A DNA stretch of 64,000 bases. It comes from Rhodovulum sp. 12E13 (GTDB lineage: Bacteria > Pseudomonadota > Alphaproteobacteria > Rhodobacterales > Rhodobacteraceae). Position numbers and translations under genes: made by a program. The stretch lies in the NCBI RefSeq assembly GCF_003340565.1, contig NZ_QPLK01000001.1, forward strand, positions 124,001 through 188,000, read 5' to 3'. Below are positions 1-64,000 of this stretch, in pieces. The stretch's first letter is position 1; each line of letters starts with the position of its first letter. The notes beneath the pieces were generated by a model. That model did not search any database, was not told where the DNA came from, and saw only the letters and a list, made by a program, of their open reading frames with translations.

Positions 1-1578
1 AATTCCAGCCAGATGATCGACGACCGCCGCGCCACGCAGGACGCCGCGGACGCCCTGAGCCGGATGCACGGCGCCTGGGCGGCCCGGTCGATGAACATCC
101 TGGCGATGAACTCGGTGACCGAGACGCAGCTGCTGACGGTGGCGCTCGGCTCGGAGGCGCTCAACGGCACCCTGATCGAACAGCAGGCCGCCATCGCCGC
201 CGCGCTCGGCCATATCGGCAGCCACGCTGCGCAGCAGTGCAAGCCGCGGTTCAAGTTCGACCCGTGGCCGATCCTCTGCGGGGCATGGCACGGTCTGGCG
301 TCGATCCCGGCCATGGAGGCCCAGGTCACCCTGCTCGATATCGGGTTCGACTACGACCCCGCCCACGGGATCGAGGTGGCACGGCGCGGCCTGACCGCGA
401 TCGAGGGGATGAACCGCGCCCTGATCGAGCGCTTCCCCCGCGCCATGCACGAGATCGGCGAGGATTATGCCGATGTCCTGGAGATCGACGCGTTCCACTT
501 CGACGATCCCTGCGACACCGACCTGGCGCGCAACTGCGAGAGCGGCCGCACCCGCGACGGCATGGCCCTGCCTGTCGAAGAGGGCGACATGACGACCGGT
601 CTCGCCCGCTGCTTCGTGATGAACAACGGCACCACGACCCGCTCCACCGGCTTTCACGCCCGCGGCTTCGATCTCGGCCAGGGGCCGCTCGACCACGACG
701 GCGCCACGAGCGTGCGCGACTTCATCAACGAAGAGACAGGCGTCGGCGACATGCTGCACGAGTTCAAGGATGCCTACGACAACGGCTTCTTCGCCTCGCG
801 CCTGCCGCACTACTACCACAGCTTCGCGACGCTCGGCGCGCCCACCGATCTGGACTCGCTCGGCAGCGTTGTCGACCTGGTGGGCGAGCTTGTCGGCGAC
901 GACGTGGATCTCGACGAGACACTGGACGGGATCGATTTCGGCAGCCCCGACTGGTTCGACGATCTTCCCCTTGCGGGATCGGGCGTCGAGGGCGCCCTCG
1001 GTGGCCTCGACCTCGGCAGCGCCGCCGGCTGGACCGAGCACCCCGATGGCGCCAACCTGCAGGGCGAGCAGCAGCCGCAGGACGACAACAGCTTCACCCG
1101 CCGGTACGATGCCAAGCTGGCGTCCCTGTGCGCGGGCATCGGCCTGGGGCTCGACCCGCCGCCCCTGGTCACCGGCTTCCTGCCGGTCTTCGAGACCACG
1201 CTTCCCACGGCGTGGAAGCTGCCGGGCATCGGCGCGACGGAGGTCTTCCCGCCGGTCGCTCCCGCCGAGATGCCCGAAGAGTTCCAGATCCTGGCGCTGG
1301 CCCAGCGTGAGCAGAGCACGCGACTGGGTTCCAACGTCTTCACCGATCACGGAACGCCGCACAATTCCTACGGTCAGACCGGCCTGTTCAACCCCGACGG
1401 CGCCGACATCTACTCGGCCAACTGGCGCTACCGGCTGATGGAATCGATGCGTCTCGACAGCCCGGGCGAGGTGGCCGACCGGATGAGCCGCCGCGCACCG
1501 GCCGACTTCGCCGATCTCGTCGACACTCTGCGTGCCATCGACGACCCGGACAGCTGGGAGCGGATCAATGCGCATTGA
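1..1578 (+). CDS. TadG-like Flp pilus assembly protein, 5' end cut off
   Basis: The reading frame is open from the first base, so the true start, probably with a TadG-type N-terminal membrane anchor, lies outside the window; the first ATG is at 13. The visible 525 residues are soluble and acidic. The N-terminal stretch with ATQDAADA followed by AARSMNILAMN resembles the region just after the membrane anchor in TadG-like proteins of alphaproteobacterial tad loci, where such proteins sit at the envelope and assist Flp pilus assembly. No catalytic motif is visible. The stop overlaps the start of the TadE-like gene by 11 bp, indicating translational coupling, and the whole downstream run is a tad operon. 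The family assignment rests on this N-terminal pattern and on context. Confidence 0.6.
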   Translation, partial: NSSQMIDDRRATQDAADALSRMHGAWAARSMNILAMNSVTETQLLTVALGSEALNGTLIEQQAAIAAALGHIGSHAAQQCKPRFKFDPWPILCGAWHGLASIPAMEAQVTLLDIGFDYDPAHGIEVARRGLTAIEGMNRALIERFPRAMHEIGEDYADVLEIDAFHFDDPCDTDLARNCESGRTRDGMALPVEEGDMTTGLARCFVMNNGTTTRSTGFHARGFDLGQGPLDHDGATSVRDFINEETGVGDMLHEFKDAYDNGFFASRLPHYYHSFATLGAPTDLDSLGSVVDLVGELVGDDVDLDETLDGIDFGSPDWFDDLPLAGSGVEGALGGLDLGSAAGWTEHPDGANLQGEQQPQDDNSFTRRYDAKLASLCAGIGLGLDPPPLVTGFLPVFETTLPTAWKLPGIGATEVFPPVAPAEMPEEFQILALAQREQSTRLGSNVFTDHGTPHNSYGQTGLFNPDGADIYSANWRYRLMESMRLDSPGEVADRMSRRAPADFADLVDTLRAIDDPDSWERINAH

Positions 1579-2173
1579 GACGCTCTTCCGCCTGCGCCGC
1601 CGCGGGGGCTCGCTCGCCATCGAGGGGCTGTTCACGCTGCCCTTCGTCGCGGTCATCATCCTGCTGGTGCGCTTCGTCTTCGAGGGCGCGATGACCCGGC
1701 ACGAAGTGGCGGTGCATACCCGCGGCAGCGCCGTGGCCGCCGCTGCGGCCGACAGCACCCTGCCGACCCATTGCCGCCACGATAGTTCTTTCATCCTGCG
1801 CGACGGGGTCTCCAAGAGCTTTCGGGTCTTCTGCCAGGCGCGCGACGGCGAGGAAGGGCTGCGGCAGGAGCGCCCCCTCGCGGAGGCGCTGCGCGCGGGC
1901 ACCGACGGCTGGACCGAACTCGTCGCCGCCTTCGAGGACGAGGCGCCGTTCAACGACTACCGCGCGCGCGGCGACGGCTCGACCCGCTTCGACAGCCCGC
2001 CCTTCCTGGGCCAGCAGGGCACCATCGCCAACGATGCCGCGTATCTCTCGCCCTCGCTGCAGGTCTTCGACCAGAGCGAGGAGCCGTGGGCGTCGGGCCA
2101 CGACGCAGTGATCTGGGAGGAGCTGGGTGACGGCCCGCAGCAACTCTTCCCCAATCTCTTCCCCTCCCGGTGA
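1568..2173 (+). CDS. TadE-like pseudopilin
   Basis: 201 residues from the ATG at 1568. A basic N-terminus (RLRRRGGS) is followed by a single hydrophobic helix at about residues 17-36 that begins with the TadE-type pattern LAIEGLFTLPF, in which a Glu lies just inside the helix as in type IV pseudopilins. The remainder is an extracytoplasmic domain with two Cys (about 70 and 86) that could form a disulfide. TadE-family proteins are processed by the TadV/CpaA peptidase and needed for Flp pilus assembly; a peptidase gene lies at 13222. A longer in-frame start at 1532 would lie deep inside the previous gene and put a non-membrane peptide before the basic segment, so I prefer 1568. The stop codon overlaps the next gene (GTGA). 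Confidence 0.72.
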   Translation: MRIETLFRLRRRGGSLAIEGLFTLPFVAVIILLVRFVFEGAMTRHEVAVHTRGSAVAAAAADSTLPTHCRHDSSFILRDGVSKSFRVFCQARDGEEGLRQERPLAEALRAGTDGWTELVAAFEDEAPFNDYRARGDGSTRFDSPPFLGQQGTIANDAAYLSPSLQVFDQSEEPWASGHDAVIWEELGDGPQQLFPNLFPSR

Positions 2174-2889
2174 GCCCCGCGATGCGCCCTATCCTTGCAG
2201 GTCTCCTTGCCCTCGCGCTCGCCGCCCCGGCCGCCCCCCTGGCGGCGCAGGTCGACCGGGCCGGCGATGCGGTCGTGCGCCAGATCGTCGTGGAACTCGA
2301 CGAGCGGCCCGACCGCATCGCCATGCGGCTGGCCGCCGCCATGCCGACGGGCGCCGACCCGGTGGCGATGGGCGACGGCAGCTACATGCTCGGCATTTCG
2401 GGCGCGCGGCTGCCGACGGCGCTCGCGCGCTTCCTGTCGCACAGCCTCGAGGGCGCGGGCGGCCCCGGCCTGCCGCTGCACCGCGTGCGCACGGTCAGCC
2501 TGCATATTGGCCCGTCCGAGGAGGGCACGCAGCTGCGCGTCCTGCTCGTCGCACCCCGGACGGAGGCGAGCCGTCAGGTGGCGCGCGCCTTCCACGAGCG
2601 CGTCACGGGCGCGCCGATCGCGGCGGGGGCCGAGATCCTGCTCGACGGCGCCACGGCGGGCGGCACGGGCGATCTCGTCCTGTCGCGCCCCGGCGACCGG
2701 GCGAGCACCGTCGAGGCCTATTCGGCGAGCCTGACGGCGGGGGGCCATCTGGTGACCACCCGCTCGCACGCCGGCGACACGCTCGTCATGGGCGAAAGGG
2801 GCGGCGGCGCGTCGCTCGTGTTCGTCAAGTCCGACGCCGACCGCCCCGGGCGGTCGCTCGTCGTCATCCGTTCCCTGGAGGAAGAATGA
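2170..2889 (+). CDS. exported protein of the tad operon, function unknown
   Basis: 239 residues from a GTG at 2170 that overlaps the preceding stop; an in-frame ATG at 2182 is the alternative start. An N-terminal signal peptide is clear (hydrophobic LAGLLALALAAPAAPLAAQ, likely cleaved after the Ala-rich stretch at about residue 26). The mature part is mixed alpha/beta, with no recognised motif and no further membrane segment. It is tightly coupled to both neighbours by 4-bp overlaps (GTGA at its start, ATGA at its end), so it is very probably produced together with the pilus machinery and acts in the periplasm. I do not recognise the family. Confidence 0.6.
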   Translation: MSPAMRPILAGLLALALAAPAAPLAAQVDRAGDAVVRQIVVELDERPDRIAMRLAAAMPTGADPVAMGDGSYMLGISGARLPTALARFLSHSLEGAGGPGLPLHRVRTVSLHIGPSEEGTQLRVLLVAPRTEASRQVARAFHERVTGAPIAAGAEILLDGATAGGTGDLVLSRPGDRASTVEAYSASLTAGGHLVTTRSHAGDTLVMGERGGGASLVFVKSDADRPGRSLVVIRSLEEE

Positions 2890-3611
2890 TGCGCTCGATA
2901 ATCCATGCATGTGCGGCGCTGTTCGCCTTCGGTGCCGCATTCTACTACTATCAGGACGTCACCCGCATGACCGAAACGGTCCCGAAGCTGCGGCTCGTTA
3001 CCGAGGAGGGGGCGATGATCGCCGCGGGCACCGAGATCGACGAGGCGTTCCTCGACACCAACGTCGTGACGCAGACCGTTCCGGCCGCCCTGGCCGGCGA
3101 GTTCCGCTGGGCGCTCGACGACACGCCGGCAAATCGACTGAACCTGCTTGGCCAGGCCTTCACCCGCGACGTTCCCGGCGGCACGTTCCTCGACCGCACG
3201 CTGTTCTTCGAGAGTCCCGAGGGCGCGTTCGCCCGCCGGATCCGCGCGGGGCACCGCGCCTTCTCGATCCCAGTGGAAGCGAACCGCGCGGTGGAGAACT
3301 TCATCGAGCCGGGCAGTCGTGTCGACGTGATGGGCACGTTCGAATTGCCCACCGGGGCGCTCGAGGCCCGGCACCTGCTCGAGAACGTCGAGGTGATGGC
3401 CGTGGGCACCTTCGCCACGCGGGGCGAATACGAACGCGCCGAGGCGCCGGGCTACAACTCTGTCACGCTGCAGGCGCCGGGCGCCCTCGTCACCGCCTTC
3501 GTCGTCGAGTCCGCTCTGGCGATCGGCGATCTCGTGCTGGTGCTGCGCAACCCGTGCGAGGCGGCGTCGGCCGACTGCGTGGGCGGCGAGACCGGGGAGG
3601 CGCTGCGATGA
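2886..3611 (+). CDS. cpaB: Flp pilus assembly protein CpaB/RcpC
   Basis: 241 residues from the ATG at 2886 (a second ATG follows directly). A membrane helix at about residues 5-23 is followed by a periplasmic region. The CpaB/RcpC signature is seen at about residues 123-150: RAFSIPVEANRAVENF, then PGSRVDVMG, which belongs to the SAF-type domain of the family. Known CpaB proteins are periplasmic partners of the CpaC secretin in the Flp pilus. A C-terminal Cys pair (CEAASADC) is conspicuous. The length is a little short for the family. The gene overlaps the previous stop (ATGA) and the next start (ATGA), and its position directly before cpaF is the usual tad order, except that no secretin gene lies between them in this window. 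Confidence 0.82.
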   Translation: MMRSIIHACAALFAFGAAFYYYQDVTRMTETVPKLRLVTEEGAMIAAGTEIDEAFLDTNVVTQTVPAALAGEFRWALDDTPANRLNLLGQAFTRDVPGGTFLDRTLFFESPEGAFARRIRAGHRAFSIPVEANRAVENFIEPGSRVDVMGTFELPTGALEARHLLENVEVMAVGTFATRGEYERAEAPGYNSVTLQAPGALVTAFVVESALAIGDLVLVLRNPCEAASADCVGGETGEALR

Positions 3612-5548
3612 GCGCCGGCCACGCCCATCTGCGGATCTGCGACGCCTACGGCAACCGCCGGGCCGTCGTCACGCTGGACAGGAATTTCTACGAGCTGGGC
3701 GGCGACCGGACGCGCGCGGCCGATACCGGCTACATTCACCTCGAGGCGGCCGGCACCCTGCCGCGCCACCTGCGCCTGATGCGCCCCAGCGAGCGCGGCT
3801 CCTGGCAGCTCACCCCGATGGCGCCGGGGGTGAAGCTGGGGCGGCGCACGCTCGACACCGGCGAGACCGAGGCCGTCGAGCATGGCAACGAGATCTGGAT
3901 CGGCAACAACCTGCTGCAGGTGCTCACCGTCTCGCAGGGGATCACCCGGACCGCGGTGATGGCCGAGCTCTCCGACCTCGAGATGATGCTCAACGAGGCG
4001 CTGCTCGAATACGAGGATCGCCGCCGCGACATCTTCGACGACAACGAGCGCCGCCGCGAGCAGCTTCTGTCGGAAGAGCTCGACCGCCTGCTCGCCGAGG
4101 AGCTGAACGTCTCGGCCAGCGCCCGCACCACAGCCACGATCAACCGCTACTGCGCCGAGGCGCTGCGGCGACAGCTGATCTCGGCCTGCCTGATGAGCGG
4201 GACGCGCGGCGATCTCGTGCTGGCCTACACCCAGCTCTCCGACGACCAGAAGGCGCGCGCCGTCGAACTGCGCGAGGAACTCGCATCGGAACTCGGGCTC
4301 GACATGGAGGCGCATACCAGCGCGCAGGATCTCGCGCGCCTGCACGAGGGCTTCGCGGCGGCCTACAAGGCGATCTCGCCGATGATCACCGAGACGCTGA
4401 AACAGGCGCTGATCCGCGACGCGGTGCGCGAGAAGGTGCTGAGCCTCTTCTTCCGCCTCGGGCCCGTGCAGTTCCTCGTCGACATCCCGACCATCTCCGA
4501 GATCATGGTCTGCGGCCACGACCGCATCTTCGTGGAGAAGGGCAACGCGATGTTCGAGACGGGGCTTTCGTTCGCCTCGGAGCGCGAGCTCTTCACGGTC
4601 GCGGCGCGCATCGCCGGGCGCGACGGCAAGCAGCTGACCGAGGGCACGCCGATGGCCGACGCGCGCCTGCCCGACGGCAGCCGCTCCAACATCGTGGCCT
4701 CGCCCACCGCCCTCAACGGCGTGTCGCTGACAATCCGCAAGTTCGGCAACAGGCACCTGACCGTGCCGATGCTGCGCGAGGGCCGGACGCTCAGCTACCC
4801 CATGGAGAGGCTCCTGCGCGCCTGCGTGCTCGCGCGCAAGAACATCGTCATCTCCGGCGGCACCGGCTCGGGCAAGACGACGCTGCTGAACGCGCTGTCG
4901 ATGTTCGTGCCCGAGACCGAGCGCATCGTGACCATCGAGGACACCGCCGAGCTGCGCCTGCTCAACCGCAACCTCGTGACGCTCGAGGCGCGGCGGGCCA
5001 ATGTCGACGGCCGCGGCGAGATCTCGATCCGCGACCTCGTGCGCAACGCGCTGCGGATGCGGCCCGACCGGATCGTGGTGGGCGAGTGCCGTGGCGGCGA
5101 GACGCTCGACATGCTGCAGGCGATGAACACCGGCCATTCCGGCTCGATGACCACCGCCCACGCCAACTCGCCGTCCGACCTGATCCTGCGGCTGGAGACG
5201 ATGGTGCTGCAATCGGGCGAGGAAATCCCGATCCACGCTATCCGCCAGCAGATCAGCGCCGCGATCGATCTCGTGGTGCAGGTGCGAAAGACCCGCTCGC
5301 TCGACCCCGACGCCCGCCCCGACGCGCGCCAGCGCACGATCGTCGAGATCGCCGAGATGGGCGATTTCGACCCCGATACCGGCGAGATCGCGGTCAACCC
5401 GATCTTCGAGCTCGACGACAGCGGCCCACTCCCGCAATTCGTGATCTCGGGATACATCCCCTCGTTCTTCCACGAGCTCACCGACCGCGAGCTGCTCGAC
5501 ATCGAGGATTTCTTCGAGGAACCGGAGATGCGCCGTGCCGTCGCTTGA
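3608..5548 (+). CDS. cpaF: Tad pilus ATPase CpaF/TadA with an N-terminal FHA-like domain
   Basis: 646 residues, longer than ordinary CpaF (usually under 500-550). The C-terminal part is a type II/IV secretion ATPase: Walker A GGTGSGKTT at 417-425, the GECRGGE segment at about 493-499 and the conserved TTAHANS at about 515. This motor energises Flp pilus assembly with TadB and TadC. The extra N-terminal 110 residues look like an FHA fold: LPRHLRL at about 50, a Trp-containing strand, and the closing strand IWIGNNLLQVL at about 97-107; the usual phospho-binding Ser is Pro here. A charged helical linker (about 133-165, rich in Glu and Arg) joins the two parts. A second FHA-like protein is encoded at 7322, so phospho-threonine or degenerate FHA recognition may control this motor. 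The ATPase assignment is firm, the FHA reading moderate. Confidence 0.9.
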   Translation: MSAGHAHLRICDAYGNRRAVVTLDRNFYELGGDRTRAADTGYIHLEAAGTLPRHLRLMRPSERGSWQLTPMAPGVKLGRRTLDTGETEAVEHGNEIWIGNNLLQVLTVSQGITRTAVMAELSDLEMMLNEALLEYEDRRRDIFDDNERRREQLLSEELDRLLAEELNVSASARTTATINRYCAEALRRQLISACLMSGTRGDLVLAYTQLSDDQKARAVELREELASELGLDMEAHTSAQDLARLHEGFAAAYKAISPMITETLKQALIRDAVREKVLSLFFRLGPVQFLVDIPTISEIMVCGHDRIFVEKGNAMFETGLSFASERELFTVAARIAGRDGKQLTEGTPMADARLPDGSRSNIVASPTALNGVSLTIRKFGNRHLTVPMLREGRTLSYPMERLLRACVLARKNIVISGGTGSGKTTLLNALSMFVPETERIVTIEDTAELRLLNRNLVTLEARRANVDGRGEISIRDLVRNALRMRPDRIVVGECRGGETLDMLQAMNTGHSGSMTTAHANSPSDLILRLETMVLQSGEEIPIHAIRQQISAAIDLVVQVRKTRSLDPDARPDARQRTIVEIAEMGDFDPDTGEIAVNPIFELDDSGPLPQFVISGYIPSFFHELTDRELLDIEDFFEEPEMRRAVA

Positions 5549-6404
5549 GCCCTCGTTGCCCCTGACCCTGCTCGCGGCCGCGCTGGTGGCGGGCGGCATC
5601 TTCGCCGGCATCGCGCTCGCGATCCGGCTGCTCGACCGGGTCTGGCAGGGCCTGCCCGAGATGCGGCGCGACCGGGCCGGCGCGGTGCTCGCCACCGTCT
5701 TCGGCCCCGAGATGGAGCCGGCAGATGCCGTCCTGCTCGTGCTGTTCGGCAATATCGTCGCCGTCGGCGCGATGATCGTGTTCGGTGTGCCGGTCGTCTT
5801 CATCCTGCTGCTGGTGGCGGGCGGCCTGCTCGCCCCGGTCGCGCTCTACCGGATGGCCTCGATCCGGCGTCAGCGCGAGCTCGACCTCGCCCTGCCGCTC
5901 GCGCTGCAGCAGGTCGCCAACGAGATGGGGGCGGGCGCCACGCTCGAGACCGCGCTCAAGAAGGTCGCCCGCACGGCGCCAGCGCCCGCCGATATCGAGA
6001 TCTCGCGCCTGCACCGCCGGGTCGAGGTGATGGGGATCGACGCTGCCTTCGCCGAGATGGCGCAGCGCCTCGACAGCCGCAGCTTCGCGATCACGGCCGC
6101 CGTCATGCGGGTCGGCACCTCGTCGGGCGGACGGTTCGTCGAGGCGCTCAAGAGCCTCAGCCGCACCCTGATCGAGATCGAGCGGCTCAACCGCAAGATC
6201 CGCACCGCCTCGGAGAACGGGCGCCGCAACCTCTACCTGATGTCGCTCATCGGCCCCCTCATCGCCCTCGCCTCGTCCTTCGTGGTCGACCACCAGGAGC
6301 CGCTTCTGCAGGACAGCTTCGGCCAGCTTCTCATCGGCGTCGCGGTGCTGATGTTCGTGGCCGCGCATTTCCTCGGGTTCAAGCTCACCAGGGTGAAGGT
6401 ATGA
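5535..6404 (+). CDS. tadB: Tad pilus inner-membrane protein TadB
   Basis: 289 residues from a GTG at 5535 that lies inside the last codons of cpaF. The layout is that of a T2SSF-type membrane platform protein: an N-terminal helix (about 9-30), a helical pair at about 73-110, a cytoplasmic T2SSF domain (with the pattern LALQQVANEMGAGATLETAL and later RVGTSSGGRFVEAL), and two C-terminal helices (about 236-256 and 264-284). With TadC it forms the inner-membrane platform driven by CpaF. The start choice rests on overlap spacing and on including the first hydrophobic helix. Confidence 0.88.
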   Translation: MPSLEPSLPLTLLAAALVAGGIFAGIALAIRLLDRVWQGLPEMRRDRAGAVLATVFGPEMEPADAVLLVLFGNIVAVGAMIVFGVPVVFILLLVAGGLLAPVALYRMASIRRQRELDLALPLALQQVANEMGAGATLETALKKVARTAPAPADIEISRLHRRVEVMGIDAAFAEMAQRLDSRSFAITAAVMRVGTSSGGRFVEALKSLSRTLIEIERLNRKIRTASENGRRNLYLMSLIGPLIALASSFVVDHQEPLLQDSFGQLLIGVAVLMFVAAHFLGFKLTRVKV

Positions 6405-7309
6405 CGCCCGAACACGCCCCCCTCGTCATCGCGGCGCTCGTCTTTCTCGGCGTCCTGTCGATCGGCCTGATCATCGGCGACGCCGTCGAACGGAACACCC
6501 GCCGCTTCAGTGCGGAGCTGGCCGGCGAGTCGATGCTCGCCGAGCAGAACAGCCGCGTCATCCGCGCGCTCGGGCGCACCTTCCGCGGTCTCGGCGTGCC
6601 GTTCGACACCGGGTGGCTCGACGTCAGGCTGACCTATGCCGGCCGGCCCTATGGCGGCATCGGCGGGCAGGAATACATGGCCGCGACCATCGTGCTGGCG
6701 AGCCTCGTCGGGCTCGGCGCGGGCGCGTTCTTCACCGCGGCCGGCGCCATGGGCGGCGAGGGCATCTCGCTTGCCACCTTCGTCACCTGGGCCGTGGTGA
6801 TCGGGCCGATCGTGGCCATCCTGCTGCTGCAGGACGTCAACTCGAAGGCGCGCGAGACCTCGTTCGACATAGAGCGCGAGTTCCCGTTCTTCCTCGATCT
6901 CGCGGTGCTCGTGGTGCAGGCGGGCGGCACGCCCTACCGCGCGCTCGGCAAGTATGTCGAGGCCTCGCCCGGCACGGCCCTGTCGCATGAGATCGCCATC
7001 ACGGCCAAGGATGCCGACGCCACCAGCTTCGAGGAGGCGCTGTTGCGACTGGCCGACCGGGTGGAGCCGACCTCGGTCAAGACGATCCTCAAGAACCTCG
7101 CGCAGGGCGAGAAGTCGTCGGGCGAGGCCGAGCAGTTCTACACCGAGCAGGCCGAAGAGCTGCGCCACCTGCGCGAGGAGCTGGCCAACCGCACCGCGGA
7201 GCGGCTGCGGACCAACATCGTGTTTCCCGTCTTTCTCATGCTGTTCGGAATCGTGATCGCGGCGCTCGCGCCGACGATCATCTCGATCCGCAGCCAGGGC
7301 TTCTTCTAG
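6401..7309 (+). CDS. tadC: Tad pilus inner-membrane protein TadC
   Basis: 302 residues starting at the ATG overlapping the tadB stop by 4 bp. It has an N-terminal membrane helix (about 8-27), a central helical pair (about 95-145) and a C-terminal helix (about 270-292). The cytoplasmic T2SSF domain is visible with FPFFLDLAVLVVQAGGTPYRAL and the GE(K)SSG segment. TadB and TadC normally form a paired platform for the CpaF motor. After this gene the tad order is broken: instead of TadD-type TPR proteins, four regulatory-looking genes follow, beginning 12 bp downstream. Confidence 0.88.
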   Translation: MTPEHAPLVIAALVFLGVLSIGLIIGDAVERNTRRFSAELAGESMLAEQNSRVIRALGRTFRGLGVPFDTGWLDVRLTYAGRPYGGIGGQEYMAATIVLASLVGLGAGAFFTAAGAMGGEGISLATFVTWAVVIGPIVAILLLQDVNSKARETSFDIEREFPFFLDLAVLVVQAGGTPYRALGKYVEASPGTALSHEIAITAKDADATSFEEALLRLADRVEPTSVKTILKNLAQGEKSSGEAEQFYTEQAEELRHLREELANRTAERLRTNIVFPVFLMLFGIVIAALAPTIISIRSQGFF

Positions 7310-7321
7310 GGCGCGTCGGAC

Positions 7322-8146
7322 ATGCTGAAGCAGAAGGGGATCAGGGCCGAGGTGGTCGAGGGCGTCGATCTGGAGGAGGCGATGTTCCTCACCGGCGACC
7401 GGGTCTCGGTGGGCTCGGGGCCGGACGACACCCTGCGCCTCGGCGGCGCGCGGATCGTGCCGGGGCATGTCGTCTTCGCCCGCGCGGAGAATGGCCGCGG
7501 CTGGGAATACTTCACCTCCGGCGCGGGCGAGGTCGAGATCTCGTCGGGCAATCCGCGGACCGGCCCGGCCCGGCCGGGGCTCACCTTCCGGCTCGGCGCC
7601 GACACGGTGCTGAAGCTGACGCGCGAGGCGCTGCCGGCCCAGCTGCGCGAGACGGGCGAGGAGGAAAGGAAGGAGATCCCGCTCGTGATCGCGCTGCCGA
7701 TCATGGCCGCCGTCGCGATCGGCTTCGGCGTCTACGTCAACGCGCTGACGAGCGGCGGCTCGAGAGAGGCGACGGGCCTGCGCACCGCGCCGTGGCTCAC
7801 CGACCTGGCCGCCTATGGCCGCGCCCTCGACGTCTGTCTCGAGGCCGCGGGCGCAGAGACCACCCAGCGCGTGCCCGCCGGCGCGCCCGATGCCGCCTTT
7901 CGCGCCTACAGCGCCGCCGCGGCAGCGGGGCTTGAGGGCGATCTGCCCGACCTGCGCCTTGCGCTCGGCCGGCAGGTCCGCAGCCTGATCGTCGACGCCC
8001 ACCTCCTGGCCGGGGCGGGCCACTTCTCGGAGGCGGCCGAGACGCTGCGCCGGGTGCCGCCGATGCTGCCCACCGACAACGAGACCTGTCCGATAAACAC
8101 GGCCGCGCGCGCCGACTTCTCCGTCTTCCAGCGCCGTGCCGAGTAA
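7322..8146 (+). CDS. membrane-anchored FHA-like protein
   Basis: 274 residues. The N-terminal 100 residues resemble an FHA domain: VSVGSGPDDTLRL, then IVPGHVVF (the position of the conserved SxxH, with the Ser replaced by Pro) and a terminal strand VLKL. A single membrane helix at about 120-142 follows, and then an extracytoplasmic helical region with a Cys near its end. FHA domains bind phosphothreonine; here the binding Ser is missing, as in the FHA-like part of the upstream CpaF. It sits 12 bp after tadC and 21 bp before the pseudokinase gene, so the three are probably co-transcribed and may form one inner-membrane assembly. Identification is by motif pattern only. Confidence 0.62.
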   Translation: MLKQKGIRAEVVEGVDLEEAMFLTGDRVSVGSGPDDTLRLGGARIVPGHVVFARAENGRGWEYFTSGAGEVEISSGNPRTGPARPGLTFRLGADTVLKLTREALPAQLRETGEEERKEIPLVIALPIMAAVAIGFGVYVNALTSGGSREATGLRTAPWLTDLAAYGRALDVCLEAAGAETTQRVPAGAPDAAFRAYSAAAAAGLEGDLPDLRLALGRQVRSLIVDAHLLAGAGHFSEAAETLRRVPPMLPTDNETCPINTAARADFSVFQRRAE

Positions 8147-8167
8147 CACGAGAAAGGGACACCCGAC

Positions 8168-10717
8168 ATGAGCGACGATCACGGCAACGTTCTCGACGCC
8201 CGGCTGGCGCAGGCGCTCCAGCAGTATTTCAACGGCGTCAAGTACCGCAAGACGGTGGGCGACTGCGTGATCGTCTCGGCCATCCGCAAGCAGAACAGCG
8301 CGCCGGTCGACATCTACGCGCCCACCTTCGCCATCGCCGGGGAAGATGCCGCGCGCGCGGCGATCCTCGCCGATTTCCAGAAGGTCGACAAGCTCGCCAG
8401 CCCCGTCCTGCAATCGACCGAGCGGCTGCTCACCCGCGGCGACTTTCGCCAGACGCCGTCGCTGGCGATGCTCTCGTGCCCTGTGCCGGTCTTCGACGAC
8501 GCGTTCGACGCGCGCGCGCTCGACTACCGGCTGCGGGTCTTCGAGGAGGTGCTGCGCGGGCTCGCCGCGCTGCACGAGGCCGGCGTGATCCACGGCAACC
8601 TCCACCCCGGCGTGATCCGCCGCGAGGAGGAGGCGTCGAGCCTGAAGCTCTGCGATTTCGCGTGGTCGGGCGGGCGGGGGACGACGGTGACCGACCAGCC
8701 CACGCTCTACCGCAGCGCCCATGTCGTGAACAGCTCGACGCCGGGGATGATCGACGACGTGCACGCCGCCGGCATGGTCGGCTATCGCATCCTGATGGGC
8801 GGCTACGGGCCCGAGAAGGTGCTGACGGGTCATGCCGAGCCCGCCGACGACGACCAGATCGTGTCGTGCATTCTCGGCGAGGCCGCCCCGGCCCCGACCG
8901 GCGCCGAACTGTTCCCCGAGGGCCACCCGGCCGCCGACCAGGTGGCGCGCCTGCTCGCGCGGATGACGGGGCGGCTCGAGGGGTCGGCGCCCTATTCGAC
9001 CGCCGCCGCCGCCCTGCGCGCCTTCCGCTCGATGGTCGACAACCCCGGCGGAGGCGCCGCGATCGAGGCGGGCACGCAGGCGCCCCGGCCCTCCGACCCG
9101 CCGCCGCCGCCGGCCCGGCCGCCGCGGGCCGAGCGTGCGGGCGGCGGCGTGTCGAACGCCGTGGCTATCGTGCTCTTCGCCGGTTTCCTCGGCGCGGGCG
9201 GGGCCGCCTACTACCTCTGGATGCAGGTGCAGGAGGCCCGCGGCGCGGCCGTCGCGCTCGCCGCCGAGTTGCGCGACGCCCAGCGCGTGCGCACGACGCT
9301 GGGCGAGGACGTCGCGGCGCTGCTCGGCGCCGAGAGGCGGCTGGGCGAAGCGCGCGGGGCCGGGCCGGCGGCGTCGGTGGCGGCCGCCGCCGCGCTCGGT
9401 GCGGCCGAGGCCACGCTCGACGAGGCGCGCGCGGCAGTCGGCTCCGGCACGTTCGACGTGCTCTCGGAGACCGCGACGCAGGCAACGCGGGAGGCCGCCG
9501 CGATCCTGCCGCTGATCGACGCGGCGCGAGAGGCCGCCATCGGCGCCCGCGCCCGTGCGGACGAACTCGCCGCGCAGGCCGCGCGCGCCGGCACGGCCGG
9601 GGGCGCGCCCCTCGGTGACGCGGCCGAGGCCACCGCCGTGGCGGAGGGCCTGACGCTGGAGCGCCGCTTCGAGGAGGCCGCTTCGGGCTGGTCCGACGCC
9701 GCCGCGCTCTACGAGGCGGCCATCGCCGCCGCCGGGCAGGCCGCTGCCGCCGCGCGGTCCGCTGCCGAGAGTGCGCGGACCGAGGCGCGCGCCGCGGGCG
9801 CCGACTCGCTCGAGGACTTTGCCGTCGCCGGTCGCTTCTTCGCCGAAGGAGAGCACCATGCGGAAGCGGGGGAATACACCGATGCGGTCTGGCGCTTCGA
9901 CGACGCGGCCATCTGGTTCGCCAACGCCCGTCGCCGCGCGAGTGCGGCCCTCACCACCATGAGGACCGTCACGATCGGCAGCACGCCAGAGCGGATGGCC
10001 GCCGCCGTCGCCCTCTGCCGCGCGGCCTCGCCCGCCGGCCCGGCAGCCTGCCCCGATGCCCGCCCGCAGGGCGAGCGCGTCCGCGAGGCGACGCTCACGC
10101 CCTTCGTGCTCGACGCGCGCGAGGTGAGCGCGGGCGAGTTCGCCACCTTCGTCGAGGCCACCGGGCACGTCACCGATGCCGAGCGCACGCGGCGCGTGAT
10201 GGTGGTCACGTCGAACGCGAACGTGCGATTCCTCGAATCGGGCTACACGTGGGCCAACCCTCGCGGATCGGATACGACATATACCACAGCCCCCGACATG
10301 CCGGTTATCAATGTCTCCATGAGAGACGCAGACGCATATTGCCGTTGGGCCGGGGGTCGCCTGCCCACCGAGGCGGAGTGGGAACACGCCGCGCAGGGCG
10401 CCGACGACCGCGTCTTTCCCTGGGGGTCCGACTTCGCGCACGGCACCGTGGTCTGGCGCGGTGCGCCGTCGCCGGCCATGCGTATCCCGCAGCCGGTCGG
10501 CGCGGCGGGCGCGGCCGGCCCGTCGCGGCACGTCGGCCTGTCGGGCAACGCGCGCGAATGGGTGGTGAGCGATGCCGGGGGCGTCCTCAAGGGCGGGTCG
10601 TGGAACACCACCGACCCGGGCAACCTGCGCGTCGCCGCCCGCTTCGAGGCCGCGCCCGAGATGGCCGGCGTCGATTTCGGCTTCCGCTGTGCGCAAGACG
10701 TGGAGGACTGGCAATGA
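8168..10717 (+). CDS. pseudokinase - membrane helix - FGE-sulfatase-like protein
   Basis: 849 residues. Residues 1-280 resemble a Ser/Thr kinase: the HRDLKPxN loop appears as HGNLHPGVI (142-150; Asp to Asn, Lys to His, Asn to Val), DFG appears as DFA (163-165), and no VAIK lysine is recognisable, so it is probably a pseudokinase. A proline-rich linker and one membrane helix (about 332-352) follow, then a long Ala-rich helical, probably coiled-coil, region to about 600. Residues 643-849 match the formylglycine-generating enzyme fold (RLPTEAEWEHAA, GNAREWV, LKGGSWN, FGFRCA), but the C-terminal segment that carries the catalytic Cys pair in true FGE (the CxxxxC region before the final FGFR) has none. 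Topology would place the pseudokinase in the cytoplasm and the FGE-like domain in the periplasm, suited to passing a signal across the membrane. Ends in an ATGA overlap with the next gene. Confidence 0.78.
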   Translation: MSDDHGNVLDARLAQALQQYFNGVKYRKTVGDCVIVSAIRKQNSAPVDIYAPTFAIAGEDAARAAILADFQKVDKLASPVLQSTERLLTRGDFRQTPSLAMLSCPVPVFDDAFDARALDYRLRVFEEVLRGLAALHEAGVIHGNLHPGVIRREEEASSLKLCDFAWSGGRGTTVTDQPTLYRSAHVVNSSTPGMIDDVHAAGMVGYRILMGGYGPEKVLTGHAEPADDDQIVSCILGEAAPAPTGAELFPEGHPAADQVARLLARMTGRLEGSAPYSTAAAALRAFRSMVDNPGGGAAIEAGTQAPRPSDPPPPPARPPRAERAGGGVSNAVAIVLFAGFLGAGGAAYYLWMQVQEARGAAVALAAELRDAQRVRTTLGEDVAALLGAERRLGEARGAGPAASVAAAAALGAAEATLDEARAAVGSGTFDVLSETATQATREAAAILPLIDAAREAAIGARARADELAAQAARAGTAGGAPLGDAAEATAVAEGLTLERRFEEAASGWSDAAALYEAAIAAAGQAAAAARSAAESARTEARAAGADSLEDFAVAGRFFAEGEHHAEAGEYTDAVWRFDDAAIWFANARRRASAALTTMRTVTIGSTPERMAAAVALCRAASPAGPAACPDARPQGERVREATLTPFVLDAREVSAGEFATFVEATGHVTDAERTRRVMVVTSNANVRFLESGYTWANPRGSDTTYTTAPDMPVINVSMRDADAYCRWAGGRLPTEAEWEHAAQGADDRVFPWGSDFAHGTVVWRGAPSPAMRIPQPVGAAGAAGPSRHVGLSGNAREWVVSDAGGVLKGGSWNTTDPGNLRVAARFEAAPEMAGVDFGFRCAQDVEDWQ

Positions 10718-12267
10718 CCGGCAGGGTGCGCGCGCTTCTTCTTGGGTCGCTGGGCCTGCTGGCGGCCGGCGCCGCCGGCGCAGAGGACCGGGCCGTGGTC
10801 GTGGGCATCGACAGTTACCCGGGCGTCTTCCTGCCGCGCGCGCTGTCGAGCGCGTCGGCCGATGCCGAGCGGATGCGCGACCATCTCGTGACCGATCTGG
10901 GCTTCGCGCCCGGCGCGGTGACGCTGCTGACCGACGAGGCCGCCACGTCGGGCGCCATCGTCGACGCGCTTCTCGACGATCTCGTGGGCGGCACCGGCCC
11001 GGGGGATCGGGCGTTCTTCTACTTCGCCGGGCTTGGCGGCCGGATCGCCGCCGCTGGCGGAATCGAGAGCGACGGCTACGAGGAGTTCCTGCTCGCCCAC
11101 GGTGACGGAGACCCCTTCGCGCTTATCCCCGAGGGGGCGCTGGTCGAGATCTTCGATCGGATCGGCGACCGCGAGGTGTCGCTCGTGATCGACGCCTCGA
11201 TGACCGCCCCGCCGGCGCGCGCGATCGGACAGGGCGACGCGGTCGCCGCCCGTGCCGCCGCGTTCGGGCAGCTTCCGCGGGCGGCCTCGCGCAATGTCTC
11301 CGACGCGGCTCCCGGCCCCGTCGGCGCGGCGACCTTTGGCGAAGGGCCCTTCGGCACCGGCGCGGCCAGCCGCAACATCTGGGTCGCCGCCGCGCCCTCG
11401 CAGGTCGCCTGGGAGACGCCCGAGGGCGGGGTGTTCACCGACACCTGGATCGAGGGCGTCTCGGACGGTGCGGCCGACATGAACGGCAACGGCGTCGTCA
11501 CCAACGCCGAGCTCCTGGTGCACATGCGCGAGGTATCGGAGGCCTGGTGCGCCGGCAACGCGAGCTGTCGGGCCACCGGGCTGGGGCTGACGCCCGACTT
11601 CTCGGGCGACGTTCTGGGCCAGGTGGTCGCGCTCTCCGCAACGGCCGCGCCGCAGGAGGCGGGGCCGACGTCCGCTCCCGCCGCGACCGTCCCGCCCGGG
11701 GGCGACCAGCAGGCCGCTGCGCCCCAGGCGCTGGCCGCGGCGCCCGGGCGCGACACGGTGCAGGCCTTCGTGACCGACCTGTTCGCCGCCTCCAACGCGG
11801 CGGGGCTGACGATCGACATCTCGACAGACGGCCCGTTGCGGCTCGGCGACACGGTGAGCTTTACCGTGACGAGCGAGCGCGCCGGCACGCTGCTCCTGCT
11901 CGACGTGAACCCCGAGGGCGATCTGTTCCAGATCTTCCCGTCGAGGCTGTCGCTGGCCGAGGCGGCTGCGGTCTCGGCCGGAGAGGCCGTGCGCATCCCG
12001 GGCCCCTACGCCCCGTCGGGCCGGCCGATACGGATCAGGGTGACCGAGCCGGCCGGCGACGGCATGCTGCTGGCGCTGCTGGTCGAGGGCGAGGCGCCGG
12101 TCTTCGAGACGATCCTGCCCCGCAACCTCGAATTCGCCCCGATCCCCAACGCGACGCAGTATCTCTACGAGCTCGTGCAGTCGCTGCTCGAGATGCAGGT
12201 CGGTCCCGGCGGCAACGCCGCCGTCGACTGGTCGGCCGCCTACCTGCCCTACTCGATCCTGCGCTGA
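10714..12267 (+). CDS. exported caspase-like protein lacking its catalytic dyad, with DUF4384-like domain
   Basis: 517 residues with a signal peptide (about 1-22). The peptidase C14-like fold starts at AVVVGIDSYPG. The His motif (normally SGHG) reads FAGLGG, so the catalytic His is Leu107; the Cys motif (normally LDAC) reads VIDASMT, so the nucleophile is Ser162. The active site is therefore very likely dead. The C-terminal half contains a DUF4384-like beta domain (about 375-470: GDTVSFTVTSERAGTLLLLD followed by NPEGDLFQIFPS), which is often fused to caspase or kinase domains in bacteria. The start is fixed by the ATGA overlap with the pseudokinase gene. Predicted location is periplasmic, next to the FGE-like domain of its partner. 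An intact caspase homologue is encoded at 22877. Confidence 0.75.
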   Translation: MTGRVRALLLGSLGLLAAGAAGAEDRAVVVGIDSYPGVFLPRALSSASADAERMRDHLVTDLGFAPGAVTLLTDEAATSGAIVDALLDDLVGGTGPGDRAFFYFAGLGGRIAAAGGIESDGYEEFLLAHGDGDPFALIPEGALVEIFDRIGDREVSLVIDASMTAPPARAIGQGDAVAARAAAFGQLPRAASRNVSDAAPGPVGAATFGEGPFGTGAASRNIWVAAAPSQVAWETPEGGVFTDTWIEGVSDGAADMNGNGVVTNAELLVHMREVSEAWCAGNASCRATGLGLTPDFSGDVLGQVVALSATAAPQEAGPTSAPAATVPPGGDQQAAAPQALAAAPGRDTVQAFVTDLFAASNAAGLTIDISTDGPLRLGDTVSFTVTSERAGTLLLLDVNPEGDLFQIFPSRLSLAEAAAVSAGEAVRIPGPYAPSGRPIRIRVTEPAGDGMLLALLVEGEAPVFETILPRNLEFAPIPNATQYLYELVQSLLEMQVGPGGNAAVDWSAAYLPYSILR

Positions 12268-12294
12268 GACCCGGCCGGATCGGACGACGCCAAG

Positions 12295-13200
12295 ATGGAG
12301 ACCAACGCCATGTGGCCCAGGATCAGATCGAAGCTGCCGGTCGCGCTGTTCCTTGTCGGCCTCTGCCCGGGACAGGCGCTGGCCTGCGCGGCCTACGATG
12401 CCGTGGTCGCCGCCGTCGAGGCCGACGACCGCGCGGAGGTGACACGCCTATACGACGTGCTGGGCGCCGACGAGAGCTGCGACGCGGCGATCCGCGACTG
12501 GGCGGGCGTCTATCTCGCCCGCCAGCACCTGCGCGAGGGGCTGGACGCCGAGCGCGCGCCCGAGGCCCGGCGCGCGGCGCTGCAGGCCGCCCTGTCGCTC
12601 GAGACCCACTGGCGCACCCTGTCGGAGCTGGGACGGCTCGAATGGGCCGAAAAGAACTATCCCGGGGCGGCCGCCTTGCTCCGCCGCGCGCTGACCGAGA
12701 TCGCCGAGGGCAATCAGGATCACGAGGCGAAACCCGCCGACATCACCGCGCTGCGCACTCTCTACACCGACTCGCTCGCGCTCAGCGGCGAGACGCTGGC
12801 CTCGGCCGATGCGGCATCCGAGCTCTTTCGCACCAGTTACCGCGGCTTCAAGGTCGAGGAGACGCCGCTGCCGATCACCTTCCACTACGACAGCACGGAG
12901 TTCGACGCCCAGGGGCGCCGCTACGCCCAGCAGCTCCGCGACCATTTGCTGACCCACAACCCGCCGCGGATCGAGCTCGACGGCCACACCGACCCGAGGG
13001 GCGGCGAGACCTACAATCTCGAGCTTTCGGTGGCGCGGGCCGAGGCCGTCCGTCGGTTCGTGACCGAGGGCGGCTATGACGGCGAGATCGCCGTGCGCGG
13101 CTTCGGTGAGAGCAAGGTTCCGCCGCCGCCCGAGGGCGTTGTCGCGGGGTCGGAGGAGCATCACCGCATCGCCCGCCGCGTCGTCTTCCGCGGCAGCTGA
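12295..13200 (+). CDS. OmpA-family peptidoglycan-binding protein
   Basis: 301 residues; an in-frame ATG at 12310 gives a more typical signal peptide and may be the true start. The signal peptide ends in ALA before Cys, suggesting signal peptidase I. Residues about 30-190 are helical, possibly TPR-like, with four Cys. The C-terminal OmpA domain (about 195-300) shows ITFHYDS, IELDGHTDPRGG with the diaminopimelate-binding Asp, and NLELSVARAEAVRRFV including the conserved Arg. OmpA domains anchor assemblies to peptidoglycan. Placed as the last of the four accessory genes within the tad locus, 27 bp after the caspase-like gene, it probably ties the pilus or signalling complex to the cell wall. Confidence 0.85.
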   Translation: METNAMWPRIRSKLPVALFLVGLCPGQALACAAYDAVVAAVEADDRAEVTRLYDVLGADESCDAAIRDWAGVYLARQHLREGLDAERAPEARRAALQAALSLETHWRTLSELGRLEWAEKNYPGAAALLRRALTEIAEGNQDHEAKPADITALRTLYTDSLALSGETLASADAASELFRTSYRGFKVEETPLPITFHYDSTEFDAQGRRYAQQLRDHLLTHNPPRIELDGHTDPRGGETYNLELSVARAEAVRRFVTEGGYDGEIAVRGFGESKVPPPPEGVVAGSEEHHRIARRVVFRGS

Positions 13201-13221
13201 GCGGCGCGGGGCGGCCCGGCG

Positions 13222-13821
13222 ATGGAGCCGCATCTGCTCGTCCTCGCCGTGACGGCGGCGGCGCTCGCGGGCCTCTGCCTCGCCGACCTGTGGGAGCCGG
13301 GCCAGGCCGCCCGCGTTCGGGGTGTCGCGGCGGCGAGCGCCATCCTGCCCGCGCTGTTCTTCGCCCCCGCCGGCGCCGACGCGGCGTTTCTCGCGTGGAC
13401 CGCGATCCTGGTTGCCCTCTTCGTGGCGCTCGCGGTCGTCGATCTCGCCTCGCGCACCGTGCCGGACGCGCTCGTGCTGCCGCTGATCGCGTTCGGGCTC
13501 GGGCATGCGTGGATGCGCGACCTGTCGGTCGGCGCGATGACCCTTGCCGTCGCTCTCGTCGTGGGGGCGGCGCTCTTCGCCTCGGCCGTGCCTGCGCGGC
13601 TGCGTGCCGGCATCGGCGGCGGCGACGTACTGCTCGTCGCCGCCGCGCTGGCCTGGCTTGGCCCGATGGTGGCGCTCGACCTCATCGTGCTGGTCGCGGC
13701 CTTGCTCCTGCCCTTCGCCGCCATGGCCGTGGCGCGGCGGGGCGCCCCCCGGGGCCTGCCCGCAGCCCCCGCCGTGGCGGCGGCCACCCTCGTGCTCTGG
13801 CTGCACGGCCCGATCCTGTAG
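13222..13821 (+). CDS. cpaA: A24 prepilin peptidase CpaA/TadV
   Basis: 199 residues, almost entirely hydrophobic with about six membrane helices. The two aspartyl-peptidase motifs are present: an Asp at the start of DLASRTVPDALVL and the GxGD-type motif in GIGGGDVLL. This enzyme cleaves Flp pilins and the TadE/F pseudopilins. In many tad loci it lies at the 5' end; here it closes the operon, 21 bp after the OmpA-type gene, which supports the view that the four preceding genes belong to the pilus system rather than being a chance insertion. Confidence 0.83.
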   Translation: MEPHLLVLAVTAAALAGLCLADLWEPGQAARVRGVAAASAILPALFFAPAGADAAFLAWTAILVALFVALAVVDLASRTVPDALVLPLIAFGLGHAWMRDLSVGAMTLAVALVVGAALFASAVPARLRAGIGGGDVLLVAAALAWLGPMVALDLIVLVAALLLPFAAMAVARRGAPRGLPAAPAVAAATLVLWLHGPIL

Positions 13822-13937
13822 AGTCTTTTCGGAGTGGACGGCGCAGCGCCGCTTCGCCATTCATGAACCCAAGGGGTAACCGGGCGTCACGGGGCGAGAG
13901 CGCGACAGGCATGGCCGCCGGCAGCAGGACCGATCAC

Positions 13938-14576
13938 ATGACGCTGGCGCTCGAGACCGTCCAGGCGGTGCTCGAGTCCGAGCACGCCTTCTTCGAGGCG
14001 GTCCGTACCGAGTTGCGCAAGGTCGCGCCGCTGTCGGAATTTCCTACCGTGTCGAGCCCCAACGGCATGGACTACGTGCTGCAGCTGACCCGCTTCCTGT
14101 TCTTCCTCGACGCGCTCAACTGCACCGACGCCGAAAAGGTCAGCCGTTTCATCGACCTGCACAACGCAAAGGTCGAGTCGGACATAGCCGACCCGGGCTA
14201 TCCGCGATCGCTGGTCGAGGCGCGCAAGGCGATCATCCGGCCCGAGCGCAAGGCCAAGATCGTCGAGACCGTCGGGGCCTTCGGCCGGCCGATCTTCGCG
14301 ATCTACGATTACGGGCACTTCCTGATCGAGAACATGTCGCCCAAGACCACCGAGAAGCTGATCGAGGACCTGCGTTACGGCGGGCTGCTCGTGCGCCGCG
14401 AGGATCACCGGATCGACGCCGACCAGAAGCGCGTGCTGATCGAGAGCACCGGCCTCTTGCAGCACTACTACGTGGCCTCGCTGCTGCAGCTGCGCAGGGA
14501 TATCGCGGGCAATGTCGGCGTCTCGGTCGCCGAGGAAGAGACCGATCAGGCTTCCCTCGCCCACCGAGACAGGTAG
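13938..14576 (+). CDS. protein of unknown function
   Basis: 212 residues from the ATG at 13938, preceded by AGGA eight bases upstream; in-frame ATGs at 13863 and 13911 lack a good ribosome site. It is soluble and mostly helical, with no signal peptide or membrane segment. A C-terminal part (TEKLIEDLRYGGLLVRRED) could be a winged-helix-like or helical adaptor segment, but I do not recognise the family. It lies 116 bp after the prepilin peptidase gene in the same direction and converges on the glycosyltransferase operon; the two coding regions overlap by 31 bp at their 3' ends. Codon use matches its neighbours. Confidence 0.6.
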   Translation: MTLALETVQAVLESEHAFFEAVRTELRKVAPLSEFPTVSSPNGMDYVLQLTRFLFFLDALNCTDAEKVSRFIDLHNAKVESDIADPGYPRSLVEARKAIIRPERKAKIVETVGAFGRPIFAIYDYGHFLIENMSPKTTEKLIEDLRYGGLLVRREDHRIDADQKRVLIESTGLLQHYYVASLLQLRRDIAGNVGVSVAEEETDQASLAHRDR

Positions 14577-17500
14577 CGCCGCGCGAGGAACTCCTCGACC
14601 GCCTGCGGATTGCTGAAGCGCGACAGGATGTCGGTGCTGTTCTGCTTTCGGATGTCGGGCTGGGCAGTGTCGGGGATCGAGATGCCGACATGCTCGCCGA
14701 TCCGGGCCCGCGTTCGGGGGGCGGACAGGCGGGTATACTCCACGAAGAGCGGCCTCCGCCCCATCTCGCCGAAGATGTGCATCCGCTCCATCTCGATCCG
14801 CCGCTGGTACTCGAGGAAGTGCTCGAACTCGCCGGCGTCGAACGGCACCCGGAGCTGCTCGCCGGTGCGGTCGGTATGGCGCGCCCATTCGCCCGAGGCG
14901 CGCGCGATCTGCTCCGAGGAATACTGCGCCAGAAGGTTCTCGCGGCTCAGATGGATCAGCGCGGTGTCGGGATCCTCGGCGATGCGGCGGGTCACCGTCT
15001 GGTCGAGATGGGCGAAATGCTTGAACGCGACGAGCTGCAGGCCGGCGGCGCTCGCCTCTTCGCGCACCCGGTCGAGAAAGCCGGCGGGGTCGGTGTCGCG
15101 CTCGGCCAGCGCGTGGGGCGCGTCGACCGTCTCGCGGGCGAACTGGATCATCTCCTCGTGGAACAGCTCGAAATGGCAGAGCACCCCCGGCGTCCGGTTG
15201 AGCACGGCACATAGCAGGGTCGAGCCGGTGCGCGGGCTTGCGAGGATCGCCAGCATGCGCGCGCGGGTAGGGCGGAGGGTGAGCGCGGGGGCCGGCGGGG
15301 TCGACGAGGGGCGGAACGGCCCGGCCTCGGCCTGGGCGGGCGCAAGGCCCGGGAAGCGGCCCGAGGCTTCGGCGAGCGCCCAGAGCGCCTGCGTGTAGGC
15401 CGCCCCGTATGCCGCCCGGTCGTCGTGCGGCGGGGGATCGCCCGCCGCCGCCTCGGCGGTGCGCCGGGCGGCGTCGTCGCGCGCGGAGGCGTCGCGGGCG
15501 AGCCGGGCGGCGATGGCGATGTAGGCCGCGTCGTCCTCGGCCACGAGGTCGGCCAGGCCGTGGGCGCGCAGCCAGCCCGCGCCCGTCAGTTGCCGCAGCG
15601 CGCCGCCGGCCCGTGCCACGACCGGCGTGCCGACGGACAGCGCCTCGCAGACGGTCGTCGCCCCCGAGTAGGGGAAGCTGTCGAGCATGAGGTCGGCCGC
15701 GGCGACGAGGGCGCGCAGCCGCGCGGGCGGCATCGCCGGGCAGATCGTCACCCGTTCCCGCGGCAGCCCCGCGGCGGCGAGGCGCGCGGCGAAGCGCGCG
15801 GGGTCGGCCGGCATCGACCAGTTGGCGGCGAAAGGCGCGAGGACGAGCACCGCATCGGGCGCCTGCTCCAGCACCTGCGCCCAGGCGGCGAGCGCACGGT
15901 CGGTGATCTTGTGCGCCATGGCCGCCGAGATCAGCATCGTCTGCCCCTCGCCGAGCGCGAGGTCGGCGCGGAGCCGGGCCCCGTCGACGCGCCCGGGCGG
16001 CGGGAAGGCGTAGGCGCAGGGCGCCGCGCCCGGGATCTCGTGCAGCGGCTCGTGGTATTGTGCCTGCGCGTCGTCGGGCTCGGTCGCCGGGCAGGTGAGG
16101 GCCGCGTCGAACGAGGAGAGGCCGCTCGTCGTCGGGCAGACCGCCGTGTGCCAGACCTGAAGCGGCGCGAGGCGGTGGGCGTAGATCGCGGTCACCGGCT
16201 CGAAATCGCGGGCATAGGCCCCGGCCACGAAGATATCGAGCCCGAGCGCCCGGATCGCCGCGACGGCCTCGACCGTCGAAAGCCCGGCGAGGCACAGCGT
16301 GCGCGCGAAGACATCGGGCGCCGGGTCTCCCTCGTCGGACATGCGGATCAGCACCGGCTCGAACCGGGCGCTGTCGAGCCCGTCATACATGCCGCGCAGG
16401 GCCCAGCCCTCGGGCGTCGGCGTCACGTCGCGCACGAGCACGCCGAGGCGCAGGCGGTCGAGCCCTTCGCGGATCGTCGGCGGCGCGGTCAGGTCGGCGC
16501 CGGCATCGGCCAGCACCCGCTCGATGGCGCGGGACTGCAGACGCGCGAGCGCCGTGATGTCGTCCGCGCCGAAGATCATTCGCGTGGCGCGGAGCTGGCG
16601 GATCGTCGCGGCGGCGAGCGCATGGCGCCGCCCGAGCGTCGGCCCCTCCTCGAGCGCGGCGAGGGCGCTCGCGAGCAGCCGGCCGAGGTAGACGCGCCAT
16701 GCGCCATGGTCGGCTTCCGTCTCGAGGTCGGGCGCCGCGCCGAGCCAGCCGCCGATCGCCTCGGGGCTGGCGAGAAACGGCACCGGCAGTCGCGCGAGAT
16801 CGCCGCCGAACGGGTGCCGCCACGCGGGGATCAGCAGCAGCCCCGCGAGCGCATGGGCGAGGCGGCCACGGTCGGTCTCGGCGCCGGACAGGCCGTCGAG
16901 CGCGGCGCATTCCTCGTCCGTCGCGGGCATGCCGCGCGTCGCCTGCGCGAGGTCGACCAGCCGGCGGGCCTCGTCCTCGCTGCCGAGCAGGAGCAGCGGC
17001 AGCGCCACGTCGGAGCGGGCGACCAGGGAGACGAGCGCGGCGCGGCAGGCGGCAAGCTCGCCCGTCAGGTGGGGCGCGTCGGGATCGGCCAGAAGCGCGC
17101 CGGCACGGTCGAGCGCGCGCCGGAAGTCCGGGGCGCGCGTCGCGGGTTGCGCCGCCGGCCGGGCGGGGGGGGCGAGCCGCCCGCCGATCTCGATCTCGGT
17201 CAGTTCGACGGGGGCGAACTCCACCGCTTCGCCCGCGATCAGCACCGAGTGCAGCACGAGGTCGAGACGCCCGTTGGCGGGCGCCGCCCCGACCGGAACC
17301 GCGAAATCGCCGGGCCCGAGCAGGTCGGCCTGGGCCAGCATCGTCTCGCCGTGGCTGACGCCGAGGACGAGCGCGTGCCCCTCGGGCGGCGGAAAGAGCG
17401 GCGCCACGCGCAGCGTGACCGTCAGATCCTCCGCCTCGGGGTCGACGCCGAGCGACAGCGTCGCCTCTGCGGCGGCGGTCTGGGGGCCTGTGGTGCCCCC

Positions 17501-19210
17501 GGTGAACCAGCCCGCGCCGAAGGCATGGGCCGCGAGCGGATGCGCGAGGAAGGCGACGGTCTCGCCGGGAGAGACCGGGAGCCGGCCGGGATCGGGGCCG
17601 AGCGGGCGGAGGGCGACCGCGGCGAGAACGAGCGATGCGGCGTCCTCTCCGTCGTCGGGCTCGAAGCGGAGCGTCACCCGCGTCTCGACCGCCTCGCGCA
17701 GCAGCAGGGTGGCGGCGATCCGGGCGGCGCTGCCGGTGCGGCCGTGAAAGGCGGGGGCACCGTCGGCCTCGATCGTCAGCCGGCCCGCCGGGACGGGCGT
17801 GGCAAGGTCGAGGACGAGGCGTGCGGGGCCGGGCCGCGGGGCCGACAGGTGAAGGCAGCCGCGCTCGCCCGCGAGGGCCGCGCCCCCTCCCGGCGCGGGG
17901 CGCCACGCCCCTGCCTCCAGCCCGGCGCCCAGCGCCGCGAAGGCCGGCTCGGGCTCCGGGCGCAGGAGCGGGGCGTGCCGCTGCGTGCGACCGGTGCCCA
18001 CCTCCACCGTTCGGAGAGCCGGCGGCGGCCCGTCGCCCCGTGCCCGCGCGACGATGTGAACGCGCCGGTCGGGGGCGAAGGGTGCGCGCGGCAGCGAGAC
18101 CGAGGCGTGCCGCTCGTGCGGGCGTAGCTCGGCGGCCTGGTGCCCGTCGGCGAAGACCTCGATGCCCGCGTCGCAGGCGGGCTCCAGCTCCAGCTCGACC
18201 GAAAGCGGGCCGGTCGCCGGGGGCAGGCGCAGGTCGAGGGCCGTCGCCTGTCCGGTCACGCGGCACGAGGCGGCGATCTCCGGGCTGGCGGCCAGCGGGT
18301 GCGGGCGGTCGGGCGCGACGATCGGCGGCCAACGCGGGCGCAGCAGGTCGTCGAAGCGCGCGAACGGCTGCTCGCCGTGCGCGTCGCCGTGCCGCTCGAT
18401 CAGGTCGGCCCGTGTGGCGAGCGCCGCGCGCAGCCGCCCGGCCTCCGGCCCGAGCAGGGTGTCGGGGGCATCCGCCAGGCCCCGAAGCGCGCCGATCACG
18501 TCGACCCGGTTGGCAAGGCGCAGCCCCTTGTCCCAGCCACCGGCGCCGAGCCGGGCGTAGTTGTTGGCGAAGTGGATGCGGTAGCTGCCAAGCACGCGGC
18601 GCACCACGCCCGTCCGTCCGAACAGCGCCGCGGCCCGCACCAGCCAGCAATCGGCGCTGATCCGCCAGCGGGCCTCGGGCATCGGCAGCGCCGCCGCGAG
18701 AAAGGCGCGCCCGAAGACGTTGCCCGAGGTCGGCGGGAAGGGATAGCTGCCGCGCAGCAGAACTCCGGGGCGGTTGTCGGGCAGCGGGCCGTGTCCGGGG
18801 CCGAGGCTCGGGTTGACGCCGAGGCTGGCGCCGCCCGCGTCGATCATCTCGAGGTCGAAGACGAGGCTCGCCATGTCCCCCGACCAGTGCAGCAGCACAG
18901 TCTCGAGCGCGTGCGGATGCAGCAGGTCGTCGGCGTCGAGAAACAGGATCATCTCGGCGCTCGTCTCGGCGAAGCCGCGGTTGAAGGCGGCCGCCTGCCC
19001 GCCGTTCGCGCAGGCGACGGCGCGGACGCGGCCGGCGTATCGGTCGAGCACGGCGGCGGTGTCGTCGGTCGAGCCGTCGTCGATCACCACGATCTCGTCG
19101 GCCGGGCGCGTCTGCTCGAGCACGCTGTCGAGACAGGCCGAGAGGAAGTGGCCGTAATTGTAGGCCGTGACGACGACGGCGATGCGGCGGGGCGCGGCGG
19201 GATCGGTCAT
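14546..19210 (-). CDS. giant GT2 / OGT-like glycosyltransferase / sulfotransferase protein
   Basis: 1554 residues in one frame. Residues 8-250: GT2 (GT-A) domain with VVVTAYNYGHF, DDGST and the metal-binding DAD at 92-94. Residues about 300-650: beta-rich region with repeated carbohydrate-module-like patterns (LHLSAPRPGPARLVLDL and GAGWFTGGTTG), related to patterns in the neighbouring protein. Residues about 960-1260: GT-B region resembling SPINDLY/O-GlcNAc transferases (LQVWHTAVCPTTSG, then MLDSFPYSGATTVCEAL and GTPVV). Residues about 1320-1554: Stf0-like sulfotransferase with the phosphosulfate loop ILASPRTGSTLL. It probably builds and sulfates a surface glycan or glycoprotein. The start ATG overlaps the upstream gene's stop (ATGA), and a further open stretch upstream is antisense shadow. 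Confidence 0.82.
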   Translation of the reverse strand: MTDPAAPRRIAVVVTAYNYGHFLSACLDSVLEQTRPADEIVVIDDGSTDDTAAVLDRYAGRVRAVACANGGQAAAFNRGFAETSAEMILFLDADDLLHPHALETVLLHWSGDMASLVFDLEMIDAGGASLGVNPSLGPGHGPLPDNRPGVLLRGSYPFPPTSGNVFGRAFLAAALPMPEARWRISADCWLVRAAALFGRTGVVRRVLGSYRIHFANNYARLGAGGWDKGLRLANRVDVIGALRGLADAPDTLLGPEAGRLRAALATRADLIERHGDAHGEQPFARFDDLLRPRWPPIVAPDRPHPLAASPEIAASCRVTGQATALDLRLPPATGPLSVELELEPACDAGIEVFADGHQAAELRPHERHASVSLPRAPFAPDRRVHIVARARGDGPPPALRTVEVGTGRTQRHAPLLRPEPEPAFAALGAGLEAGAWRPAPGGGAALAGERGCLHLSAPRPGPARLVLDLATPVPAGRLTIEADGAPAFHGRTGSAARIAATLLLREAVETRVTLRFEPDDGEDAASLVLAAVALRPLGPDPGRLPVSPGETVAFLAHPLAAHAFGAGWFTGGTTGPQTAAAEATLSLGVDPEAEDLTVTLRVAPLFPPPEGHALVLGVSHGETMLAQADLLGPGDFAVPVGAAPANGRLDLVLHSVLIAGEAVEFAPVELTEIEIGGRLAPPARPAAQPATRAPDFRRALDRAGALLADPDAPHLTGELAACRAALVSLVARSDVALPLLLLGSEDEARRLVDLAQATRGMPATDEECAALDGLSGAETDRGRLAHALAGLLLIPAWRHPFGGDLARLPVPFLASPEAIGGWLGAAPDLETEADHGAWRVYLGRLLASALAALEEGPTLGRRHALAAATIRQLRATRMIFGADDITALARLQSRAIERVLADAGADLTAPPTIREGLDRLRLGVLVRDVTPTPEGWALRGMYDGLDSARFEPVLIRMSDEGDPAPDVFARTLCLAGLSTVEAVAAIRALGLDIFVAGAYARDFEPVTAIYAHRLAPLQVWHTAVCPTTSGLSSFDAALTCPATEPDDAQAQYHEPLHEIPGAAPCAYAFPPPGRVDGARLRADLALGEGQTMLISAAMAHKITDRALAAWAQVLEQAPDAVLVLAPFAANWSMPADPARFAARLAAAGLPRERVTICPAMPPARLRALVAAADLMLDSFPYSGATTVCEALSVGTPVVARAGGALRQLTGAGWLRAHGLADLVAEDDAAYIAIAARLARDASARDDAARRTAEAAAGDPPPHDDRAAYGAAYTQALWALAEASGRFPGLAPAQAEAGPFRPSSTPPAPALTLRPTRARMLAILASPRTGSTLLCAVLNRTPGVLCHFELFHEEMIQFARETVDAPHALAERDTDPAGFLDRVREEASAAGLQLVAFKHFAHLDQTVTRRIAEDPDTALIHLSRENLLAQYSSEQIARASGEWARHTDRTGEQLRVPFDAGEFEHFLEYQRRIEMERMHIFGEMGRRPLFVEYTRLSAPRTRARIGEHVGISIPDTAQPDIRKQNSTDILSRFSNPQAVEEFLARRYLSRWAREA

Positions 19211-22200
19211 GGCAGGCTCGCGTGACGGGAGTCGGCGGGGGCGAGCGCGATGCCGAGAAGCGCCCCGCCGAGCAGACCCCCGCCCTCGAGCCCGAGGAGT
19301 CGCGGATCGACCAGCAGCGTGGTGGCGACATCGAGGATCACGTCGGCGCCCGGGCCGGCGTCGATGTCGAGGGTGAGCGTCTCCGGCCCCTCCGCGCCGG
19401 CGCTCTGCACACGGGCGTCGCCCGCGCGCAGGTCGAGCCGCTGACCGCTGCCCGGAAGGGCGAGGACCCGGGCGACGAGGCGCAGCGGCCCGCGGCCGGG
19501 GCGGGGCAGGTGCAGCCGCGCCGCGCTGGCGCCGAGCCAGAGCCCGTCGCCCCCGGCATCGTGCCACAGGTCGGGCGCCTGTGCGCAGGCGGCGAGCGCG
19601 GCCGGGTCGAGCCGTTCGGCATGCTCGGGGCGCGGCCCCGCGGCGTGCGTGACATGGCGCGCGATGCCCGTCAGGCGCATCCCCTCGGGGAGGTCGAGCT
19701 CGAGCTGCCGGGCGGCCGCGGGGGCGACGAAGGTGGCGCAGGCCCCGCCCGCAAGACGAAGGGTCACCCGACGGTCTCCGGCCGCGATCCCGACATCGGC
19801 GATCGGGGCCGCCGCGTCGCCGCCGTCCGGCTCTGCGCGGTCGCCCGCCTCGCGGTCGATCCGCAGCACGAGGGGTGCGGCCACCGGGCCAGCCAGCTGG
19901 CCGACCACCGGGCCAGCCATCGGGCCAGCCAGCGGGCCAGGCATCGGGCCGGGCAGGGGCACCGTCAGGCGGTCCGGCGCCGCCTCGATCGCGCCGAGAT
20001 CGTCCGGCGCGACGAGACGGCCCGGCGGCAGCGGGTCGGCCGGGTCGAGGGGCAGCAGGCGCAGCGACGACAGGCGCGGGCGCGGGGCGCCGTCGGCCGC
20101 GACGAGCGTGATCTCGACCAGCCCGGAGGGCGGAACCGCGGATGCCGGCAGCGTCACGACAAGGCCGGTGCCGTGCGCGTCGAGTTCCTGCTCGGGCGCG
20201 GCGGCGCGCAGCCCGGCCATCAGCGGCAGCGGGTCGGCCACGATATGCAGCAGGTGATCCCCGTGCCCCGGCGCCGACAGATGCAGGCCGGCTCGCGGCG
20301 CGGCCATGCGCGCGCCTGCGCGGTCGGGCCAGTGCCAGCCTGCGCCGAGGCAGCGCCGGCCGGCAGGCTCGTCGGGGCGCACCGGGCGCCCCACGGGCAG
20401 AACCGGCGCCCCGGCGAAGGCGGGCAGGGCGCGCTGCGCGGCGAGCTCGGTGACGAGCGGGCGCGCGCCCTCGGGCACCAGCGTGATGCCGGCCCGCCAT
20501 GTCCGCGTCGCGGGGTCGTGCTCGAGGATGTCGCCCGCGATGCGCAGGGTCAGCGGCCCGCCGCCCCCCGGCAGCGGGTCGTGGCGCATCCCGTTGATCC
20601 AGACCGTGAGCGGCCCGCCGCCCTCGGTGGCGAGCCGCAGCGTCCAGTCCGCGCACGGGCCAGGCAACCGCAGGGCGAGCGTGGCGAAGGCGCCGTCGAG
20701 CGCGACGCCCTCGCCGGGGGCGAGGCGCCAGCCGCGGCCGAGCGGCGTCGTCCCGCGCGCCTCGCGCAGGTCGACGATCTCGCCGGGTCGGAGGATCGGC
20801 CATGTCGCCGGCCCGCCGAAGCGCGCCGGATCGCTCTCCGCAAGGTGGCGCCGCAGCCGGCCGAGGGGCGGGCGGTCGCGCCGGGTGCCCGAAAGAGGGC
20901 CCGACAGAGGGCCCGACAGGGGCGGGCGACGCAACCGCCGCGCCGGCGCGCGAAGGCCCGCGGCGAAGGCGGCGAGCCGGCGCGCGTGCGAGGCCGGCTC
21001 GGCCCGTGCCGCGAGCACGGCGGCGTCGCGCGCATGCGTCTCGCCGCCCCGGCCGGAGAGACGGCGCGCGACGTCGGCGAAGGCCTGCCGGCGCTGCTGC
21101 TCCTTCCGGTCGTGGTAGGGCGCTTCCGTCCCCATCGTGGCGAAATACGCGTTGCGCCCGTGCAGGCGATACTGGCCGAGCGTGCGGTCGAGGTGCCGCG
21201 CCTCGCCGAGAAAGGCGGCACCGAAGACGAGGTAGACGTCGGCGCTGATCCGCCATGCGCGCTCGGGAATCGGCATCAGTCGCTCCAGCGTCGCCCGCGG
21301 AAAGGCGTTGCCGCTCGTCGGCATCATCCGCACGAATCCCTCGGCCAGGAGCGGCCCCCGCAGGTCGCCGGCCGCCGCGATCCGCGACATCGGGAAGAGG
21401 CCGGTCGGGTGCCCGCCCGCATCGATGGTCTCGAGCCCGAAGGAGAGCCGGGCCACACCGTCGAGCGGCTGCGTGGCGAGCGTCTCGACCGCCTCGGGCG
21501 CGAGCCGGTCGTCGGCGTCGAGGAACACGATCAGATCGCCCGTCGCCGCGGCGAAGCCCGCGTTCAGCGCCGAGCCCTGGCCGCCGTTCTGCTTCAGCAC
21601 GGAGCGGATGCCGGAAAACCGGGCGATCACGTCGCGGGAGGCGTCGGTCGAGCCGTCGTCGACCACGATCACCTCGTGGGCGGGCCGCGTCTGGTCGAGC
21701 GCCGAGGCGATGGCGGCGCCGAGATACGCGGCGTAATCATGGTTGTTGACGACGATGCTGACGCGCGAGGGGCGATGGGTGACAGCCGTCGCCGCATCGG
21801 CCACGAGCTCGGCGAGAAGGGCGGGGTCGGGCGGCACCGCGTTGAAGAGGGCGTCGACGGCCAGCCAGCGCCGCACCGTGTCGCGCGGGGCACCGGGCGC
21901 CCGAGGCGCGAGCCTGCGCAGGAGCGCGGCGGCGTCCACCGCGTCGGGCAGAGCGGACAGTGCGGCATGGATCGTCACCGCGTCGAGGCCGGGGCCGAAG
22001 CGGGCGAACAGCCGCTCTAGTCGGCCGCATGTCGCGCCGGTCTGCTCGGTGACGCGAAGCTGCTCGGCGCACCACGACGGCTCGACGCGGATCCGCGGAA
22101 GCCCGGCCGGAGCCGGCCCCGTGCCGAGCGCAGCCGAGGCATGGGCGGCCGTCCCGGTCGTGGCGATGCCCTGCCGGGCGAGATGGGGCGCGAGCGCCAT

Positions 22201-22275
22201 GTCGGCGATCGGCCCGCCGATCGGGCTGGCAAGAACGAGACGTGGCGCCGTGGCCCGCCCCGGTATCGGCTGCAT
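19207..22275 (-). CDS. large GT2 glycosyltransferase with C-terminal beta modules
   Basis: 1022 residues from the ATG at 22275. Residues 1-165 are unassigned. Residues 170-420 form a GT2 domain (VSIVVNNHDYAAYL, VVDDGST, DADD with the DAD at 253-255, and a C-terminal RISADVYLVFGA that closely parallels RISADCWLVRAA in the next protein). The remaining 600 residues are beta-rich, with the same LHLSAP and GAGW patterns as its neighbour, suggesting duplication of a whole architecture. Two low-complexity Gly-Pro stretches are encoded by 12-base tandem repeats. It begins 17 bp after the small exported protein gene and is coupled by ATGA to the giant transferase. The substrate is unknown. Confidence 0.8.
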   Translation of the reverse strand: MQPIPGRATAPRLVLASPIGGPIADMALAPHLARQGIATTGTAAHASAALGTGPAPAGLPRIRVEPSWCAEQLRVTEQTGATCGRLERLFARFGPGLDAVTIHAALSALPDAVDAAALLRRLAPRAPGAPRDTVRRWLAVDALFNAVPPDPALLAELVADAATAVTHRPSRVSIVVNNHDYAAYLGAAIASALDQTRPAHEVIVVDDGSTDASRDVIARFSGIRSVLKQNGGQGSALNAGFAAATGDLIVFLDADDRLAPEAVETLATQPLDGVARLSFGLETIDAGGHPTGLFPMSRIAAAGDLRGPLLAEGFVRMMPTSGNAFPRATLERLMPIPERAWRISADVYLVFGAAFLGEARHLDRTLGQYRLHGRNAYFATMGTEAPYHDRKEQQRRQAFADVARRLSGRGGETHARDAAVLAARAEPASHARRLAAFAAGLRAPARRLRRPPLSGPLSGPLSGTRRDRPPLGRLRRHLAESDPARFGGPATWPILRPGEIVDLREARGTTPLGRGWRLAPGEGVALDGAFATLALRLPGPCADWTLRLATEGGGPLTVWINGMRHDPLPGGGGPLTLRIAGDILEHDPATRTWRAGITLVPEGARPLVTELAAQRALPAFAGAPVLPVGRPVRPDEPAGRRCLGAGWHWPDRAGARMAAPRAGLHLSAPGHGDHLLHIVADPLPLMAGLRAAAPEQELDAHGTGLVVTLPASAVPPSGLVEITLVAADGAPRPRLSSLRLLPLDPADPLPPGRLVAPDDLGAIEAAPDRLTVPLPGPMPGPLAGPMAGPVVGQLAGPVAAPLVLRIDREAGDRAEPDGGDAAAPIADVGIAAGDRRVTLRLAGGACATFVAPAAARQLELDLPEGMRLTGIARHVTHAAGPRPEHAERLDPAALAACAQAPDLWHDAGGDGLWLGASAARLHLPRPGRGPLRLVARVLALPGSGQRLDLRAGDARVQSAGAEGPETLTLDIDAGPGADVILDVATTLLVDPRLLGLEGGGLLGGALLGIALAPADSRHASLP
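19885..19956. repeat. 12-base tandem repeat inside the GT2 gene
   Basis: Six consecutive 12-base units start at 19885, 19897, 19909, 19921, 19933 and 19945. Four are close to CGGGCCAGCCAT; the second and sixth are diverged. In the reverse-strand gene they encode four-residue steps such as MPGP, LAGP and MAGP between two beta modules. Because the unit is a multiple of three, copy-number change would lengthen the linker without a frameshift. Confidence 0.85.
20894..20917. repeat. second short 12-base tandem repeat inside the GT2 gene
   Basis: Two exact copies of AGAGGGCCCGAC with degenerate partial copies on both sides. It encodes repeated GPLS in the reverse-strand glycosyltransferase and forms another flexible linker, immediately after the GT2 domain region. 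Confidence 0.7.
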
Positions 22276-22292
22276 CGCGGGGCCGCGCGCCG

Positions 22293-22748
22293 TCAGTAGC
22301 CCGAGGTGCCCGGTCTGTCCTCGGGGTTGAGGATGCTCTGCGCGAGCGCCTGCGTCGACGAGCTTTCCACGGCCCGCCCGCCGCCGCGCGCCACGTTCTG
22401 CGGCAGCTGCGCGCGGATCGCCGGGTCGAGCCCGGCGATGGCCGAGGCCGGGATGGCCGCGACCGTCGAGGCCGGCAGCGTGTTGACGACGAAGGGAATG
22501 CAGTTGCTCGCGGGGAAATTGGTCATCAGGGAGACGACCGACGACAGCGACCGTGTGCGGATCGCCTGCCGGCAGGCCTGCCCCTCGGCCTGGCTCGCCA
22601 CCGTCAGGACAGTCCCGCCCGATACCGTGACGGTTGGAGTGCCGGCCGTCGGAACCGGCGCGCATCCCACCTGAAGCGCGATTGCGCCGGCCGAGGTGCC
22701 GATGGCCAGCGACCGGGTCAGGCGGGACAGGGACTTCTTGTCGGCCAT
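22293..22748 (-). CDS. small exported protein, function unknown
   Basis: 151 residues from the ATG at 22748, with GAGAGAA upstream as a weak ribosome site. The N-terminus (KKSLSRLTRSLAIG then a hydrophobic run to a Cys near residue 29) is a signal peptide; the residue three before the Cys is Gln, which fits a lipobox poorly. The mature part has two further Cys, a proline-containing middle (PASNCIPFV) and a Ser/Thr-rich C-terminus. It is the first gene of the operon with the two large transferases, so it could be their acceptor or an envelope partner; that is inference. I do not recognise the family. Confidence 0.6.
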   Translation of the reverse strand: MADKKSLSRLTRSLAIGTSAGAIALQVGCAPVPTAGTPTVTVSGGTVLTVASQAEGQACRQAIRTRSLSSVVSLMTNFPASNCIPFVVNTLPASTVAAIPASAIAGLDPAIRAQLPQNVARGGGRAVESSSTQALAQSILNPEDRPGTSGY

Positions 22749-22776
22749 GCGGCTATTCTCTCTGGAAATAGATTTG

Positions 22777-22809
22777 CGTTACGTTAGTCTGAACATGAAC
22801 GCTACGTTA
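22777..22809. promoter_or_regulatory. direct repeat in the divergent control region
   Basis: CGTTACGTTA (22777-22786) and CGCTACGTTA (22800-22809) are ten-base direct repeats differing at one position, 23 bases apart, so they lie on nearly the same face of the helix. They occupy an AT-richer stretch between the divergent small exported protein gene and the caspase fusion gene. The arrangement is typical of a tandem binding site for an activator or response regulator, but which protein binds is not visible. Confidence 0.5.
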
Positions 22810-22876
22810 AGTGCAACCATTTGTTGTCGTCTTTTCTGGCGCCGGTTCATCCGGCGTCGCCTGGAGAAAGCCCTCG

Positions 22877-25774
22877 GTGACCTCGCAAGGCGCAGATCGC
22901 GAACGACCGCTGCAGCGATGCCGGGGATGGGGGGCGCTTGCCGTCGGCACCGTGCTGCTGATCGGGGTGCTTGCCGGCCCGGCGGCTGCCGCGCGGGTCG
23001 CCCTGGTGATCGGCAACGGCGCCTACAGCGACGTCACGCCGCTGCCCAATCCGCGCAACGATGCGACGGCGCTCGGCGCCACGCTCGCGGGGATCGGCTT
23101 TGATGTCGACGTGGTGATCGACGGCGATCTCGCAACGATGAGGGCCGCGATCGACGAGTTCACCGAGCGGGCGGACGGCGCGGAAGTCGCACTCGTCTTC
23201 TATGCCGGTCACGGCCTGCAGCTCGACGGCACGAATTACCTGCTGCCGACCGACATCGCGCTGGCCACCCGGGCCGACCTGCACGGCGGGGCGCTGACAA
23301 TGGACGAGATGTTCGACGCCTTCGCCGAGGCGGCGCCGGAGACGGCCATTCTCATCCTCGACGCCTGCCGCGACAATCCCTTTGCCGCGGCGATCGGGGC
23401 GGGGCAGGGCCTCGCCAGCGGCACGCCCGGCTCGGGCAACGTCAACCGCCCCAGCGCTGCAGGCACCGTGATCGCCTTTTCCGCGGCGCCGGGCGCGGTG
23501 GCCTCTGACGGGGCCACCGGCAACAGCCCCTACACCACGGCGCTCCTGCAATGGATCGACCGCCCCGGGATCGAACTCGGCACGATGTTCCGCCGGGTGC
23601 GCCGCACGGTGCTCGATCTGACCAACGAGCAGCAGGTGCCCTGGGTCGAGGAGGCGCTCGTCCAGGATGTCTATCTCAACCCCGCACCGCCGCCGCCGCC
23701 GCGGTCGTCCGCCGAGCGGATGGAGGTCGCGCTGCTGACCAACGTGCTGGGCTTCGCCGACGAGGTCGAGCGCGACGCGGCCCAGACCTTCTACGATCGC
23801 TACGTCGTCGATGCCTCGCTCACGGCTGACGGCCCGCTCGACGCCGACGAAACCCAGGTGCGCGCCGGCCTGATCTGGCTGTCGATCCGCGAGAGCGACG
23901 ACCCCGCGGTATTCCGCGCCTATCTGGACGAGTTCCCCGGCGTCGGCTTCGCGCGGCTCGCCGAGGAGCGCCTTGCCGAGCTCGCCGCCGCGCCGCCCGC
24001 GCCCGAGACGCTGGCATGGCTCGACGACCTGCCCCCCGTGCCGCCGCGGCCTGCGGTCGTGCCGGAGGCAGCCCCGTCGCCGGCGGCAGAGCCGCCTGGC
24101 GCGATCGTGCAGCTGCCGCCCGAGCGCCCCGGCGCGCCGCCGATCCCGTCCGACCCCGGTGCCCCGCTGACCGGCGAAGGCGGGGCTGCGCGCGAGCCGC
24201 AGCGCCCGCCCGGGCTGGCCCCGGAGAGTGCCGTGGAGCGGCCGCCTCGGATCTCCGTGCAGCACGCCCCGCCATCGCCCTCGCAGCTCGAAAGCGAACT
24301 TGCGCTCGAGCCGTCCGAGGACTTGGCCGTGCAGGTGCTGCTGGCGGAGGCCGGGTATTATCGCGGCCCGATCGACGGCGATTTCGGCCCCGGCACCCGT
24401 GGCGGCATCGAGCGTCTGCAGGCCGAGAGCGGCCTGCCTGCGAGCGGCTTTCTCACCGTGGAAACCCTTCGCCAGCTCGTCGCCCGCGCCGCCCCCGATG
24501 TGCTGGGCCGCGCGGCGGCAGAGCGCTACCATCCCGACGTGCACGGCGTGGCCGCCATCGCGGTGGGCGGCCCCGGTGCCGAGCCCGAGGTGGTGCGCGT
24601 CGAGGCGATCAACCGTAACGACGAAGTGCATGCCTACTGGCGCGAGATCGCCGACGCCTTCGAGGCCGACAACCCCGGCACGCTGATCGAGATCACCCAC
24701 CGCCCAGGCGTGCGTTACCGTGTCGAGCTCATGTCGATTCTCGGCGCCGAGACCCCGCCCGACCTGATCTATACCTGGTCGGGCGGGCATCTCGACGCCC
24801 TGCGCGAGGCAGGCTTCGCCCGCGACCTGACTGACGAGATGGCCGAGGGGTGGGCCTTCGAGTTCAAGCCGGGCGCGCTGCAGACCTACACCCACGAGGG
24901 CCGTGTCTACGGGGTGCCGATGCACCTGTCGCTGATCTCGCTCTACGCGAACCGCCCGGTGCTGGAGCGCGCAGGCATGACGGTCGAGGGCCTGCGCACA
25001 TGGCAGGGCTTCCTTCGTGCGGTCGAGACGCTGCAGCGGCAGGGGATCCAGCCGATCACCGTGGGCGGCGGCGACATCTGGCTCTACAACCTCTATTTCG
25101 GCCAGCTCGCCCAGCGCCTCGGCGGGCGGTCGGCCATCGTCGGGGCGCTGGCGGGCGAGGGCGAGGGCTTTGACGGCCCCGCGTTCCGCGCGGCCGGCGA
25201 CGCCTTTGCCCGCCTCGTCGCGCTCGAACCCTTCCAGCCGGGCCACGGCGCGATGGACGACGGCCGCGCGACCCAGATGGTCGCCGAAGGCGAGGCGGCG
25301 ATGATCCTCACCGGCAGCTGGCGGCTGCAGCGGATGATGTGGAACTGGACGGGCGGACCCGACGCGATGGACGCCGAACTCGTGCAGCTTCCCTTCCCCA
25401 CGATCGGCGACCGGCCGCAGCAGAGCGTCACCTACGGTGGAGCGGACGGCTTCGCCGTGTCGCCCGAGGCGCCCGACGTCGCCCTCGACTTCCTCCGCCG
25501 GCTCACCGCCATCGACGTGCAGGAGCGGATGGTCCGGATCGCCTCCGACATCCCCGCCGCCTCGGGCGCCGACCTCGCGGTCGAGGCGGGCTTTCTGCAG
25601 GAGGCGGCCGAACGTGTGCTGGTGAGCACCTACCACCAGCTCTACCTCGACCAGGAGCTGGGGCCGGGGGCGGGCGACGTCCTCAACGACGGCATCGTCG
25701 ACGTGGTGGCCGGGGCGTCCGACATGAACAAGGTGTTGCGCGATCTCGACGCGACGCTGCAGGCGGCCGACTGA
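22877..25774 (+). CDS. caspase - peptidoglycan-binding - ABC solute-binding fusion protein
   Basis: 965 residues from the GTG at 22877, which has GGAGAAAG at good spacing and begins a short basic segment followed by a signal sequence; another GTG at 22811 lacks a ribosome site. Residues about 38-270 form a caspase-like (C14) domain with both catalytic residues: His112 in FYAGHG and Cys164 in LDACRDNPF. A Pro-rich linker follows, then a PG_binding_1 domain at about 483-538 (AGYYRGPIDGDFGPGTRGGI). Residues about 572-965 are a complete family-1 ABC solute-binding domain (YWREIADAFEADNPG, DLIYTWSGG, GVPMHLSL, EAAMILTGSW). The frame is uninterrupted, so this is a genuine fusion. The predicted role is a cell-wall-attached periplasmic protease gated by sugar or ligand binding; this is inference. 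Confidence 0.85.
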   Translation: MTSQGADRERPLQRCRGWGALAVGTVLLIGVLAGPAAAARVALVIGNGAYSDVTPLPNPRNDATALGATLAGIGFDVDVVIDGDLATMRAAIDEFTERADGAEVALVFYAGHGLQLDGTNYLLPTDIALATRADLHGGALTMDEMFDAFAEAAPETAILILDACRDNPFAAAIGAGQGLASGTPGSGNVNRPSAAGTVIAFSAAPGAVASDGATGNSPYTTALLQWIDRPGIELGTMFRRVRRTVLDLTNEQQVPWVEEALVQDVYLNPAPPPPPRSSAERMEVALLTNVLGFADEVERDAAQTFYDRYVVDASLTADGPLDADETQVRAGLIWLSIRESDDPAVFRAYLDEFPGVGFARLAEERLAELAAAPPAPETLAWLDDLPPVPPRPAVVPEAAPSPAAEPPGAIVQLPPERPGAPPIPSDPGAPLTGEGGAAREPQRPPGLAPESAVERPPRISVQHAPPSPSQLESELALEPSEDLAVQVLLAEAGYYRGPIDGDFGPGTRGGIERLQAESGLPASGFLTVETLRQLVARAAPDVLGRAAAERYHPDVHGVAAIAVGGPGAEPEVVRVEAINRNDEVHAYWREIADAFEADNPGTLIEITHRPGVRYRVELMSILGAETPPDLIYTWSGGHLDALREAGFARDLTDEMAEGWAFEFKPGALQTYTHEGRVYGVPMHLSLISLYANRPVLERAGMTVEGLRTWQGFLRAVETLQRQGIQPITVGGGDIWLYNLYFGQLAQRLGGRSAIVGALAGEGEGFDGPAFRAAGDAFARLVALEPFQPGHGAMDDGRATQMVAEGEAAMILTGSWRLQRMMWNWTGGPDAMDAELVQLPFPTIGDRPQQSVTYGGADGFAVSPEAPDVALDFLRRLTAIDVQERMVRIASDIPAASGADLAVEAGFLQEAAERVLVSTYHQLYLDQELGPGAGDVLNDGIVDVVAGASDMNKVLRDLDATLQAAD

Positions 25775-26132
25775 GGCCCCCTCGGGGCATCTGGCCCTGA
25801 AGGGGCCGGTGCCGGAGGAAGCGGCCCCATGCGGTCGGGTCCGTTTCTGGGGGCACTGCGGGGCGAGGCGCGCGCCCTGCGACGCCGGTGGCCGGCACAG
25901 GCCGGCAAGCCCCGCGCCGCTCCGCACGCTGCACCGGCGAGCCTCCGGGCCGCGATCGTCGGCTCACTGCCCGCGCTTGCGCGCCGCTCCGCAGACCGGC
26001 CGGATTGCTCGGTCGCGGCCGAGGACCTGTGCGTTCACTCGGTCACCTCCGTGCCACCTCTGTCGCCGCGTGACAGCGCACATGGGGGGCAATAGGGTCA
26101 CCCCTGAACGGAAAAGACCGAGAGGCGGCAGG
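25775..26132. other. intergenic region, no supported gene
   Basis: 358 bp between the caspase fusion and cytosine deaminase. Just after the stop are two small hairpins (GCCCC at 25776-25780 with GGGGC at 25784-25788; GGCCC at 25793-25797 with GGGCC at 25803-25807) that could end transcription, though no T-run follows. The short open frames here have no ribosome site or protein-like composition. The last 30 bases carry the ribosome site (AGGCGGCAGG) of the deaminase. I see no convincing sigma-70 promoter. Confidence 0.4.
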
Positions 26133-27437
26133 ATGATCGACTTACTGATCCGGGGCGCGAGCCTGCCCGATGGCAGGCAGGGGCAGGACATCGCCATCCG
26201 GGGCGGGCGCATCGTCGACGTCGCGCCCGGGATCGACGCCGAAGCGGGGCGCGTGCTCGACGCGGGCGGCCATCTCGCCTCGCCACCCTTCGTCGATGCG
26301 CATTTCCACATGGATGCCACCCTGTCGCTCGGCCTGCCGCGGATGAACGTGTCGGGCACGCTGCTGGAGGGCATCGCGCTCTGGGGCGAGCTGCGCCCGA
26401 CGCTGACGCGCGAGGCGGTGGTCGACCGAGCGTTGCGCTACTGCGACCTCGCGGTGTCGAAGGGGCTGATGGCGGTGCGCAGCCATGTCGACGTCTCCGA
26501 CCCCGCCCTCGTCACGGTCGAGGCGTTGCTCGAGGTGCGCGAGCGCGTGGCGCCGTATCTCGACCTGCAGCTCGTGGCCTTTCCGCAGGACGGGTACTTC
26601 CGCCACCCCGACGCGGCGAAGGCGCTGGAGCGGGCGCTCGACATGGGCGTCGACGTGGTGGGCGGCATCCCGCATTTCGAGCGCACGCTGGAGGCCGGGC
26701 GCGCCTCGGTCGAGGCGCTGTGCCGGATCGCGGCCGAGCGGGGCCTGCGCGTCGACATGCATTGCGACGAGACCGACGACCCCCTCTCGCGCCATGTCGA
26801 GACGCTGGCCGAGCAGACGCTGCGCTTCGGCCTCGAGGGCCGGGTTGCCGGCTCGCACCTGACCTCGATGCACTCGATGGACAACTACTTCGTGTCCAAG
26901 CTCATTCCGCTGATGGCCGAGGCGCGGCTCGCGGCGATCCCCAACCCCTTGATCAACATCATGATCCAGGGCCGCCACGACACCTACCCCAAACGGCGCG
27001 GGCTGACCCGCATACCCGAGCTGATCGAGGCCGGCATCGACGTGGCGCTGGGGCAGGATTGCGTGATGGACCCGTGGTATTCGATGGGTACGGGCGACCT
27101 GCTCGATGTGGCGCACATGGCGGTGCACGCCACGCAGATGGGCTCGCAGGACGACAAGCGCACGTTGTTCGACGCGGTGACGACGGTGCCCGCGCGCATC
27201 CTCGGGCTCGAGGGCTACGGCCTCGCGCCCGGCTGCCATGCCGACCTCGTGATCCTGCAGGCGACCGACCCCGCCGAGGCGATCCGCCTGCGCCCCGCGC
27301 GCCTCGCGGTGATCCGGCGCGGCAGGGTGGTGGCCGAGACGGCGCCCGAGATCCCGCGCCTGTCGCTCGAGGGCCGCCCCGGCACGGTCGACCCGGCCGC
27401 CTATGCGCCCCGCCACGCCCGCCAGGGCGGCGCCTAA
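26133..27437 (+). CDS. codA: cytosine deaminase-type amidohydrolase
   Basis: 434 residues, the normal length of CodA. Metal and catalytic motifs of the amidohydrolase fold are all present: the HxH pair in FVDAHFHMD, DMHCDETDDP with the conserved His and the Glu/Asp pair, SHLTSMHSMD, and the metal Asp in LGQDCVMDPW. CodA hydrolyses cytosine to uracil and ammonia in the cytoplasm. The following BMP-type ABC importer is a family known for purine nucleoside and similar substrates, which supports a nucleobase salvage or degradation role; related deaminases acting on other pyrimidines or triazines cannot be excluded. The start is supported by the ribosome site just upstream. Confidence 0.83.
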   Translation: MIDLLIRGASLPDGRQGQDIAIRGGRIVDVAPGIDAEAGRVLDAGGHLASPPFVDAHFHMDATLSLGLPRMNVSGTLLEGIALWGELRPTLTREAVVDRALRYCDLAVSKGLMAVRSHVDVSDPALVTVEALLEVRERVAPYLDLQLVAFPQDGYFRHPDAAKALERALDMGVDVVGGIPHFERTLEAGRASVEALCRIAAERGLRVDMHCDETDDPLSRHVETLAEQTLRFGLEGRVAGSHLTSMHSMDNYFVSKLIPLMAEARLAAIPNPLINIMIQGRHDTYPKRRGLTRIPELIEAGIDVALGQDCVMDPWYSMGTGDLLDVAHMAVHATQMGSQDDKRTLFDAVTTVPARILGLEGYGLAPGCHADLVILQATDPAEAIRLRPARLAVIRRGRVVAETAPEIPRLSLEGRPGTVDPAAYAPRHARQGGA

Positions 27438-27567
27438 TTTCGAGGCACATCCCCTATCCGGCACAGCAATTGGGCAGCCGCCCCTTGACTCCGCCGGCCC
27501 GTGGCGAAGTGTGGCGCCGTCGCGCGGGGCGGTCCCGCGCCCGAAGTCCAACGAGGGGGACCTGCCC

Positions 27568-28560
27568 ATGATCCGCACCCGAATGAACCGTCGCCGTCTG
27601 CTCGGCGCCGGCGCCGCGCTGACCGCCTCGGCCCTCGCCGCACCCGCGTTGCTGCGCGCGCAAGGCGCGGCCGTTAAGGTCGCGGGCATCCACGCCTCGC
27701 CGGTCGAGAACGCCTGGAACTCCGTCCTGCACGCGGCGATGGTGGCGGCCGATGCCGACGGGGCGATCGAATACACCTTCTCCGAGGGCGTGTCGGGCAC
27801 CGACTATCCGCGCGCCATGCGCGAGTTCGCCGAGGCGGGCAACGTGCTCATCGTGGGCGAATCCTACGCCGTGGAGCGCGAGGCGCGGCAGGTCGCGGCC
27901 GACTATCCGGACACCGCGTTCCTGATGGGCTCGTCCGGCGAGGCGGCAGGCGACAATTTCGGCGTCTTCGGCACCTGGAACTGGGAGGCGGCGTATCTCG
28001 CCGGCATGCTGGCGGGGCGGATGACGCAGTCGGGCATCGTGGGCTCGGTCGGTGCCATCCCGATCCCCGAGGTCAACATGCTGATCAACGGCTTTGCCGA
28101 CGGCGTGGCGCGCACCAACCCAGAGGCGCAGCACCTGGTCAGCTTCATCGGCACCTTCTTCGACCCGCCCAAGGCGCGCGAGGCCGGGCTGGCGCAGATC
28201 GACGCCGGAGCAGACATCCTGTTCGGCGAGCGGATCGGCACGGCCGATGCGGCGCAGGAGCGCGGCATCCCCGCCATCGGCTCGCTGATCGACTATACTC
28301 CCCGCTACCCCGAGACGGTCTTCGCCAACGCGCTGTGGAACTTCCGCCCGCTGATGGAGGCGGCGCTGGCCGATGCGCTGGCGGGCGAGCCCACGGGCAA
28401 GAACTATACGCCGCTCAGCCTGATGAAGGACGGCGGCAACGACATCTCCTACGTCGAGACGGTGCCGCCCGCCGAGGCGGTGGCCGAGATGGAGGAGGTG
28501 CGCGCCGCCATCAAGGCGGGTGCGTTCGAGGTGCCCCGCAACTTCGAAGAGCCCGCCTGA
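27568..28560 (+). CDS. BMP-family ABC transporter substrate-binding protein
   Basis: 330 residues. The N-terminus has a twin-arginine-like signal (MNRRRLLGAGAAL; the alternative ATG is at 27583) and an AQG cleavage region. The mature protein matches the BMP/PnrA type: KVAGIHASPVENAWN, ALYxx-like MGSSG and FGTWNWEAAYLAGMLAG, GSVGAIPIPEVN, and DYTPRYPE. These periplasmic proteins deliver purine nucleosides or related compounds to their ABC permeases. The gene follows codA by 130 bp and is separated from the ATPase gene by a strong hairpin, giving the usual pattern of more binding protein than membrane parts. Confidence 0.87.
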   Translation: MIRTRMNRRRLLGAGAALTASALAAPALLRAQGAAVKVAGIHASPVENAWNSVLHAAMVAADADGAIEYTFSEGVSGTDYPRAMREFAEAGNVLIVGESYAVEREARQVAADYPDTAFLMGSSGEAAGDNFGVFGTWNWEAAYLAGMLAGRMTQSGIVGSVGAIPIPEVNMLINGFADGVARTNPEAQHLVSFIGTFFDPPKAREAGLAQIDAGADILFGERIGTADAAQERGIPAIGSLIDYTPRYPETVFANALWNFRPLMEAALADALAGEPTGKNYTPLSLMKDGGNDISYVETVPPAEAVAEMEEVRAAIKAGAFEVPRNFEEPA

Positions 28561-28574
28561 TGCGACACCGGCAG

Positions 28575-28600
28575 GCCCGCCCCCGGCTGACGGGGCGGGC
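28575..28600 (+). terminator. hairpin between binding-protein and ATPase genes
   Basis: A perfect nine-base-pair GC stem (28575-28583 with 28592-28600) with an eight-base loop ends exactly at the base before the ATPase ATG. There is no T-run, so it is more likely an mRNA-stabilising or attenuating element than a full terminator. Its 3' arm (GGGGCGGGC) also contains the only purine-rich stretch that could serve as ribosome site for the ATPase, so the structure would hide it. Confidence 0.6.
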
Positions 28601-30148
28601 ATGACGCGGGTTCTGGAGCTTTCGGGGATCACCAAGCGCTTCGGCGCCACGCTGGCCAACGACGCCGTCTCGCTCCACCTGGAGCGGGGCGAGATCGTTG
28701 CGCTTCTGGGCGAGAACGGCGCGGGCAAGACCACCCTCATGTCGATCCTTTTCGGCCATTACACGGCCGACGCGGGCACTGTCCGGGTCGAGGGCGAGGT
28801 GTTGCCGCCGGGCCACCCGCGCGCCGCGATCCGTGCTGGCGTGGGCATGGTGCACCAGCATTTCGCGCTGGCCGCCAACCTGACCGTGCTCGACAACGTC
28901 ATGACGGGCACCGAGCCGCTGTGGCGGCTGCGCTCCGACCGGTCGGGGGCTCGGGCGCGGCTGGCGGCGCTGGCGGAGCGGTTCGGCCTCAGGGTCGATC
29001 CCGACGCGCGGGTGTCCGACCTGTCGGTGGGCGAGCGGCAGCGCGTCGAGATCCTCAAGGCGCTCTACAACGACGCGAGCATCCTCATCCTCGACGAGCC
29101 GACGGCGGTGCTGACCACGCAGGAGGCCGAGCGCCTGTTTGCCACGCTGCGCGACATGGCCGCCAAGGGGCTGTCGCTGATCTTCATCAGTCACAAGCTG
29201 CACGAGGTGATGTCGGCCTCCGACCGGGTGGTGGTGCTGCGCGGCGGCCGCGTGGTGGCCGAGCGTGCCACGCGAGAGACAAGCCGCGAGGAACTGGCCG
29301 AGCTGATGGTGGGCCGCGCCGTCGACCGGCCCGTGCGCCCGCCGGCGACGCCCGGCCCCGTGCTGCTGCAGGCGCGCGACGTCGCGGTGGCGGGGAAGGG
29401 CGGCGCCTCGCTGAAGGGGGTCGACTTCGCCCTGCGCGCGGGCGAGACGCTGGGGATCATCGGCGTCTCGGGCAACGGGCAGACGACGCTGGCGGAAGTG
29501 GTGTCGGGCGTGCTGGCCCCCGCCGCGGGCACGCTGACCGTCAGGGGTGCGCCGCTTGCTTCGGGCGTGCGGGCCGCCATCGCCGCCGGCATCGGACGCA
29601 TTCCCGAGGATCGCCACGCCGAGGGCGTGCTCGGCGACATGACGACGTGGGAGAACGTGGTGCTCGAGCGCATCTGGTCGCCCGAGTTCTCGCGGCGCGG
29701 GGTCGTCCGCCGCGGGGCGGCGCGCGCGGCTGCCGCCCGCATCCTGGGCGACTACGACGTGCGCGGCGCACAGGTCGACGGGCGGGTGCGCCTTCTGTCG
29801 GGCGGCAACATGCAGAAGCTGATCCTCGGCCGCGTGCTCGAGGCTGCGCCCGACATCCTCGTGGCCGCCCAGCCCAGCCGCGGGCTCGACGAGGGGGCCA
29901 TCGCCGGGGTGCATCGCCGGCTGATCGAGGCGCGGGCGCGAGGCGCCGGCGTGCTGCTGATCTCGGAGGATCTCGACGAGGTGATCGCGCTGGCCGACCG
30001 CATCCGCGCCATCGTGGGCGGGCGGCTGTCGCCCGCCATTCCCGCAGAGCGTGCCGACGCTCGCCTGCTGGGCCTGATGATGGCCGGCGACTGGCGCGCG
30101 GCAGAAGGCATCGCGGCCGGGGCCGAGGGGGAAGCGCATGCGCTTTGA
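28601..30148 (+). CDS. BMP-type ABC importer ATPase (two nucleotide-binding domains)
   Basis: 515 residues with two fused ATPase domains. The first has Walker A GENGAGKTT, signature LSVGERQRV and Walker B LILDEP. The second is degenerate in the manner of ribose/nucleoside importers: GVSGNGQTT, signature LSGGNMQKL and AAQPSRGLD instead of a normal Walker B. This double ATPase (MglA/NupO type) powers the two downstream permeases at the inner membrane. It overlaps the first permease gene by 11 bp. Confidence 0.9.
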   Translation: MTRVLELSGITKRFGATLANDAVSLHLERGEIVALLGENGAGKTTLMSILFGHYTADAGTVRVEGEVLPPGHPRAAIRAGVGMVHQHFALAANLTVLDNVMTGTEPLWRLRSDRSGARARLAALAERFGLRVDPDARVSDLSVGERQRVEILKALYNDASILILDEPTAVLTTQEAERLFATLRDMAAKGLSLIFISHKLHEVMSASDRVVVLRGGRVVAERATRETSREELAELMVGRAVDRPVRPPATPGPVLLQARDVAVAGKGGASLKGVDFALRAGETLGIIGVSGNGQTTLAEVVSGVLAPAAGTLTVRGAPLASGVRAAIAAGIGRIPEDRHAEGVLGDMTTWENVVLERIWSPEFSRRGVVRRGAARAAAARILGDYDVRGAQVDGRVRLLSGGNMQKLILGRVLEAAPDILVAAQPSRGLDEGAIAGVHRRLIEARARGAGVLLISEDLDEVIALADRIRAIVGGRLSPAIPAERADARLLGLMMAGDWRAAEGIAAGAEGEAHAL

Positions 30149-31190
30149 GCGCCGTGAGCGGCCCTCGGCGGCGCTGACCCTGCTGGCGCCGCTCGGCGCC
30201 ATCGGCGCGGCGCTTGCACTGGCCGGCGCGCTGATCGCCACGGCCGGGGCCAACGTTGCCGAGGCGTTCGGCCTGATCCTGCAGGGTGCCCTCGGCTCGC
30301 GTCTGGGGATCACCGAGACGCTGACCCGCGCGACGCCGCTCATCCTGACCGGCCTCGCCGCCGCCGTCGCCTTTCGTGCGCGGCTGTGGAATATCGGCGG
30401 CGAGGGACAGTTCTACATGGGAGCGCTGGCCGTCTCGGCCTTCGGCCTCGTGCCGGGGCTCGCGGCGGCGCCGGCCCCCGTGGCGGTGCTGGCCTGCCTC
30501 GTCGCGGGCGCGCTTGCCGGCATGGCGCTGCTGCTGGTCCCCGTGACGCTCAAGCTGCGGTTCGGCACCGACGAGGTGGTGACGACGCTGCTGCTCAATT
30601 TCGTGGCGATCCTCTTCGTGTCGATGATGATCGAGGGTGCGCTGCGCGACCCGCTGGCCTTCGGCTGGCCGCAATCGGTGCCGGTGCCCGACGTCGCGCT
30701 CCTGCCGCAACTCGTCGAGCGGTCGCGCCTTCATGCGGGCCTTCTGATCGCGCTGGCGATGGCGGTCGCGGTGTGGTGGCTGCAGGAGCGCACCGTCTTC
30801 GGCATGCGCGCCCGCGCCGCGGGGCTGAACGCACGCGCGGCCGCCTTCGCCGGGGTGCCGCTGGGGCGCACGCTGGTGCTGGTGGGGTGCCTGTCGGGGG
30901 GGCTGGCGGGCCTCGCCGGCGCGATCGAGGTGATGGGGGTGAAGGGCTATGTCACCACCGACCTGTCGCCCAACTACGGCTATTCCGGCATCGTCATCGC
31001 CATGCTCGCCGCGCTCCACCCCATCGGCGTGATCGGGGCGGCGCTCTTCTCGGCGGTGATCTTCGTGGGCGCGGATTCGATGAGCCGGGCGCTCGGCGTG
31101 CCCTCCTACATCGCCGACGTCACGGTGGCGCTGTCGCTGCTGACCATGCTGGTCGCGCTGTTCCTCGTGCAATTCCGGGTGCGGCGGTGA
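30138..31190 (+). CDS. BMP-type ABC importer permease 1
   Basis: 350 residues with about eight to ten hydrophobic helices. It has the BPD_transp_2 (branched-chain/nucleoside) permease pattern, including NIGGEGQFYMGAL and the ATPase-contact loop GLNARAAAFAGVPLGRT. This is the larger subunit of a heterodimeric channel, paired with the gene that follows by a GTGA overlap. Confidence 0.88.
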   Translation: MRFERRERPSAALTLLAPLGAIGAALALAGALIATAGANVAEAFGLILQGALGSRLGITETLTRATPLILTGLAAAVAFRARLWNIGGEGQFYMGALAVSAFGLVPGLAAAPAPVAVLACLVAGALAGMALLLVPVTLKLRFGTDEVVTTLLLNFVAILFVSMMIEGALRDPLAFGWPQSVPVPDVALLPQLVERSRLHAGLLIALAMAVAVWWLQERTVFGMRARAAGLNARAAAFAGVPLGRTLVLVGCLSGGLAGLAGAIEVMGVKGYVTTDLSPNYGYSGIVIAMLAALHPIGVIGAALFSAVIFVGADSMSRALGVPSYIADVTVALSLLTMLVALFLVQFRVRR

Positions 31191-32128
31191 GCGTGCTGCT
31201 CGACATCCTCGCCTCGGTCGGCCTGTGGGAGGCGGTGCTGCGCATCGCCACGCCGCTGATCCTCGGCACGCTCGGGGTGCTCCTGTGCGAGCGGGTGGGC
31301 GTGCTGAACCTCGGGATCGAGGGGATCATGGCCTTCGGCGCGATGATCGGCTGGCTGACGGTGTATTCGGGCGGCGATCTCTGGGCCGGCATCGCGGCGG
31401 CGGCCGCCTGCGGCGCGGCCTTCGGCCTGCTGCACGCGCTGATGACCGTGCCGCTGGGGCTGTCGCAACACGTCACCGGCCTCGGCATCACGCTCTTCGC
31501 CTCGAGCGTCGCCTACTACATCTTCCGCCTGGCGGTGCCTACGGCGAGCTCGCCGCCGACGGTCGAGCCCTTCCGCCCGCTGCCGGTGCCGATGCTGTCC
31601 GACATCCCGTTTTTCGGCCCGGTGCTCTTCACCCAGACGGCGCCGACCTATCTCGCGCTCGTGCTCGTGGCGATTCTGGCTTTCGTGCTCTACCGCACGC
31701 CGCTGGGGCTGGCGATCCGGATGACTGGCGAGAACCCGCACGCGGTCGAGGCGCAGGGCATCGACCCGATCCTCGTGCGGATCGGCACCATCATGGCGGG
31801 CTCGGCGCTGATGGGCGTGGCGGGCGCGTTCCTGACGCTGGCCGCCTTCAATTCGTTCTTCCCGACGATGGTGCAGGGGCGGGGCTGGATATGCATCGCG
31901 CTCGTGGTCTTTGCGCTCTGGCGGCCGGGGCGGGCGCTGCTGGGCGCCGTGCTCTTCGCCTTCTTCGATGCGTTCCAGCTCCGCCTTCAGACGGCGGTGG
32001 ACGGCGTGCCCTATCAGCTCTTCCTGATGCTGCCCTATCTGCTGTCGATCCTCGCGCTGGTCGTCATGGCGCAGCGGGCGAGGGTGCCGCAGGCTCTGAT
32101 GCAGCCCTACCGCCGGGGAGAGCGCTGA
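31187..32128 (+). CDS. BMP-type ABC importer permease 2
   Basis: 313 residues from a GTG overlapping the previous stop. It is hydrophobic throughout, with the second-subunit signature LNLGIEGIMAFGAM near the N-terminus and the coupling loop GENPHAVEAQGIDPI. With the preceding permease, ATPase and binding protein it completes a four-gene importer. Transcription probably ends at the hairpins directly downstream. Confidence 0.88.
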   Translation: MSVLLDILASVGLWEAVLRIATPLILGTLGVLLCERVGVLNLGIEGIMAFGAMIGWLTVYSGGDLWAGIAAAAACGAAFGLLHALMTVPLGLSQHVTGLGITLFASSVAYYIFRLAVPTASSPPTVEPFRPLPVPMLSDIPFFGPVLFTQTAPTYLALVLVAILAFVLYRTPLGLAIRMTGENPHAVEAQGIDPILVRIGTIMAGSALMGVAGAFLTLAAFNSFFPTMVQGRGWICIALVVFALWRPGRALLGAVLFAFFDAFQLRLQTAVDGVPYQLFLMLPYLLSILALVVMAQRARVPQALMQPYRRGER

Positions 32129-32133
32129 GGACG

Positions 32134-32180
32134 GCGCCGACGGTATCGGCGCGTTGCGTCCACCCGCCGCCGGGCGGCCG
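32134..32180. terminator. hairpins between convergent genes
   Basis: A perfect seven-base-pair stem (32134-32140 with 32146-32152, five-base loop) lies just after the permease stop, and a second GC stem-loop (about 32166-32180, GCCGCCGGGCGGC region) lies just after the end of the reverse-strand dehalogenase gene. Together they would separate the two convergent transcripts; neither has a T-run. Confidence 0.5.
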
Positions 32181-32182
32181 CG

Positions 32183-33112
32183 TCAGGCGATCTCTGCTTC
32201 GGGCTCGCGGCCGGCGAAGAAGGCATCGAGAGCGGCAAAGACCAGATCGGGGCGTTCCTCTGCCGGGTAATGGCCGGTCGGCACCGCGAAGCCGCGCAGA
32301 TCGTCGGCCCAGTCCGCCCACAGCCTCAGCGGGTCGAAATGGCGGCCGCAATGGCTGTTGGAGCCCCAGAGCACCAGCACCGGGGCCGAAATCCGGCGGA
32401 TGCCGAAGTCGGCCTTGTCCATCTCGAAATCGACCGTGACGGTCGCGCGGTAATCCTCGCAGACCGCGTGGATCTGTTCGGGCGTCGTGCAGCGCTTGTA
32501 TTCGGCCATGGCGCGCGGGTCGAAGATCGACAGGCCGACGCCCTTCTTGTTGAGCTTGTAGTCGATGTAATAGTCCAGATCGGCCGTGAGCAGCCGCTCG
32601 GGAAACGGCGCCTTCTGGGCCATGAAGAACCAGTGGTAGGATTCGAGGCCCCAGCCGAGGCTGACGTTCGACAGCACGGCGTGCGTCGGCACGATGTCGA
32701 GCGAGGCGAAGCGGGTGATCCGCTCGGGCCGGTCGAGCGCCATGCGGAACCCGACTCGCGCGCCGCGGTCGTGCCCGGCGACGGCGAAGCTGTCGAAGCC
32801 GAAATGATCCATCACCGCGAAGGCGTCTTCGCCCATCGCGCGGAACGAATACGCGGCGTGGTCGCCGCCGCCCTCGGGTTTTTCGCTGTCGCCGTAGCCG
32901 CGCAGATCCGGCGCGATCACGGTATGCGATCTTGCCAGGTCCGGCGCGATCCTGTGCCAGCTGACATGGGTCAGCGGGTTGCCATGCAGCAGGAGCAACG
33001 GCGGGCCGGAGCCGCCCTTGACGAGGTTGATCTCGGCGCCCGCGCCGGGGACGCGACGTGTCTCGAACCCCGGAAACAAGTCCTTGTCGGCGGCCAATCC
33101 TGCGGTGTCCAT
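32183..33112 (-). CDS. fluoroacetate/haloacetate dehalogenase-type hydrolase
   Basis: 309 residues from the ATG at 33112; AGGGAGG lies six bases upstream, whereas the other ATG (33118) directly abuts it. It is an alpha/beta hydrolase with all residues I know from fluoroacetate dehalogenase: nucleophile Asp115 with Arg116 and Arg119 (GHDRGARVG) for the carboxylate, Asp139 (LDIVPT), the fluoride-binding His160-Trp161 (HWFFMAQ) and Tyr221 (CEDYRA), and the base His281 (TGHYPAEE). Such enzymes turn fluoroacetate or other haloacetates into glycolate in the cytoplasm. It is divergent from an AbrB-family and aconitase operon, with a shared inverted repeat between them. An ordinary epoxide-hydrolase relative is less likely given the full halide triad. 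Confidence 0.85.
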   Translation of the reverse strand: MDTAGLAADKDLFPGFETRRVPGAGAEINLVKGGSGPPLLLLHGNPLTHVSWHRIAPDLARSHTVIAPDLRGYGDSEKPEGGGDHAAYSFRAMGEDAFAVMDHFGFDSFAVAGHDRGARVGFRMALDRPERITRFASLDIVPTHAVLSNVSLGWGLESYHWFFMAQKAPFPERLLTADLDYYIDYKLNKKGVGLSIFDPRAMAEYKRCTTPEQIHAVCEDYRATVTVDFEMDKADFGIRRISAPVLVLWGSNSHCGRHFDPLRLWADWADDLRGFAVPTGHYPAEERPDLVFAALDAFFAGREPEAEIA

Positions 33113-33232
33113 CTGCATCCTCCCTGAGCGCGATCCCGGGCGACCTTCTGCTCCGGCCGTCGCGGCGGCAAGCCATCCCGCGCGGCAGGCCGCCCCGCGG
33201 CGGGACGCGCCAGGGCTCCGCCGTCGGGATAG

Positions 33233-33250
33233 TAGTTGCAATTGCGGCTA
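33233..33250. promoter_or_regulatory. TAGTTGC-type inverted repeat (operator copy 1)
   Basis: TAGTTGC, four bases, GCGGCTA. The left arm is identical to that of the copy at 57168 and the right arm matches five of seven positions. It sits in the 230-bp gap between the divergent dehalogenase and AbrB-family genes, suggesting joint control. I see no strong sigma-70 hexamers here. A degenerate relative of the other motif (TTGTTAACTG, 33254-33263) lies next to it. Confidence 0.6.
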
Positions 33251-33342
33251 CGCTTGTTAACTGTTTCGGGGGGGACAGCGCAACCGGTGCTGTCTCTGGC
33301 GCACCGAGGTGCGTCGGGAGGACGACCCTGCGCGTGGGGAGT

Positions 33343-34455
33343 ATGCCGCGATTCGAGCAACCAGATGTCGCCAACCGGGGGGCTGTCGCTCACCTGGCCC
33401 GGCTGCCGGTCGTGGCGGCGATGGCCGCTCTCGCGGGCTACGGCGCGTCGCTGCTCGGCATTCCCCTCGCGTGGCTCCTGGGCGCGCTGATCGCGACCGC
33501 GACGATCGGTATTGCCGTGCGGCCCGTCTCGGTGCCGCCGCCGCTCTACAAGCTGGGCCAGGTGATGGTGGGCGTCGCGGTGGGCCTCACGGTGAGCGCC
33601 GACATCGTCTCGGAGCTGGGGCCGCATGCCCTGCTCGCGCCCGTGGCGGCGGTGCTGTCGATCGCCGTCGGCCGGGCGCTGTGCCCGGTGCTGTGGCGCT
33701 TCGGCGCGGTCGACCGCGCGACGGCCTATTTCTCGCTGGTGCCGGCCGGCATCGCCGAGATGGCCGAGCAGGCGGGCAAGCGCGGCGCGGATGTGGGGGC
33801 GGTGGCCACCTTTCACGCCTTTCGCGTCGGTCTGCTGGTGCTCCTGCTGCCGCTGCTCGTCTTCGTCGCGGTCGGCCCCGGCGATGGTGTCGCCGCGCCG
33901 GAGCCGGAGACATGGCGCGCGGCCGGCTGGACGCCCTCTTTCGGTGTGGCGCTGGCCATCGGGGGGCTGGCCGCGCTCGGCGCGCGCCGGATCGGTGTGC
34001 CGAGCGCCTACGTCCTCGGGCCGATGGCGGTCCTTGCGGTGATGTCCGGGGCCGGCCTGATCGACGCGCAGGAGCCCGACAGCGTCCTGGCGGTGGCCCA
34101 GGTGATGCTGGGGCTGGGGATTGGCGCGCGGTTCACGCGGGCGACGATGGGGCGCTTGCCCCGCGCGCTTGCGGTGGGCGTGCCGCTGATGATCGGCCAT
34201 GCCGGGCTCATGGTGGGGCTGGGCGTCGTGGTGGCGCTCGGCTTCGGTCTGGATCCGGTGGTGCTGGCGCTCGGGGCCTCGACCGGTGGGATCGCCGAGA
34301 TGGTGCTGACGGCGAAGGCGGTGGGCGCCGACGCGGCCCTCGTGACCTTCTACCAGGTCGTGCGCGGGCTGGCGGGAAACCTGACCGCGGGGCTTATCTT
34401 CGAACGGACGGTGGCGCAGCCGGTGGTATCGGGGGACGGGGGTCGCGATGACTGA
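33343..34455 (+). CDS. AbrB-family (PF05145) membrane protein
   Basis: 370 residues in a pseudo-duplicated layout of about ten helices. The two halves share a motif: YFSLVPAGIAEMAEQAGKRGAD in the first and LGASTGGIAEMVLTAKAVGAD in the second, which is diagnostic of the AbrB / putative ammonia monooxygenase regulator family of inner-membrane proteins, suspected to be transporters. It overlaps the aconitase gene by 8 bp, so it is translated together with it, and it is divergent from the dehalogenase. A plausible role is export or import of the organic acid handled by its neighbours; this is inference. Confidence 0.8.
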   Translation: MPRFEQPDVANRGAVAHLARLPVVAAMAALAGYGASLLGIPLAWLLGALIATATIGIAVRPVSVPPPLYKLGQVMVGVAVGLTVSADIVSELGPHALLAPVAAVLSIAVGRALCPVLWRFGAVDRATAYFSLVPAGIAEMAEQAGKRGADVGAVATFHAFRVGLLVLLLPLLVFVAVGPGDGVAAPEPETWRAAGWTPSFGVALAIGGLAALGARRIGVPSAYVLGPMAVLAVMSGAGLIDAQEPDSVLAVAQVMLGLGIGARFTRATMGRLPRALAVGVPLMIGHAGLMVGLGVVVALGFGLDPVVLALGASTGGIAEMVLTAKAVGADAALVTFYQVVRGLAGNLTAGLIFERTVAQPVVSGDGGRDD

Positions 34456-37108
34456 AACGCTTGACGCCGTCGCAACGAGTGCCAACCCGGATCTCGAGCG
34501 CGACGTCCCGGGCGCCGGCGACGGCCTGCGCATGCTCGGCCTCGAGGCGGCGCAGGCGGCGGGGCTCGGCGAGCTTGCGACGCTGCCGCGGGCCTTCAAG
34601 GTGCTGGCGGAAGATATTCTCGTGCGCCGTCCGGCGCCGGAGGCGGAGCGCGAACTGGCGGCCCTGCTCGGAGCGGGCGACGCCACGCTCAGCTTCCAGC
34701 CGGGGCGGGCGCTGCTGCAGGATTTTCTCGGCGTGCCGCTGATGACCGATCTGGCCGCCCTGCGCGATGCGGCTGCCGAGGCAGGCCTCGACCCCCGCCT
34801 GATCGATCCTGTGATCCCGTGCGACTTCGTCACCGACCATTCGCTGGTGGCGATGGCGGCCGGCCGGGCCGACGCGCTGCCGATCAACCGGCGCATGGAG
34901 GTGGAGCGCAACCGCGAGCGCTTTGCCTTCATCAAGTGGGCGCAGTCGGCGTTCGGCAATTTCCGGGTCATCCCGCCCGGACGCGGGATCATGCACCAGA
35001 TCAACCTCGAGTGGCTGAGCACGGTCGTGCGCGGCGACGGGGCGCTCGCGCGCCCCGACACGATGATCGGCACCGACAGCCACACCACCATGGTCAACGC
35101 GCTGGGCGTGCTGGGCTGGGGCGTGGGCGGCATCGAGGCCGAAATGGCGATGCTCGGCCGGCCGCTGGAGTTCACCCGTCCGCGGGTGGTGGGAATCGAG
35201 CTACAGGGCACGCGGCCGGCCGGCGCGACGGCGACCGATCTCGTGCTCTGGATGGCCGAGTTCCTGCGCGAGATCGGCGTGGTCGGCGCGTTCGTCGAGT
35301 TCCACGGCCCCGGCGTGGCGGCACTGACGCTGGCCGACCGGGCGACCATCGCCAACATGGCGCCCGAATACGGGGCGACCTGCTGCCATTTCCCCATCGA
35401 CACGGGCACGCTCGACTACCTGGCCATGACCGGGCGCAGCGCGGCGCACCGCCGCCGGGTGGAGGCCTATGCCCGCGCGCAGGGCCTGTGGCAGGGCGAG
35501 GGCGCGGCGCCGCCGGCCTACGACGAGGTCCACCGGTTCGACCTGTCGCGCGTGGCGCCGGCGATGGCGGGGCCGACGCGGCCCAACGAGCGGCGCACGC
35601 TCGCCGAGGTGCCGGCCAGCGTGACCGCCCGGGTGGCCGACCTGGCGGGCGAGACCGCGCAGATCACGCCCCACGCGCTCGGGCATGGCTCGGTCGTGAT
35701 CGCCGCGATCACCAGTTGCACCAACACCGCGAACCCGCCGCTGATGATGGCGGCCGGGCTGGTGGCGCGGGCGGCGCGCGCGCGCGGGCTGACCCCGCGG
35801 CCCTGGGTGAAGACATCGCTCGCGCCCGGCTCGCTCGCGGTGACCGAGTACCTCGATGCCGCGGGCCTGACGGAGGATCTCGACGCGCTCGGCTTCCAGA
35901 CGATCGGCTACGGCTGCACCACCTGCAACGGCAATTCCGGGCCGCTCGACGAGGCGATTGCCGAGCGGATCAGGGACGAGGGGCTGTGCACCTTCGGGGT
36001 GCTGTCGGGCAACCGCAACTTCGAGGGGCGCATACACCCGCAGATCGGCGGTGCCTATCTCGCCTCGCCGCCGCTCGTCGTGGCGGCGGCCATCGCGGGG
36101 ACGGTCGCCATCGACCTTGCCAACGACCCGCTCGCCGAGGATGCCGAGGGGCGGCCCGTCTACCTCGCCGATCTGTGGCCGGCGCAGGCGGAGATCGACG
36201 CGCTGGTCGCCGCGCACGTCACCGGCGAGAGCTTCGCGCGGTCCTACGCGGTGGGCATGGAGAGCACGCCCGAATGGGAGGAGATCGCGGCGCCGGATGG
36301 CGCGCGCTTCGCGTGGGACGACACGAGCGGCTTCATCCGCCCCTCGCCGTTTCCGCAGATGGGGCCGGTCGCGGCGCTCGACGGACCGATCCGCGGCATC
36401 CGCCCGCTGCTGGCGCTCGGCGACGCCGTGACGACCGACCACATCGCCCCGAACGGGGCGATCCAGGCCGGGAGCCCGGCCGGCCGCTGGCTGATCGAGC
36501 AGGGCGAGAGCCCGGCGAAGCTCGGCAATTTCGGCCTGCGGCGCGGCAACCCCGAGGTCTGCGGCCGGGGCATGTTCGACAATCCGCTGCTGTCCAACGC
36601 GCTGGCATCGGGCCGCGGCAACCGCACCGTCCACCGCCCCTCGGGCGACGAGGTGTCCGTCTGGGAGGCCGGTCGGCGCTACGTCGACGAGGGGGTGTCG
36701 ACAATCGTGATCGCCGGAGAGGGCTACGGCGCGGGATCCTCGCGCGACTGGGCCGCCAAGGGCCTCCGCCTGCTGGGGGTCGTTGCGGTCCTGGCCGAGA
36801 GCTTCGAGCGCATTCACCGCGCCAACCTGATCGGAGTAGGGGTTCTGCCGCTCGAGTTCGCGGGCGGCATTGGCTGGGGCGACATCCCCCTTGATGGCGG
36901 GGCCGTGATCGATCTCGACCTGCCGGAAACGGGCCTTGCGCCGGAGGTCGCGATCCCGGTGCGGGTCTCGCGCGACGGCGAGGATCTCGCCCGGTTCGAG
37001 GCCCGCCTCGCCGCGCGGTCTGCCGGGGAGGTCGCCCTGATCGCCGCGGGCGGGATTCTTCCGGCGATGCGCGCGGAACTTGCCGCGAAGGGAGCGACGG
37101 ATGCGTAA
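34448..37108 (+). CDS. acnA: aconitase (AcnA type)
   Basis: 886 residues, full AcnA length. The three [4Fe-4S] cysteines are present: Cys424 in SCTNT and Cys490/Cys493 in GCTTCNG. Other family motifs are GTDSHTTMVNALGVLGWGVGG, LGDAVTTDHIAPNG and GYGAGSSRDWAAKG in the swivel domain. Aconitase interconverts citrate and isocitrate; 2-methylisocitrate dehydratase (AcnD) has the same motifs and cannot be excluded. The location is unusual: fused by overlap to an AbrB-family gene and facing a fluoroacetate-dehalogenase-type gene, rather than among citric-acid-cycle genes, so it is probably a pathway-specific or stress-specific paralogue. Confidence 0.85.
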   Translation: MTETLDAVATSANPDLERDVPGAGDGLRMLGLEAAQAAGLGELATLPRAFKVLAEDILVRRPAPEAERELAALLGAGDATLSFQPGRALLQDFLGVPLMTDLAALRDAAAEAGLDPRLIDPVIPCDFVTDHSLVAMAAGRADALPINRRMEVERNRERFAFIKWAQSAFGNFRVIPPGRGIMHQINLEWLSTVVRGDGALARPDTMIGTDSHTTMVNALGVLGWGVGGIEAEMAMLGRPLEFTRPRVVGIELQGTRPAGATATDLVLWMAEFLREIGVVGAFVEFHGPGVAALTLADRATIANMAPEYGATCCHFPIDTGTLDYLAMTGRSAAHRRRVEAYARAQGLWQGEGAAPPAYDEVHRFDLSRVAPAMAGPTRPNERRTLAEVPASVTARVADLAGETAQITPHALGHGSVVIAAITSCTNTANPPLMMAAGLVARAARARGLTPRPWVKTSLAPGSLAVTEYLDAAGLTEDLDALGFQTIGYGCTTCNGNSGPLDEAIAERIRDEGLCTFGVLSGNRNFEGRIHPQIGGAYLASPPLVVAAAIAGTVAIDLANDPLAEDAEGRPVYLADLWPAQAEIDALVAAHVTGESFARSYAVGMESTPEWEEIAAPDGARFAWDDTSGFIRPSPFPQMGPVAALDGPIRGIRPLLALGDAVTTDHIAPNGAIQAGSPAGRWLIEQGESPAKLGNFGLRRGNPEVCGRGMFDNPLLSNALASGRGNRTVHRPSGDEVSVWEAGRRYVDEGVSTIVIAGEGYGAGSSRDWAAKGLRLLGVVAVLAESFERIHRANLIGVGVLPLEFAGGIGWGDIPLDGGAVIDLDLPETGLAPEVAIPVRVSRDGEDLARFEARLAARSAGEVALIAAGGILPAMRAELAAKGATDA

Positions 37109-37456
37109 GTCGGCACCGGCCCCCGGGGAACGTGTGCGCGCGGTCGGCCGCCGGATCTGCCGACAGATCGGACGCTTGGCGGGGCTCTGTCAAAAACCAA
37201 CGAATTCATTTGCTTGCCGGGTGGGTATGTGCCCCGCCCCGAGCAAGGCGCGGGGTATCGGGGGGGAAATCCCGAGTCGGGCTTGCAGACTGTTGACAGT
37301 TTGCGGGGCCGTCCTTAGCGTCCTTTCGAGCGGCGTTTCGGCGCCGCGAAAATCGTGCGGTTCGCGGGCTTGGCCCGGAGGCGACGCGAGACCATCCGGC
37401 GGCGCACAGTGCGGTTGAAGCCGACACCGCCGGACAACAGTGGAGGAGAAACACTC
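37109..37456. other. intergenic region before tctC
   Basis: 348 bp. The first 60 bases contain an imperfect hairpin (GTCGGC around 37142, GCCGAC around 37158) that might end aconitase transcription. The middle holds a short AT-richer stretch (about 37186-37215). The region from 37289 holds a clear promoter and operator (separate entry). A possible small open frame across the region has no ribosome site and an Arg/Cys-rich, non-protein-like composition; I do not call it. Confidence 0.4.
37289..37321 (+). promoter_or_regulatory. tctC promoter with TGTTGACA operator
   Basis: The inverted repeat ACTGT-TG-ACAGT occupies 37289-37300. It contains TTGACA (37293-37298) as a consensus -35 box, followed after 17 bases by TAGCGT (37316-37321) as a -10 box. 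A protein bound to the repeat would cover the -35 box. The same motif occurs at 43617 and 45265. FCD-type GntR proteins commonly bind TGTNNACA-like sites, and one is encoded at 48277. Confidence 0.7.
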
Positions 37457-38446
37457 ATGGCGACCTTCAACCCCAAGACGCTTTCGGCGCTGGGCGCCGC
37501 GGCGGGTGCATTGCTGCTCTCCGCGCCGACTTCGGCGGTGGCGCAGGACTGCTCGGCCGAGGATTGGCCCTGCGACACGATCGAGCTCGTCTCGCACGCT
37601 TCGCCGGGTGGCGGCACCGACACGACCATCCGCATGTGGCTCGACGCGGCCGACCAGATGATCGACGAGGACATGCGCGTCGTCTACAAGCAGGGCGGCG
37701 GCAGCCGCGCCGCGCATGAATACGCGGTGAGCCGCGGGGCCGACGGCCACACCATCATCGCGCTGACGCAGACCCACCTCTACACGATCGCCCGGGGCAA
37801 CTCGCCGCTCTCGATCGACGACATCCAGGGCGTCGCCCGCGCGATGGACGACCCCTCGGTCATCGTGGTGAACACCGATGCCGAGTACGAGGGCTACGAG
37901 GATTTCCTCGCCGCCGCGCAGGAAGGCATGACGTGGGGCGTGGCGCAGGTCGGCGGCACCGAGCATATCGGCATCTCGCGCTGGGGCGAGCAGGCCGGCG
38001 TGGAGCCGCGCGTCGTGCCCTTCGGCTCGGGCGGCGACATGATTACCTCGCTGCGTTCGGGCGCGATCGACGCGACGCTCGCCAACGTCTCCGAGGCGCT
38101 TAACCTGATCGAGGAGGGCGAGCTCAAGCCCATCGCGCTGCTCTACGACGAGCGGGTGGGCGACCTGCCCGACGTGCCGACCGCGGCCGAATTCGGCCAC
38201 GACGTCTCGGTGACCACGACGCGCGGCTACTACGTGCTGGCCGATACCGACCCCGCCATCGTCGAGAAGATGGAGGAGCTGATCCTAGAGGCGATGCAGA
38301 GCGAGCGCTTCCAGGACTACCTGCGCGGCTCGGGGCTGAACCCCGAGACGAATATCGGCGGCGCCGAGGAGTGGGACCAGCAGCTCAAGGCCGAGTACGA
38401 GGTTTCGCTGCAGGCGCTGCGCAACCTCGACATGACCGACCAGTAA
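37457..38446 (+). CDS. tctC: tripartite tricarboxylate transporter binding protein TctC
   Basis: 329 residues with a good ribosome site (TGGAGGAG) and a signal peptide cleaved after AVA at about 29. The mature part matches the Bug/TctC family: HASPGGGTDTTIR, YKQGGGSRAAHEYAVSR, WGVAQVGGTEH, VVPFGSGGDMITSLRSGAIDA. These periplasmic proteins capture citrate, tricarballylate or other carboxylates for TctAB. The gene is followed by tctB after 9 bp and is preceded by a promoter-operator shared with other genes in the region. Confidence 0.9.
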   Translation: MATFNPKTLSALGAAAGALLLSAPTSAVAQDCSAEDWPCDTIELVSHASPGGGTDTTIRMWLDAADQMIDEDMRVVYKQGGGSRAAHEYAVSRGADGHTIIALTQTHLYTIARGNSPLSIDDIQGVARAMDDPSVIVVNTDAEYEGYEDFLAAAQEGMTWGVAQVGGTEHIGISRWGEQAGVEPRVVPFGSGGDMITSLRSGAIDATLANVSEALNLIEEGELKPIALLYDERVGDLPDVPTAAEFGHDVSVTTTRGYYVLADTDPAIVEKMEELILEAMQSERFQDYLRGSGLNPETNIGGAEEWDQQLKAEYEVSLQALRNLDMTDQ

Positions 38447-38455
38447 GAGGCCGAC

Positions 38456-38998
38456 ATGCCGAGCGATCCGAGCGATCGGGCCGGTCATGGCGGGGGCGCC
38501 AACGGCGCCTCCGCCCTCCGTGTCCACCCCGTAGACGTGGTGGTGTCGGGCGTGGTGCTCGTGCTCTGCGCCCTGCTCTACTGGCGCACGTTCTACTTCG
38601 ACGAGGTGCCCTCGTCGCTGGCGCAGAACGTGCAGCCCGCGACCTTTCCGCGGCTCGTGCTGATCTGCACGATGGTCTTCGCGCTGATCCTGCCCTTCGA
38701 GCAACACCGCAAGCTCGCGCGCGGCATCGACCTCGACGCCGAGCGCTCGGAGGCGCTGCCGGGCATCACCTGGGCGACGATGGTCGCGCTGCTCCTGTTC
38801 GTCGCGGCCCTGCCGACGCTGGGCGCGCTGCCGGCGCTGGCGCTGATCACGCTGCTTCTGCCCCTGCTCTGGGGCGAGCGGCGCTGGAAGATCATCATTC
38901 CCTACGTGCTGCTCTTCCCCATCAGCATCCTGTTCCTCTTTGCCGAGGTGCTCGAGGTGACGTTCCCCAGGGGGCTGACGGGCGGGATCTTCTACTGA
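38456..38998 (+). CDS. tctB: tripartite tricarboxylate transporter small membrane protein TctB
   Basis: 180 residues with four hydrophobic helices (about 22-42, 60-78, 100-120 and a long pair at 120-165), the normal TctB layout, and the family-like NVQPATFPRLVL segment after the first helix. It is the small membrane subunit of the TctABC sodium-linked carboxylate importer. Confidence 0.85.
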   Translation: MPSDPSDRAGHGGGANGASALRVHPVDVVVSGVVLVLCALLYWRTFYFDEVPSSLAQNVQPATFPRLVLICTMVFALILPFEQHRKLARGIDLDAERSEALPGITWATMVALLLFVAALPTLGALPALALITLLLPLLWGERRWKIIIPYVLLFPISILFLFAEVLEVTFPRGLTGGIFY

Positions 38999-39062
38999 GG
39001 TTTTTCGGGCGGCGACGCCCTGAGGCGGCGGCACGGCCAGCCGCCTGCGATGGGAGACGGTT

Positions 39063-40583
39063 TTGGAATTCGACGCGATCGTAACCGGGATCTCGCTGAT
39101 CCTGACCCCCACGGGACTCGCGCTCATCCTGATCTCGGTGCTGATCGGGGTGATCATCGGCGCGCTGCCGGGGCTGTCCTCGACCATGGCGGTGGCACTG
39201 CTGCTGCCGTTCACCGTCGGGATGGACCCGATCCTCGCCATCTCGATGATGGCGGCGCTCTATTGCGCGGGCACCTTCGGCGGCTCCATTACCGCCATCC
39301 TCATCAACGCACCGGGGGCGCCGCCCGCGGTGGCAACGGCGCTCGACGGCTATCCGCTGGCGCAGAAGGGCGAGGCGGGCCGCGCGCTGGGCATCGCCGC
39401 GATCTCGTCGATCTCGGGCGGGTTGATGAGCCTGGTGATCTTCATCTTCGCCGCGCCCCTTCTGGCCGATATCGCGCTCAGCTTCCGGCCGCAGGAATAC
39501 TTCGCGCTCACGCTGTTCGGCCTGTCGATGCTCGCGGCGATCTCGGGCAAGTCGGCGCCGCGCAACCTGATCGCGGGCTTTCTGGGCGTGCTCGTCTCGA
39601 CCGTGGGCATCCACCTCGTGACCGGCGTCGAGCGCTATACCTTCGGGACGACCTTCCTCTACGACGGGATCGACTTCATCCCCGTTCTGATCGGCGTCTT
39701 CGCCATCGCCGAACTGCTGCGCATGGCGAGCGCCGACGACAAGACGATGGAGCGGGTCAAGAAGGTGGCCGTCAAGCTGCCCTCGATGGCCGACATGCGC
39801 CGCATCTGGGCGACGATCCTGCGCTCCACGGGCCTCGGCACCTTCATCGGCATCCTGCCGGCAGAAGGCACAACCGTGGCCGCCATCATGGGCTACAACG
39901 AGGCCAAGCGCTGGTCGAAGCACCCCGAGGAGTTCGGCAAGGGCTCGATCGAGGGGATCGCGGGGCCCGAGGCGGCCAACAACGCCGGCGCGGGCGGTGC
40001 GATGGTGCCGACGCTGGCGCTGGGCATCCCCGGCTCGGGCACGACCGCGGTGATCCTCGCCGCGCTGATCATGCACGGGTTCCGTCCCGGGCCGTTCCTG
40101 ACGCAGGAGACGCCCGAGATCCTCTACGCGATCTTCGGCGCCATGTTCATCGCCAACTTCGCCTTCCTCGCCATCGGCCTGGCGGGCGCCAAGGTGTTCT
40201 CGCTCATCACGCTGGTGCCGCGCACCTTCCTGTGGCCGTCGGTGTTCTGCCTGGCGATGGTGGGCGCCTATGCCTACCAGCAGCAGATGCTGGACGTCTG
40301 GACGATGCTGGCGGCGGGCCTGATCGGCTTCATCGCGATGCGGCACGGCTTCGGCCCGGCGCCCTTCGTCATGGGGCTCGTGCTTGGCGGGCTGCTCGAA
40401 AAGAACTGGAGCCAGGCGATGATCATCTTCGACAGCGACTGGACGATGTTCTTCCAGAGCTGGATCGCGAACCTGTTCTTCGTGCTCTCGATCCTGAGCC
40501 TGGCGAGCCCGTTCATCTCGTCGATGCTCAAGGCCGTCGCCCGGCGCGAGGCCGCCGCAGGGCACCAGCCCCCGGGCGACTGA
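39063..40583 (+). CDS. tctA: tripartite tricarboxylate transporter large membrane protein TctA
   Basis: 506 residues with about eleven to twelve membrane helices. The two TctA signatures are clear: [18 protein letters not shown] near the N-terminus, and [21 protein letters not shown] with [11 protein letters not shown] in the middle. The apparent start is a TTG at 39063, with GGGAGA seven bases upstream; the first residues EFDAIVTGI fit the family's beginning, so a TTG start is credible. The gene ends just before a very strong hairpin. Confidence 0.9.
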
Positions 40584-40597
40584 CCGCTCCCGTGATG

Positions 40598-40631
40598 GCG
40601 CCGGGCGGCCCGGAACGGGGCCGCCCGGCGC
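40598..40631 (+). terminator. very strong hairpin after tctA
   Basis: A perfect fourteen-base-pair stem (40598-40611 with 40618-40631) with a six-base loop, lying between tctA and the dehydrogenase gene. It lacks a T-run. It could partly terminate transcription or protect the tct message, letting transporter and enzyme levels differ. Confidence 0.65.
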
Positions 40632-40657
40632 TGCACACGCTCCGAGAAAGGAAAGAC

Positions 40658-41731
40658 ATGGCCAGCAACACGCTGAAGATCGCGGTGATCGAGGGCGACG
40701 GCATCGGCAAGGAGGTGGTGCCCGAGGCGCTGCGCGCGCTCGAGGCGGCCGCTTCGAAATACGACATCGCCTTCCAGTTCGACCAGTTCGATTTCGCCTC
40801 GGCCGACTACTACCGGAAGCACGGGCAGATGATGCCCGACGACTGGAAGGCGCAGATCGGCGGGCATGATGCGCTCTTCTTCGGCGCGGTCGGCTGGCCC
40901 GAGGTGGTGCCGGACCATGTCTCGCTCTGGGGGTCGCTCATCCAGTGGCGCCGCGAGTTCGACCAGTACGTGAACCTGCGCCCGGTGCGCCTGATGCCCG
41001 GCGTGCCGTGCCCGCTGGCGGGCCGCAAGCCGGGCGACATCGACTTCTACGTGGTGCGCGAGAATACCGAGGGCGAGTATTCCTCGATCGGCGGGCGCAT
41101 CTTCGCCGGCACCGACCGCGAGACCGTGGTGCAGGAGACGGTGATGACCCGCCACGGGATCGACCGCATCCTCGCCTATGCCTTCGATCTCGCGCAGTCG
41201 CGGCCGCGCAGGCACCTCACCTCGGCGACGAAGTCGAACGGCATCTCGATCACCATGCCCTACTGGGACGAGCGCGTGGAGGCGGTTGCCGAACGCTACC
41301 CCGACGTGACGTGGGACAAGTATCACATCGACATCCTGACCGCGCAGTTCGTGCTGCACCCCGACTGGTTCGACGTGGTCGTGGGCTCCAACCTCTTCGG
41401 CGACATCCTGTCCGATCTCGGGCCGGCCTGCACCGGCACCATCGGCATCGCCCCGTCGGGCAACATCAACCCCGAGGGCGACCACCCCTCGCTGTTCGAA
41501 CCGGTCCACGGCTCGGCCCCCGACATCGCGGGGCAGGGCATCGCCAACCCGGTGGGGCAGGTCTGGGCGGGCGCCATGATGCTGGAGCATCTCGGCCACA
41601 AGGAGGCCGGCGCCGCGATGGTGCGCGCCATCGAGCGGGTGCTGTCGGAGGAATCGGGCCGTACGCGCGACCTGGGCGGCTCGCTCTCCACCACCGATTG
41701 CGGCAAGGCCATCGCCGAGGCGATCGACTGA
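40658..41731 (+). CDS. tartrate dehydrogenase/decarboxylase-like enzyme
   Basis: 357 residues of the beta-decarboxylating dehydrogenase family (isopropylmalate, isocitrate, tartrate and malate dehydrogenases). Seen: GDGIGKEVVPEAL at the N-terminus, LRPVRLMPG, VVRENTEGEYSSIGG, the ATKSNG substrate loop, the metal-binding DILSDL and the NAD-binding EPVHGSAPDIAG. The RENTEGEYSSIGG form is typical of tartrate/D-malate dehydrogenases. It would oxidatively decarboxylate a 2-hydroxy dicarboxylic acid brought in by TctABC. Start supported by GAAAGGAAAG upstream. Confidence 0.82.
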   Translation: MASNTLKIAVIEGDGIGKEVVPEALRALEAAASKYDIAFQFDQFDFASADYYRKHGQMMPDDWKAQIGGHDALFFGAVGWPEVVPDHVSLWGSLIQWRREFDQYVNLRPVRLMPGVPCPLAGRKPGDIDFYVVRENTEGEYSSIGGRIFAGTDRETVVQETVMTRHGIDRILAYAFDLAQSRPRRHLTSATKSNGISITMPYWDERVEAVAERYPDVTWDKYHIDILTAQFVLHPDWFDVVVGSNLFGDILSDLGPACTGTIGIAPSGNINPEGDHPSLFEPVHGSAPDIAGQGIANPVGQVWAGAMMLEHLGHKEAGAAMVRAIERVLSEESGRTRDLGGSLSTTDCGKAIAEAID

Positions 41732-41779
41732 GGTGATCGACCGGAGGGCCGCCCGCCCGCCACCCAACGGAGGCACGAC

Positions 41780-42808
41780 ATGACCGACGACCGCCCTATC
41801 CTCGCGCTGATCCCCGGCGACCCGACCGGCATCGGCCCGGAACTGACCGCGCGCATCCTCGCCGAGGGCAAGCTGGCGGACGTGGCGCGCTTCGTCGTGG
41901 TGGGCGACCGGCGGGTGCTGGAGCGGGGCGCGCGCTTCGCCGGGGTGACGCTGGAGATCGCCGAGGTCGCCTCGCCCGCCGCCGCCCGGTTCGACGGGCC
42001 GGTGCAACTGGTCGACCTCGGCAACACGGACCCCGACGCCCTGCCGCTCGGCGAGGCCGACGCCGAAGCGGGGCGGCTGACCGGCGAGACGCTGGCCCGC
42101 GCCATCGAGTTCGCCCTTGCCGGCGACGTGGAGGCGATCACCTTCGCCCCGCTCAACAAGCGGGCGCTCTACGATGGCGGCTGGCGCTTTCCCGACGAGC
42201 ACAAGATGTTCGCCCACCTGCTCGGACATGCCGGGCAATTCTCGGAGATGAACGTGCTCGACGGTCTGTGGATGACCCGCGTGACCAGCCACGTCGCCCT
42301 GCGCGAGGCGCTCGACCAGATCACCGAGGCGCGGATCGTCGATGCGCTCCACCTGGCCGATCGCACGATGAAGGGGGCGGGGATCGACGCGCCTCGCATC
42401 GCCGTGGCGGCGCTCAACCCGCATGGCGGCGAGGGCGGCCTGTTCGGCCGCGAGGAGATCGACATCATCGCCCCGGCCGTCGAGCGCGCCCGCGCCGAAG
42501 GGATCGACTGCCGCGGGCCATTCCCCTCGGATACCGTCTATCTCAAGGCGTTCCGCGGCGAGGTCGACAGCGTTCTGGCGATGTATCACGACCAGGGGCA
42601 GATCGCGACGAAGGTGCGCGGCTTCATGAAGGGCGTGACGATCACCGCGGGTCTCGACACCGTGTTCACCACGCCCGCGCATGGCACAGCCTATGATATC
42701 GTGGGGCAGGGCACGGCCGACACCGGCGCGACGGAGGCGGCGATCAGGCTGTCGGCCCGCCTCGCGGCGCGCAGGCGGGCCGAGGCGCTCGAGCCTCAGG
42801 GCATGTAG
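41780..42808 (+). CDS. PdxA-like 4-phospho-hydroxy acid dehydrogenase
   Basis: 342 residues with a strong ribosome site (GGAGG). PdxA-family motifs: IPGDPTGIGPELTARIL, APLNKRAL, GGWRFPDEHKMFAHLL, ALNPHGGEGGLFG, YHDQGQIATK, and GTAYDIVGQGTAD. PdxA oxidises 4-phosphohydroxy-threonine in vitamin B6 synthesis, but the variant sequences here and its place in a catabolic operon suit the PdxA2-type enzymes that act on other phosphorylated hydroxy acids or cyclic diols in degradation pathways. The 3' end overlaps the convergent SDR gene by 13 bp. Confidence 0.78.
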   Translation: MTDDRPILALIPGDPTGIGPELTARILAEGKLADVARFVVVGDRRVLERGARFAGVTLEIAEVASPAAARFDGPVQLVDLGNTDPDALPLGEADAEAGRLTGETLARAIEFALAGDVEAITFAPLNKRALYDGGWRFPDEHKMFAHLLGHAGQFSEMNVLDGLWMTRVTSHVALREALDQITEARIVDALHLADRTMKGAGIDAPRIAVAALNPHGGEGGLFGREEIDIIAPAVERARAEGIDCRGPFPSDTVYLKAFRGEVDSVLAMYHDQGQIATKVRGFMKGVTITAGLDTVFTTPAHGTAYDIVGQGTADTGATEAAIRLSARLAARRRAEALEPQGM

Positions 42809-43560
42809 AGGCCGCCCGAGACGTGCACCGTCTGACCGGTCATGTAGCCCGCCTGGGGCAGGCACAGCGCCACCACCATCGCGGCGGCCTCTTCCACCGT
42901 GCCGGCGCGGCCAAGCGGCCCGTCGCCATGGGCGGGCGCGGCGCCGGCCGAGGCAGAGCGCGCGCCGCCGATATGGCCGGGCACGAGGCAGTTGGCGGTG
43001 ATGCCCCGGTCGGCGAACTCGACCGTCAGCGCCTTGGTGAAGCCCACGATCCCAGCCTTGGCGGTGCAGACATGTGCGCGGTTGGGGGCACCTGTATGCC
43101 CCGTCATGCCGCCGATGTTGACCACCGTGCCGCCGCCCGTCTCGATCATCAGCGGCAGCAGCGCCTGACAGGTCAGGAACGCTCCGTCGAGCACGACCGA
43201 GTTGATCTGCTTCCACTCCTCGAACGACATCTCGAGCAGGGGCGCCTGCTTCCGCACGGCGGCGTTGTTCACCAGGATGTCGGCGCGACCATGCTCGGCG
43301 CGCACCGTCTCGGCGAGGCGCGCGACGTCGTCCTGCGAGGTCACGTCGGCCATGACCACGGTGGCCTTGCGCCCGAGGGCGCGGATCTCGTCGGCGACCG
43401 CCTCGATCTCGTCTTTCGCGGATCGGGCTGTGACGACCACGTCGGCGCCATGGCTGGCGAGGCCGAGAGCGGTCTGGCGCCCGATGCGACGCGAGGCGCC
43501 CGTCACCACGGCGACGGCGCCTTCGATTCGGGTCGGATCAACAGCTGTCGGCACGGTCAT
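42796..43560 (-). CDS. SDR-family protein lacking the catalytic Ser and Tyr
   Basis: 254 residues from the ATG at 43560. The Rossmann N-terminus is intact (VVTGASRRIGRQ; NNAAV at about 98-102) and the C-terminus has the usual GHIGG and SGGLYMP. At the active site, however, the Ser motif reads VNIGGMTG and the YxxxK motif reads VCTAK (Val164, Lys168), so the usual Ser and Tyr are missing while Lys is kept. A number of SDR relatives with HVxxAK exist, so this may be a subfamily with another chemistry or a non-redox role. It diverges from the rhodanese gene across a shared operator. Confidence 0.8.
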   Translation of the reverse strand: MTVPTAVDPTRIEGAVAVVTGASRRIGRQTALGLASHGADVVVTARSAKDEIEAVADEIRALGRKATVVMADVTSQDDVARLAETVRAEHGRADILVNNAAVRKQAPLLEMSFEEWKQINSVVLDGAFLTCQALLPLMIETGGGTVVNIGGMTGHTGAPNRAHVCTAKAGIVGFTKALTVEFADRGITANCLVPGHIGGARSASAGAAPAHGDGPLGRAGTVEEAAAMVVALCLPQAGYMTGQTVHVSGGLYMP

Positions 43561-43612
43561 GGCAGTCTCCCACATTTCGTTCGCGCGGACGGTCGCGCGT
43601 CTGCCGCGCTTC

Positions 43613-43628
43613 GTCAACTGTTGACAAT
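43613..43628. promoter_or_regulatory. TGTTGACA operator between SDR and rhodanese genes
   Basis: ACTGTTGACAAT at 43617-43628 repeats the sequence found at 45265, and GTCAAC-T-GTTGAC (43613-43625) is a perfect palindrome within it. TTGACA (43621-43626) could be a -35 box for the rhodanese gene, but I see no convincing -10 at the right distance. It lies 41 bp before the rhodanese start and 53 bp before the SDR start on the other strand. Confidence 0.65.
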
Positions 43629-43666
43629 CTCTGCTCGAATGCAGTGAAACCCCGCAAGGAGGAGCG

Positions 43667-45232
43667 ATGACACGGACGATTCCGGCCAGCGCCGCGAAAG
43701 CAGCGATCCATGGCGGCGGCGAGGTCGCCTTTCTCGATCTGCGCGAGGCAGGGCCGTTCTCGATGGGCCACCCGCTGTTCGCCGTCCCGTGCCCGTTCAG
43801 CGTGTTCGAATTGCGGGTCGGGGCGCTCGTGCCGCGCCAGGACGTGCCGATACTGCTTCTCGACGGCGGCGACGGTGTGGCCGCGCTGGCGGCGGAGCGA
43901 CTCGCCGAGATGGGCTATGTCGACGTCTCGGTGATCGAGGGCGGCGCCCCGGGCTGGGAGGCCGCGGGCTACACGCTGTTCAAGGGCGTCAACGTGCCTT
44001 GCAAGCTCCTCGGCGAGTTGGTGGGCGAGACGCGCGAACCGAAGCGGATCGGGCCCGACGAACTGGCGCAGTGGCAGGCGGAGGGGCGCGACTTCGCGTT
44101 CTACGATTGCCGGCCGCGCTCGGAATTCTCGAAAATGACGGTGCCGGGCACGGCGTGCCTGCCCAATGGCGAGGTCGCGCACCGGCTGCCGGCGGCGGCG
44201 CGGCCGGGTCAGCCTGTCCTACTCACCTGCGCAGGGCGCACGCGGGGGCTGATCGGCGCGGTGTCGCTCGCGGAAGTCGCGCCGGAGGTCGATGTCTACG
44301 CGCTCGAGAACGGGACGCAGGGCTGGGCGCTCTCGGGGCGCGAGCTGTTGCGGGGCAACACGCCGGGCGCCTATCCCGAGCTCGACGAGGGTCAGCGCGA
44401 GGAGACCGCGCAGCGTGCGCGGCGGTTCATGGCCGACAAGGGTATCCCCGAGATAGATGCGTCCGGCGTGCGCGACTTGCTCGCGGATCCGGCCAGGACG
44501 ACCTTTCTGCTCGATGTGCGATCGAGCGAGGAGGCGCGCGACGACCCGCTTCCGGCCTTCACGCCGGCGCTTTCCGTTCAGCTCGTGCAGGCGAGCGACC
44601 AGTGGATCGGGGTGCGCCGGGCGCGTGTCGTCCTGGCCGACGACCTCGGCCTGCGCGCCGCCATCGCCGCGCGCTGGCTCCGCGCCCTTGGGTGTGATGC
44701 CCGCGTGTTGCGCATCGACGAGGCGGCGCGGGCGATCCCGCCGCGTGCGATCCCTGCACCGCGCCCTGTCTTGTGCGAGCAAATCGACGCGAGGGCTGCG
44801 CTTGAGCGGTCCGCGCGGGGCGGTGTGCGGTGGATCGACGTGCGATCGTCGGACGCCTATCGCGCCGGGCATGTCGCCGGCGCCGCATGGGCCCTGCGCA
44901 CCGATACGGAGGTGCTTCGAGAGGGGGCGGAGGCGGTCATCCTGATCGGCGACGGCTCTGGCCGGGCCGAGTTGATCGCGGGCGATCTGAAGCGCAGCGG
45001 CGCCGGGGGCGACGTGGCCTGCGTGCAGGGCGGCCATGCTGCGCTCGTGGCGGCCGGCGCCGCGGTCCAGGCGACCCCCGACCAACCGCCGGAGCTGGCC
45101 TCGCCCGATGTGACGTGGTTCGCGCACGGCCGGCACGACGGCGATCTCGACGCCTCGCGGACCTACCTCGATTGGGAAGTCGGGTTGGAGCACCAACTCG
45201 ACGCACAGGAGCGAGCGGAATACGCGCTGTGA
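43667..45232 (+). CDS. rhodanese-like protein with four repeated domains
   Basis: 521 residues preceded by AAGGAGG. Four rhodanese-like units can be traced through repeated (F/W)LDxR-type starts: FLDLREAG (about 23), FYDCRPRSEF (about 145), FLLDVRSSEEA (about 283) and WIDVRSSDAYRAGH (about 390). Only the second has an active-site Cys (Cys188 in LLTCAGRTRG); the equivalent loops in the others read LLDGGDG, LADDLGL and LIGDGSG. It has no signal peptide. Rhodaneses move sulfane sulfur, and this one could serve a sulfur-containing substrate or Fe-S enzyme care in this catabolic region. Confidence 0.8.
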   Translation: MTRTIPASAAKAAIHGGGEVAFLDLREAGPFSMGHPLFAVPCPFSVFELRVGALVPRQDVPILLLDGGDGVAALAAERLAEMGYVDVSVIEGGAPGWEAAGYTLFKGVNVPCKLLGELVGETREPKRIGPDELAQWQAEGRDFAFYDCRPRSEFSKMTVPGTACLPNGEVAHRLPAAARPGQPVLLTCAGRTRGLIGAVSLAEVAPEVDVYALENGTQGWALSGRELLRGNTPGAYPELDEGQREETAQRARRFMADKGIPEIDASGVRDLLADPARTTFLLDVRSSEEARDDPLPAFTPALSVQLVQASDQWIGVRRARVVLADDLGLRAAIAARWLRALGCDARVLRIDEAARAIPPRAIPAPRPVLCEQIDARAALERSARGGVRWIDVRSSDAYRAGHVAGAAWALRTDTEVLREGAEAVILIGDGSGRAELIAGDLKRSGAGGDVACVQGGHAALVAAGAAVQATPDQPPELASPDVTWFAHGRHDGDLDASRTYLDWEVGLEHQLDAQERAEYAL

Positions 45233-45264
45233 CCACCGGGAGCGGCGCAACTGGCATGGCGCCG

Positions 45265-45276
45265 ACTGTTGACAAT
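45265..45276 (+). promoter_or_regulatory. TGTTGACA operator before the MmgE/PrpD pair
   Basis: ACTGTTGACAAT, identical to the copy at 43617, 54 bp before the first MmgE/PrpD start. It contains TTGACA (45269-45274); 17 bases later TGGGCT is a poor -10 box, and a TACAAT lies at 45278-45283, too close to pair with it. Confidence 0.6.
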
Positions 45277-45329
45277 CTACAATTCTTCGGGTGGGCTGCC
45301 CCGAGGTGCGAAATGGAGGGCCCGAGACC

Positions 45330-46769
45330 GTGAACATGATCGTCGATAACGCGAGCGATGCGAAAGCCTGGCAGGAGGTCGGGGACGGTCTGACCGCCGA
45401 GGTGGCCGACTTCGTGCTCGGCACGTCCGTGGCTGACCTTCCCGAGGTCGTCGTCGAGACGGGCCGCAAGTCGATCCTCGACGGTCTGGGGCTAGCGCTT
45501 TCGGGCTCTGTCGCGGCCTCTGGCGGCATCGTGCGCGCGCACCTCGATTCGCTCGGCCTCGGCGCCGGGCCGGCGACCGTGATCGGGTCGGCGATGCGCG
45601 TGGCGCCCCGGTTCGCCGCCTTCGCCAACGGGGTCGGGATCCACGCCGACGATTACGACGACACGCAGCTGGCCGTGGCCCCCGACCGGGTCTACGGCCT
45701 GCTGACCCACCCGACCGCCCCCGCGCTGCCCGCCGCCCTCGCACTCGGCGAGGCGAAGGGCGCCAGCGCCGTCGACGTCATGCTGGCCTACCACCTGGGC
45801 GTCGAGGTCGAGTGCAAGATCGCCGAGGCGATCAACCCGCGCCACTACCAGACCGGCTTCCACGCGACCGCCACCTGCGGCACCTTCGCCGCCGCCGCGG
45901 CCGCCGGTCGCCTGATGGGCCTCGACAGGGACGCGATGCTGCGCGCGCTGTCGATCGCCGGCAGCCAGTCGGCCGGCCTGCGTGAGAACTTCGGCACGAT
46001 GACCAAGCCCTTCCACGCCGGCCGCTCGTCGGAGAGCGGGGTCGTCGCGGCCGATTTCGCGTCGCGCGGATGGTCGGCCAGCTCCAACATCCTCGAGGCG
46101 ATGCGCGGTTTCTTCCGCGCGGCCGGCGGCGGCTACGATGCCGGGGCCATCAGGGGCAAGCTGGGCAAGCCCTGGACGTTCGAGGACCCGGGCGTGTCGA
46201 TCAAGCCGCACCCCTCCGGCTCGCTGACCCATCCGGGCATGACCGAGATGCTGCGGCTCATCCGCGAGAACGGGATCACGGCCGATCAGGTCGTGCGCGT
46301 GCGCGTCGGCACCAACTCGAACATGCCGAACGCGCTGATTCACCATCGCCCGACCAACGAGTTGCAGGCCAAGTTCTCGTTCGAGTTCTGCATGGCGATC
46401 CTGCTGATCGAGGGGCGGGGCGGCCTGCCCGAATTCACCGACGAGGTGGTCAACCGCCCCGACGTGCAGGCGATCATCGAAAAGGTCGATTTCGTGGTCG
46501 ACGAGCGTGCCGAAGCGGCCGGTTACCACAAGATGACCACGTATATCGACATCGAGCTGGCGGATGGCCGCACGGTGTCGGGCGTGGCCGATTTCGGCAA
46601 GGGCAGCCCTGCCAACCCGATGAGCTACGACGAGGTCGCCGGCAAGTTCCACGAATGTGCCGAGTTCGCCGGCTGGGATCGCGCCCGCGCCGAGCGCGTG
46701 GTGTCGATGGTGGCCGAGTTCGAAAATCTGGGCTCGCTCGAGCAGCTGATGGCGGAATTGCGGAAATAG
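45330..46769 (+). CDS. MmgE/PrpD-family protein 1
   Basis: 479 residues from a GTG at 45330, nine bases after GGAGGG; an ATG at 45336 is the other option. Family motifs: RKSILDGLGLALSG, GIHADDYDDTQ and LTHPTAPALPAALALGE, FHATATCGTFAAAAAAGRLMG, and FGTMTKPFHAGRSSESGV. The family contains 2-methylcitrate dehydratase, cis-aconitate decarboxylase and iminodisuccinate epimerase, so it acts on polycarboxylates by proton abstraction next to a carboxyl. The exact substrate is not determined. A second family member follows after 39 bp. Confidence 0.85.
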   Translation: MNMIVDNASDAKAWQEVGDGLTAEVADFVLGTSVADLPEVVVETGRKSILDGLGLALSGSVAASGGIVRAHLDSLGLGAGPATVIGSAMRVAPRFAAFANGVGIHADDYDDTQLAVAPDRVYGLLTHPTAPALPAALALGEAKGASAVDVMLAYHLGVEVECKIAEAINPRHYQTGFHATATCGTFAAAAAAGRLMGLDRDAMLRALSIAGSQSAGLRENFGTMTKPFHAGRSSESGVVAADFASRGWSASSNILEAMRGFFRAAGGGYDAGAIRGKLGKPWTFEDPGVSIKPHPSGSLTHPGMTEMLRLIRENGITADQVVRVRVGTNSNMPNALIHHRPTNELQAKFSFEFCMAILLIEGRGGLPEFTDEVVNRPDVQAIIEKVDFVVDERAEAAGYHKMTTYIDIELADGRTVSGVADFGKGSPANPMSYDEVAGKFHECAEFAGWDRARAERVVSMVAEFENLGSLEQLMAELRK

Positions 46770-46808
46770 GCGCCTGCCCGTGCGGGGCCTCATGATGGGG
46801 GAAAAGGC

Positions 46809-48170
46809 ATGACCGATCGCATGGTGACACGCGAGTTGGCGCAGTGGATTTCGGGCCTCTCGGGATCGGACATTCCCGACGAGGTGCGCAGCGAGGGCGT
46901 GCGCACCTTCGTCAACTGGCTGGGATGCGCGCTGGGCGGTGCCGACCATCCGTCGATGGATGCCGCGCTGCGGGCGCTGTCGCCGTTCTCGGGCCCGCGC
47001 TCGTCGACGGTGCTCGGTCGCACCGACACGCTGGATCCGATGAACGCGGCGCTGCTCAACGGCATCTCGAGCCACGTGCTCGATTACGACGACACTCACC
47101 TCAAGACGATCATCCACCCGGCCGGTCCGGTGGCGTCGGCGCTGCTGGCGCTGGCCGAGCTGCGGCCGATGTCGGGCCAGGATTTTCTGACCGCGCTGAT
47201 CGCCGGCGTCGAGGTCGAGTGCCGGATCGGCAATTCGGTCTACCCGGCCCACTACGACCGGGGATGGCACATCACGGGCACGGCCGGCGTCTTCGGCGCG
47301 GCGGCCGCCTGCGGGCACGCCATGGGCCTCGATGCGCAGAAGCAGACCTGGGCGCTCAGCCTCGCCGGCACGCAATCCTCGGGCCTGCGCGAGGCGTTCG
47401 GCACGATGACCAAGTCCTACCATCCCGGCGTCGCGGCGATGAACGGTCTGCGGTCGGCGATTCTGGCCGAGGCGGGCTTCGACAGCGCCGAGCAGGGCAT
47501 TGAGGGGCGCCGCGGCTGGGCCGCCATCCTCTCGGACGCCTTCGACGAGACCGAGATCCTCGGCGGCCTCGGCGAGCGGTGGGAAGCGGCGCTCAACAGC
47601 TACAAGCCCTTCGCCTGCGGTATCGTCATCCACCCCACGATCGACGGTTGCCAGCAGATCCGCGCGGAGATCGGCGACAAGGTGCGCGACATCGCCAGCG
47701 TCGAGCTGCGGACCCATCCGCTGGTGCTGGAACTGACCGGCAAGCGCACACCGCGCACCGGGCTGGAAGGCAAGTTTTCGGTGTTCCACTCCGCCGCCTG
47801 TGCCCTGCTGCGCGGCGATGGCGCACCCACGGCCTTCACCGACGAGGTGGTCAACCTGCCCGAGATCCTCGACCTGCGCGGCCGCGTCGAAGCCATCACC
47901 GACCCGGACATGCACGAGGCCTCGGTCAGGATCACGCTCACCTTCAACGACGGAACGACGCTGGAGAAGTATGTCGAGCGTGCCATCGGCAGCCGTGACC
48001 GGCCCCTGTCGAACGACCAGCTGGAGGAGAAATTCCTCACCCAGGCCGGTCTCGTCGTCGGCGAGGACGTCGCCAAGGCCGCGCTCTCGGCGGCGTGGGG
48101 CATCGAACGTGCCGATCCGGCATCAGTTGCCCGGGCAACGGTGCCCGTATCGAGTGCGGCCGCGGAATAA
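46809..48170 (+). CDS. MmgE/PrpD-family protein 2
   Basis: 453 residues with the same motifs as its neighbour (VLDYDDTHLKTIIHP, WHITGTAGVFGAAAACGHAMG, FGTMTKSYHPGVAAMNG, YKPFACGIVIHP). The two proteins are clearly homologous but divergent, so this is an old pair and not a recent duplication. They may catalyse successive steps or form a mixed oligomer. A strong hairpin downstream probably ends the transcript. Confidence 0.85.
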   Translation: MTDRMVTRELAQWISGLSGSDIPDEVRSEGVRTFVNWLGCALGGADHPSMDAALRALSPFSGPRSSTVLGRTDTLDPMNAALLNGISSHVLDYDDTHLKTIIHPAGPVASALLALAELRPMSGQDFLTALIAGVEVECRIGNSVYPAHYDRGWHITGTAGVFGAAAACGHAMGLDAQKQTWALSLAGTQSSGLREAFGTMTKSYHPGVAAMNGLRSAILAEAGFDSAEQGIEGRRGWAAILSDAFDETEILGGLGERWEAALNSYKPFACGIVIHPTIDGCQQIRAEIGDKVRDIASVELRTHPLVLELTGKRTPRTGLEGKFSVFHSAACALLRGDGAPTAFTDEVVNLPEILDLRGRVEAITDPDMHEASVRITLTFNDGTTLEKYVERAIGSRDRPLSNDQLEEKFLTQAGLVVGEDVAKAALSAAWGIERADPASVARATVPVSSAAAE

Positions 48171-48216
48171 CTCGGCACCGGGCGGTTTTGCGGCTATCGT
48201 GGCGCGCGGCGGGCGG

Positions 48217-48237
48217 CCCGGGCCCCGAAGGCCCGGG
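48217..48237 (+). terminator. hairpin after the MmgE/PrpD pair
   Basis: A perfect eight-base-pair stem (CCCGGGCC at 48217-48224 with GGCCCGGG at 48230-48237) with loop CCGAA. No T-run follows. It lies 40 bp before the GntR gene. Confidence 0.55.
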
Positions 48238-48276
48238 TGCAAGAGCCAACGGACGGCGGCAATGTGAGCGCAAAAG

Positions 48277-49011
48277 GTGTCATTCGACCGACCTGACCAG
48301 AGCGACGACCTGTCGGTCCTCCGATCGGTCTCTTTGACGAGCGCGCTCGAGCGCAAGCTCGAACACCTGATCATGTCGGGCGAGCTGGTGCCGGGCGGGC
48401 GGCTGAACGAGATCCAGCTGGCGCAGCGTTTCGGCACGTCTCGCGGGCCGGTGCGCGAAGCGATGCGAAGTCTTGAGGCGAAGGGCTTCGTCGAGGTGAT
48501 CCGTAATCGCGGCGTGTTCGTGCGCCAGATCAGCCTCGCCGAGGCTTGCGAGATCTACGAATTGCGCGGCACGCTGTTCGGCCTCGCGGGGCGGCTGACG
48601 TCGCATCGCATGACCGACGATCTGCTCCGGCGCCTGCGCGATCTCGTGGAGGAGATGGAGACGGCTGCGGACCAGAACGATCTCGACGCCTACTATCCGC
48701 TCAACCTGCAGTTTCACGCCACCATCATCGACGCGAGCGGCAATCGCCTGTTGGCGTCCGAGTATTCCAGGTTCGTCAACAAGATGCACCTGTTCCGGCA
48801 AAAGAGCCTGGTGCAGGGCGGCGGCCTGGCGGTGTCCAATTCCGAGCACCGCGAAATGCTCGCCGCGCTCGCGGCCGGCGATGCCGACCGGGCCTATCTG
48901 AGCCACTGGCGGCACGTCGACCGTGCCAAGCACCGCATGATCGTCGCTGTCGAGAACTCTACCACGGCCTCGGGCGCGCGCCACCGCGCCGGCGATCCCG
49001 CAGCACGCTGA
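48277..49011 (+). CDS. GntR-family transcriptional regulator, FCD type
   Basis: 244 residues from a GTG at 48277; no in-frame ATG exists before the DNA-binding domain. The winged helix-turn-helix is at about 25-85 (LNEIQLAQRFGTSRGPVREAMRSLEAKGFVEV). The FCD ligand domain follows, with its helical bundle and metal-binding residues: the Asp/His in NLQFHATIIDASGN, the His in SEHREMLAAL, and the His pair in SHWRHV. FCD regulators respond to organic acids and generally bind TGTNNACA-like palindromes, matching the ACTGTTGACA(A/G)T sites at 37289, 43617 and 45265. It is the likely local regulator of those operons. Confidence 0.88.
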   Translation: MSFDRPDQSDDLSVLRSVSLTSALERKLEHLIMSGELVPGGRLNEIQLAQRFGTSRGPVREAMRSLEAKGFVEVIRNRGVFVRQISLAEACEIYELRGTLFGLAGRLTSHRMTDDLLRRLRDLVEEMETAADQNDLDAYYPLNLQFHATIIDASGNRLLASEYSRFVNKMHLFRQKSLVQGGGLAVSNSEHREMLAALAAGDADRAYLSHWRHVDRAKHRMIVAVENSTTASGARHRAGDPAAR

Positions 49012-49070
49012 TCCGAGCCGGTTCCGGCTGCGGCAGGCAGCCTGCCCTGCCCGCTTTCCCGCACCTCGAA

Positions 49071-49099
49071 TTGACAGTAGTTGTGCCTGCTACTACTAA
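49071..49099 (+). promoter_or_regulatory. promoter with TAGTTGC-type operator (copy 2)
   Basis: TTGACA (49071-49076), a 17-base spacer, then TACTAA (49094-49099): a good sigma-70 promoter for the enolase operon. The inverted repeat TAGTTGT-GCCT-GCTACTA (49078-49095) fills the spacer, each arm matching six of seven positions of the perfect copy at 57168. A bound regulator would block polymerase or twist the spacer. Confidence 0.72.
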
Positions 49100-49187
49100 T
49101 GTCGGGTGACGGAAGAGGGAGGCCGATCGGCATGTTGCGAAAGAGCGGATGCGCCACAGCAGGTGACGGCCGGCACGGGCGGGTGCG

Positions 49188-50261
49188 ATGACGCAGGTTG
49201 CAAGAATTGCCCTGCGGCGGCTGCGGTTGCCACTCCACACGCCCTACCGCCTGTCCTACCGGACGTTCACCGAATTCGAGCCGTTCCTCGTCGAGGTCGA
49301 GGATGCCGACGGGCGCATCGCGCGGGCCGACGCGCACATCTCGCCGGGGTCGAGCGCAGAGACGCGCGAGGGCGGCTGGGCACACCTGACCGAGCGCCTG
49401 CCGCGCCTCGTGGGGATGGAGCCCGAGGCCGCCAAGGCCACGCTTCTGGCGGACTTCACCGCGAGCAAGGTCGCCACGACCGCCGCGGTCGTCGCCCTCG
49501 AGATCCTCGCCGACGACCCGCTCGCGACGGTCGCGGCGCCGGCGGAGTTACCCTTGCTCACCCCGATCGGCGCGCTGGAGCCCGCCGACATCGAGCGCGA
49601 GGTGGAGCAGGCGATTGCGGCGGGCTTCGCCACGCTCAAGATCAAGGTCGGCAAGGATCTGGAGGGCGATCTGGTGCGTCTCGGCCATATCCAGCGCGCT
49701 GTCGCGGGGCGGGCGGCGCTGCGCGTCGATGCCAACCGCGCCTACGATCGTGATGACGCCATCGCGTTCGCCCGCCGCGCAGACCCGGACGGCATCGTGC
49801 TGTTCGAGCAGCCCTGCGAGGCCGATCTGTGGGACGACAACGCGGCCGTCGCGGGGGCCTCCGACATACCCGTGATGCTCGACGAGCCGATCTGCACGAT
49901 GCAGGACATCGAGCGCGCGGCATCCATACCCGGCGTCGGCTTCTGCAAGGTGAAGCTGAAGCGCTTCGGCGGGCTGCAGCCGCTCGCCGACGGCATCCGC
50001 GCGATCCAGGACGCCGGGATGCAGGCGGTGCTGGGCGACGGGCTCGGCTCGGATCTGCACGCATGGTGCGAGGCCGCCATCGCCGCCCGCAGCATCGACA
50101 ATGCCGGCGAGTTCAACGGCTATCTCAAGATGACCCGGCGCCTCTTCGCCGAGCCGCTCAGGACGGAGCGGGCGGTCCTGCACCTGGAGTCCGGGCCGTG
50201 CCCCGCGCTCGATCCGGGTCGGATCGAGGCCGCGACCACCCAACATGTCGAGTTCCGCTGA
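49188..50261 (+). CDS. enolase-superfamily enzyme (muconate cycloisomerase / dipeptide epimerase subgroup)
   Basis: 357 residues. The N-terminal capping domain is followed by a barrel with the full catalytic set: KxK at 151-153 (LKIKVGK), metal ligands Asp181 (RVDANRAY), Glu207 (FEQP) and Asp232 (LDEP), and a lysine at about 254-258 (KVKLKRFGG) opposite. This is the muconate-lactonising / dipeptide-epimerase / N-acylamino-acid racemase pattern. It abstracts a proton next to a carboxylate, giving epimerisation or cycloisomerisation. It begins the operon with the carboxyltransferase and CoA ligase, so it probably prepares the acid those enzymes use. Confidence 0.82.
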   Translation: MTQVARIALRRLRLPLHTPYRLSYRTFTEFEPFLVEVEDADGRIARADAHISPGSSAETREGGWAHLTERLPRLVGMEPEAAKATLLADFTASKVATTAAVVALEILADDPLATVAAPAELPLLTPIGALEPADIEREVEQAIAAGFATLKIKVGKDLEGDLVRLGHIQRAVAGRAALRVDANRAYDRDDAIAFARRADPDGIVLFEQPCEADLWDDNAAVAGASDIPVMLDEPICTMQDIERAASIPGVGFCKVKLKRFGGLQPLADGIRAIQDAGMQAVLGDGLGSDLHAWCEAAIAARSIDNAGEFNGYLKMTRRLFAEPLRTERAVLHLESGPCPALDPGRIEAATTQHVEFR

Positions 50262-50277
50262 TCGGAAAGGAGCCAGC

Positions 50278-51813
50278 ATGGCGCATGACGAGCTGATGAA
50301 CGAGCTGGACGCCCGCCGCGCGGCGGCGCGCCGGATGGGCGGCCCGGAGAAGCTGGCGAGGCGTGCCGAGAAGGGCGACCTCAACGCCGAGGAGCGCGTG
50401 GCCGCCTTGGTGGACGAGGGCAGCTTCTACGAGACGGGGCTGCTGGGGGTGTCGTCGTATTCGCCCGCCGAGGCCGCCAAGACGCCGCGCGACGGCAAGA
50501 TCGCGGGGTTCGGCCGGATCGACGGCCGCGACGTGGGAGTGGTGGTGAACGACTTCACCACCAAGGGCGCCTCGACCGGCGCGACCAACTCCAAGAAGAT
50601 GGGCTATGTCCGCAAGACCTGCGTCGAGCGTGGCATCCCCTTCCTCCACGTGGGCGAGTCGACGGGGGCGCGGCTGCCCGACGCGATGGGCTCGCGCGGC
50701 ATGGGCCAGATGCTCGGCAACGACACCTCGCAGTTTCGCCGCAAGCGCGAGGTGCCCTACCTCTCGGCAGCGCTCAACACGTCGTTCGGCTCGTCGGCCT
50801 GGATGTGCTGCATGGCCGATTTCGCAGTGATGAAGAAGGGCTCGATCATGTCGGTGTCGAGCCCGCGGCTCGTCTCCATGGCGATCGGCGAGAAGGTCGA
50901 CCTCGAAGAGCTCGGCGGCTGGCGGCTGCACGCCGAAAAGACCGGGCTGATCGACCATTTCGTCGATACCGACGAGGAGGCGCTGGCGGCGATGCGGCGC
51001 TTCCTGTCCTACATGCCCAGCCACAACAGGGAGTTGCCGCCCGAGGCCCCGGTGCCCGAGGGCGCGGGCGAGGGGCAGGAGAAGATCCTCGACATCCTGC
51101 CGGAGCGGCGCAACCAGGTCTACAACATGAAGAAGATCGTCGAGGTCATGGTCGACCCCGGCAGCTTCTTCGAGCTCAAGGCCCGCTTCGGCAAGCCGCT
51201 GATCACGGGGCTCGCCCGCATGGGCGGCAAGGTGGTGGGCATCCTCGCCAACAACCCCATGGTGGGGGGCGGTGCGCTGTCGGCCGACGCCTGCCGCAAG
51301 GCGGTCGATTTCACCGTGCTGTGCGACAGCTTCAACATTCCCATCGTCCGGCTGATGGACACGCCGGGCTTCGTGGTGGGCACCGAGGCCGAGCGGCGCG
51401 GTGCGCCGGGCTGGATCATGAACTTCATGAACACCGCCTGCCTCACGACGGTGCCCTCCGTCACCGTTCTGTGCCGCAAGGCCTACGGGCGGGCCTACGT
51501 GGCGATGGGCGGCGGGGCGCACAACGACAGCATGGTGGCCTGGCCGACGGCCGAGATCAGCTTCATGGATCCGGTCTTTGCCACCTCGATCGTCCACAAC
51601 AAGGCTCAGGGCGACGAGGGCTTCGAGGACGCGCTGGCCGACATCCAGAAGGATCTGGAGGTCTGGGGCATGGCCGAGATCTACTCGGCGCACGACGTGA
51701 TCAAGCCGCAGGAAACGCGCGAGCACGTCATCCGCATGCTCGACATCCATCGCCGCCGCCGCTCGGGCGGGCTGGGCGAGCACCTGATGAGCACCTGGCC
51801 CACCAGCTACTGA
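50278..51813 (+). CDS. acyl-CoA carboxylase carboxyltransferase (beta) subunit
   Basis: 511 residues from the ATG with GGAAAGGAG upstream. It is a complete two-lobed carboxyltransferase of the PccB/MccB type (GVVVNDFTTKGASTGA, VGESTGARLPDAMG, and later ILANNPMVGGGALSADACRKAVDF and MDTPGFVVGTEAERRGA). It transfers carboxyl from biotin to an acyl-CoA. No biotin carboxylase or carrier is in this operon; the only ones visible are on the opposite strand at 55517 and 56897, under the same type of operator. The acyl-CoA substrate is unknown. Confidence 0.87.
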   Translation: MAHDELMNELDARRAAARRMGGPEKLARRAEKGDLNAEERVAALVDEGSFYETGLLGVSSYSPAEAAKTPRDGKIAGFGRIDGRDVGVVVNDFTTKGASTGATNSKKMGYVRKTCVERGIPFLHVGESTGARLPDAMGSRGMGQMLGNDTSQFRRKREVPYLSAALNTSFGSSAWMCCMADFAVMKKGSIMSVSSPRLVSMAIGEKVDLEELGGWRLHAEKTGLIDHFVDTDEEALAAMRRFLSYMPSHNRELPPEAPVPEGAGEGQEKILDILPERRNQVYNMKKIVEVMVDPGSFFELKARFGKPLITGLARMGGKVVGILANNPMVGGGALSADACRKAVDFTVLCDSFNIPIVRLMDTPGFVVGTEAERRGAPGWIMNFMNTACLTTVPSVTVLCRKAYGRAYVAMGGGAHNDSMVAWPTAEISFMDPVFATSIVHNKAQGDEGFEDALADIQKDLEVWGMAEIYSAHDVIKPQETREHVIRMLDIHRRRRSGGLGEHLMSTWPTSY

Positions 51814-51833
51814 TGCCCAAGGAGGATACGCCG

Positions 51834-53987
51834 ATGACCAGCCCGATCCTGGCCGAGGCCTTCGCCCGCGGCGCCAAGGCGCTGCCCGAGGCCGAGGGCA
51901 AGGCGCTGCTCGCCGCCTACGGCCTGCCGGTGCCGAGCACGAAGGTCGTCACCGACCCCGCGCGCGTCGCCGACGAACTGGCGGGCGCCTCCGGGCCGTT
52001 CGCGGTCAAGGTCGTGTCGCCCGACCTCCTGCACAAGTCCGACGCCGGCGGCGTCGCGCTCGGCCTGCAGGACGCCGACGCGGTGGCGGCCGCCATCGCC
52101 GAGATGGCGGCCAGGCCCGCGATCCGCTCGGCTCGGGTCGACGGCTGGCTCGTGGAAGAGATGGCGCCGAAGGGCCGTGAGATGGTGATCGGCGCGCTGA
52201 CCGACCCGCAGTTCGGGCCGATCCTGATGGTCGGCATCGGCGGGATCTTCGTCGAAGTGCTGCAGGACGTGAGCTTTCGCCTGTGCCCGATCACCGAGGC
52301 CGACGCCCGCGCGATGCTGGCCGAGCTGAAGGGCCACGCGCTCCTTGAAGGCGTGCGCGGCGAGGCGGCGGTCGACCAGGACGCGCTGGTCGACGCGATG
52401 CTCCGCATCGGCGGCGAGGACGGGCTGATGATGCGCGAGGGTGCCGCCATCGCCGAGCTCGACATCAACCCCCTGATCGTGGGCGAGCGGGGCGCGATGG
52501 CGGTCGATGCGCGGGTGATCCTGCAGGCCGACGCGGCCGCCGAGAGGCCGCCCCACGAGCCGGCCGATCTCGCGCCGCTCTTCGAGCCGAAAACGGTCGC
52601 GGTGCTGGGCGCCTCCACGAAGGAGACGGCCATCGCCAACACCTTCATCCGCCGGATGAAGGATTTCGGCTATGCCGGCGAGATCTACCCGATCCACCCC
52701 AAGGCGGACGAGATCGAGGGGCTGACCGCCTATACCGACCTCGCCAGCACCCCGAAGCCGGTGGATTACGCCTATGTCGCCATCGGGGCGGGGCGCATCC
52801 CCGATGCGCTGGCCGCAGCGAAGGGGAATTGCCGGATCGCGCAGGTCATCTCGTCGGGCTTCGGCGAGGTCGAGGAGGGCAAGGCGCTGCAGGAAGAGCT
52901 CGTCGAGAAGGCGCGCGGCGCCGGCATCCGCGTGCTCGGCCCGAATTGCCTGGGCAGCTACAGCCCGCGCGGGGGGCTCACCTTCCCGGTCGGGGCGCCG
53001 AAGGAGGTCGGCAATATCGGCGTCGTGGCACAATCGGGCGGCCTCTCGACCGACATCATCAAGCGCGGCCAGAGCCGGGGCCTGCGCTTCTCGGGCCTCG
53101 TGACCGTCGGCAACAGCTGCGATCTCGGCCCGGTGGACCTGCTGGAGTTCTACCTCGCCGATCCCGTGACCAAGGCGATCGGCCTCTACATCGAGGACAT
53201 CAAGGACGGCCGCGCCTTCTTCGACCTGCTCCGCTCGGCGCGGGCCACCAAGCCGGTCGTCATCCTCAAGGGCGGGCGCTCGTCGCTCGGGCGGCTCGCC
53301 GCGGCCTCCCACACCGGGGCGCTGGCGGGCGACGACCGTGCCTGGGCGGCGCTGGAGGCGCAGACGCCCGTGGTGAGCGTGCCGCATGTCAACGCCTTCC
53401 TCGACACGCTTCTGGCCCTGCAATGTCTGACCCCGCGCGCCGGCCGGCCGACCGAAGAGGTCGTGCTGTTCGGCAATGGCGGCGGCTCGAGCGTGCTCGG
53501 CACCGATGCCTTTGCCGATGCGGGGCTGCGCGTCAGCCCCTTCGGCCCGGCCGCGCGCGAGCCGCTCGAGGCGCTCGGCCTGCCGCCGGGCACCAGCGTC
53601 GCCAATCCCGTGGATACCCCGGTGCGCACGCTGCAGGAAAAGGAGGGCTGGGTCGCGGGGGAAATCCTCGATCTGATCTATGCCCATGCCAGGCCCGATG
53701 CCGTCGCCCTGCACCTCAACCTCGCGGCATTCGTCGGGCGCGGCGATGTCGACCCGATCGGCAACCTGATGACGGTCGTGGAGAGCATCCAGGAGAAATA
53801 TCCGGGCCAGGCGCATGTGACGCTCGCGCTGCGCAGCGACGAATCCGCCGAACTGGAGGCCAAGCGGCGCGACTATGCCGAGCGGGCCATCGCGGCCGGC
53901 GTGCCGGTCTTCTCCGAGATCGCGCCGATGGCCGATGCCCTGGCGGCGGTCGCCCACCTCGAGCGGCGCCTCGACGCGCGGGGCTAG
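51834..53987 (+). CDS. ADP-forming acyl-CoA synthetase (acetate-CoA ligase family)
   Basis: 717 residues from the ATG at 51834, which has AAGGAGG at good spacing; the earlier ATG at 51813 precedes that site. The N-terminal ATP-grasp domain (about 10-240: AVKVVSPDLLHKSDAGGV, MVGIGGIFVEVLQDV) is followed by a CoA-binding domain (about 255-390: VAVLGAS, LGPNCLG) and a ligase domain with the phosphohistidine at 493 (AASHTGALAGDD). It activates a carboxylic acid to its CoA thioester with ADP release, probably feeding the carboxyltransferase. The 3' end overlaps the convergent TrmB-like gene by 4 bp. Confidence 0.88.
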   Translation: MTSPILAEAFARGAKALPEAEGKALLAAYGLPVPSTKVVTDPARVADELAGASGPFAVKVVSPDLLHKSDAGGVALGLQDADAVAAAIAEMAARPAIRSARVDGWLVEEMAPKGREMVIGALTDPQFGPILMVGIGGIFVEVLQDVSFRLCPITEADARAMLAELKGHALLEGVRGEAAVDQDALVDAMLRIGGEDGLMMREGAAIAELDINPLIVGERGAMAVDARVILQADAAAERPPHEPADLAPLFEPKTVAVLGASTKETAIANTFIRRMKDFGYAGEIYPIHPKADEIEGLTAYTDLASTPKPVDYAYVAIGAGRIPDALAAAKGNCRIAQVISSGFGEVEEGKALQEELVEKARGAGIRVLGPNCLGSYSPRGGLTFPVGAPKEVGNIGVVAQSGGLSTDIIKRGQSRGLRFSGLVTVGNSCDLGPVDLLEFYLADPVTKAIGLYIEDIKDGRAFFDLLRSARATKPVVILKGGRSSLGRLAAASHTGALAGDDRAWAALEAQTPVVSVPHVNAFLDTLLALQCLTPRAGRPTEEVVLFGNGGGSSVLGTDAFADAGLRVSPFGPAAREPLEALGLPPGTSVANPVDTPVRTLQEKEGWVAGEILDLIYAHARPDAVALHLNLAAFVGRGDVDPIGNLMTVVESIQEKYPGQAHVTLALRSDESAELEAKRRDYAERAIAAGVPVFSEIAPMADALAAVAHLERRLDARG

Positions 53988-54853
53988 TCCGACAGCCCCG
54001 TCTTCTCGCGGAAGGAGCCGATCTGCTCTTCGGTGAAGCTGCGCGTGCGCAGGCGCGACAGGTGCGGCCCGAAGGTGGCGTCGAGCTCGCCTTTGAAGCG
54101 GTCGAAGATCTCGGCCATGTAGTAATCGTGGCGGATCAGCGACAGCGCCATCTTCACCACCGCACGGTTCTGCGTGTGGGCGGCGCGGATGCCACCGTCG
54201 TCGTTGGCCGTCAGCATCTGCGTCTGGTCGATGGCGATGGTGAAGAGGTTGTCGGCCGAGCCCATCCGCACGCCGCTGGCCTCGTGCACGAACACGGCGC
54301 AGTGCTCGGTGAAGCGGTAGTCGTCGGGGTTCGTCCCGAACAGGATGATCATCAGCGCCACGCCGCGCCTCGTGGCGGCCTCTCGCAGGGCGTCGGCGTG
54401 CCGGTCGAGCAGGGGGGTGTCGCCCTTCAGCCAGATCTCGCTCTCGGCCGCGGCGATCATGTCGGCCACCTTGGCCTGCACCTCGGCCGCGCCTTCGAGC
54501 GTCCAGACGTAGTGATCGCCCTGCGGCGCGGCGAGCGTCTCGAGCCGGCCGGCAAGGCTGTCGCAGACGGTCTGCGTCTGCGCGAGGATCTGCCCGAAGA
54601 ACTCGCGCGGGGGGCGCGCAGCATAGCGCACGGGCTTTTCCGAGACCGGCATGACCGCACCGCGCGCCTCCAGCCCCTCCAGCGCCGAATAGGCGTTGGG
54701 ACGCGGCACGCCGGATCTCTTGGCCATTTCGTAGGCGGTGGCGGGCGGCGACTGGATGAGCGCGAGCAGGATGCGCGACTCGTATTCCGTCAGGCCCAGG
54801 CGCTTCATCTGGGCGACGAGATCGGGAGGGGCAAGGTCGGTCGGGCTGGCCAC
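53984..54853 (-). CDS. TrmB-like transcriptional regulator
   Basis: 289 residues from a GTG at 54853; an ATG at 54808 would begin right at the DNA-binding domain. The winged helix is at about 15-85 (LGLTEYESRILLAL, YEMAKRSGVPRPNAYSALEGLEARG), the classic TrmB beginning. A coiled-coil stretch and an effector domain of phospholipase-D-like type (AESEIWLKGDTPLLDRHADALREA, FTIAIDQTQMLTA) follow. TrmB proteins sense sugars or other metabolites. Its place amid the carboxylase genes makes it a candidate for the TAGTTGC repeats, though that link is inference. Confidence 0.83.
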   Translation of the reverse strand: MASPTDLAPPDLVAQMKRLGLTEYESRILLALIQSPPATAYEMAKRSGVPRPNAYSALEGLEARGAVMPVSEKPVRYAARPPREFFGQILAQTQTVCDSLAGRLETLAAPQGDHYVWTLEGAAEVQAKVADMIAAAESEIWLKGDTPLLDRHADALREAATRRGVALMIILFGTNPDDYRFTEHCAVFVHEASGVRMGSADNLFTIAIDQTQMLTANDDGGIRAAHTQNRAVVKMALSLIRHDYYMAEIFDRFKGELDATFGPHLSRLRTRSFTEEQIGSFREKTGLSD

Positions 54854-54881
54854 GGGCGACACCGGTTTAGGCTTTCGGCGT

Positions 54882-54910
54882 ACGCTAGGCGGGCGATGGC
54901 CGCCGGTAAA
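54882..54910 (-). promoter_or_regulatory. candidate promoter of the TrmB-like gene
   Basis: Reading the reverse strand: TTTACC (54910-54905), 17 bases, TAGCGT (54887-54882). The context GCCCGCCTAGYGTA is shared with the promoter of the biotin carrier gene (57148). The implied start point lies about 20 bases before the GTG at 54853. Confidence 0.45.
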
Positions 54911-54913
54911 GGC

Positions 54914-54934
54914 GGGCGCCGCCTCGCGGCGCCC
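54914..54934 (-). terminator. hairpin after bioY
   Basis: A perfect nine-base-pair stem (54914-54922 with 54926-54934) with a three-base loop just downstream of the bioY stop on the reverse strand. No T-run follows. It separates the carboxylase operon from the regulator gene. Confidence 0.6.
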
Positions 54935-54942
54935 GGCCCGTG

Positions 54943-55506
54943 TCAATCGCGCGCGGCGCGCGCCGTCGCCGCGCGGTAGAGCAGGGCGAGCAGCGCCGCC
55001 TTGACGAGCGCGCCGGGAAGGAAGGGCAGGATACCGGAGGCGACGCTCGCCTCGGGCCCGACGAGAGCGGCGAGCCACAGCGCGCCGGGCACGAAGATGA
55101 GCGCCGTCGCGCCGGCGAGGCCGAGCCCCAGACCGACGCGGCTGCGCAGCGCCCCGCGCTCGGCCAGCGCCCCGAGCGCGCCGGCGGCCAGCACGAAGCC
55201 CACGAGGTAGCCCGCCGTGGGGCCGGCGAGATAGGCCAGACCGGCGCCGCCGGCGAAGACCGGCAGGCCGAGCGCACCCTGCGCCAGATAGAGGCCCACG
55301 GTCGCCGCGCCGAGCCGCGCGCCGTAGAGCAGGCCGATGCCCATCACCGCGAAGGATTGCATGGTCATCGGAACCGGCCACATCGGGACCTGCACGCGCG
55401 CCGCGATGGCGATGGCCAGCGTGCCCAGCAGTGCCAGGGCCATGGCTGTGCCGAAGGATCGGCCGCGCGGGTCGAGGGCGGCGAGGGGGGCGGGGATCAG
55501 GCTCAT
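54943..55506 (-). CDS. bioY: biotin transporter BioY
   Basis: 187 residues with six hydrophobic helices and the BioY signature: ARVQVPMWPVPMTMQSFAV, LYGARLGAATVGLYLAQGALGLPVFAGG, GPTAGYLVGF. It is the S component of an ECF-type biotin importer; many bacteria use it without dedicated ECF partners. It is the last gene of the operon with the biotin carrier and biotin carboxylase, 10 bp after the latter, supplying the cofactor for those enzymes. Confidence 0.9.
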   Translation of the reverse strand: MSLIPAPLAALDPRGRSFGTAMALALLGTLAIAIAARVQVPMWPVPMTMQSFAVMGIGLLYGARLGAATVGLYLAQGALGLPVFAGGAGLAYLAGPTAGYLVGFVLAAGALGALAERGALRSRVGLGLGLAGATALIFVPGALWLAALVGPEASVASGILPFLPGALVKAALLALLYRAATARAARD

Positions 55507-55516
55507 GGGTCTCTCC

Positions 55517-56887
55517 TTACGTCTTGGGCGCGAGGTCTGCGAGATGCGTGTCGATGAAGCCGGTATGGACCCGGCCGGCAGCGAATTCCGGGTGTCTCAG
55601 GCAGGCGATCAGGAAGTCGCGGTTGGTGTTGGGCCCCGCGACCTCCGTCGCCTCCAGCGCCTCGACGGCCCGGGCGATCGCCGCGGCCCGGTCCGGGCCG
55701 GCAGCGACGATCTTGGCGATCAGCGGATCGTAATAAGGGGTGATGGTGTTGCCCTCTGCATAGGCCGCGTCGATGCGCAGCGTGTCGTCCGACGCGGGCA
55801 GGCGCAGCCTTTCGAGGGGGCCGGGGGAGGGGAAAAACTTCTTGGCCGGGCTCTCGGCATAGAGCCGGCACTCGATGGAGACGCCGCATTGGGCGATGGT
55901 GTCCTGGGCCAGCCGCGCGCCGCCATGGCCGTCCAGGGCATGGGCGATCTGCATCGCCACCAGATCGTGGCCGGTGATCATTTCGGTCACCGGGTGCTCG
56001 ACCTGGATGCGCGTGTTCATCTCGAGAAAGAAGAACTCCTCGGTCGCCGCATCGACGATGAACTCGACCGTTCCCGCCCCCGCATACCGTGTCTCGCGCA
56101 CCAGAGCGAGTGCCGCCTCGGCCATCCGTGTCCGGGTATCGGCGGCGAGGCCCGGCCCGGGCGCCTCTTCGATGACCTTCTGGTAGCGTCGCTGCAGCGA
56201 GCAGTCGCGCTCGAACAGGTGCACGCCCGAGCCGTCGCCATAGCCGAACACCTGCATCTCGACATGGCGCGCGGTGGGGATGAGCCGCTCGAGGAACACG
56301 GTGCCGTCGCCGAACGCCTTGGCGGCCATGGATTGGGTGGCGCTCGCCGTCTTGGCCAGATCCTCCGGGCGATCCACGCGCTGCATCCCGATCCCGCCGC
56401 CGCCGGCCGAGGCCTTGACGAGCAGGGGGTAGCCGACGGCGTCGCCGGCCGTCTCGAGCCCCTCGGTCTCTCCCTCGGCGAAGCGGTCGCTGCCCGGAAC
56501 CACCGGCACGCCGGCCGCCTCGGCGATGGCGCGCGCGCGGCCCTTGTCGCCCATGGCCCGGATCGTCTCGGGGCGCGGGCCGATCCAGGTGGCCCCGCTG
56601 CCCGCGACCATGTCGGCGAAATCGGCGTTCTCGGCGAGGAAGCCGTAGCCCGGGTGCACGGCGGTCGCGCCGGTCTCGGCGATCGCTGCAACGATGCGCT
56701 CGGGCTTGAGATAGCTTTCGCGGGCTGCGGCCGGGCCGATGGCCACCGCCTCGTCGGCCTCGGCCACGAAGGGCAGATCGGCATCGGCCTCGGAAAAGAC
56801 GGCGACCGAGCGCAGATCGAGGCTGCGGCAGGCCGCGATGATCCGGCGGGCGATCTCGCCGCGATTGGCGATCAGAATCTTGGACAC
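55517..56887 (-). CDS. biotin carboxylase subunit
   Basis: 456 residues, the length of a stand-alone biotin carboxylase (AccC type) without carrier domain. Seen: ILIANRGEIARRII, VHPGYGFLAENADFA, the ATP-grasp loop KASAGGGGIGMQ, ERDCSLQRRYQKVIEEAPGP and the catalytic EMNTRIQVEHPVTE. It carboxylates the biotin on the small carrier encoded 9 bp upstream. With the carboxyltransferase at 50278 it could complete an acyl-CoA carboxylase. Confidence 0.9.
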   Translation of the reverse strand: MSKILIANRGEIARRIIAACRSLDLRSVAVFSEADADLPFVAEADEAVAIGPAAARESYLKPERIVAAIAETGATAVHPGYGFLAENADFADMVAGSGATWIGPRPETIRAMGDKGRARAIAEAAGVPVVPGSDRFAEGETEGLETAGDAVGYPLLVKASAGGGGIGMQRVDRPEDLAKTASATQSMAAKAFGDGTVFLERLIPTARHVEMQVFGYGDGSGVHLFERDCSLQRRYQKVIEEAPGPGLAADTRTRMAEAALALVRETRYAGAGTVEFIVDAATEEFFFLEMNTRIQVEHPVTEMITGHDLVAMQIAHALDGHGGARLAQDTIAQCGVSIECRLYAESPAKKFFPSPGPLERLRLPASDDTLRIDAAYAEGNTITPYYDPLIAKIVAAGPDRAAAIARAVEALEATEVAGPNTNRDFLIACLRHPEFAAGRVHTGFIDTHLADLAPKT

Positions 56888-56896
56888 CTTGCGGCC

Positions 56897-57121
56897 TCAG
56901 TCCGTTTCGAGCCGCGCGACCACCGTGCCCTCGGTCACGACCGCCTCGGGCTCGGTGAGGATTTCCTTGACGATGCCGGCTTCCGGCGCGGAGACCGGGA
57001 TCTCCATCTTCATCGACTCGAGGATCATGATCGGCTCGTCCTCTTCCACCCGATCGCCGACCGATGCGACGATCTTCCAGACGTTGCCCGTGATTTCGGT
57101 GGCGATGTCAATTACGGCCAT
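56897..57121 (-). CDS. biotin carboxyl carrier protein (minimal)
   Basis: 74 residues consisting of nothing but a biotinyl domain: the biotin-accepting Lys38 lies in ESMKMEIPV, with the usual Pro-Val and a closing VVARLETD strand. It carries carboxybiotin between the biotin carboxylase and a carboxyltransferase. Stand-alone carriers this short are typical of split acyl-CoA carboxylases. It is the first gene of the reverse-strand operon. Confidence 0.9.
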   Translation of the reverse strand: MAVIDIATEITGNVWKIVASVGDRVEEDEPIMILESMKMEIPVSAPEAGIVKEILTEPEAVVTEGTVVARLETD

Positions 57122-57147
57122 GGCACTCCCTTTCGCTGAGATGGTTT

Positions 57148-57185
57148 ACACTAGGCGGGCTCTTGCGTAGTTGCAATAGCAACTA
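57148..57185. promoter_or_regulatory. divergent promoter region with perfect TAGTTGC inverted repeat (copy 3)
   Basis: TAGTTGC-AATA-GCAACTA at 57168-57185 is a perfect inverted repeat between the biotin carrier gene (-) and the quinone oxidoreductase gene (+). On the reverse strand TTGCAA (57176-57171), 17 bases, TAGTGT (57153-57148) form a promoter whose -35 box lies within the repeat. The forward-strand promoter is less clear. Confidence 0.72.
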
Positions 57186-57208
57186 ATAGCCGAGGAGGGA
57201 AGGCAGCC

Positions 57209-58198
57209 ATGGCGCCCCAAACGATGACCGTGATCGAGATGTCGGAAGCCGGAGGGCCGGAGGTGCTCGTGCCGGGCCAGCGGCCGGTTCCGCAGCCGGG
57301 AGACGGCGAGGTGGTGATCCGCGTGGCGGCCGCCGGCGTCAACGGCCCCGATCTGGTGCAGCGGCGCGGCCATTATCCGCCGCCGAAGGGCGCCTCGGAC
57401 CTGCTCGGTCTCGAGGTCTCGGGCGAGGTCGTCGCCCTGGGCGCGGGCGTGGAGCGGTGGCAGGTCGGCGACCGCGTCTGCGCGCTGACCAGCGGCGGCG
57501 GATACGCCGAGCATGTCGCCGTTCTGGCCGACCATTGCCTGCCCGTGCCCGAGGGGGTGAGCACGATCGACGCGGCGGGCCTGCCCGAGACCTACTTCAC
57601 CGTCTGGAGCAACGTCTTCTTCGGCCACGACGTGCCGGAGGGCGGCAATTTTCTCGTGCAGGGCGGCGCCGGCGGCATCGGCTCGACGGCGGTGCAGCTC
57701 GGCGCCGCGACGGGCCTGCAGGTGTTCGCCACCGCCGACGGGCCCGAGGCCTGCGCGTGGTGCGCCGAGCTGGGCGCGCACCGGGCGATCGACTTCCGCA
57801 CCGAGGATTTCGTCGAGATCGTCCGCGCCGCCGGCGGCGCCGACGTGACGCTCGACATCCTCGGCGGCGATTACGTCGCCCGCCATATCAAGGCGAGCCG
57901 GGCGGATGGCCGCATCGTGTCGATCGCCTTCAACGCGGGGAGCAAGGTGAGCGTCGATCTGATGCCGATGATGCTCAAGCGGCTGACGTTGACCGGATCC
58001 ACCCTGCGCTCGCGCCCCGACGCCTTCAAGGCCGCCGTGGCGCGCGATCTCGAGGCGCGGGTGTGGCCGCATTTCGCCGCCGGCACGCTGCGGCCCGTCA
58101 CCTTCGCCACCTTCCCGCTGGAGAAGGCCGCCGAGGCCCACGCGACGATGGAGGCGGCGCAGCACCGCGGCAAGATCCTGCTGGTCCCCGGGGCATGA
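57209..58198 (+). CDS. quinone oxidoreductase-type NADPH dehydrogenase
   Basis: 329 residues with a strong ribosome site (GAGGAGGGAAGG). It is a medium-chain dehydrogenase without the structural zinc lobe: AAAGVNGPDLVQRRGHYPPP, GLEVSGEVVALG, and the NADPH-binding QGGAGGIGSTAVQLG. This matches the QOR / PIG3 subfamily, which reduces quinones, enones or enoyl-CoA-like compounds. It is coupled to the next gene by an ATGA overlap. Confidence 0.86.
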   Translation: MAPQTMTVIEMSEAGGPEVLVPGQRPVPQPGDGEVVIRVAAAGVNGPDLVQRRGHYPPPKGASDLLGLEVSGEVVALGAGVERWQVGDRVCALTSGGGYAEHVAVLADHCLPVPEGVSTIDAAGLPETYFTVWSNVFFGHDVPEGGNFLVQGGAGGIGSTAVQLGAATGLQVFATADGPEACAWCAELGAHRAIDFRTEDFVEIVRAAGGADVTLDILGGDYVARHIKASRADGRIVSIAFNAGSKVSVDLMPMMLKRLTLTGSTLRSRPDAFKAAVARDLEARVWPHFAAGTLRPVTFATFPLEKAAEAHATMEAAQHRGKILLVPGA

Positions 58199-59238
58199 GC
58201 CAGACCGCGCAGGCCGTGCAGCGGGCGGCGCGCGGGGCGGCAGAGCTCTGGCCCGGCGTGCTCATCTGCCTGCTCGCCGCGCTGGCCGCGCAGTTCCTGT
58301 CGAGCCATTACGGCGCGCCGGCTATGCTGATCGCGCTCCTTCTCGGCCTGGCGCTGCAATCGGCGGTGCGCGGGGCCGATCGGGTCACGGCGGGCCTCGG
58401 CTTCGCCGCACGCGATCTGCTGCGGCTGGGCGTCGGCCTGCTGGGCGCCCGGATCAGCCTCGAGGTGTTCCTGTCGCTCGGAGCCGAGGCGATCTGGCTC
58501 GTCGTCGCCTCCATCCTCGGCCTGCTCGCCTTTTCGCTGGTGTTCTCGCGCCTTCTGGGGCGGGGGTGGCGCCTGGCCGTGCTCACGGGGGGCGCCGTGT
58601 CGATCTGCGGGGCGTCTGCGGCCGTGGCCATCGCCGCGGTACTGCCCCGCCGCGAGCACTCCGACCGCGATCTGTCGTTCACGGTCTTCTCCGTCACCCT
58701 GCTCAGCACGGTGGCCATGGTCGTCTACCCCGTCCTCGGCGCGGCGCTCGGCCTGCCGGACAGCGCGATGGCGCTGTTCCTGGGGGCCACGATCCATGAC
58801 GTGGCGCAGGTGGTGGGGGCGGGTTTCAGCGTGTCCGACCCGGTGGGCGAGACGGCCACGACCGTCAAACTGATCCGCGTGGCCATGCTGGCGCCGTTCG
58901 TCATGCTGCTGTCGCTGGCGCTGCCGCTCTTCGGTGCCGCGCCGCGCGAGGGCGGGAGGCGCCCGCCCATCCTTCCGTGGTTCGTCGTGCTCTTTGCGGC
59001 CACGGCCGCGGCGGCCTCGTTCGGGGTGATCCCGGAGCCCGTGCAGGCGATGCTGTGGCAGGGCTCGCGCTGGCTTCTGCTGACCGCGATCGTGGGCGTG
59101 GGCCTGCGCACGGATCTGGGCGGGCTCCTGTCGATGCCGCCCACGGCGCTGGTGCTGATCTTCGTGCAGACGGTGCTTCTGGCGGCCTTCGTCCTGACCT
59201 GGATCACCGGCTGGGCGCCCCCTGGCGCCGCGGGATGA
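58195..59238 (+). CDS. YeiH-family (UPF0324) putative sulfate/sulfite exporter
   Basis: 347 residues with about ten membrane helices. Family motifs: LLRLGVGLLGARISL, LTGGAVSICGASAAVAIAAVLP and FLGATIHDVAQVVGAG followed by a GETATTVKLIRV segment. YeiH-type proteins are proposed to export sulfate or other small anions, and in several sulfonate degradation clusters accompany the pathway. Together with the rhodanese protein upstream it hints at a sulfur-containing substrate, but that is only suggestive. Confidence 0.85.
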   Translation: MSQTAQAVQRAARGAAELWPGVLICLLAALAAQFLSSHYGAPAMLIALLLGLALQSAVRGADRVTAGLGFAARDLLRLGVGLLGARISLEVFLSLGAEAIWLVVASILGLLAFSLVFSRLLGRGWRLAVLTGGAVSICGASAAVAIAAVLPRREHSDRDLSFTVFSVTLLSTVAMVVYPVLGAALGLPDSAMALFLGATIHDVAQVVGAGFSVSDPVGETATTVKLIRVAMLAPFVMLLSLALPLFGAAPREGGRRPPILPWFVVLFAATAAAASFGVIPEPVQAMLWQGSRWLLLTAIVGVGLRTDLGGLLSMPPTALVLIFVQTVLLAAFVLTWITGWAPPGAAG

Positions 59239-59343
59239 CGCCCTTGAGCCCGACAGCGCCACACCGTAGCGTCGCGCGATGAACACCGAGCACGCGCCCG
59301 TCCGCCGCTTGCGGGCGATCCCCCGCGTTATCCCGCGAACGAT

Positions 59344-59366
59344 CCGCCCGGCATGGGGCCGGGCGG
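59344..59366 (+). terminator. hairpin before the aldehyde dehydrogenase gene
   Basis: A perfect eight-base-pair stem (59344-59351 with 59359-59366) with a seven-base loop just upstream of the ATG at 59374. An ATG at 59353 falls inside the loop, which argues against it as the start. It may attenuate read-through from the exporter gene. Confidence 0.45.
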
Positions 59367-59373
59367 TGCCGGC

Positions 59374-60816
59374 ATGACCGCGCCGCTGCCGCTCCTGATC
59401 GGGGGCGAATGGCGGCCGGGGGGCGGCACGCCCTTCGACAGCGTGAACCCCGCCGATGGCTCTTGCGCCGCGCGCCTTGCGACGGCGGATGCCGCCGACG
59501 TCGATACCGCGGTCGCCGCCGCAAGGGCGGCACAGGGGGATCCGGCATGGGCGCGGATGCGCCCGCACGAGCGGGCCCGGCTGCTGCACACCGTGGCCGA
59601 GCGGATCGACGCGGCACGCGAAGAGCTCGCCCGTGCCCAGATGGCCGACAACGGCAAGACGATCCGCGAATGCCGGTCACAGGCTGCCGCCGCTGCCTCG
59701 GTGTTTCGCTACTATGCCGCGCTGATCGAGAGCGCGGAGAGCGAACTCACCCCGCAGCGCGGCGACGCGGTGACGATGACGCTCCACGAACCGATGGGCG
59801 TCGTCGCCGCCATCACCCCCTGGAACTCGCCGCTGACGCTGGAGGCACAGAAGCTCGCCCCGGCGCTCGCCGCCGGCAACGCCGTGGTGCTCAAGCCCTC
59901 GGAAGTGACGCCGCAGGTCGGCCGCATCTTCGGCCGCCTCGCGCTCGAGGCGGGCGTGCCCCCCGGCATCTTCAACGTCGTGACCGGTGCGGGCGAAACG
60001 GGCCGAGCGCTGGTCGCGCATCCGGGCATCGACCTGGTCTCGTTCACCGGCGGCACGGTGGCGGGGCGGCACATCGCCGAGGCCGCCGCGCGCCGGCTCT
60101 GCCCGGTTCTGCTGGAACTCGGCGGCAAGTCGCCCAACATGATCTGCGCCGACGCCGATTTCGACGCGGCGGTGCGGGGCGCGGCCGCGGGCATCTTTAC
60201 CTCGGGCGGGCAGAGTTGCATCGCGGGCTCGCGGATCTTCGTCGAGGCGTCGATCCACGATCGCTTCGTCGAGGCGCTGGTTGCGGCGGCGGCCGAGTGG
60301 CGCCCCGGCATGCCCGAAGACGATGTGCGTATCGGCCCGATGGCGAGCTTCGGCCACCGCGACGCGGTGGCGGCGGCCGTCGACCGCGCCCGCGCCGAGG
60401 GCGCCGAGGTGCGCTGCGGCGGGGGCGTGCCCGACGACCCGCGCCTTGCCAGGGGCGCCTTCTACCTGCCCACCGTGCTGACCGGGCTGGGCAACCGCTC
60501 GCAGACCGCGCAGCACGAGATCTTCGGGCCGGTCTGTGTCGTCCTGCCATTTGCCGACGAGGCCGACCTCGTCGCGCAGGCCAACGACACCGAGTTCGGG
60601 CTGGCGGCCGGCATCTGGTCGTCGGATGCACGCAAGTGCTGGCGTATCGCGCGCGCGCTACGGGCCGGGACGGTCTGGATCAACGGCTACAAGGACGGCT
60701 CGATCTCGACGCCCTTCGGCGGGATGAAGCAGAGCGGGATCGGCCGCGAAAAGGGCAGGCTGGGCCTGCGTGCCTACAGCCAGCCAAAGGGCGTGTTCTG
60801 GCGTCTCGACGACTGA
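59374..60816 (+). CDS. NAD(P)-dependent aldehyde dehydrogenase
   Basis: 480 residues. Catalytic Cys282 (GGQSCIAGS) and general base Glu248 (LLELGGKSPN), with the cofactor segments ITPWNSPLTLEAQKLAPALA and SFTGGTVAGRHI. It oxidises an aldehyde to the acid; the sequence class (gamma-aminobutyraldehyde / betaine aldehyde-like) is broad and the substrate is not evident. It follows the exporter after 135 bp with a hairpin between, and is the last forward gene of the catabolic region. A further in-frame ATG lies at 59353. Confidence 0.87.
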   Translation: MTAPLPLLIGGEWRPGGGTPFDSVNPADGSCAARLATADAADVDTAVAAARAAQGDPAWARMRPHERARLLHTVAERIDAAREELARAQMADNGKTIRECRSQAAAAASVFRYYAALIESAESELTPQRGDAVTMTLHEPMGVVAAITPWNSPLTLEAQKLAPALAAGNAVVLKPSEVTPQVGRIFGRLALEAGVPPGIFNVVTGAGETGRALVAHPGIDLVSFTGGTVAGRHIAEAAARRLCPVLLELGGKSPNMICADADFDAAVRGAAAGIFTSGGQSCIAGSRIFVEASIHDRFVEALVAAAAEWRPGMPEDDVRIGPMASFGHRDAVAAAVDRARAEGAEVRCGGGVPDDPRLARGAFYLPTVLTGLGNRSQTAQHEIFGPVCVVLPFADEADLVAQANDTEFGLAAGIWSSDARKCWRIARALRAGTVWINGYKDGSISTPFGGMKQSGIGREKGRLGLRAYSQPKGVFWRLDD

Positions 60817-60982
60817 GCGAAGCAGGCGCGCGCACCGCTTGCCATGGCAGGCGGACTCGACACGGCAACGGCCATCGGTTGGCGCCGAGGCGCGATCCGG
60901 TCGTCGGGGCGATGCCGACCGGCAATTACGCGATCCCGGCGCCCGGCGGCTTTCCACACCCTGGTCGCAGGCCGGTCGAGCC

Positions 60983-61007
60983 GACGCCCCCGAGCAGCGG
61001 GGGCGTC
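60983..61007. terminator. bidirectional terminator-like hairpin
   Basis: A perfect ten-base-pair stem (60983-60992 with 60998-61007), loop AGCAG, between the convergent aldehyde dehydrogenase and small exported protein genes. No T-run on either strand. The rest of the 234-bp gap shows nothing else. Confidence 0.6.
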
Positions 61008-61050
61008 CCCATGGCACCGCGCGCCTTGTCCTGCGGCGGCGGTCGTCGGG

Positions 61051-61329
61051 TTATTTGCGGTGACAGACCGCCCGCTTGCCGAAGCCGCTGGGCGAGCAGG
61101 CGTAAGAGGCGCCACCGCCCACCCGCAGAGCGGCGACGGCGGCGCGACTCGGCCGGGTCGCCTCCTTCTGCTTGGCGGCGGCGTGCCAGTCGTAGAGTTT
61201 CGGCGACTTGGCATGTGTCCCATCCGCGAGGGCCGCAGACACCGAAAAGGCCATCGCTGCCGCAAGGCCCGCGGCGAAGGTCGCGATCGACGGGCCACGC
61301 CCGCTCATCCGTGCCGGGTTGAAGTCCAC
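61051..61329 (-). CDS. small exported protein
   Basis: 92 residues from a GTG at 61329 with GAGGAG six bases upstream. A signal peptide (hydrophobic run about 14-35, cleavage after ALA) leaves a basic mature peptide of about 57 residues ending in YACSPSGFGKRAVCHRK, with two Cys that could form a disulfide. I recall similar short CSPSGFG endings in small secreted proteins of related alphaproteobacteria, with no known role. It lies 175 bp after the end of the GH26-like gene on the same strand. Confidence 0.6.
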   Translation of the reverse strand: MDFNPARMSGRGPSIATFAAGLAAAMAFSVSAALADGTHAKSPKLYDWHAAAKQKEATRPSRAAVAALRVGGGASYACSPSGFGKRAVCHRK

Positions 61330-61504
61330 TGCTCTCTCCTCTCGTGCGCTTATTGCGGGCGTGGCCGGCTGTCGCTTCGACGTCGCTCGAGACGCGATAC
61401 GGCATGCGGGGCGCCGGCCCGACTGTGATGTTGTATCGCACGGTCGGGGCGAGGATGTGGAGAGGAGAGGCCCGGAAGGTGGCGGATTTGTGCCGAGGCG
61501 TGGC

Positions 61505-62401
61505 CTACTCGGTCGAATCGATCACGTTGGAGCCGATCCGCCAGTTGGGAAGGCCGAAGCCGTCGGGCCACGGATAGACTTCGCGCTGGTTGAAGTAGAC
61601 CACGCCCGAGAGTCGCGGAAACTGCGGATACTCGACCCGCACGTCGTTTTCCCACATCTCGACGTAGTCTTCGTCGCCGACATAGCCGAGCTCGGCGACG
61701 ACGACGGGCTTGTCGAACTGCACGGCCCGCTCGTAGCGGGGTGTCAGGATGTCGACGAAGGTCTGCTCACTTCCGAGAATCTCCTTTTCCCATGGCTGCA
61801 AACCGAACACGGACAGGCCGATCACGTCGACATAGTCGCTGCCGGGGTAGTAGTCGTTCATCTCGTCGTAGCCGAGTGGAGACCACATGTACTGAACGTC
61901 GGGCGCCTCGGCGCGGCAGATGTCGATCATCCGGCGGTAGGCCGCGACGTATTCGTCGGCGCTCCATCCGGCCCAGATGAACTGGCCGCTGTAGTCGTCC
62001 ATCTCGTGGCCCCAGCGCACCGTGATCGGGCTGCGCATGCTTCCGAGCACTGCGCAGATCACCCGCATGTTCTGATCGTAGAGCCCCTCGGCGATCCCCT
62101 GTTTCAGATACTCCGCCGTGTTGCGTTCGTCCCGCGACCACGTCCACGGCTCGATCGTGACCAGGAGCGCGCGGTCACGGTCCAGAGCGTACTGGTCGGC
62201 ATCGACGAGGCTCGACAGCAGAAGGTCTTCCCACGGAAGGAAGAGGTGTTCGATCTCCACCTCGGGGTCGTCGCTGAAATCGCCGTAGGGGTCGTAGACA
62301 CCGAACGGAACGTCGCCCGGCGGCGCGGCCGCGACGCCATTTGCCAGCACGAGTGCAACCGACGCTGCAGCGAGACTGGAGACGCGCAGTAGACTTGTCA
62401 T
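61505..62401 (-). CDS. GH26-like glycoside hydrolase, exported
   Basis: 298 residues with a signal peptide (about 1-25). The fold is a TIM-barrel hydrolase resembling GH26: the acid/base Glu in VRWGHEMDD, a YMWSPLGYD strand, and the likely nucleophile Glu in VVVAELGY. Such enzymes cut beta-mannan or mixed beta-glucans. It is coupled by an ATGA overlap to a processive GT2, so it more likely edits or releases the polymer made by that synthase than degrades food, as endoglucanases do in cellulose operons. Confidence 0.8.
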   Translation of the reverse strand: MTSLLRVSSLAAASVALVLANGVAAAPPGDVPFGVYDPYGDFSDDPEVEIEHLFLPWEDLLLSSLVDADQYALDRDRALLVTIEPWTWSRDERNTAEYLKQGIAEGLYDQNMRVICAVLGSMRSPITVRWGHEMDDYSGQFIWAGWSADEYVAAYRRMIDICRAEAPDVQYMWSPLGYDEMNDYYPGSDYVDVIGLSVFGLQPWEKEILGSEQTFVDILTPRYERAVQFDKPVVVAELGYVGDEDYVEMWENDVRVEYPQFPRLSGVVYFNQREVYPWPDGFGLPNWRIGSNVIDSTE

Positions 62402-64000
62402 GGTAACTCTCCATTCTGGGGGCGAACCCTGCCCCATTCCGACACGGGTCTCAGGTACACGTCGAACTGACCCTCGGCATTGCCGGCGCCCGCCACGCGA
62501 TACCTGACATCGGTCACGCGCAGCACATTGGCGCCGGACGTGATGCCATGCAGCCCGTGGAGCGCCGCTTCCTTGCCGCCGAAGACGAGGAAGGCGGCGA
62601 CCGCAACGGCGACCATCGCCTTGCCCGACATATGGGTGACGAATTCGGGCCAGTGATAGCGGTTTTCGCGGGCATGCATGATCACGATCAATCCCAATAT
62701 GATAGTATATACCAGCGCGTTCATCAGCGCGAGCAGGTAGAAGCCTGCGGCATTCCGCACGCCATCGAAGTAGACGACCGCCACGAGGGAAGCGGTGGCG
62801 AGAAGCGCGTAGGGCAGGATCACGCGCCACGGCAGCGGCGCGCGCTCGGTCGTGGCCTTCGGCGTGATCCGGAAATCGACGAACGTGCCGGTGAGAGCGT
62901 CGCGCACCGCCGTGAGCACTCCGGCCAGAACCCACGGCCACTGGATGAACAGAAACAGCGCCTTTTCCCACGACAGGATGCGCGCATCGTGGGGACGGAA
63001 AAAGCCGTCGCGCCCGGCGACGAGCGCCACCCAGGTCAGGATCAGGGTCTGCGGCGCCGCGTGGAGCACGAAGTCGGGCCATGTCACGTTGGCGAAGGGC
63101 GTGTCGGTGGCGAGCGCAATGATGGGCATCAGGAACATCGCCACATGGGCAGAAGCGAGGATGGGATAGAAGAGCTGACAGAACAGGAACTGGAAGCGCA
63201 GGCGGGGCGGCAGCTTCCAGATGTATGCGCGCGTGTATTTCAACAGCAGGGTCACCAGACTGCGCGACCACTGGAACTCCTGCGTCGCCATGTCGGCAAT
63301 CGTCGCGGGCCCGTCGCCCACGGCGATCGCATCCATGGCATGCACCCCGCGCCATCCGGCGGCCGCCATCATCATCGTGGTGGAATGATCCTCGGCAAGT
63401 TCCGGGCCGAGGCCGCCCGCCTCCCTGAGAGCCTTGGTGCGGACCGCATAATGCGAGCCGATGCAGATCGATGCGCCGCCGCTGGTATATCCGCTCTGGA
63501 AGATCCCGTGGAACAACGCCTCGGTGTGCATCCGGGTGCGTGCGGCCCAGCTCCGGTCCGCGTTCGCCGCGCAGATGCTGGGGGCGCTCACATATCCCAC
63601 GGCAGGGTCGGCGAACGGCCGGAGCATCTCGCGCAGGTAGCCCGGCCGGGGCACGTGGTCGGCATCGAGCTGCGAGACGAAGTCGTAGGTGTCGTAGCCG
63701 TAATGGTCGTAGAAATAGGCGAGGTTGCCCTCCTTGCAGCGGGTCCGCCGGGGCCATGTCTTGCGGTGATAGTCCGGGCGGCCCCTGCGGGTGGAGACGC
63801 GAACGCCGTGCGCGGCGCACCAGTCCAGCACCTCGGGCGACGGGTCTTCGTCGGCAAGCCAGGTGTCATGGGGCACGTCCTGGGCGAGCATGCCCTCGAG
63901 CGTGCGCTTCACAACGCTGAAAGGCTCCGACGGCGCCTTGGTGACGACCATCGCCACCCGCCCCTGCGGCATGTCCTCTGGCCGGGTCGCGGCCCGCTGC
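62398..64000 (-). CDS. cellulose-synthase-like processive GT2, 5' end cut off
   Basis: The frame continues to the window edge; 534 residues are visible, beginning upstream of MPQGRVAMVVTKAPSEPF. Domain order: catalytic GT2 with LDADHVP (substrate/metal Asp), the acceptor-site region AEDHSTT and QEFQWSRSL (the QxxRW equivalent, here altered), then about six membrane helices and a short periplasmic beta region at the C-terminus. It would polymerise a beta-glucan or mannan-like chain and pass it through the membrane. The GH26-like enzyme immediately downstream is its probable partner. Confidence 0.85.
   Translation of the reverse strand, partial: QRAATRPEDMPQGRVAMVVTKAPSEPFSVVKRTLEGMLAQDVPHDTWLADEDPSPEVLDWCAAHGVRVSTRRGRPDYHRKTWPRRTRCKEGNLAYFYDHYGYDTYDFVSQLDADHVPRPGYLREMLRPFADPAVGYVSAPSICAANADRSWAARTRMHTEALFHGIFQSGYTSGGASICIGSHYAVRTKALREAGGLGPELAEDHSTTMMMAAAGWRGVHAMDAIAVGDGPATIADMATQEFQWSRSLVTLLLKYTRAYIWKLPPRLRFQFLFCQLFYPILASAHVAMFLMPIIALATDTPFANVTWPDFVLHAAPQTLILTWVALVAGRDGFFRPHDARILSWEKALFLFIQWPWVLAGVLTAVRDALTGTFVDFRITPKATTERAPLPWRVILPYALLATASLVAVVYFDGVRNAAGFYLLALMNALVYTIILGLIVIMHARENRYHWPEFVTHMSGKAMVAVAVAAFLVFGGKEAALHGLHGITSGANVLRVTDVRYRVAGAGNAEGQFDVYLRPVSEWGRVRPQNGELP

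Follow-up and report, generated by a model that had tools for sequence, protein, structure and literature searches.

Domain organization of the fusion

The window, by which we mean the whole stretch of 64,000 nucleotides analyzed here from a contig of Rhodovulum sp. 12E13, carries on its forward strand (22877 to 25774) a gene whose translation runs for 965 residues to one terminal stop codon, with no internal stop. The start used here is a GTG; the farthest in-frame start, a GTG at 22811, would give 987 amino acids, and the exact start codon could be either. A scan for promoters and terminators returned no match. The first-pass annotation had read a His112/Cys164 caspase, a PG_binding_1 domain, and a full family 1 solute-binding domain (SBP) in this single uninterrupted frame, and both the stop-free run of 965 codons and the Pfam matches agree with that description. 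All three Pfam domains (Peptidase_C14, PG_binding_1, and SBP_bac_1) exceed their curated cutoffs and lie far beyond chance.

The chain begins with a putative signal peptide (residues 1 to 39; 22877 to 22993, +), in which a hydrophobic core, the strongest hydrophobic stretch of the 965 residues, is followed by GPAAAA ahead of the first caspase strand; the site was placed by eye. Next come the caspase domain (Peptidase_C14, residues 40 to 266; 22994 to 23674, +; E = 5.6e-37, profile positions 2 to 233 of 233), a helical segment without a Pfam family that was delimited by AlphaFold secondary structure and dN/dS (residues 278 to 382; 23708 to 24022, +), and a proline- and alanine-rich linker that is less constrained by dN/dS and has low pLDDT (residues 383 to 480; 24023 to 24316, +). 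PG_binding_1 occupies residues 484 to 534 (24326 to 24478, +; E = 1.6e-10). The C-terminal part (residues 572 to 960; 24590 to 25756, +) was assigned by Pfam, solved-structure matches, and dN/dS as a complete family 1 SBP of the xylo-oligosaccharide type; within it, Pfam SBP_bac_1 spans residues 586 to 877 (E = 4.3e-25, profile positions 8 to 301 of 307).

The motifs GHG (residues 111 to 113) and DACR (residues 162 to 165) confirm the numbering of the catalytic His112 and Cys164, whose codons lie at 23210 to 23212 and 23366 to 23368 (+), as does the caspase alignment. All 66 aligned caspases, the two fused ones included, have G111, H112, D162, C164, and R165. In the AlphaFold model, pLDDT is 84 to 98 per ten-residue block over residues 41 to 270, except for blocks 161 to 190, and Foldseek matched the caspase-domain fold to MALT1, a top match, and to animal caspases. 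The whole Pfam profile, the invariant dyad, and the fold match together give the p20 fold with a His-Cys dyad that is expected of Peptidase_C14, and the domain is an intact caspase of the orthocaspase type and probably an active protease.

We judge a role in anti-phage defense improbable: the only PADLOC match was weak (PDLC02987, 37.6 bits), and the signal peptide disfavors a cytosolic defense role for the fusion. As a separate observation, 27 IMG/VR contigs (L129 to L155) code for caspases resembling that of the fusion, so that genes of this kind are present on contigs with a viral classification. Rhodovulum sp. 12E13 also encodes a second caspase (G000:C62, L104) with Sel1 repeats and a C-terminal PG_binding_1 domain, and a protein of like architecture occurs in the sister genome described below (L107).

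Ortholog and selection

A scan of genome contigs, which relies on exact short peptides and detects close relatives only, returned seven loci, one of them a full-length relative that is 89% identical to the fusion (Rhodobacteraceae bacterium HLUCCA09, LJNT01000196.1). HLUCCA09, the sister genome, is metagenome assembled; its protein has the same domain architecture, and the alignment of the two fused proteins is gap free over its whole length, counted from the start codon used in the window. The fusion is thus present in both of the two genomes examined from the genus.

Selection was measured as NG86 dN/dS between the fusion and its HLUCCA09 ortholog, with bootstrap intervals. Given ratios of 0.133 for the caspase (0.072 to 0.234) and 0.161 for the SBP (0.114 to 0.242), purifying selection maintains both ends of the protein. 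The helical segment (residues 271 to 380) has a ratio of 0.118 and PG_binding_1 one of 0.195, and five downstream neighbor genes range from 0.063 to 0.136. The ratio is 0.336 (0.159 to 0.647) in the proline-rich linker, taken as residues 381 to 482, and 0.345, with a very wide interval, in the 35 residues that precede the SBP. We rejected neutral decay of the SBP on the basis of its ratio, despite the strong divergence of this domain from stand-alone relatives.

The first-pass annotation had raised the possibility that the frame results from an assembly or sequencing error that merged two genes. The Rhodovulum sp. 12E13 genome is a draft of 127 contigs and the other copy sits in a metagenome-assembled genome, both of which leave some room for such an artifact. 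However, the same frame recurs gap free at 89% identity in LJNT01000196.1, purifying selection extends across both domains, and the SBP part has no signal peptide, so we regard an artifact as extremely unlikely.

The relaxed linker bears on an alternative hypothesis, in which the protein is a precursor: the linker would be cut by the caspase or by another protease and the SBP freed, with the fusion serving for export, dosage, or one-off release. Leaving the signal peptide aside, the linker ratio ranks among the top two point estimates, and several arginine residues lie within the linker; orthocaspases are described as cleaving after positively charged residues (PMC6426788). Arginine is, however, frequent anyway in a GC-rich genome, and even after release, the SBP would lack an adjacently encoded CUT1 permease. 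We consider processing improbable.

Distribution

In a whole-protein search of 101 genomes, in most of which the best eight first-look candidates were scored, a full-length match occurred only in the window genome and in HLUCCA09. Searches with the SBP alone covered 198 genomes of the family, 190 of the class, and 200 of the phylum, each sample including the window genome, and considered matches above cutoff strength only (1e-25, 1e-40, and 1e-35, respectively). They gave five matches in three other genomes of the family (frames of 281 to 489 amino acids, the 281-residue one at a contig edge), three in three other genomes of the class (416 to 466 amino acids), and four in four other genomes of the phylum (427 to 464 amino acids). 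These are ordinary SBP lengths, and no other fused SBP was found among the strong matches in the three samples. Four weaker SBP matches of the 101-genome search, in frames of 700 to 1136 amino acids (G000:C54, G021:C10, G035:C1, and G041:C1), were rejected as caspase fusions because Pfam finds the SBP alone in them.

Among 72,556 plasmid records, 643 matched the query and none covered 80% of it; when plasmids were searched with the caspase alone, no binding-protein annotation stood at the match among the 60 of 267 records listed, many of which were unannotated there. A search for SBP relatives on viral contigs gave 50 pattern matches and 0 relatives. In the literature, judged from titles and the openings of abstracts, we found no description of a caspase-SBP fusion. 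Within the sensitivity of these searches, the architecture looks confined to one genus.

The solute-binding domain

By sequence, the C-terminal domain has the complete SBP_bac_1 fold of a CUT1 binding protein. Among solved structures, 8xba is the best relative of the domain (2.1e-61 over 375 residues), followed by 3zkk and 3vxb. Passages of PMC12125979 identify the binding protein of the 8xba transporter as XylC of Vibrio sp. EA2, which binds beta-1,3-xylo-oligosaccharides; the molecule is named XylA in the PDB, and the chain numbering of our alignment fits the XylC residues given in that paper. The same source reports that W91A, W191A, W271A, and D382A each abolished sugar binding by XylC (PMC12125979). 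These four essential residues correspond to W634, W735, W815, and D925 of the fusion (within 24590 to 25756, +), a sugar platform kept in both fused proteins.

Across all 16 ligand contacts of XylC, seven are identical in the fused SBP (I35, Y89, W91, W191, W271, D382, and Q383) and nine are changed (T37, N68, K72, M139, H194, F195, F275, N314, and F380), the polar changes T37R, N68G, K72R, H194N, and N314D among them. Departure from the positions conserved among stand-alone relatives averages 0.32 in the fused SBP versus 0.09 to 0.26 in nine stand-alone SBPs, which suggests a changed constraint on the domain after fusion. The sugar platform thus seems to be retained with a specificity that has probably changed, and, given both the altered contacts and the departure from family-conserved positions, the ligand may differ or be lost. 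AlphaFold gave a pLDDT below 50 over most of the SBP and a pTM of 0.43, in a model for which only the ortholog informed this domain.

The domain begins at residue 572 and has neither a signal peptide nor a lipobox of its own. By eye, five stand-alone relatives start with an apparent signal peptide, whereas no second signal-peptide-like stretch precedes the SBP of the fusion, where hydrophobicity is only weak. That weakly hydrophobic segment, residues 555 to 573 (24539 to 24595), lies just before the SBP and could be a relic of a lost SBP signal peptide.

Companion domains of other caspases

We scanned 84 other alphaproteobacterial caspase frames for companion domains (Pfam E values up to 0.001). 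Sixty-four of them comprise the 60 best-scoring caspase places of the 101-genome search, the two fused ones excepted, and four loci of the contig scan; they remained from 71 frames after removal of six duplicate or partial copies and a 130-residue fragment (L011), and L010 and 17 weaker caspase places were left out. These 64 and the two fused caspases make up the residue alignment of 66. The other 20 frames came from genomes new to the sample, out of 37 places found. Start codons of the comparison frames were picked by script, and four frames (L054, L056, L162, and L173) are cut by contig ends.

The most frequent companions were Sel1 (20 frames), PG_binding_1 (19), FGE-sulfatase (10), and SH3_3 (9), and the rarer ones were Lectin_C, F5_F8_type_C, and NADase_transloc (2 each) and WSC, YARHG, and LprI (1 each); the F5_F8_type_C and NADase_transloc pairs are perhaps in the same proteins. 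TPR repeats and minor families were also present. CHAT matched in 7 of the 84 frames and, being a caspase-related fold, probably marks the caspase domain itself. At the same threshold, no SBP or periplasmic-binding family of any Pfam kind occurred in the 84. Of 671 prokaryotic caspase homologs surveyed in 2012, 11 were reported to have a peptidoglycan-binding domain, and the words "solute," "SBP," and "binding protein" do not appear in the main text of that survey (PMC3501461).

The architecture had been flagged as unfamiliar. That holds for the SBP part, found in 0 of 84 caspases, but not for the pairing with PG_binding_1, which is common (19 of 84): by domain content, caspase plus PG_binding_1 is known and ordinary, and what is novel is the SBP.

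The company kept by these caspases suggests a second reading, in which the SBP is an extra glycan-binding C-terminal domain that, together with PG_binding_1, places the caspase near a glycan-bearing substrate or surface without gating it. Related caspases in the scan bear lectin, F5/8, SH3, or wall-binding domains, and in the fusion, a long linker and PG_binding_1 lie between the two ends, as such targeting would allow. On the other hand, SBPs with this fold differ from surface lectins in that they enclose short soluble ligands in a cleft, and the essential cleft residues are kept. We take pure targeting to be rather unlikely, although it deserves serious weight.

Gene neighborhood

Downstream of the fusion lie, in order, genes for a cytosine deaminase, a Bmp-type binding protein (27568 to 28560), an ATPase, and two BPD_transp_2 permeases (30138 to 31190 and 31187 to 32128). 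As a unit (26130 to 32128, +), the deaminase and transporter genes resemble a nucleobase or nucleoside uptake operon, which is also present in the sister genome. The transporter begins 1.8 kb after the fusion, is of a different class from SBP_bac_1, and has its own binding protein. The earlier statement that no permease is nearby therefore has to be narrowed: two permeases do lie downstream, but no CUT1 permease adjoins the fusion, the neighboring transporter being of the Bmp/BPD_transp_2 type. We rejected this transporter as the cognate partner of the SBP on the grounds of its type, its own binding protein, and its position beside the cytosine deaminase (NF005748, 773 bits).

The possibility that the SBP remains in the service of a sugar ABC transporter whose genes lie elsewhere, with the caspase merely carried along, draws on the surroundings of its relatives: stand-alone SBP relatives adjoin sugar ABC permeases in five of the five annotated loci viewed (a sixth record is unannotated), and a GH43 or beta-xylosidase gene is found at three of these five. 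In the window genome, no SBP_bac_1 gene lies near one of the MalF-like permease matches (C106), and 7 of 20 SBP_bac_1 genes, the fusion included, have no MalF-like match nearby, so that a missing neighbor is weak evidence and not diagnostic alone. The other 15 of 16 MalF-like matches, however, are each no more than 2 kb from another SBP_bac_1 gene, which leaves few such permeases without a partner. Wall anchoring would presumably hinder delivery to a permease, and many family-conserved positions are lost in the fused SBP. Continued service in transport is, in our judgment, very unlikely.

Flanking genes are the same in the window and in HLUCCA09 apart from one stretch: the fusion and the deaminase gene are separated by 1,152 bases in the sister genome versus 358 in the window. 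In this gap, the sister genome has an epimerase-like gene (Pfam Epimerase/GDP_Man_Dehyd) split over two frames (L006:10965-12292, -). Upstream of the fusion, a divergent gene (22293 to 22748, -) encodes a lipoprotein-like product of 151 amino acids with an ALQVGC motif recognized by eye. It matches no Pfam or NCBIfam family, is 93% identical in the sister genome, and in a search of 61 genomes turned up in only two, which both belong to this genus; as a conjecture, its product is a possible partner of the fusion. Farther upstream (14546 to 22665, -), very long frames with GT2, GT41, and Stf0 sulfotransferase domains are probably surface-glycan genes.

Discussion

A single conserved frame joins a caspase with its catalytic dyad to an SBP that has the sugar-stacking residues and no signal peptide of its own, and purifying selection acts on both domains. 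A maintained dyad, a maintained sugar cleft, export, and wall binding are most simply read as the marks of an envelope protease whose action depends on a sugar. We postulate, tentatively and short of even confidence, that the fusion carries out ligand-controlled periplasmic proteolysis; this is our leading reading, and the targeting described above is its close rival.

In the proposed mechanism, an exported orthocaspase would be held at the cell wall through PG_binding_1, and its C terminus would have gained, as a sensor, an SBP of the xylo-oligosaccharide type that once served an ABC transporter. Binding of a periplasmic oligosaccharide would close the two lobes of the SBP, and closure would alter how active the caspase is, how it oligomerizes, or how substrates reach it; the caspase might then cut a periplasmic or envelope protein, after a basic residue by analogy with other orthocaspases. 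The full version, a wall-anchored single chain whose Venus-flytrap domain reads a xylo-oligosaccharide-like periplasmic ligand and switches the caspase on or off, seems to us possible but somewhat doubtful. We infer that the protein is exported, that it binds the wall and a sugar, that it acts as a protease, and, above all, that its two ends are coupled. SBP-like domains are used in bacteria as sensors fused to other outputs, as in the Venus-flytrap sensor kinases (PMC4352136). Against gating, about 300 residues, the proline-rich linker and PG_binding_1 included, separate caspase and SBP, which would rather suggest independent modules, and only two genomes, both of one genus, are known to carry the architecture.

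What is new here is a transporter-derived SBP on an exported orthocaspase; exported orthocaspases with a variable C-terminal part were already known. Little is known about the triggers and substrates of exported bacterial caspases, and the caspases that we scanned, which bear mainly wall-binding domains or repeats, give little hint of a trigger. A ligand domain of a known sugar class built into the chain offers a defined set of oligosaccharides as candidate effectors of one protein. If gating is true, the fusion would provide a direct chemical handle on the regulation of a bacterial caspase and would widen the outputs of the Venus-flytrap fold by a new one, and, if the controlling ligand is a sugar, polysaccharide availability would act on envelope proteolysis directly, with neither a membrane receptor nor transcription in between. 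This interest is tempered by the single-genus distribution.

Comparison with known systems

The closest solved caspase by sequence is the MALT1 paracaspase (3v4o, 1.1e-8), which is also among the top fold matches of the caspase domain (3v4o, TM score of 0.79 by target length). MALT1, an animal protein of the cytosol, carries death and Ig domains and is not known to have a wall-binding domain or an SBP domain, both of which belong to the fusion. Alphaproteobacterial exported caspases with PG_binding_1 share with the fusion a signal-peptide-like start directly before the RVALVIGN strand (consensus), the His/Cys dyad, and a C-terminal wall-binding domain, and the fusion differs from exported caspases of this class by its SBP, seen in 0 of the 84 at Pfam E values up to 0.001.

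The closest CUT1 xylo-oligosaccharide binders are XylC/8xba, the XOS-binding protein 3zkk, and the sugar-binding lipoprotein 3vxb, and the fused SBP matches 8xba over its full length. In comparison with XylC, W91, W191, W271, D382, and Q383 are kept, whereas N68, K72, H194, F195, and N314 are replaced. Unlike these binders, the fused SBP stands behind a protease, without its own signal peptide and without an adjoining CUT1 permease.

With Venus-flytrap sensor kinases such as BvgS (PMC4352136), we claim no homology, and the fusion has no kinase domain by Pfam. The likeness is one of analogy, in that an SBP-type domain would control a fused output; in the fusion, that output would be a periplasmic protease working in the same compartment as its sensor, with no transmembrane signaling.
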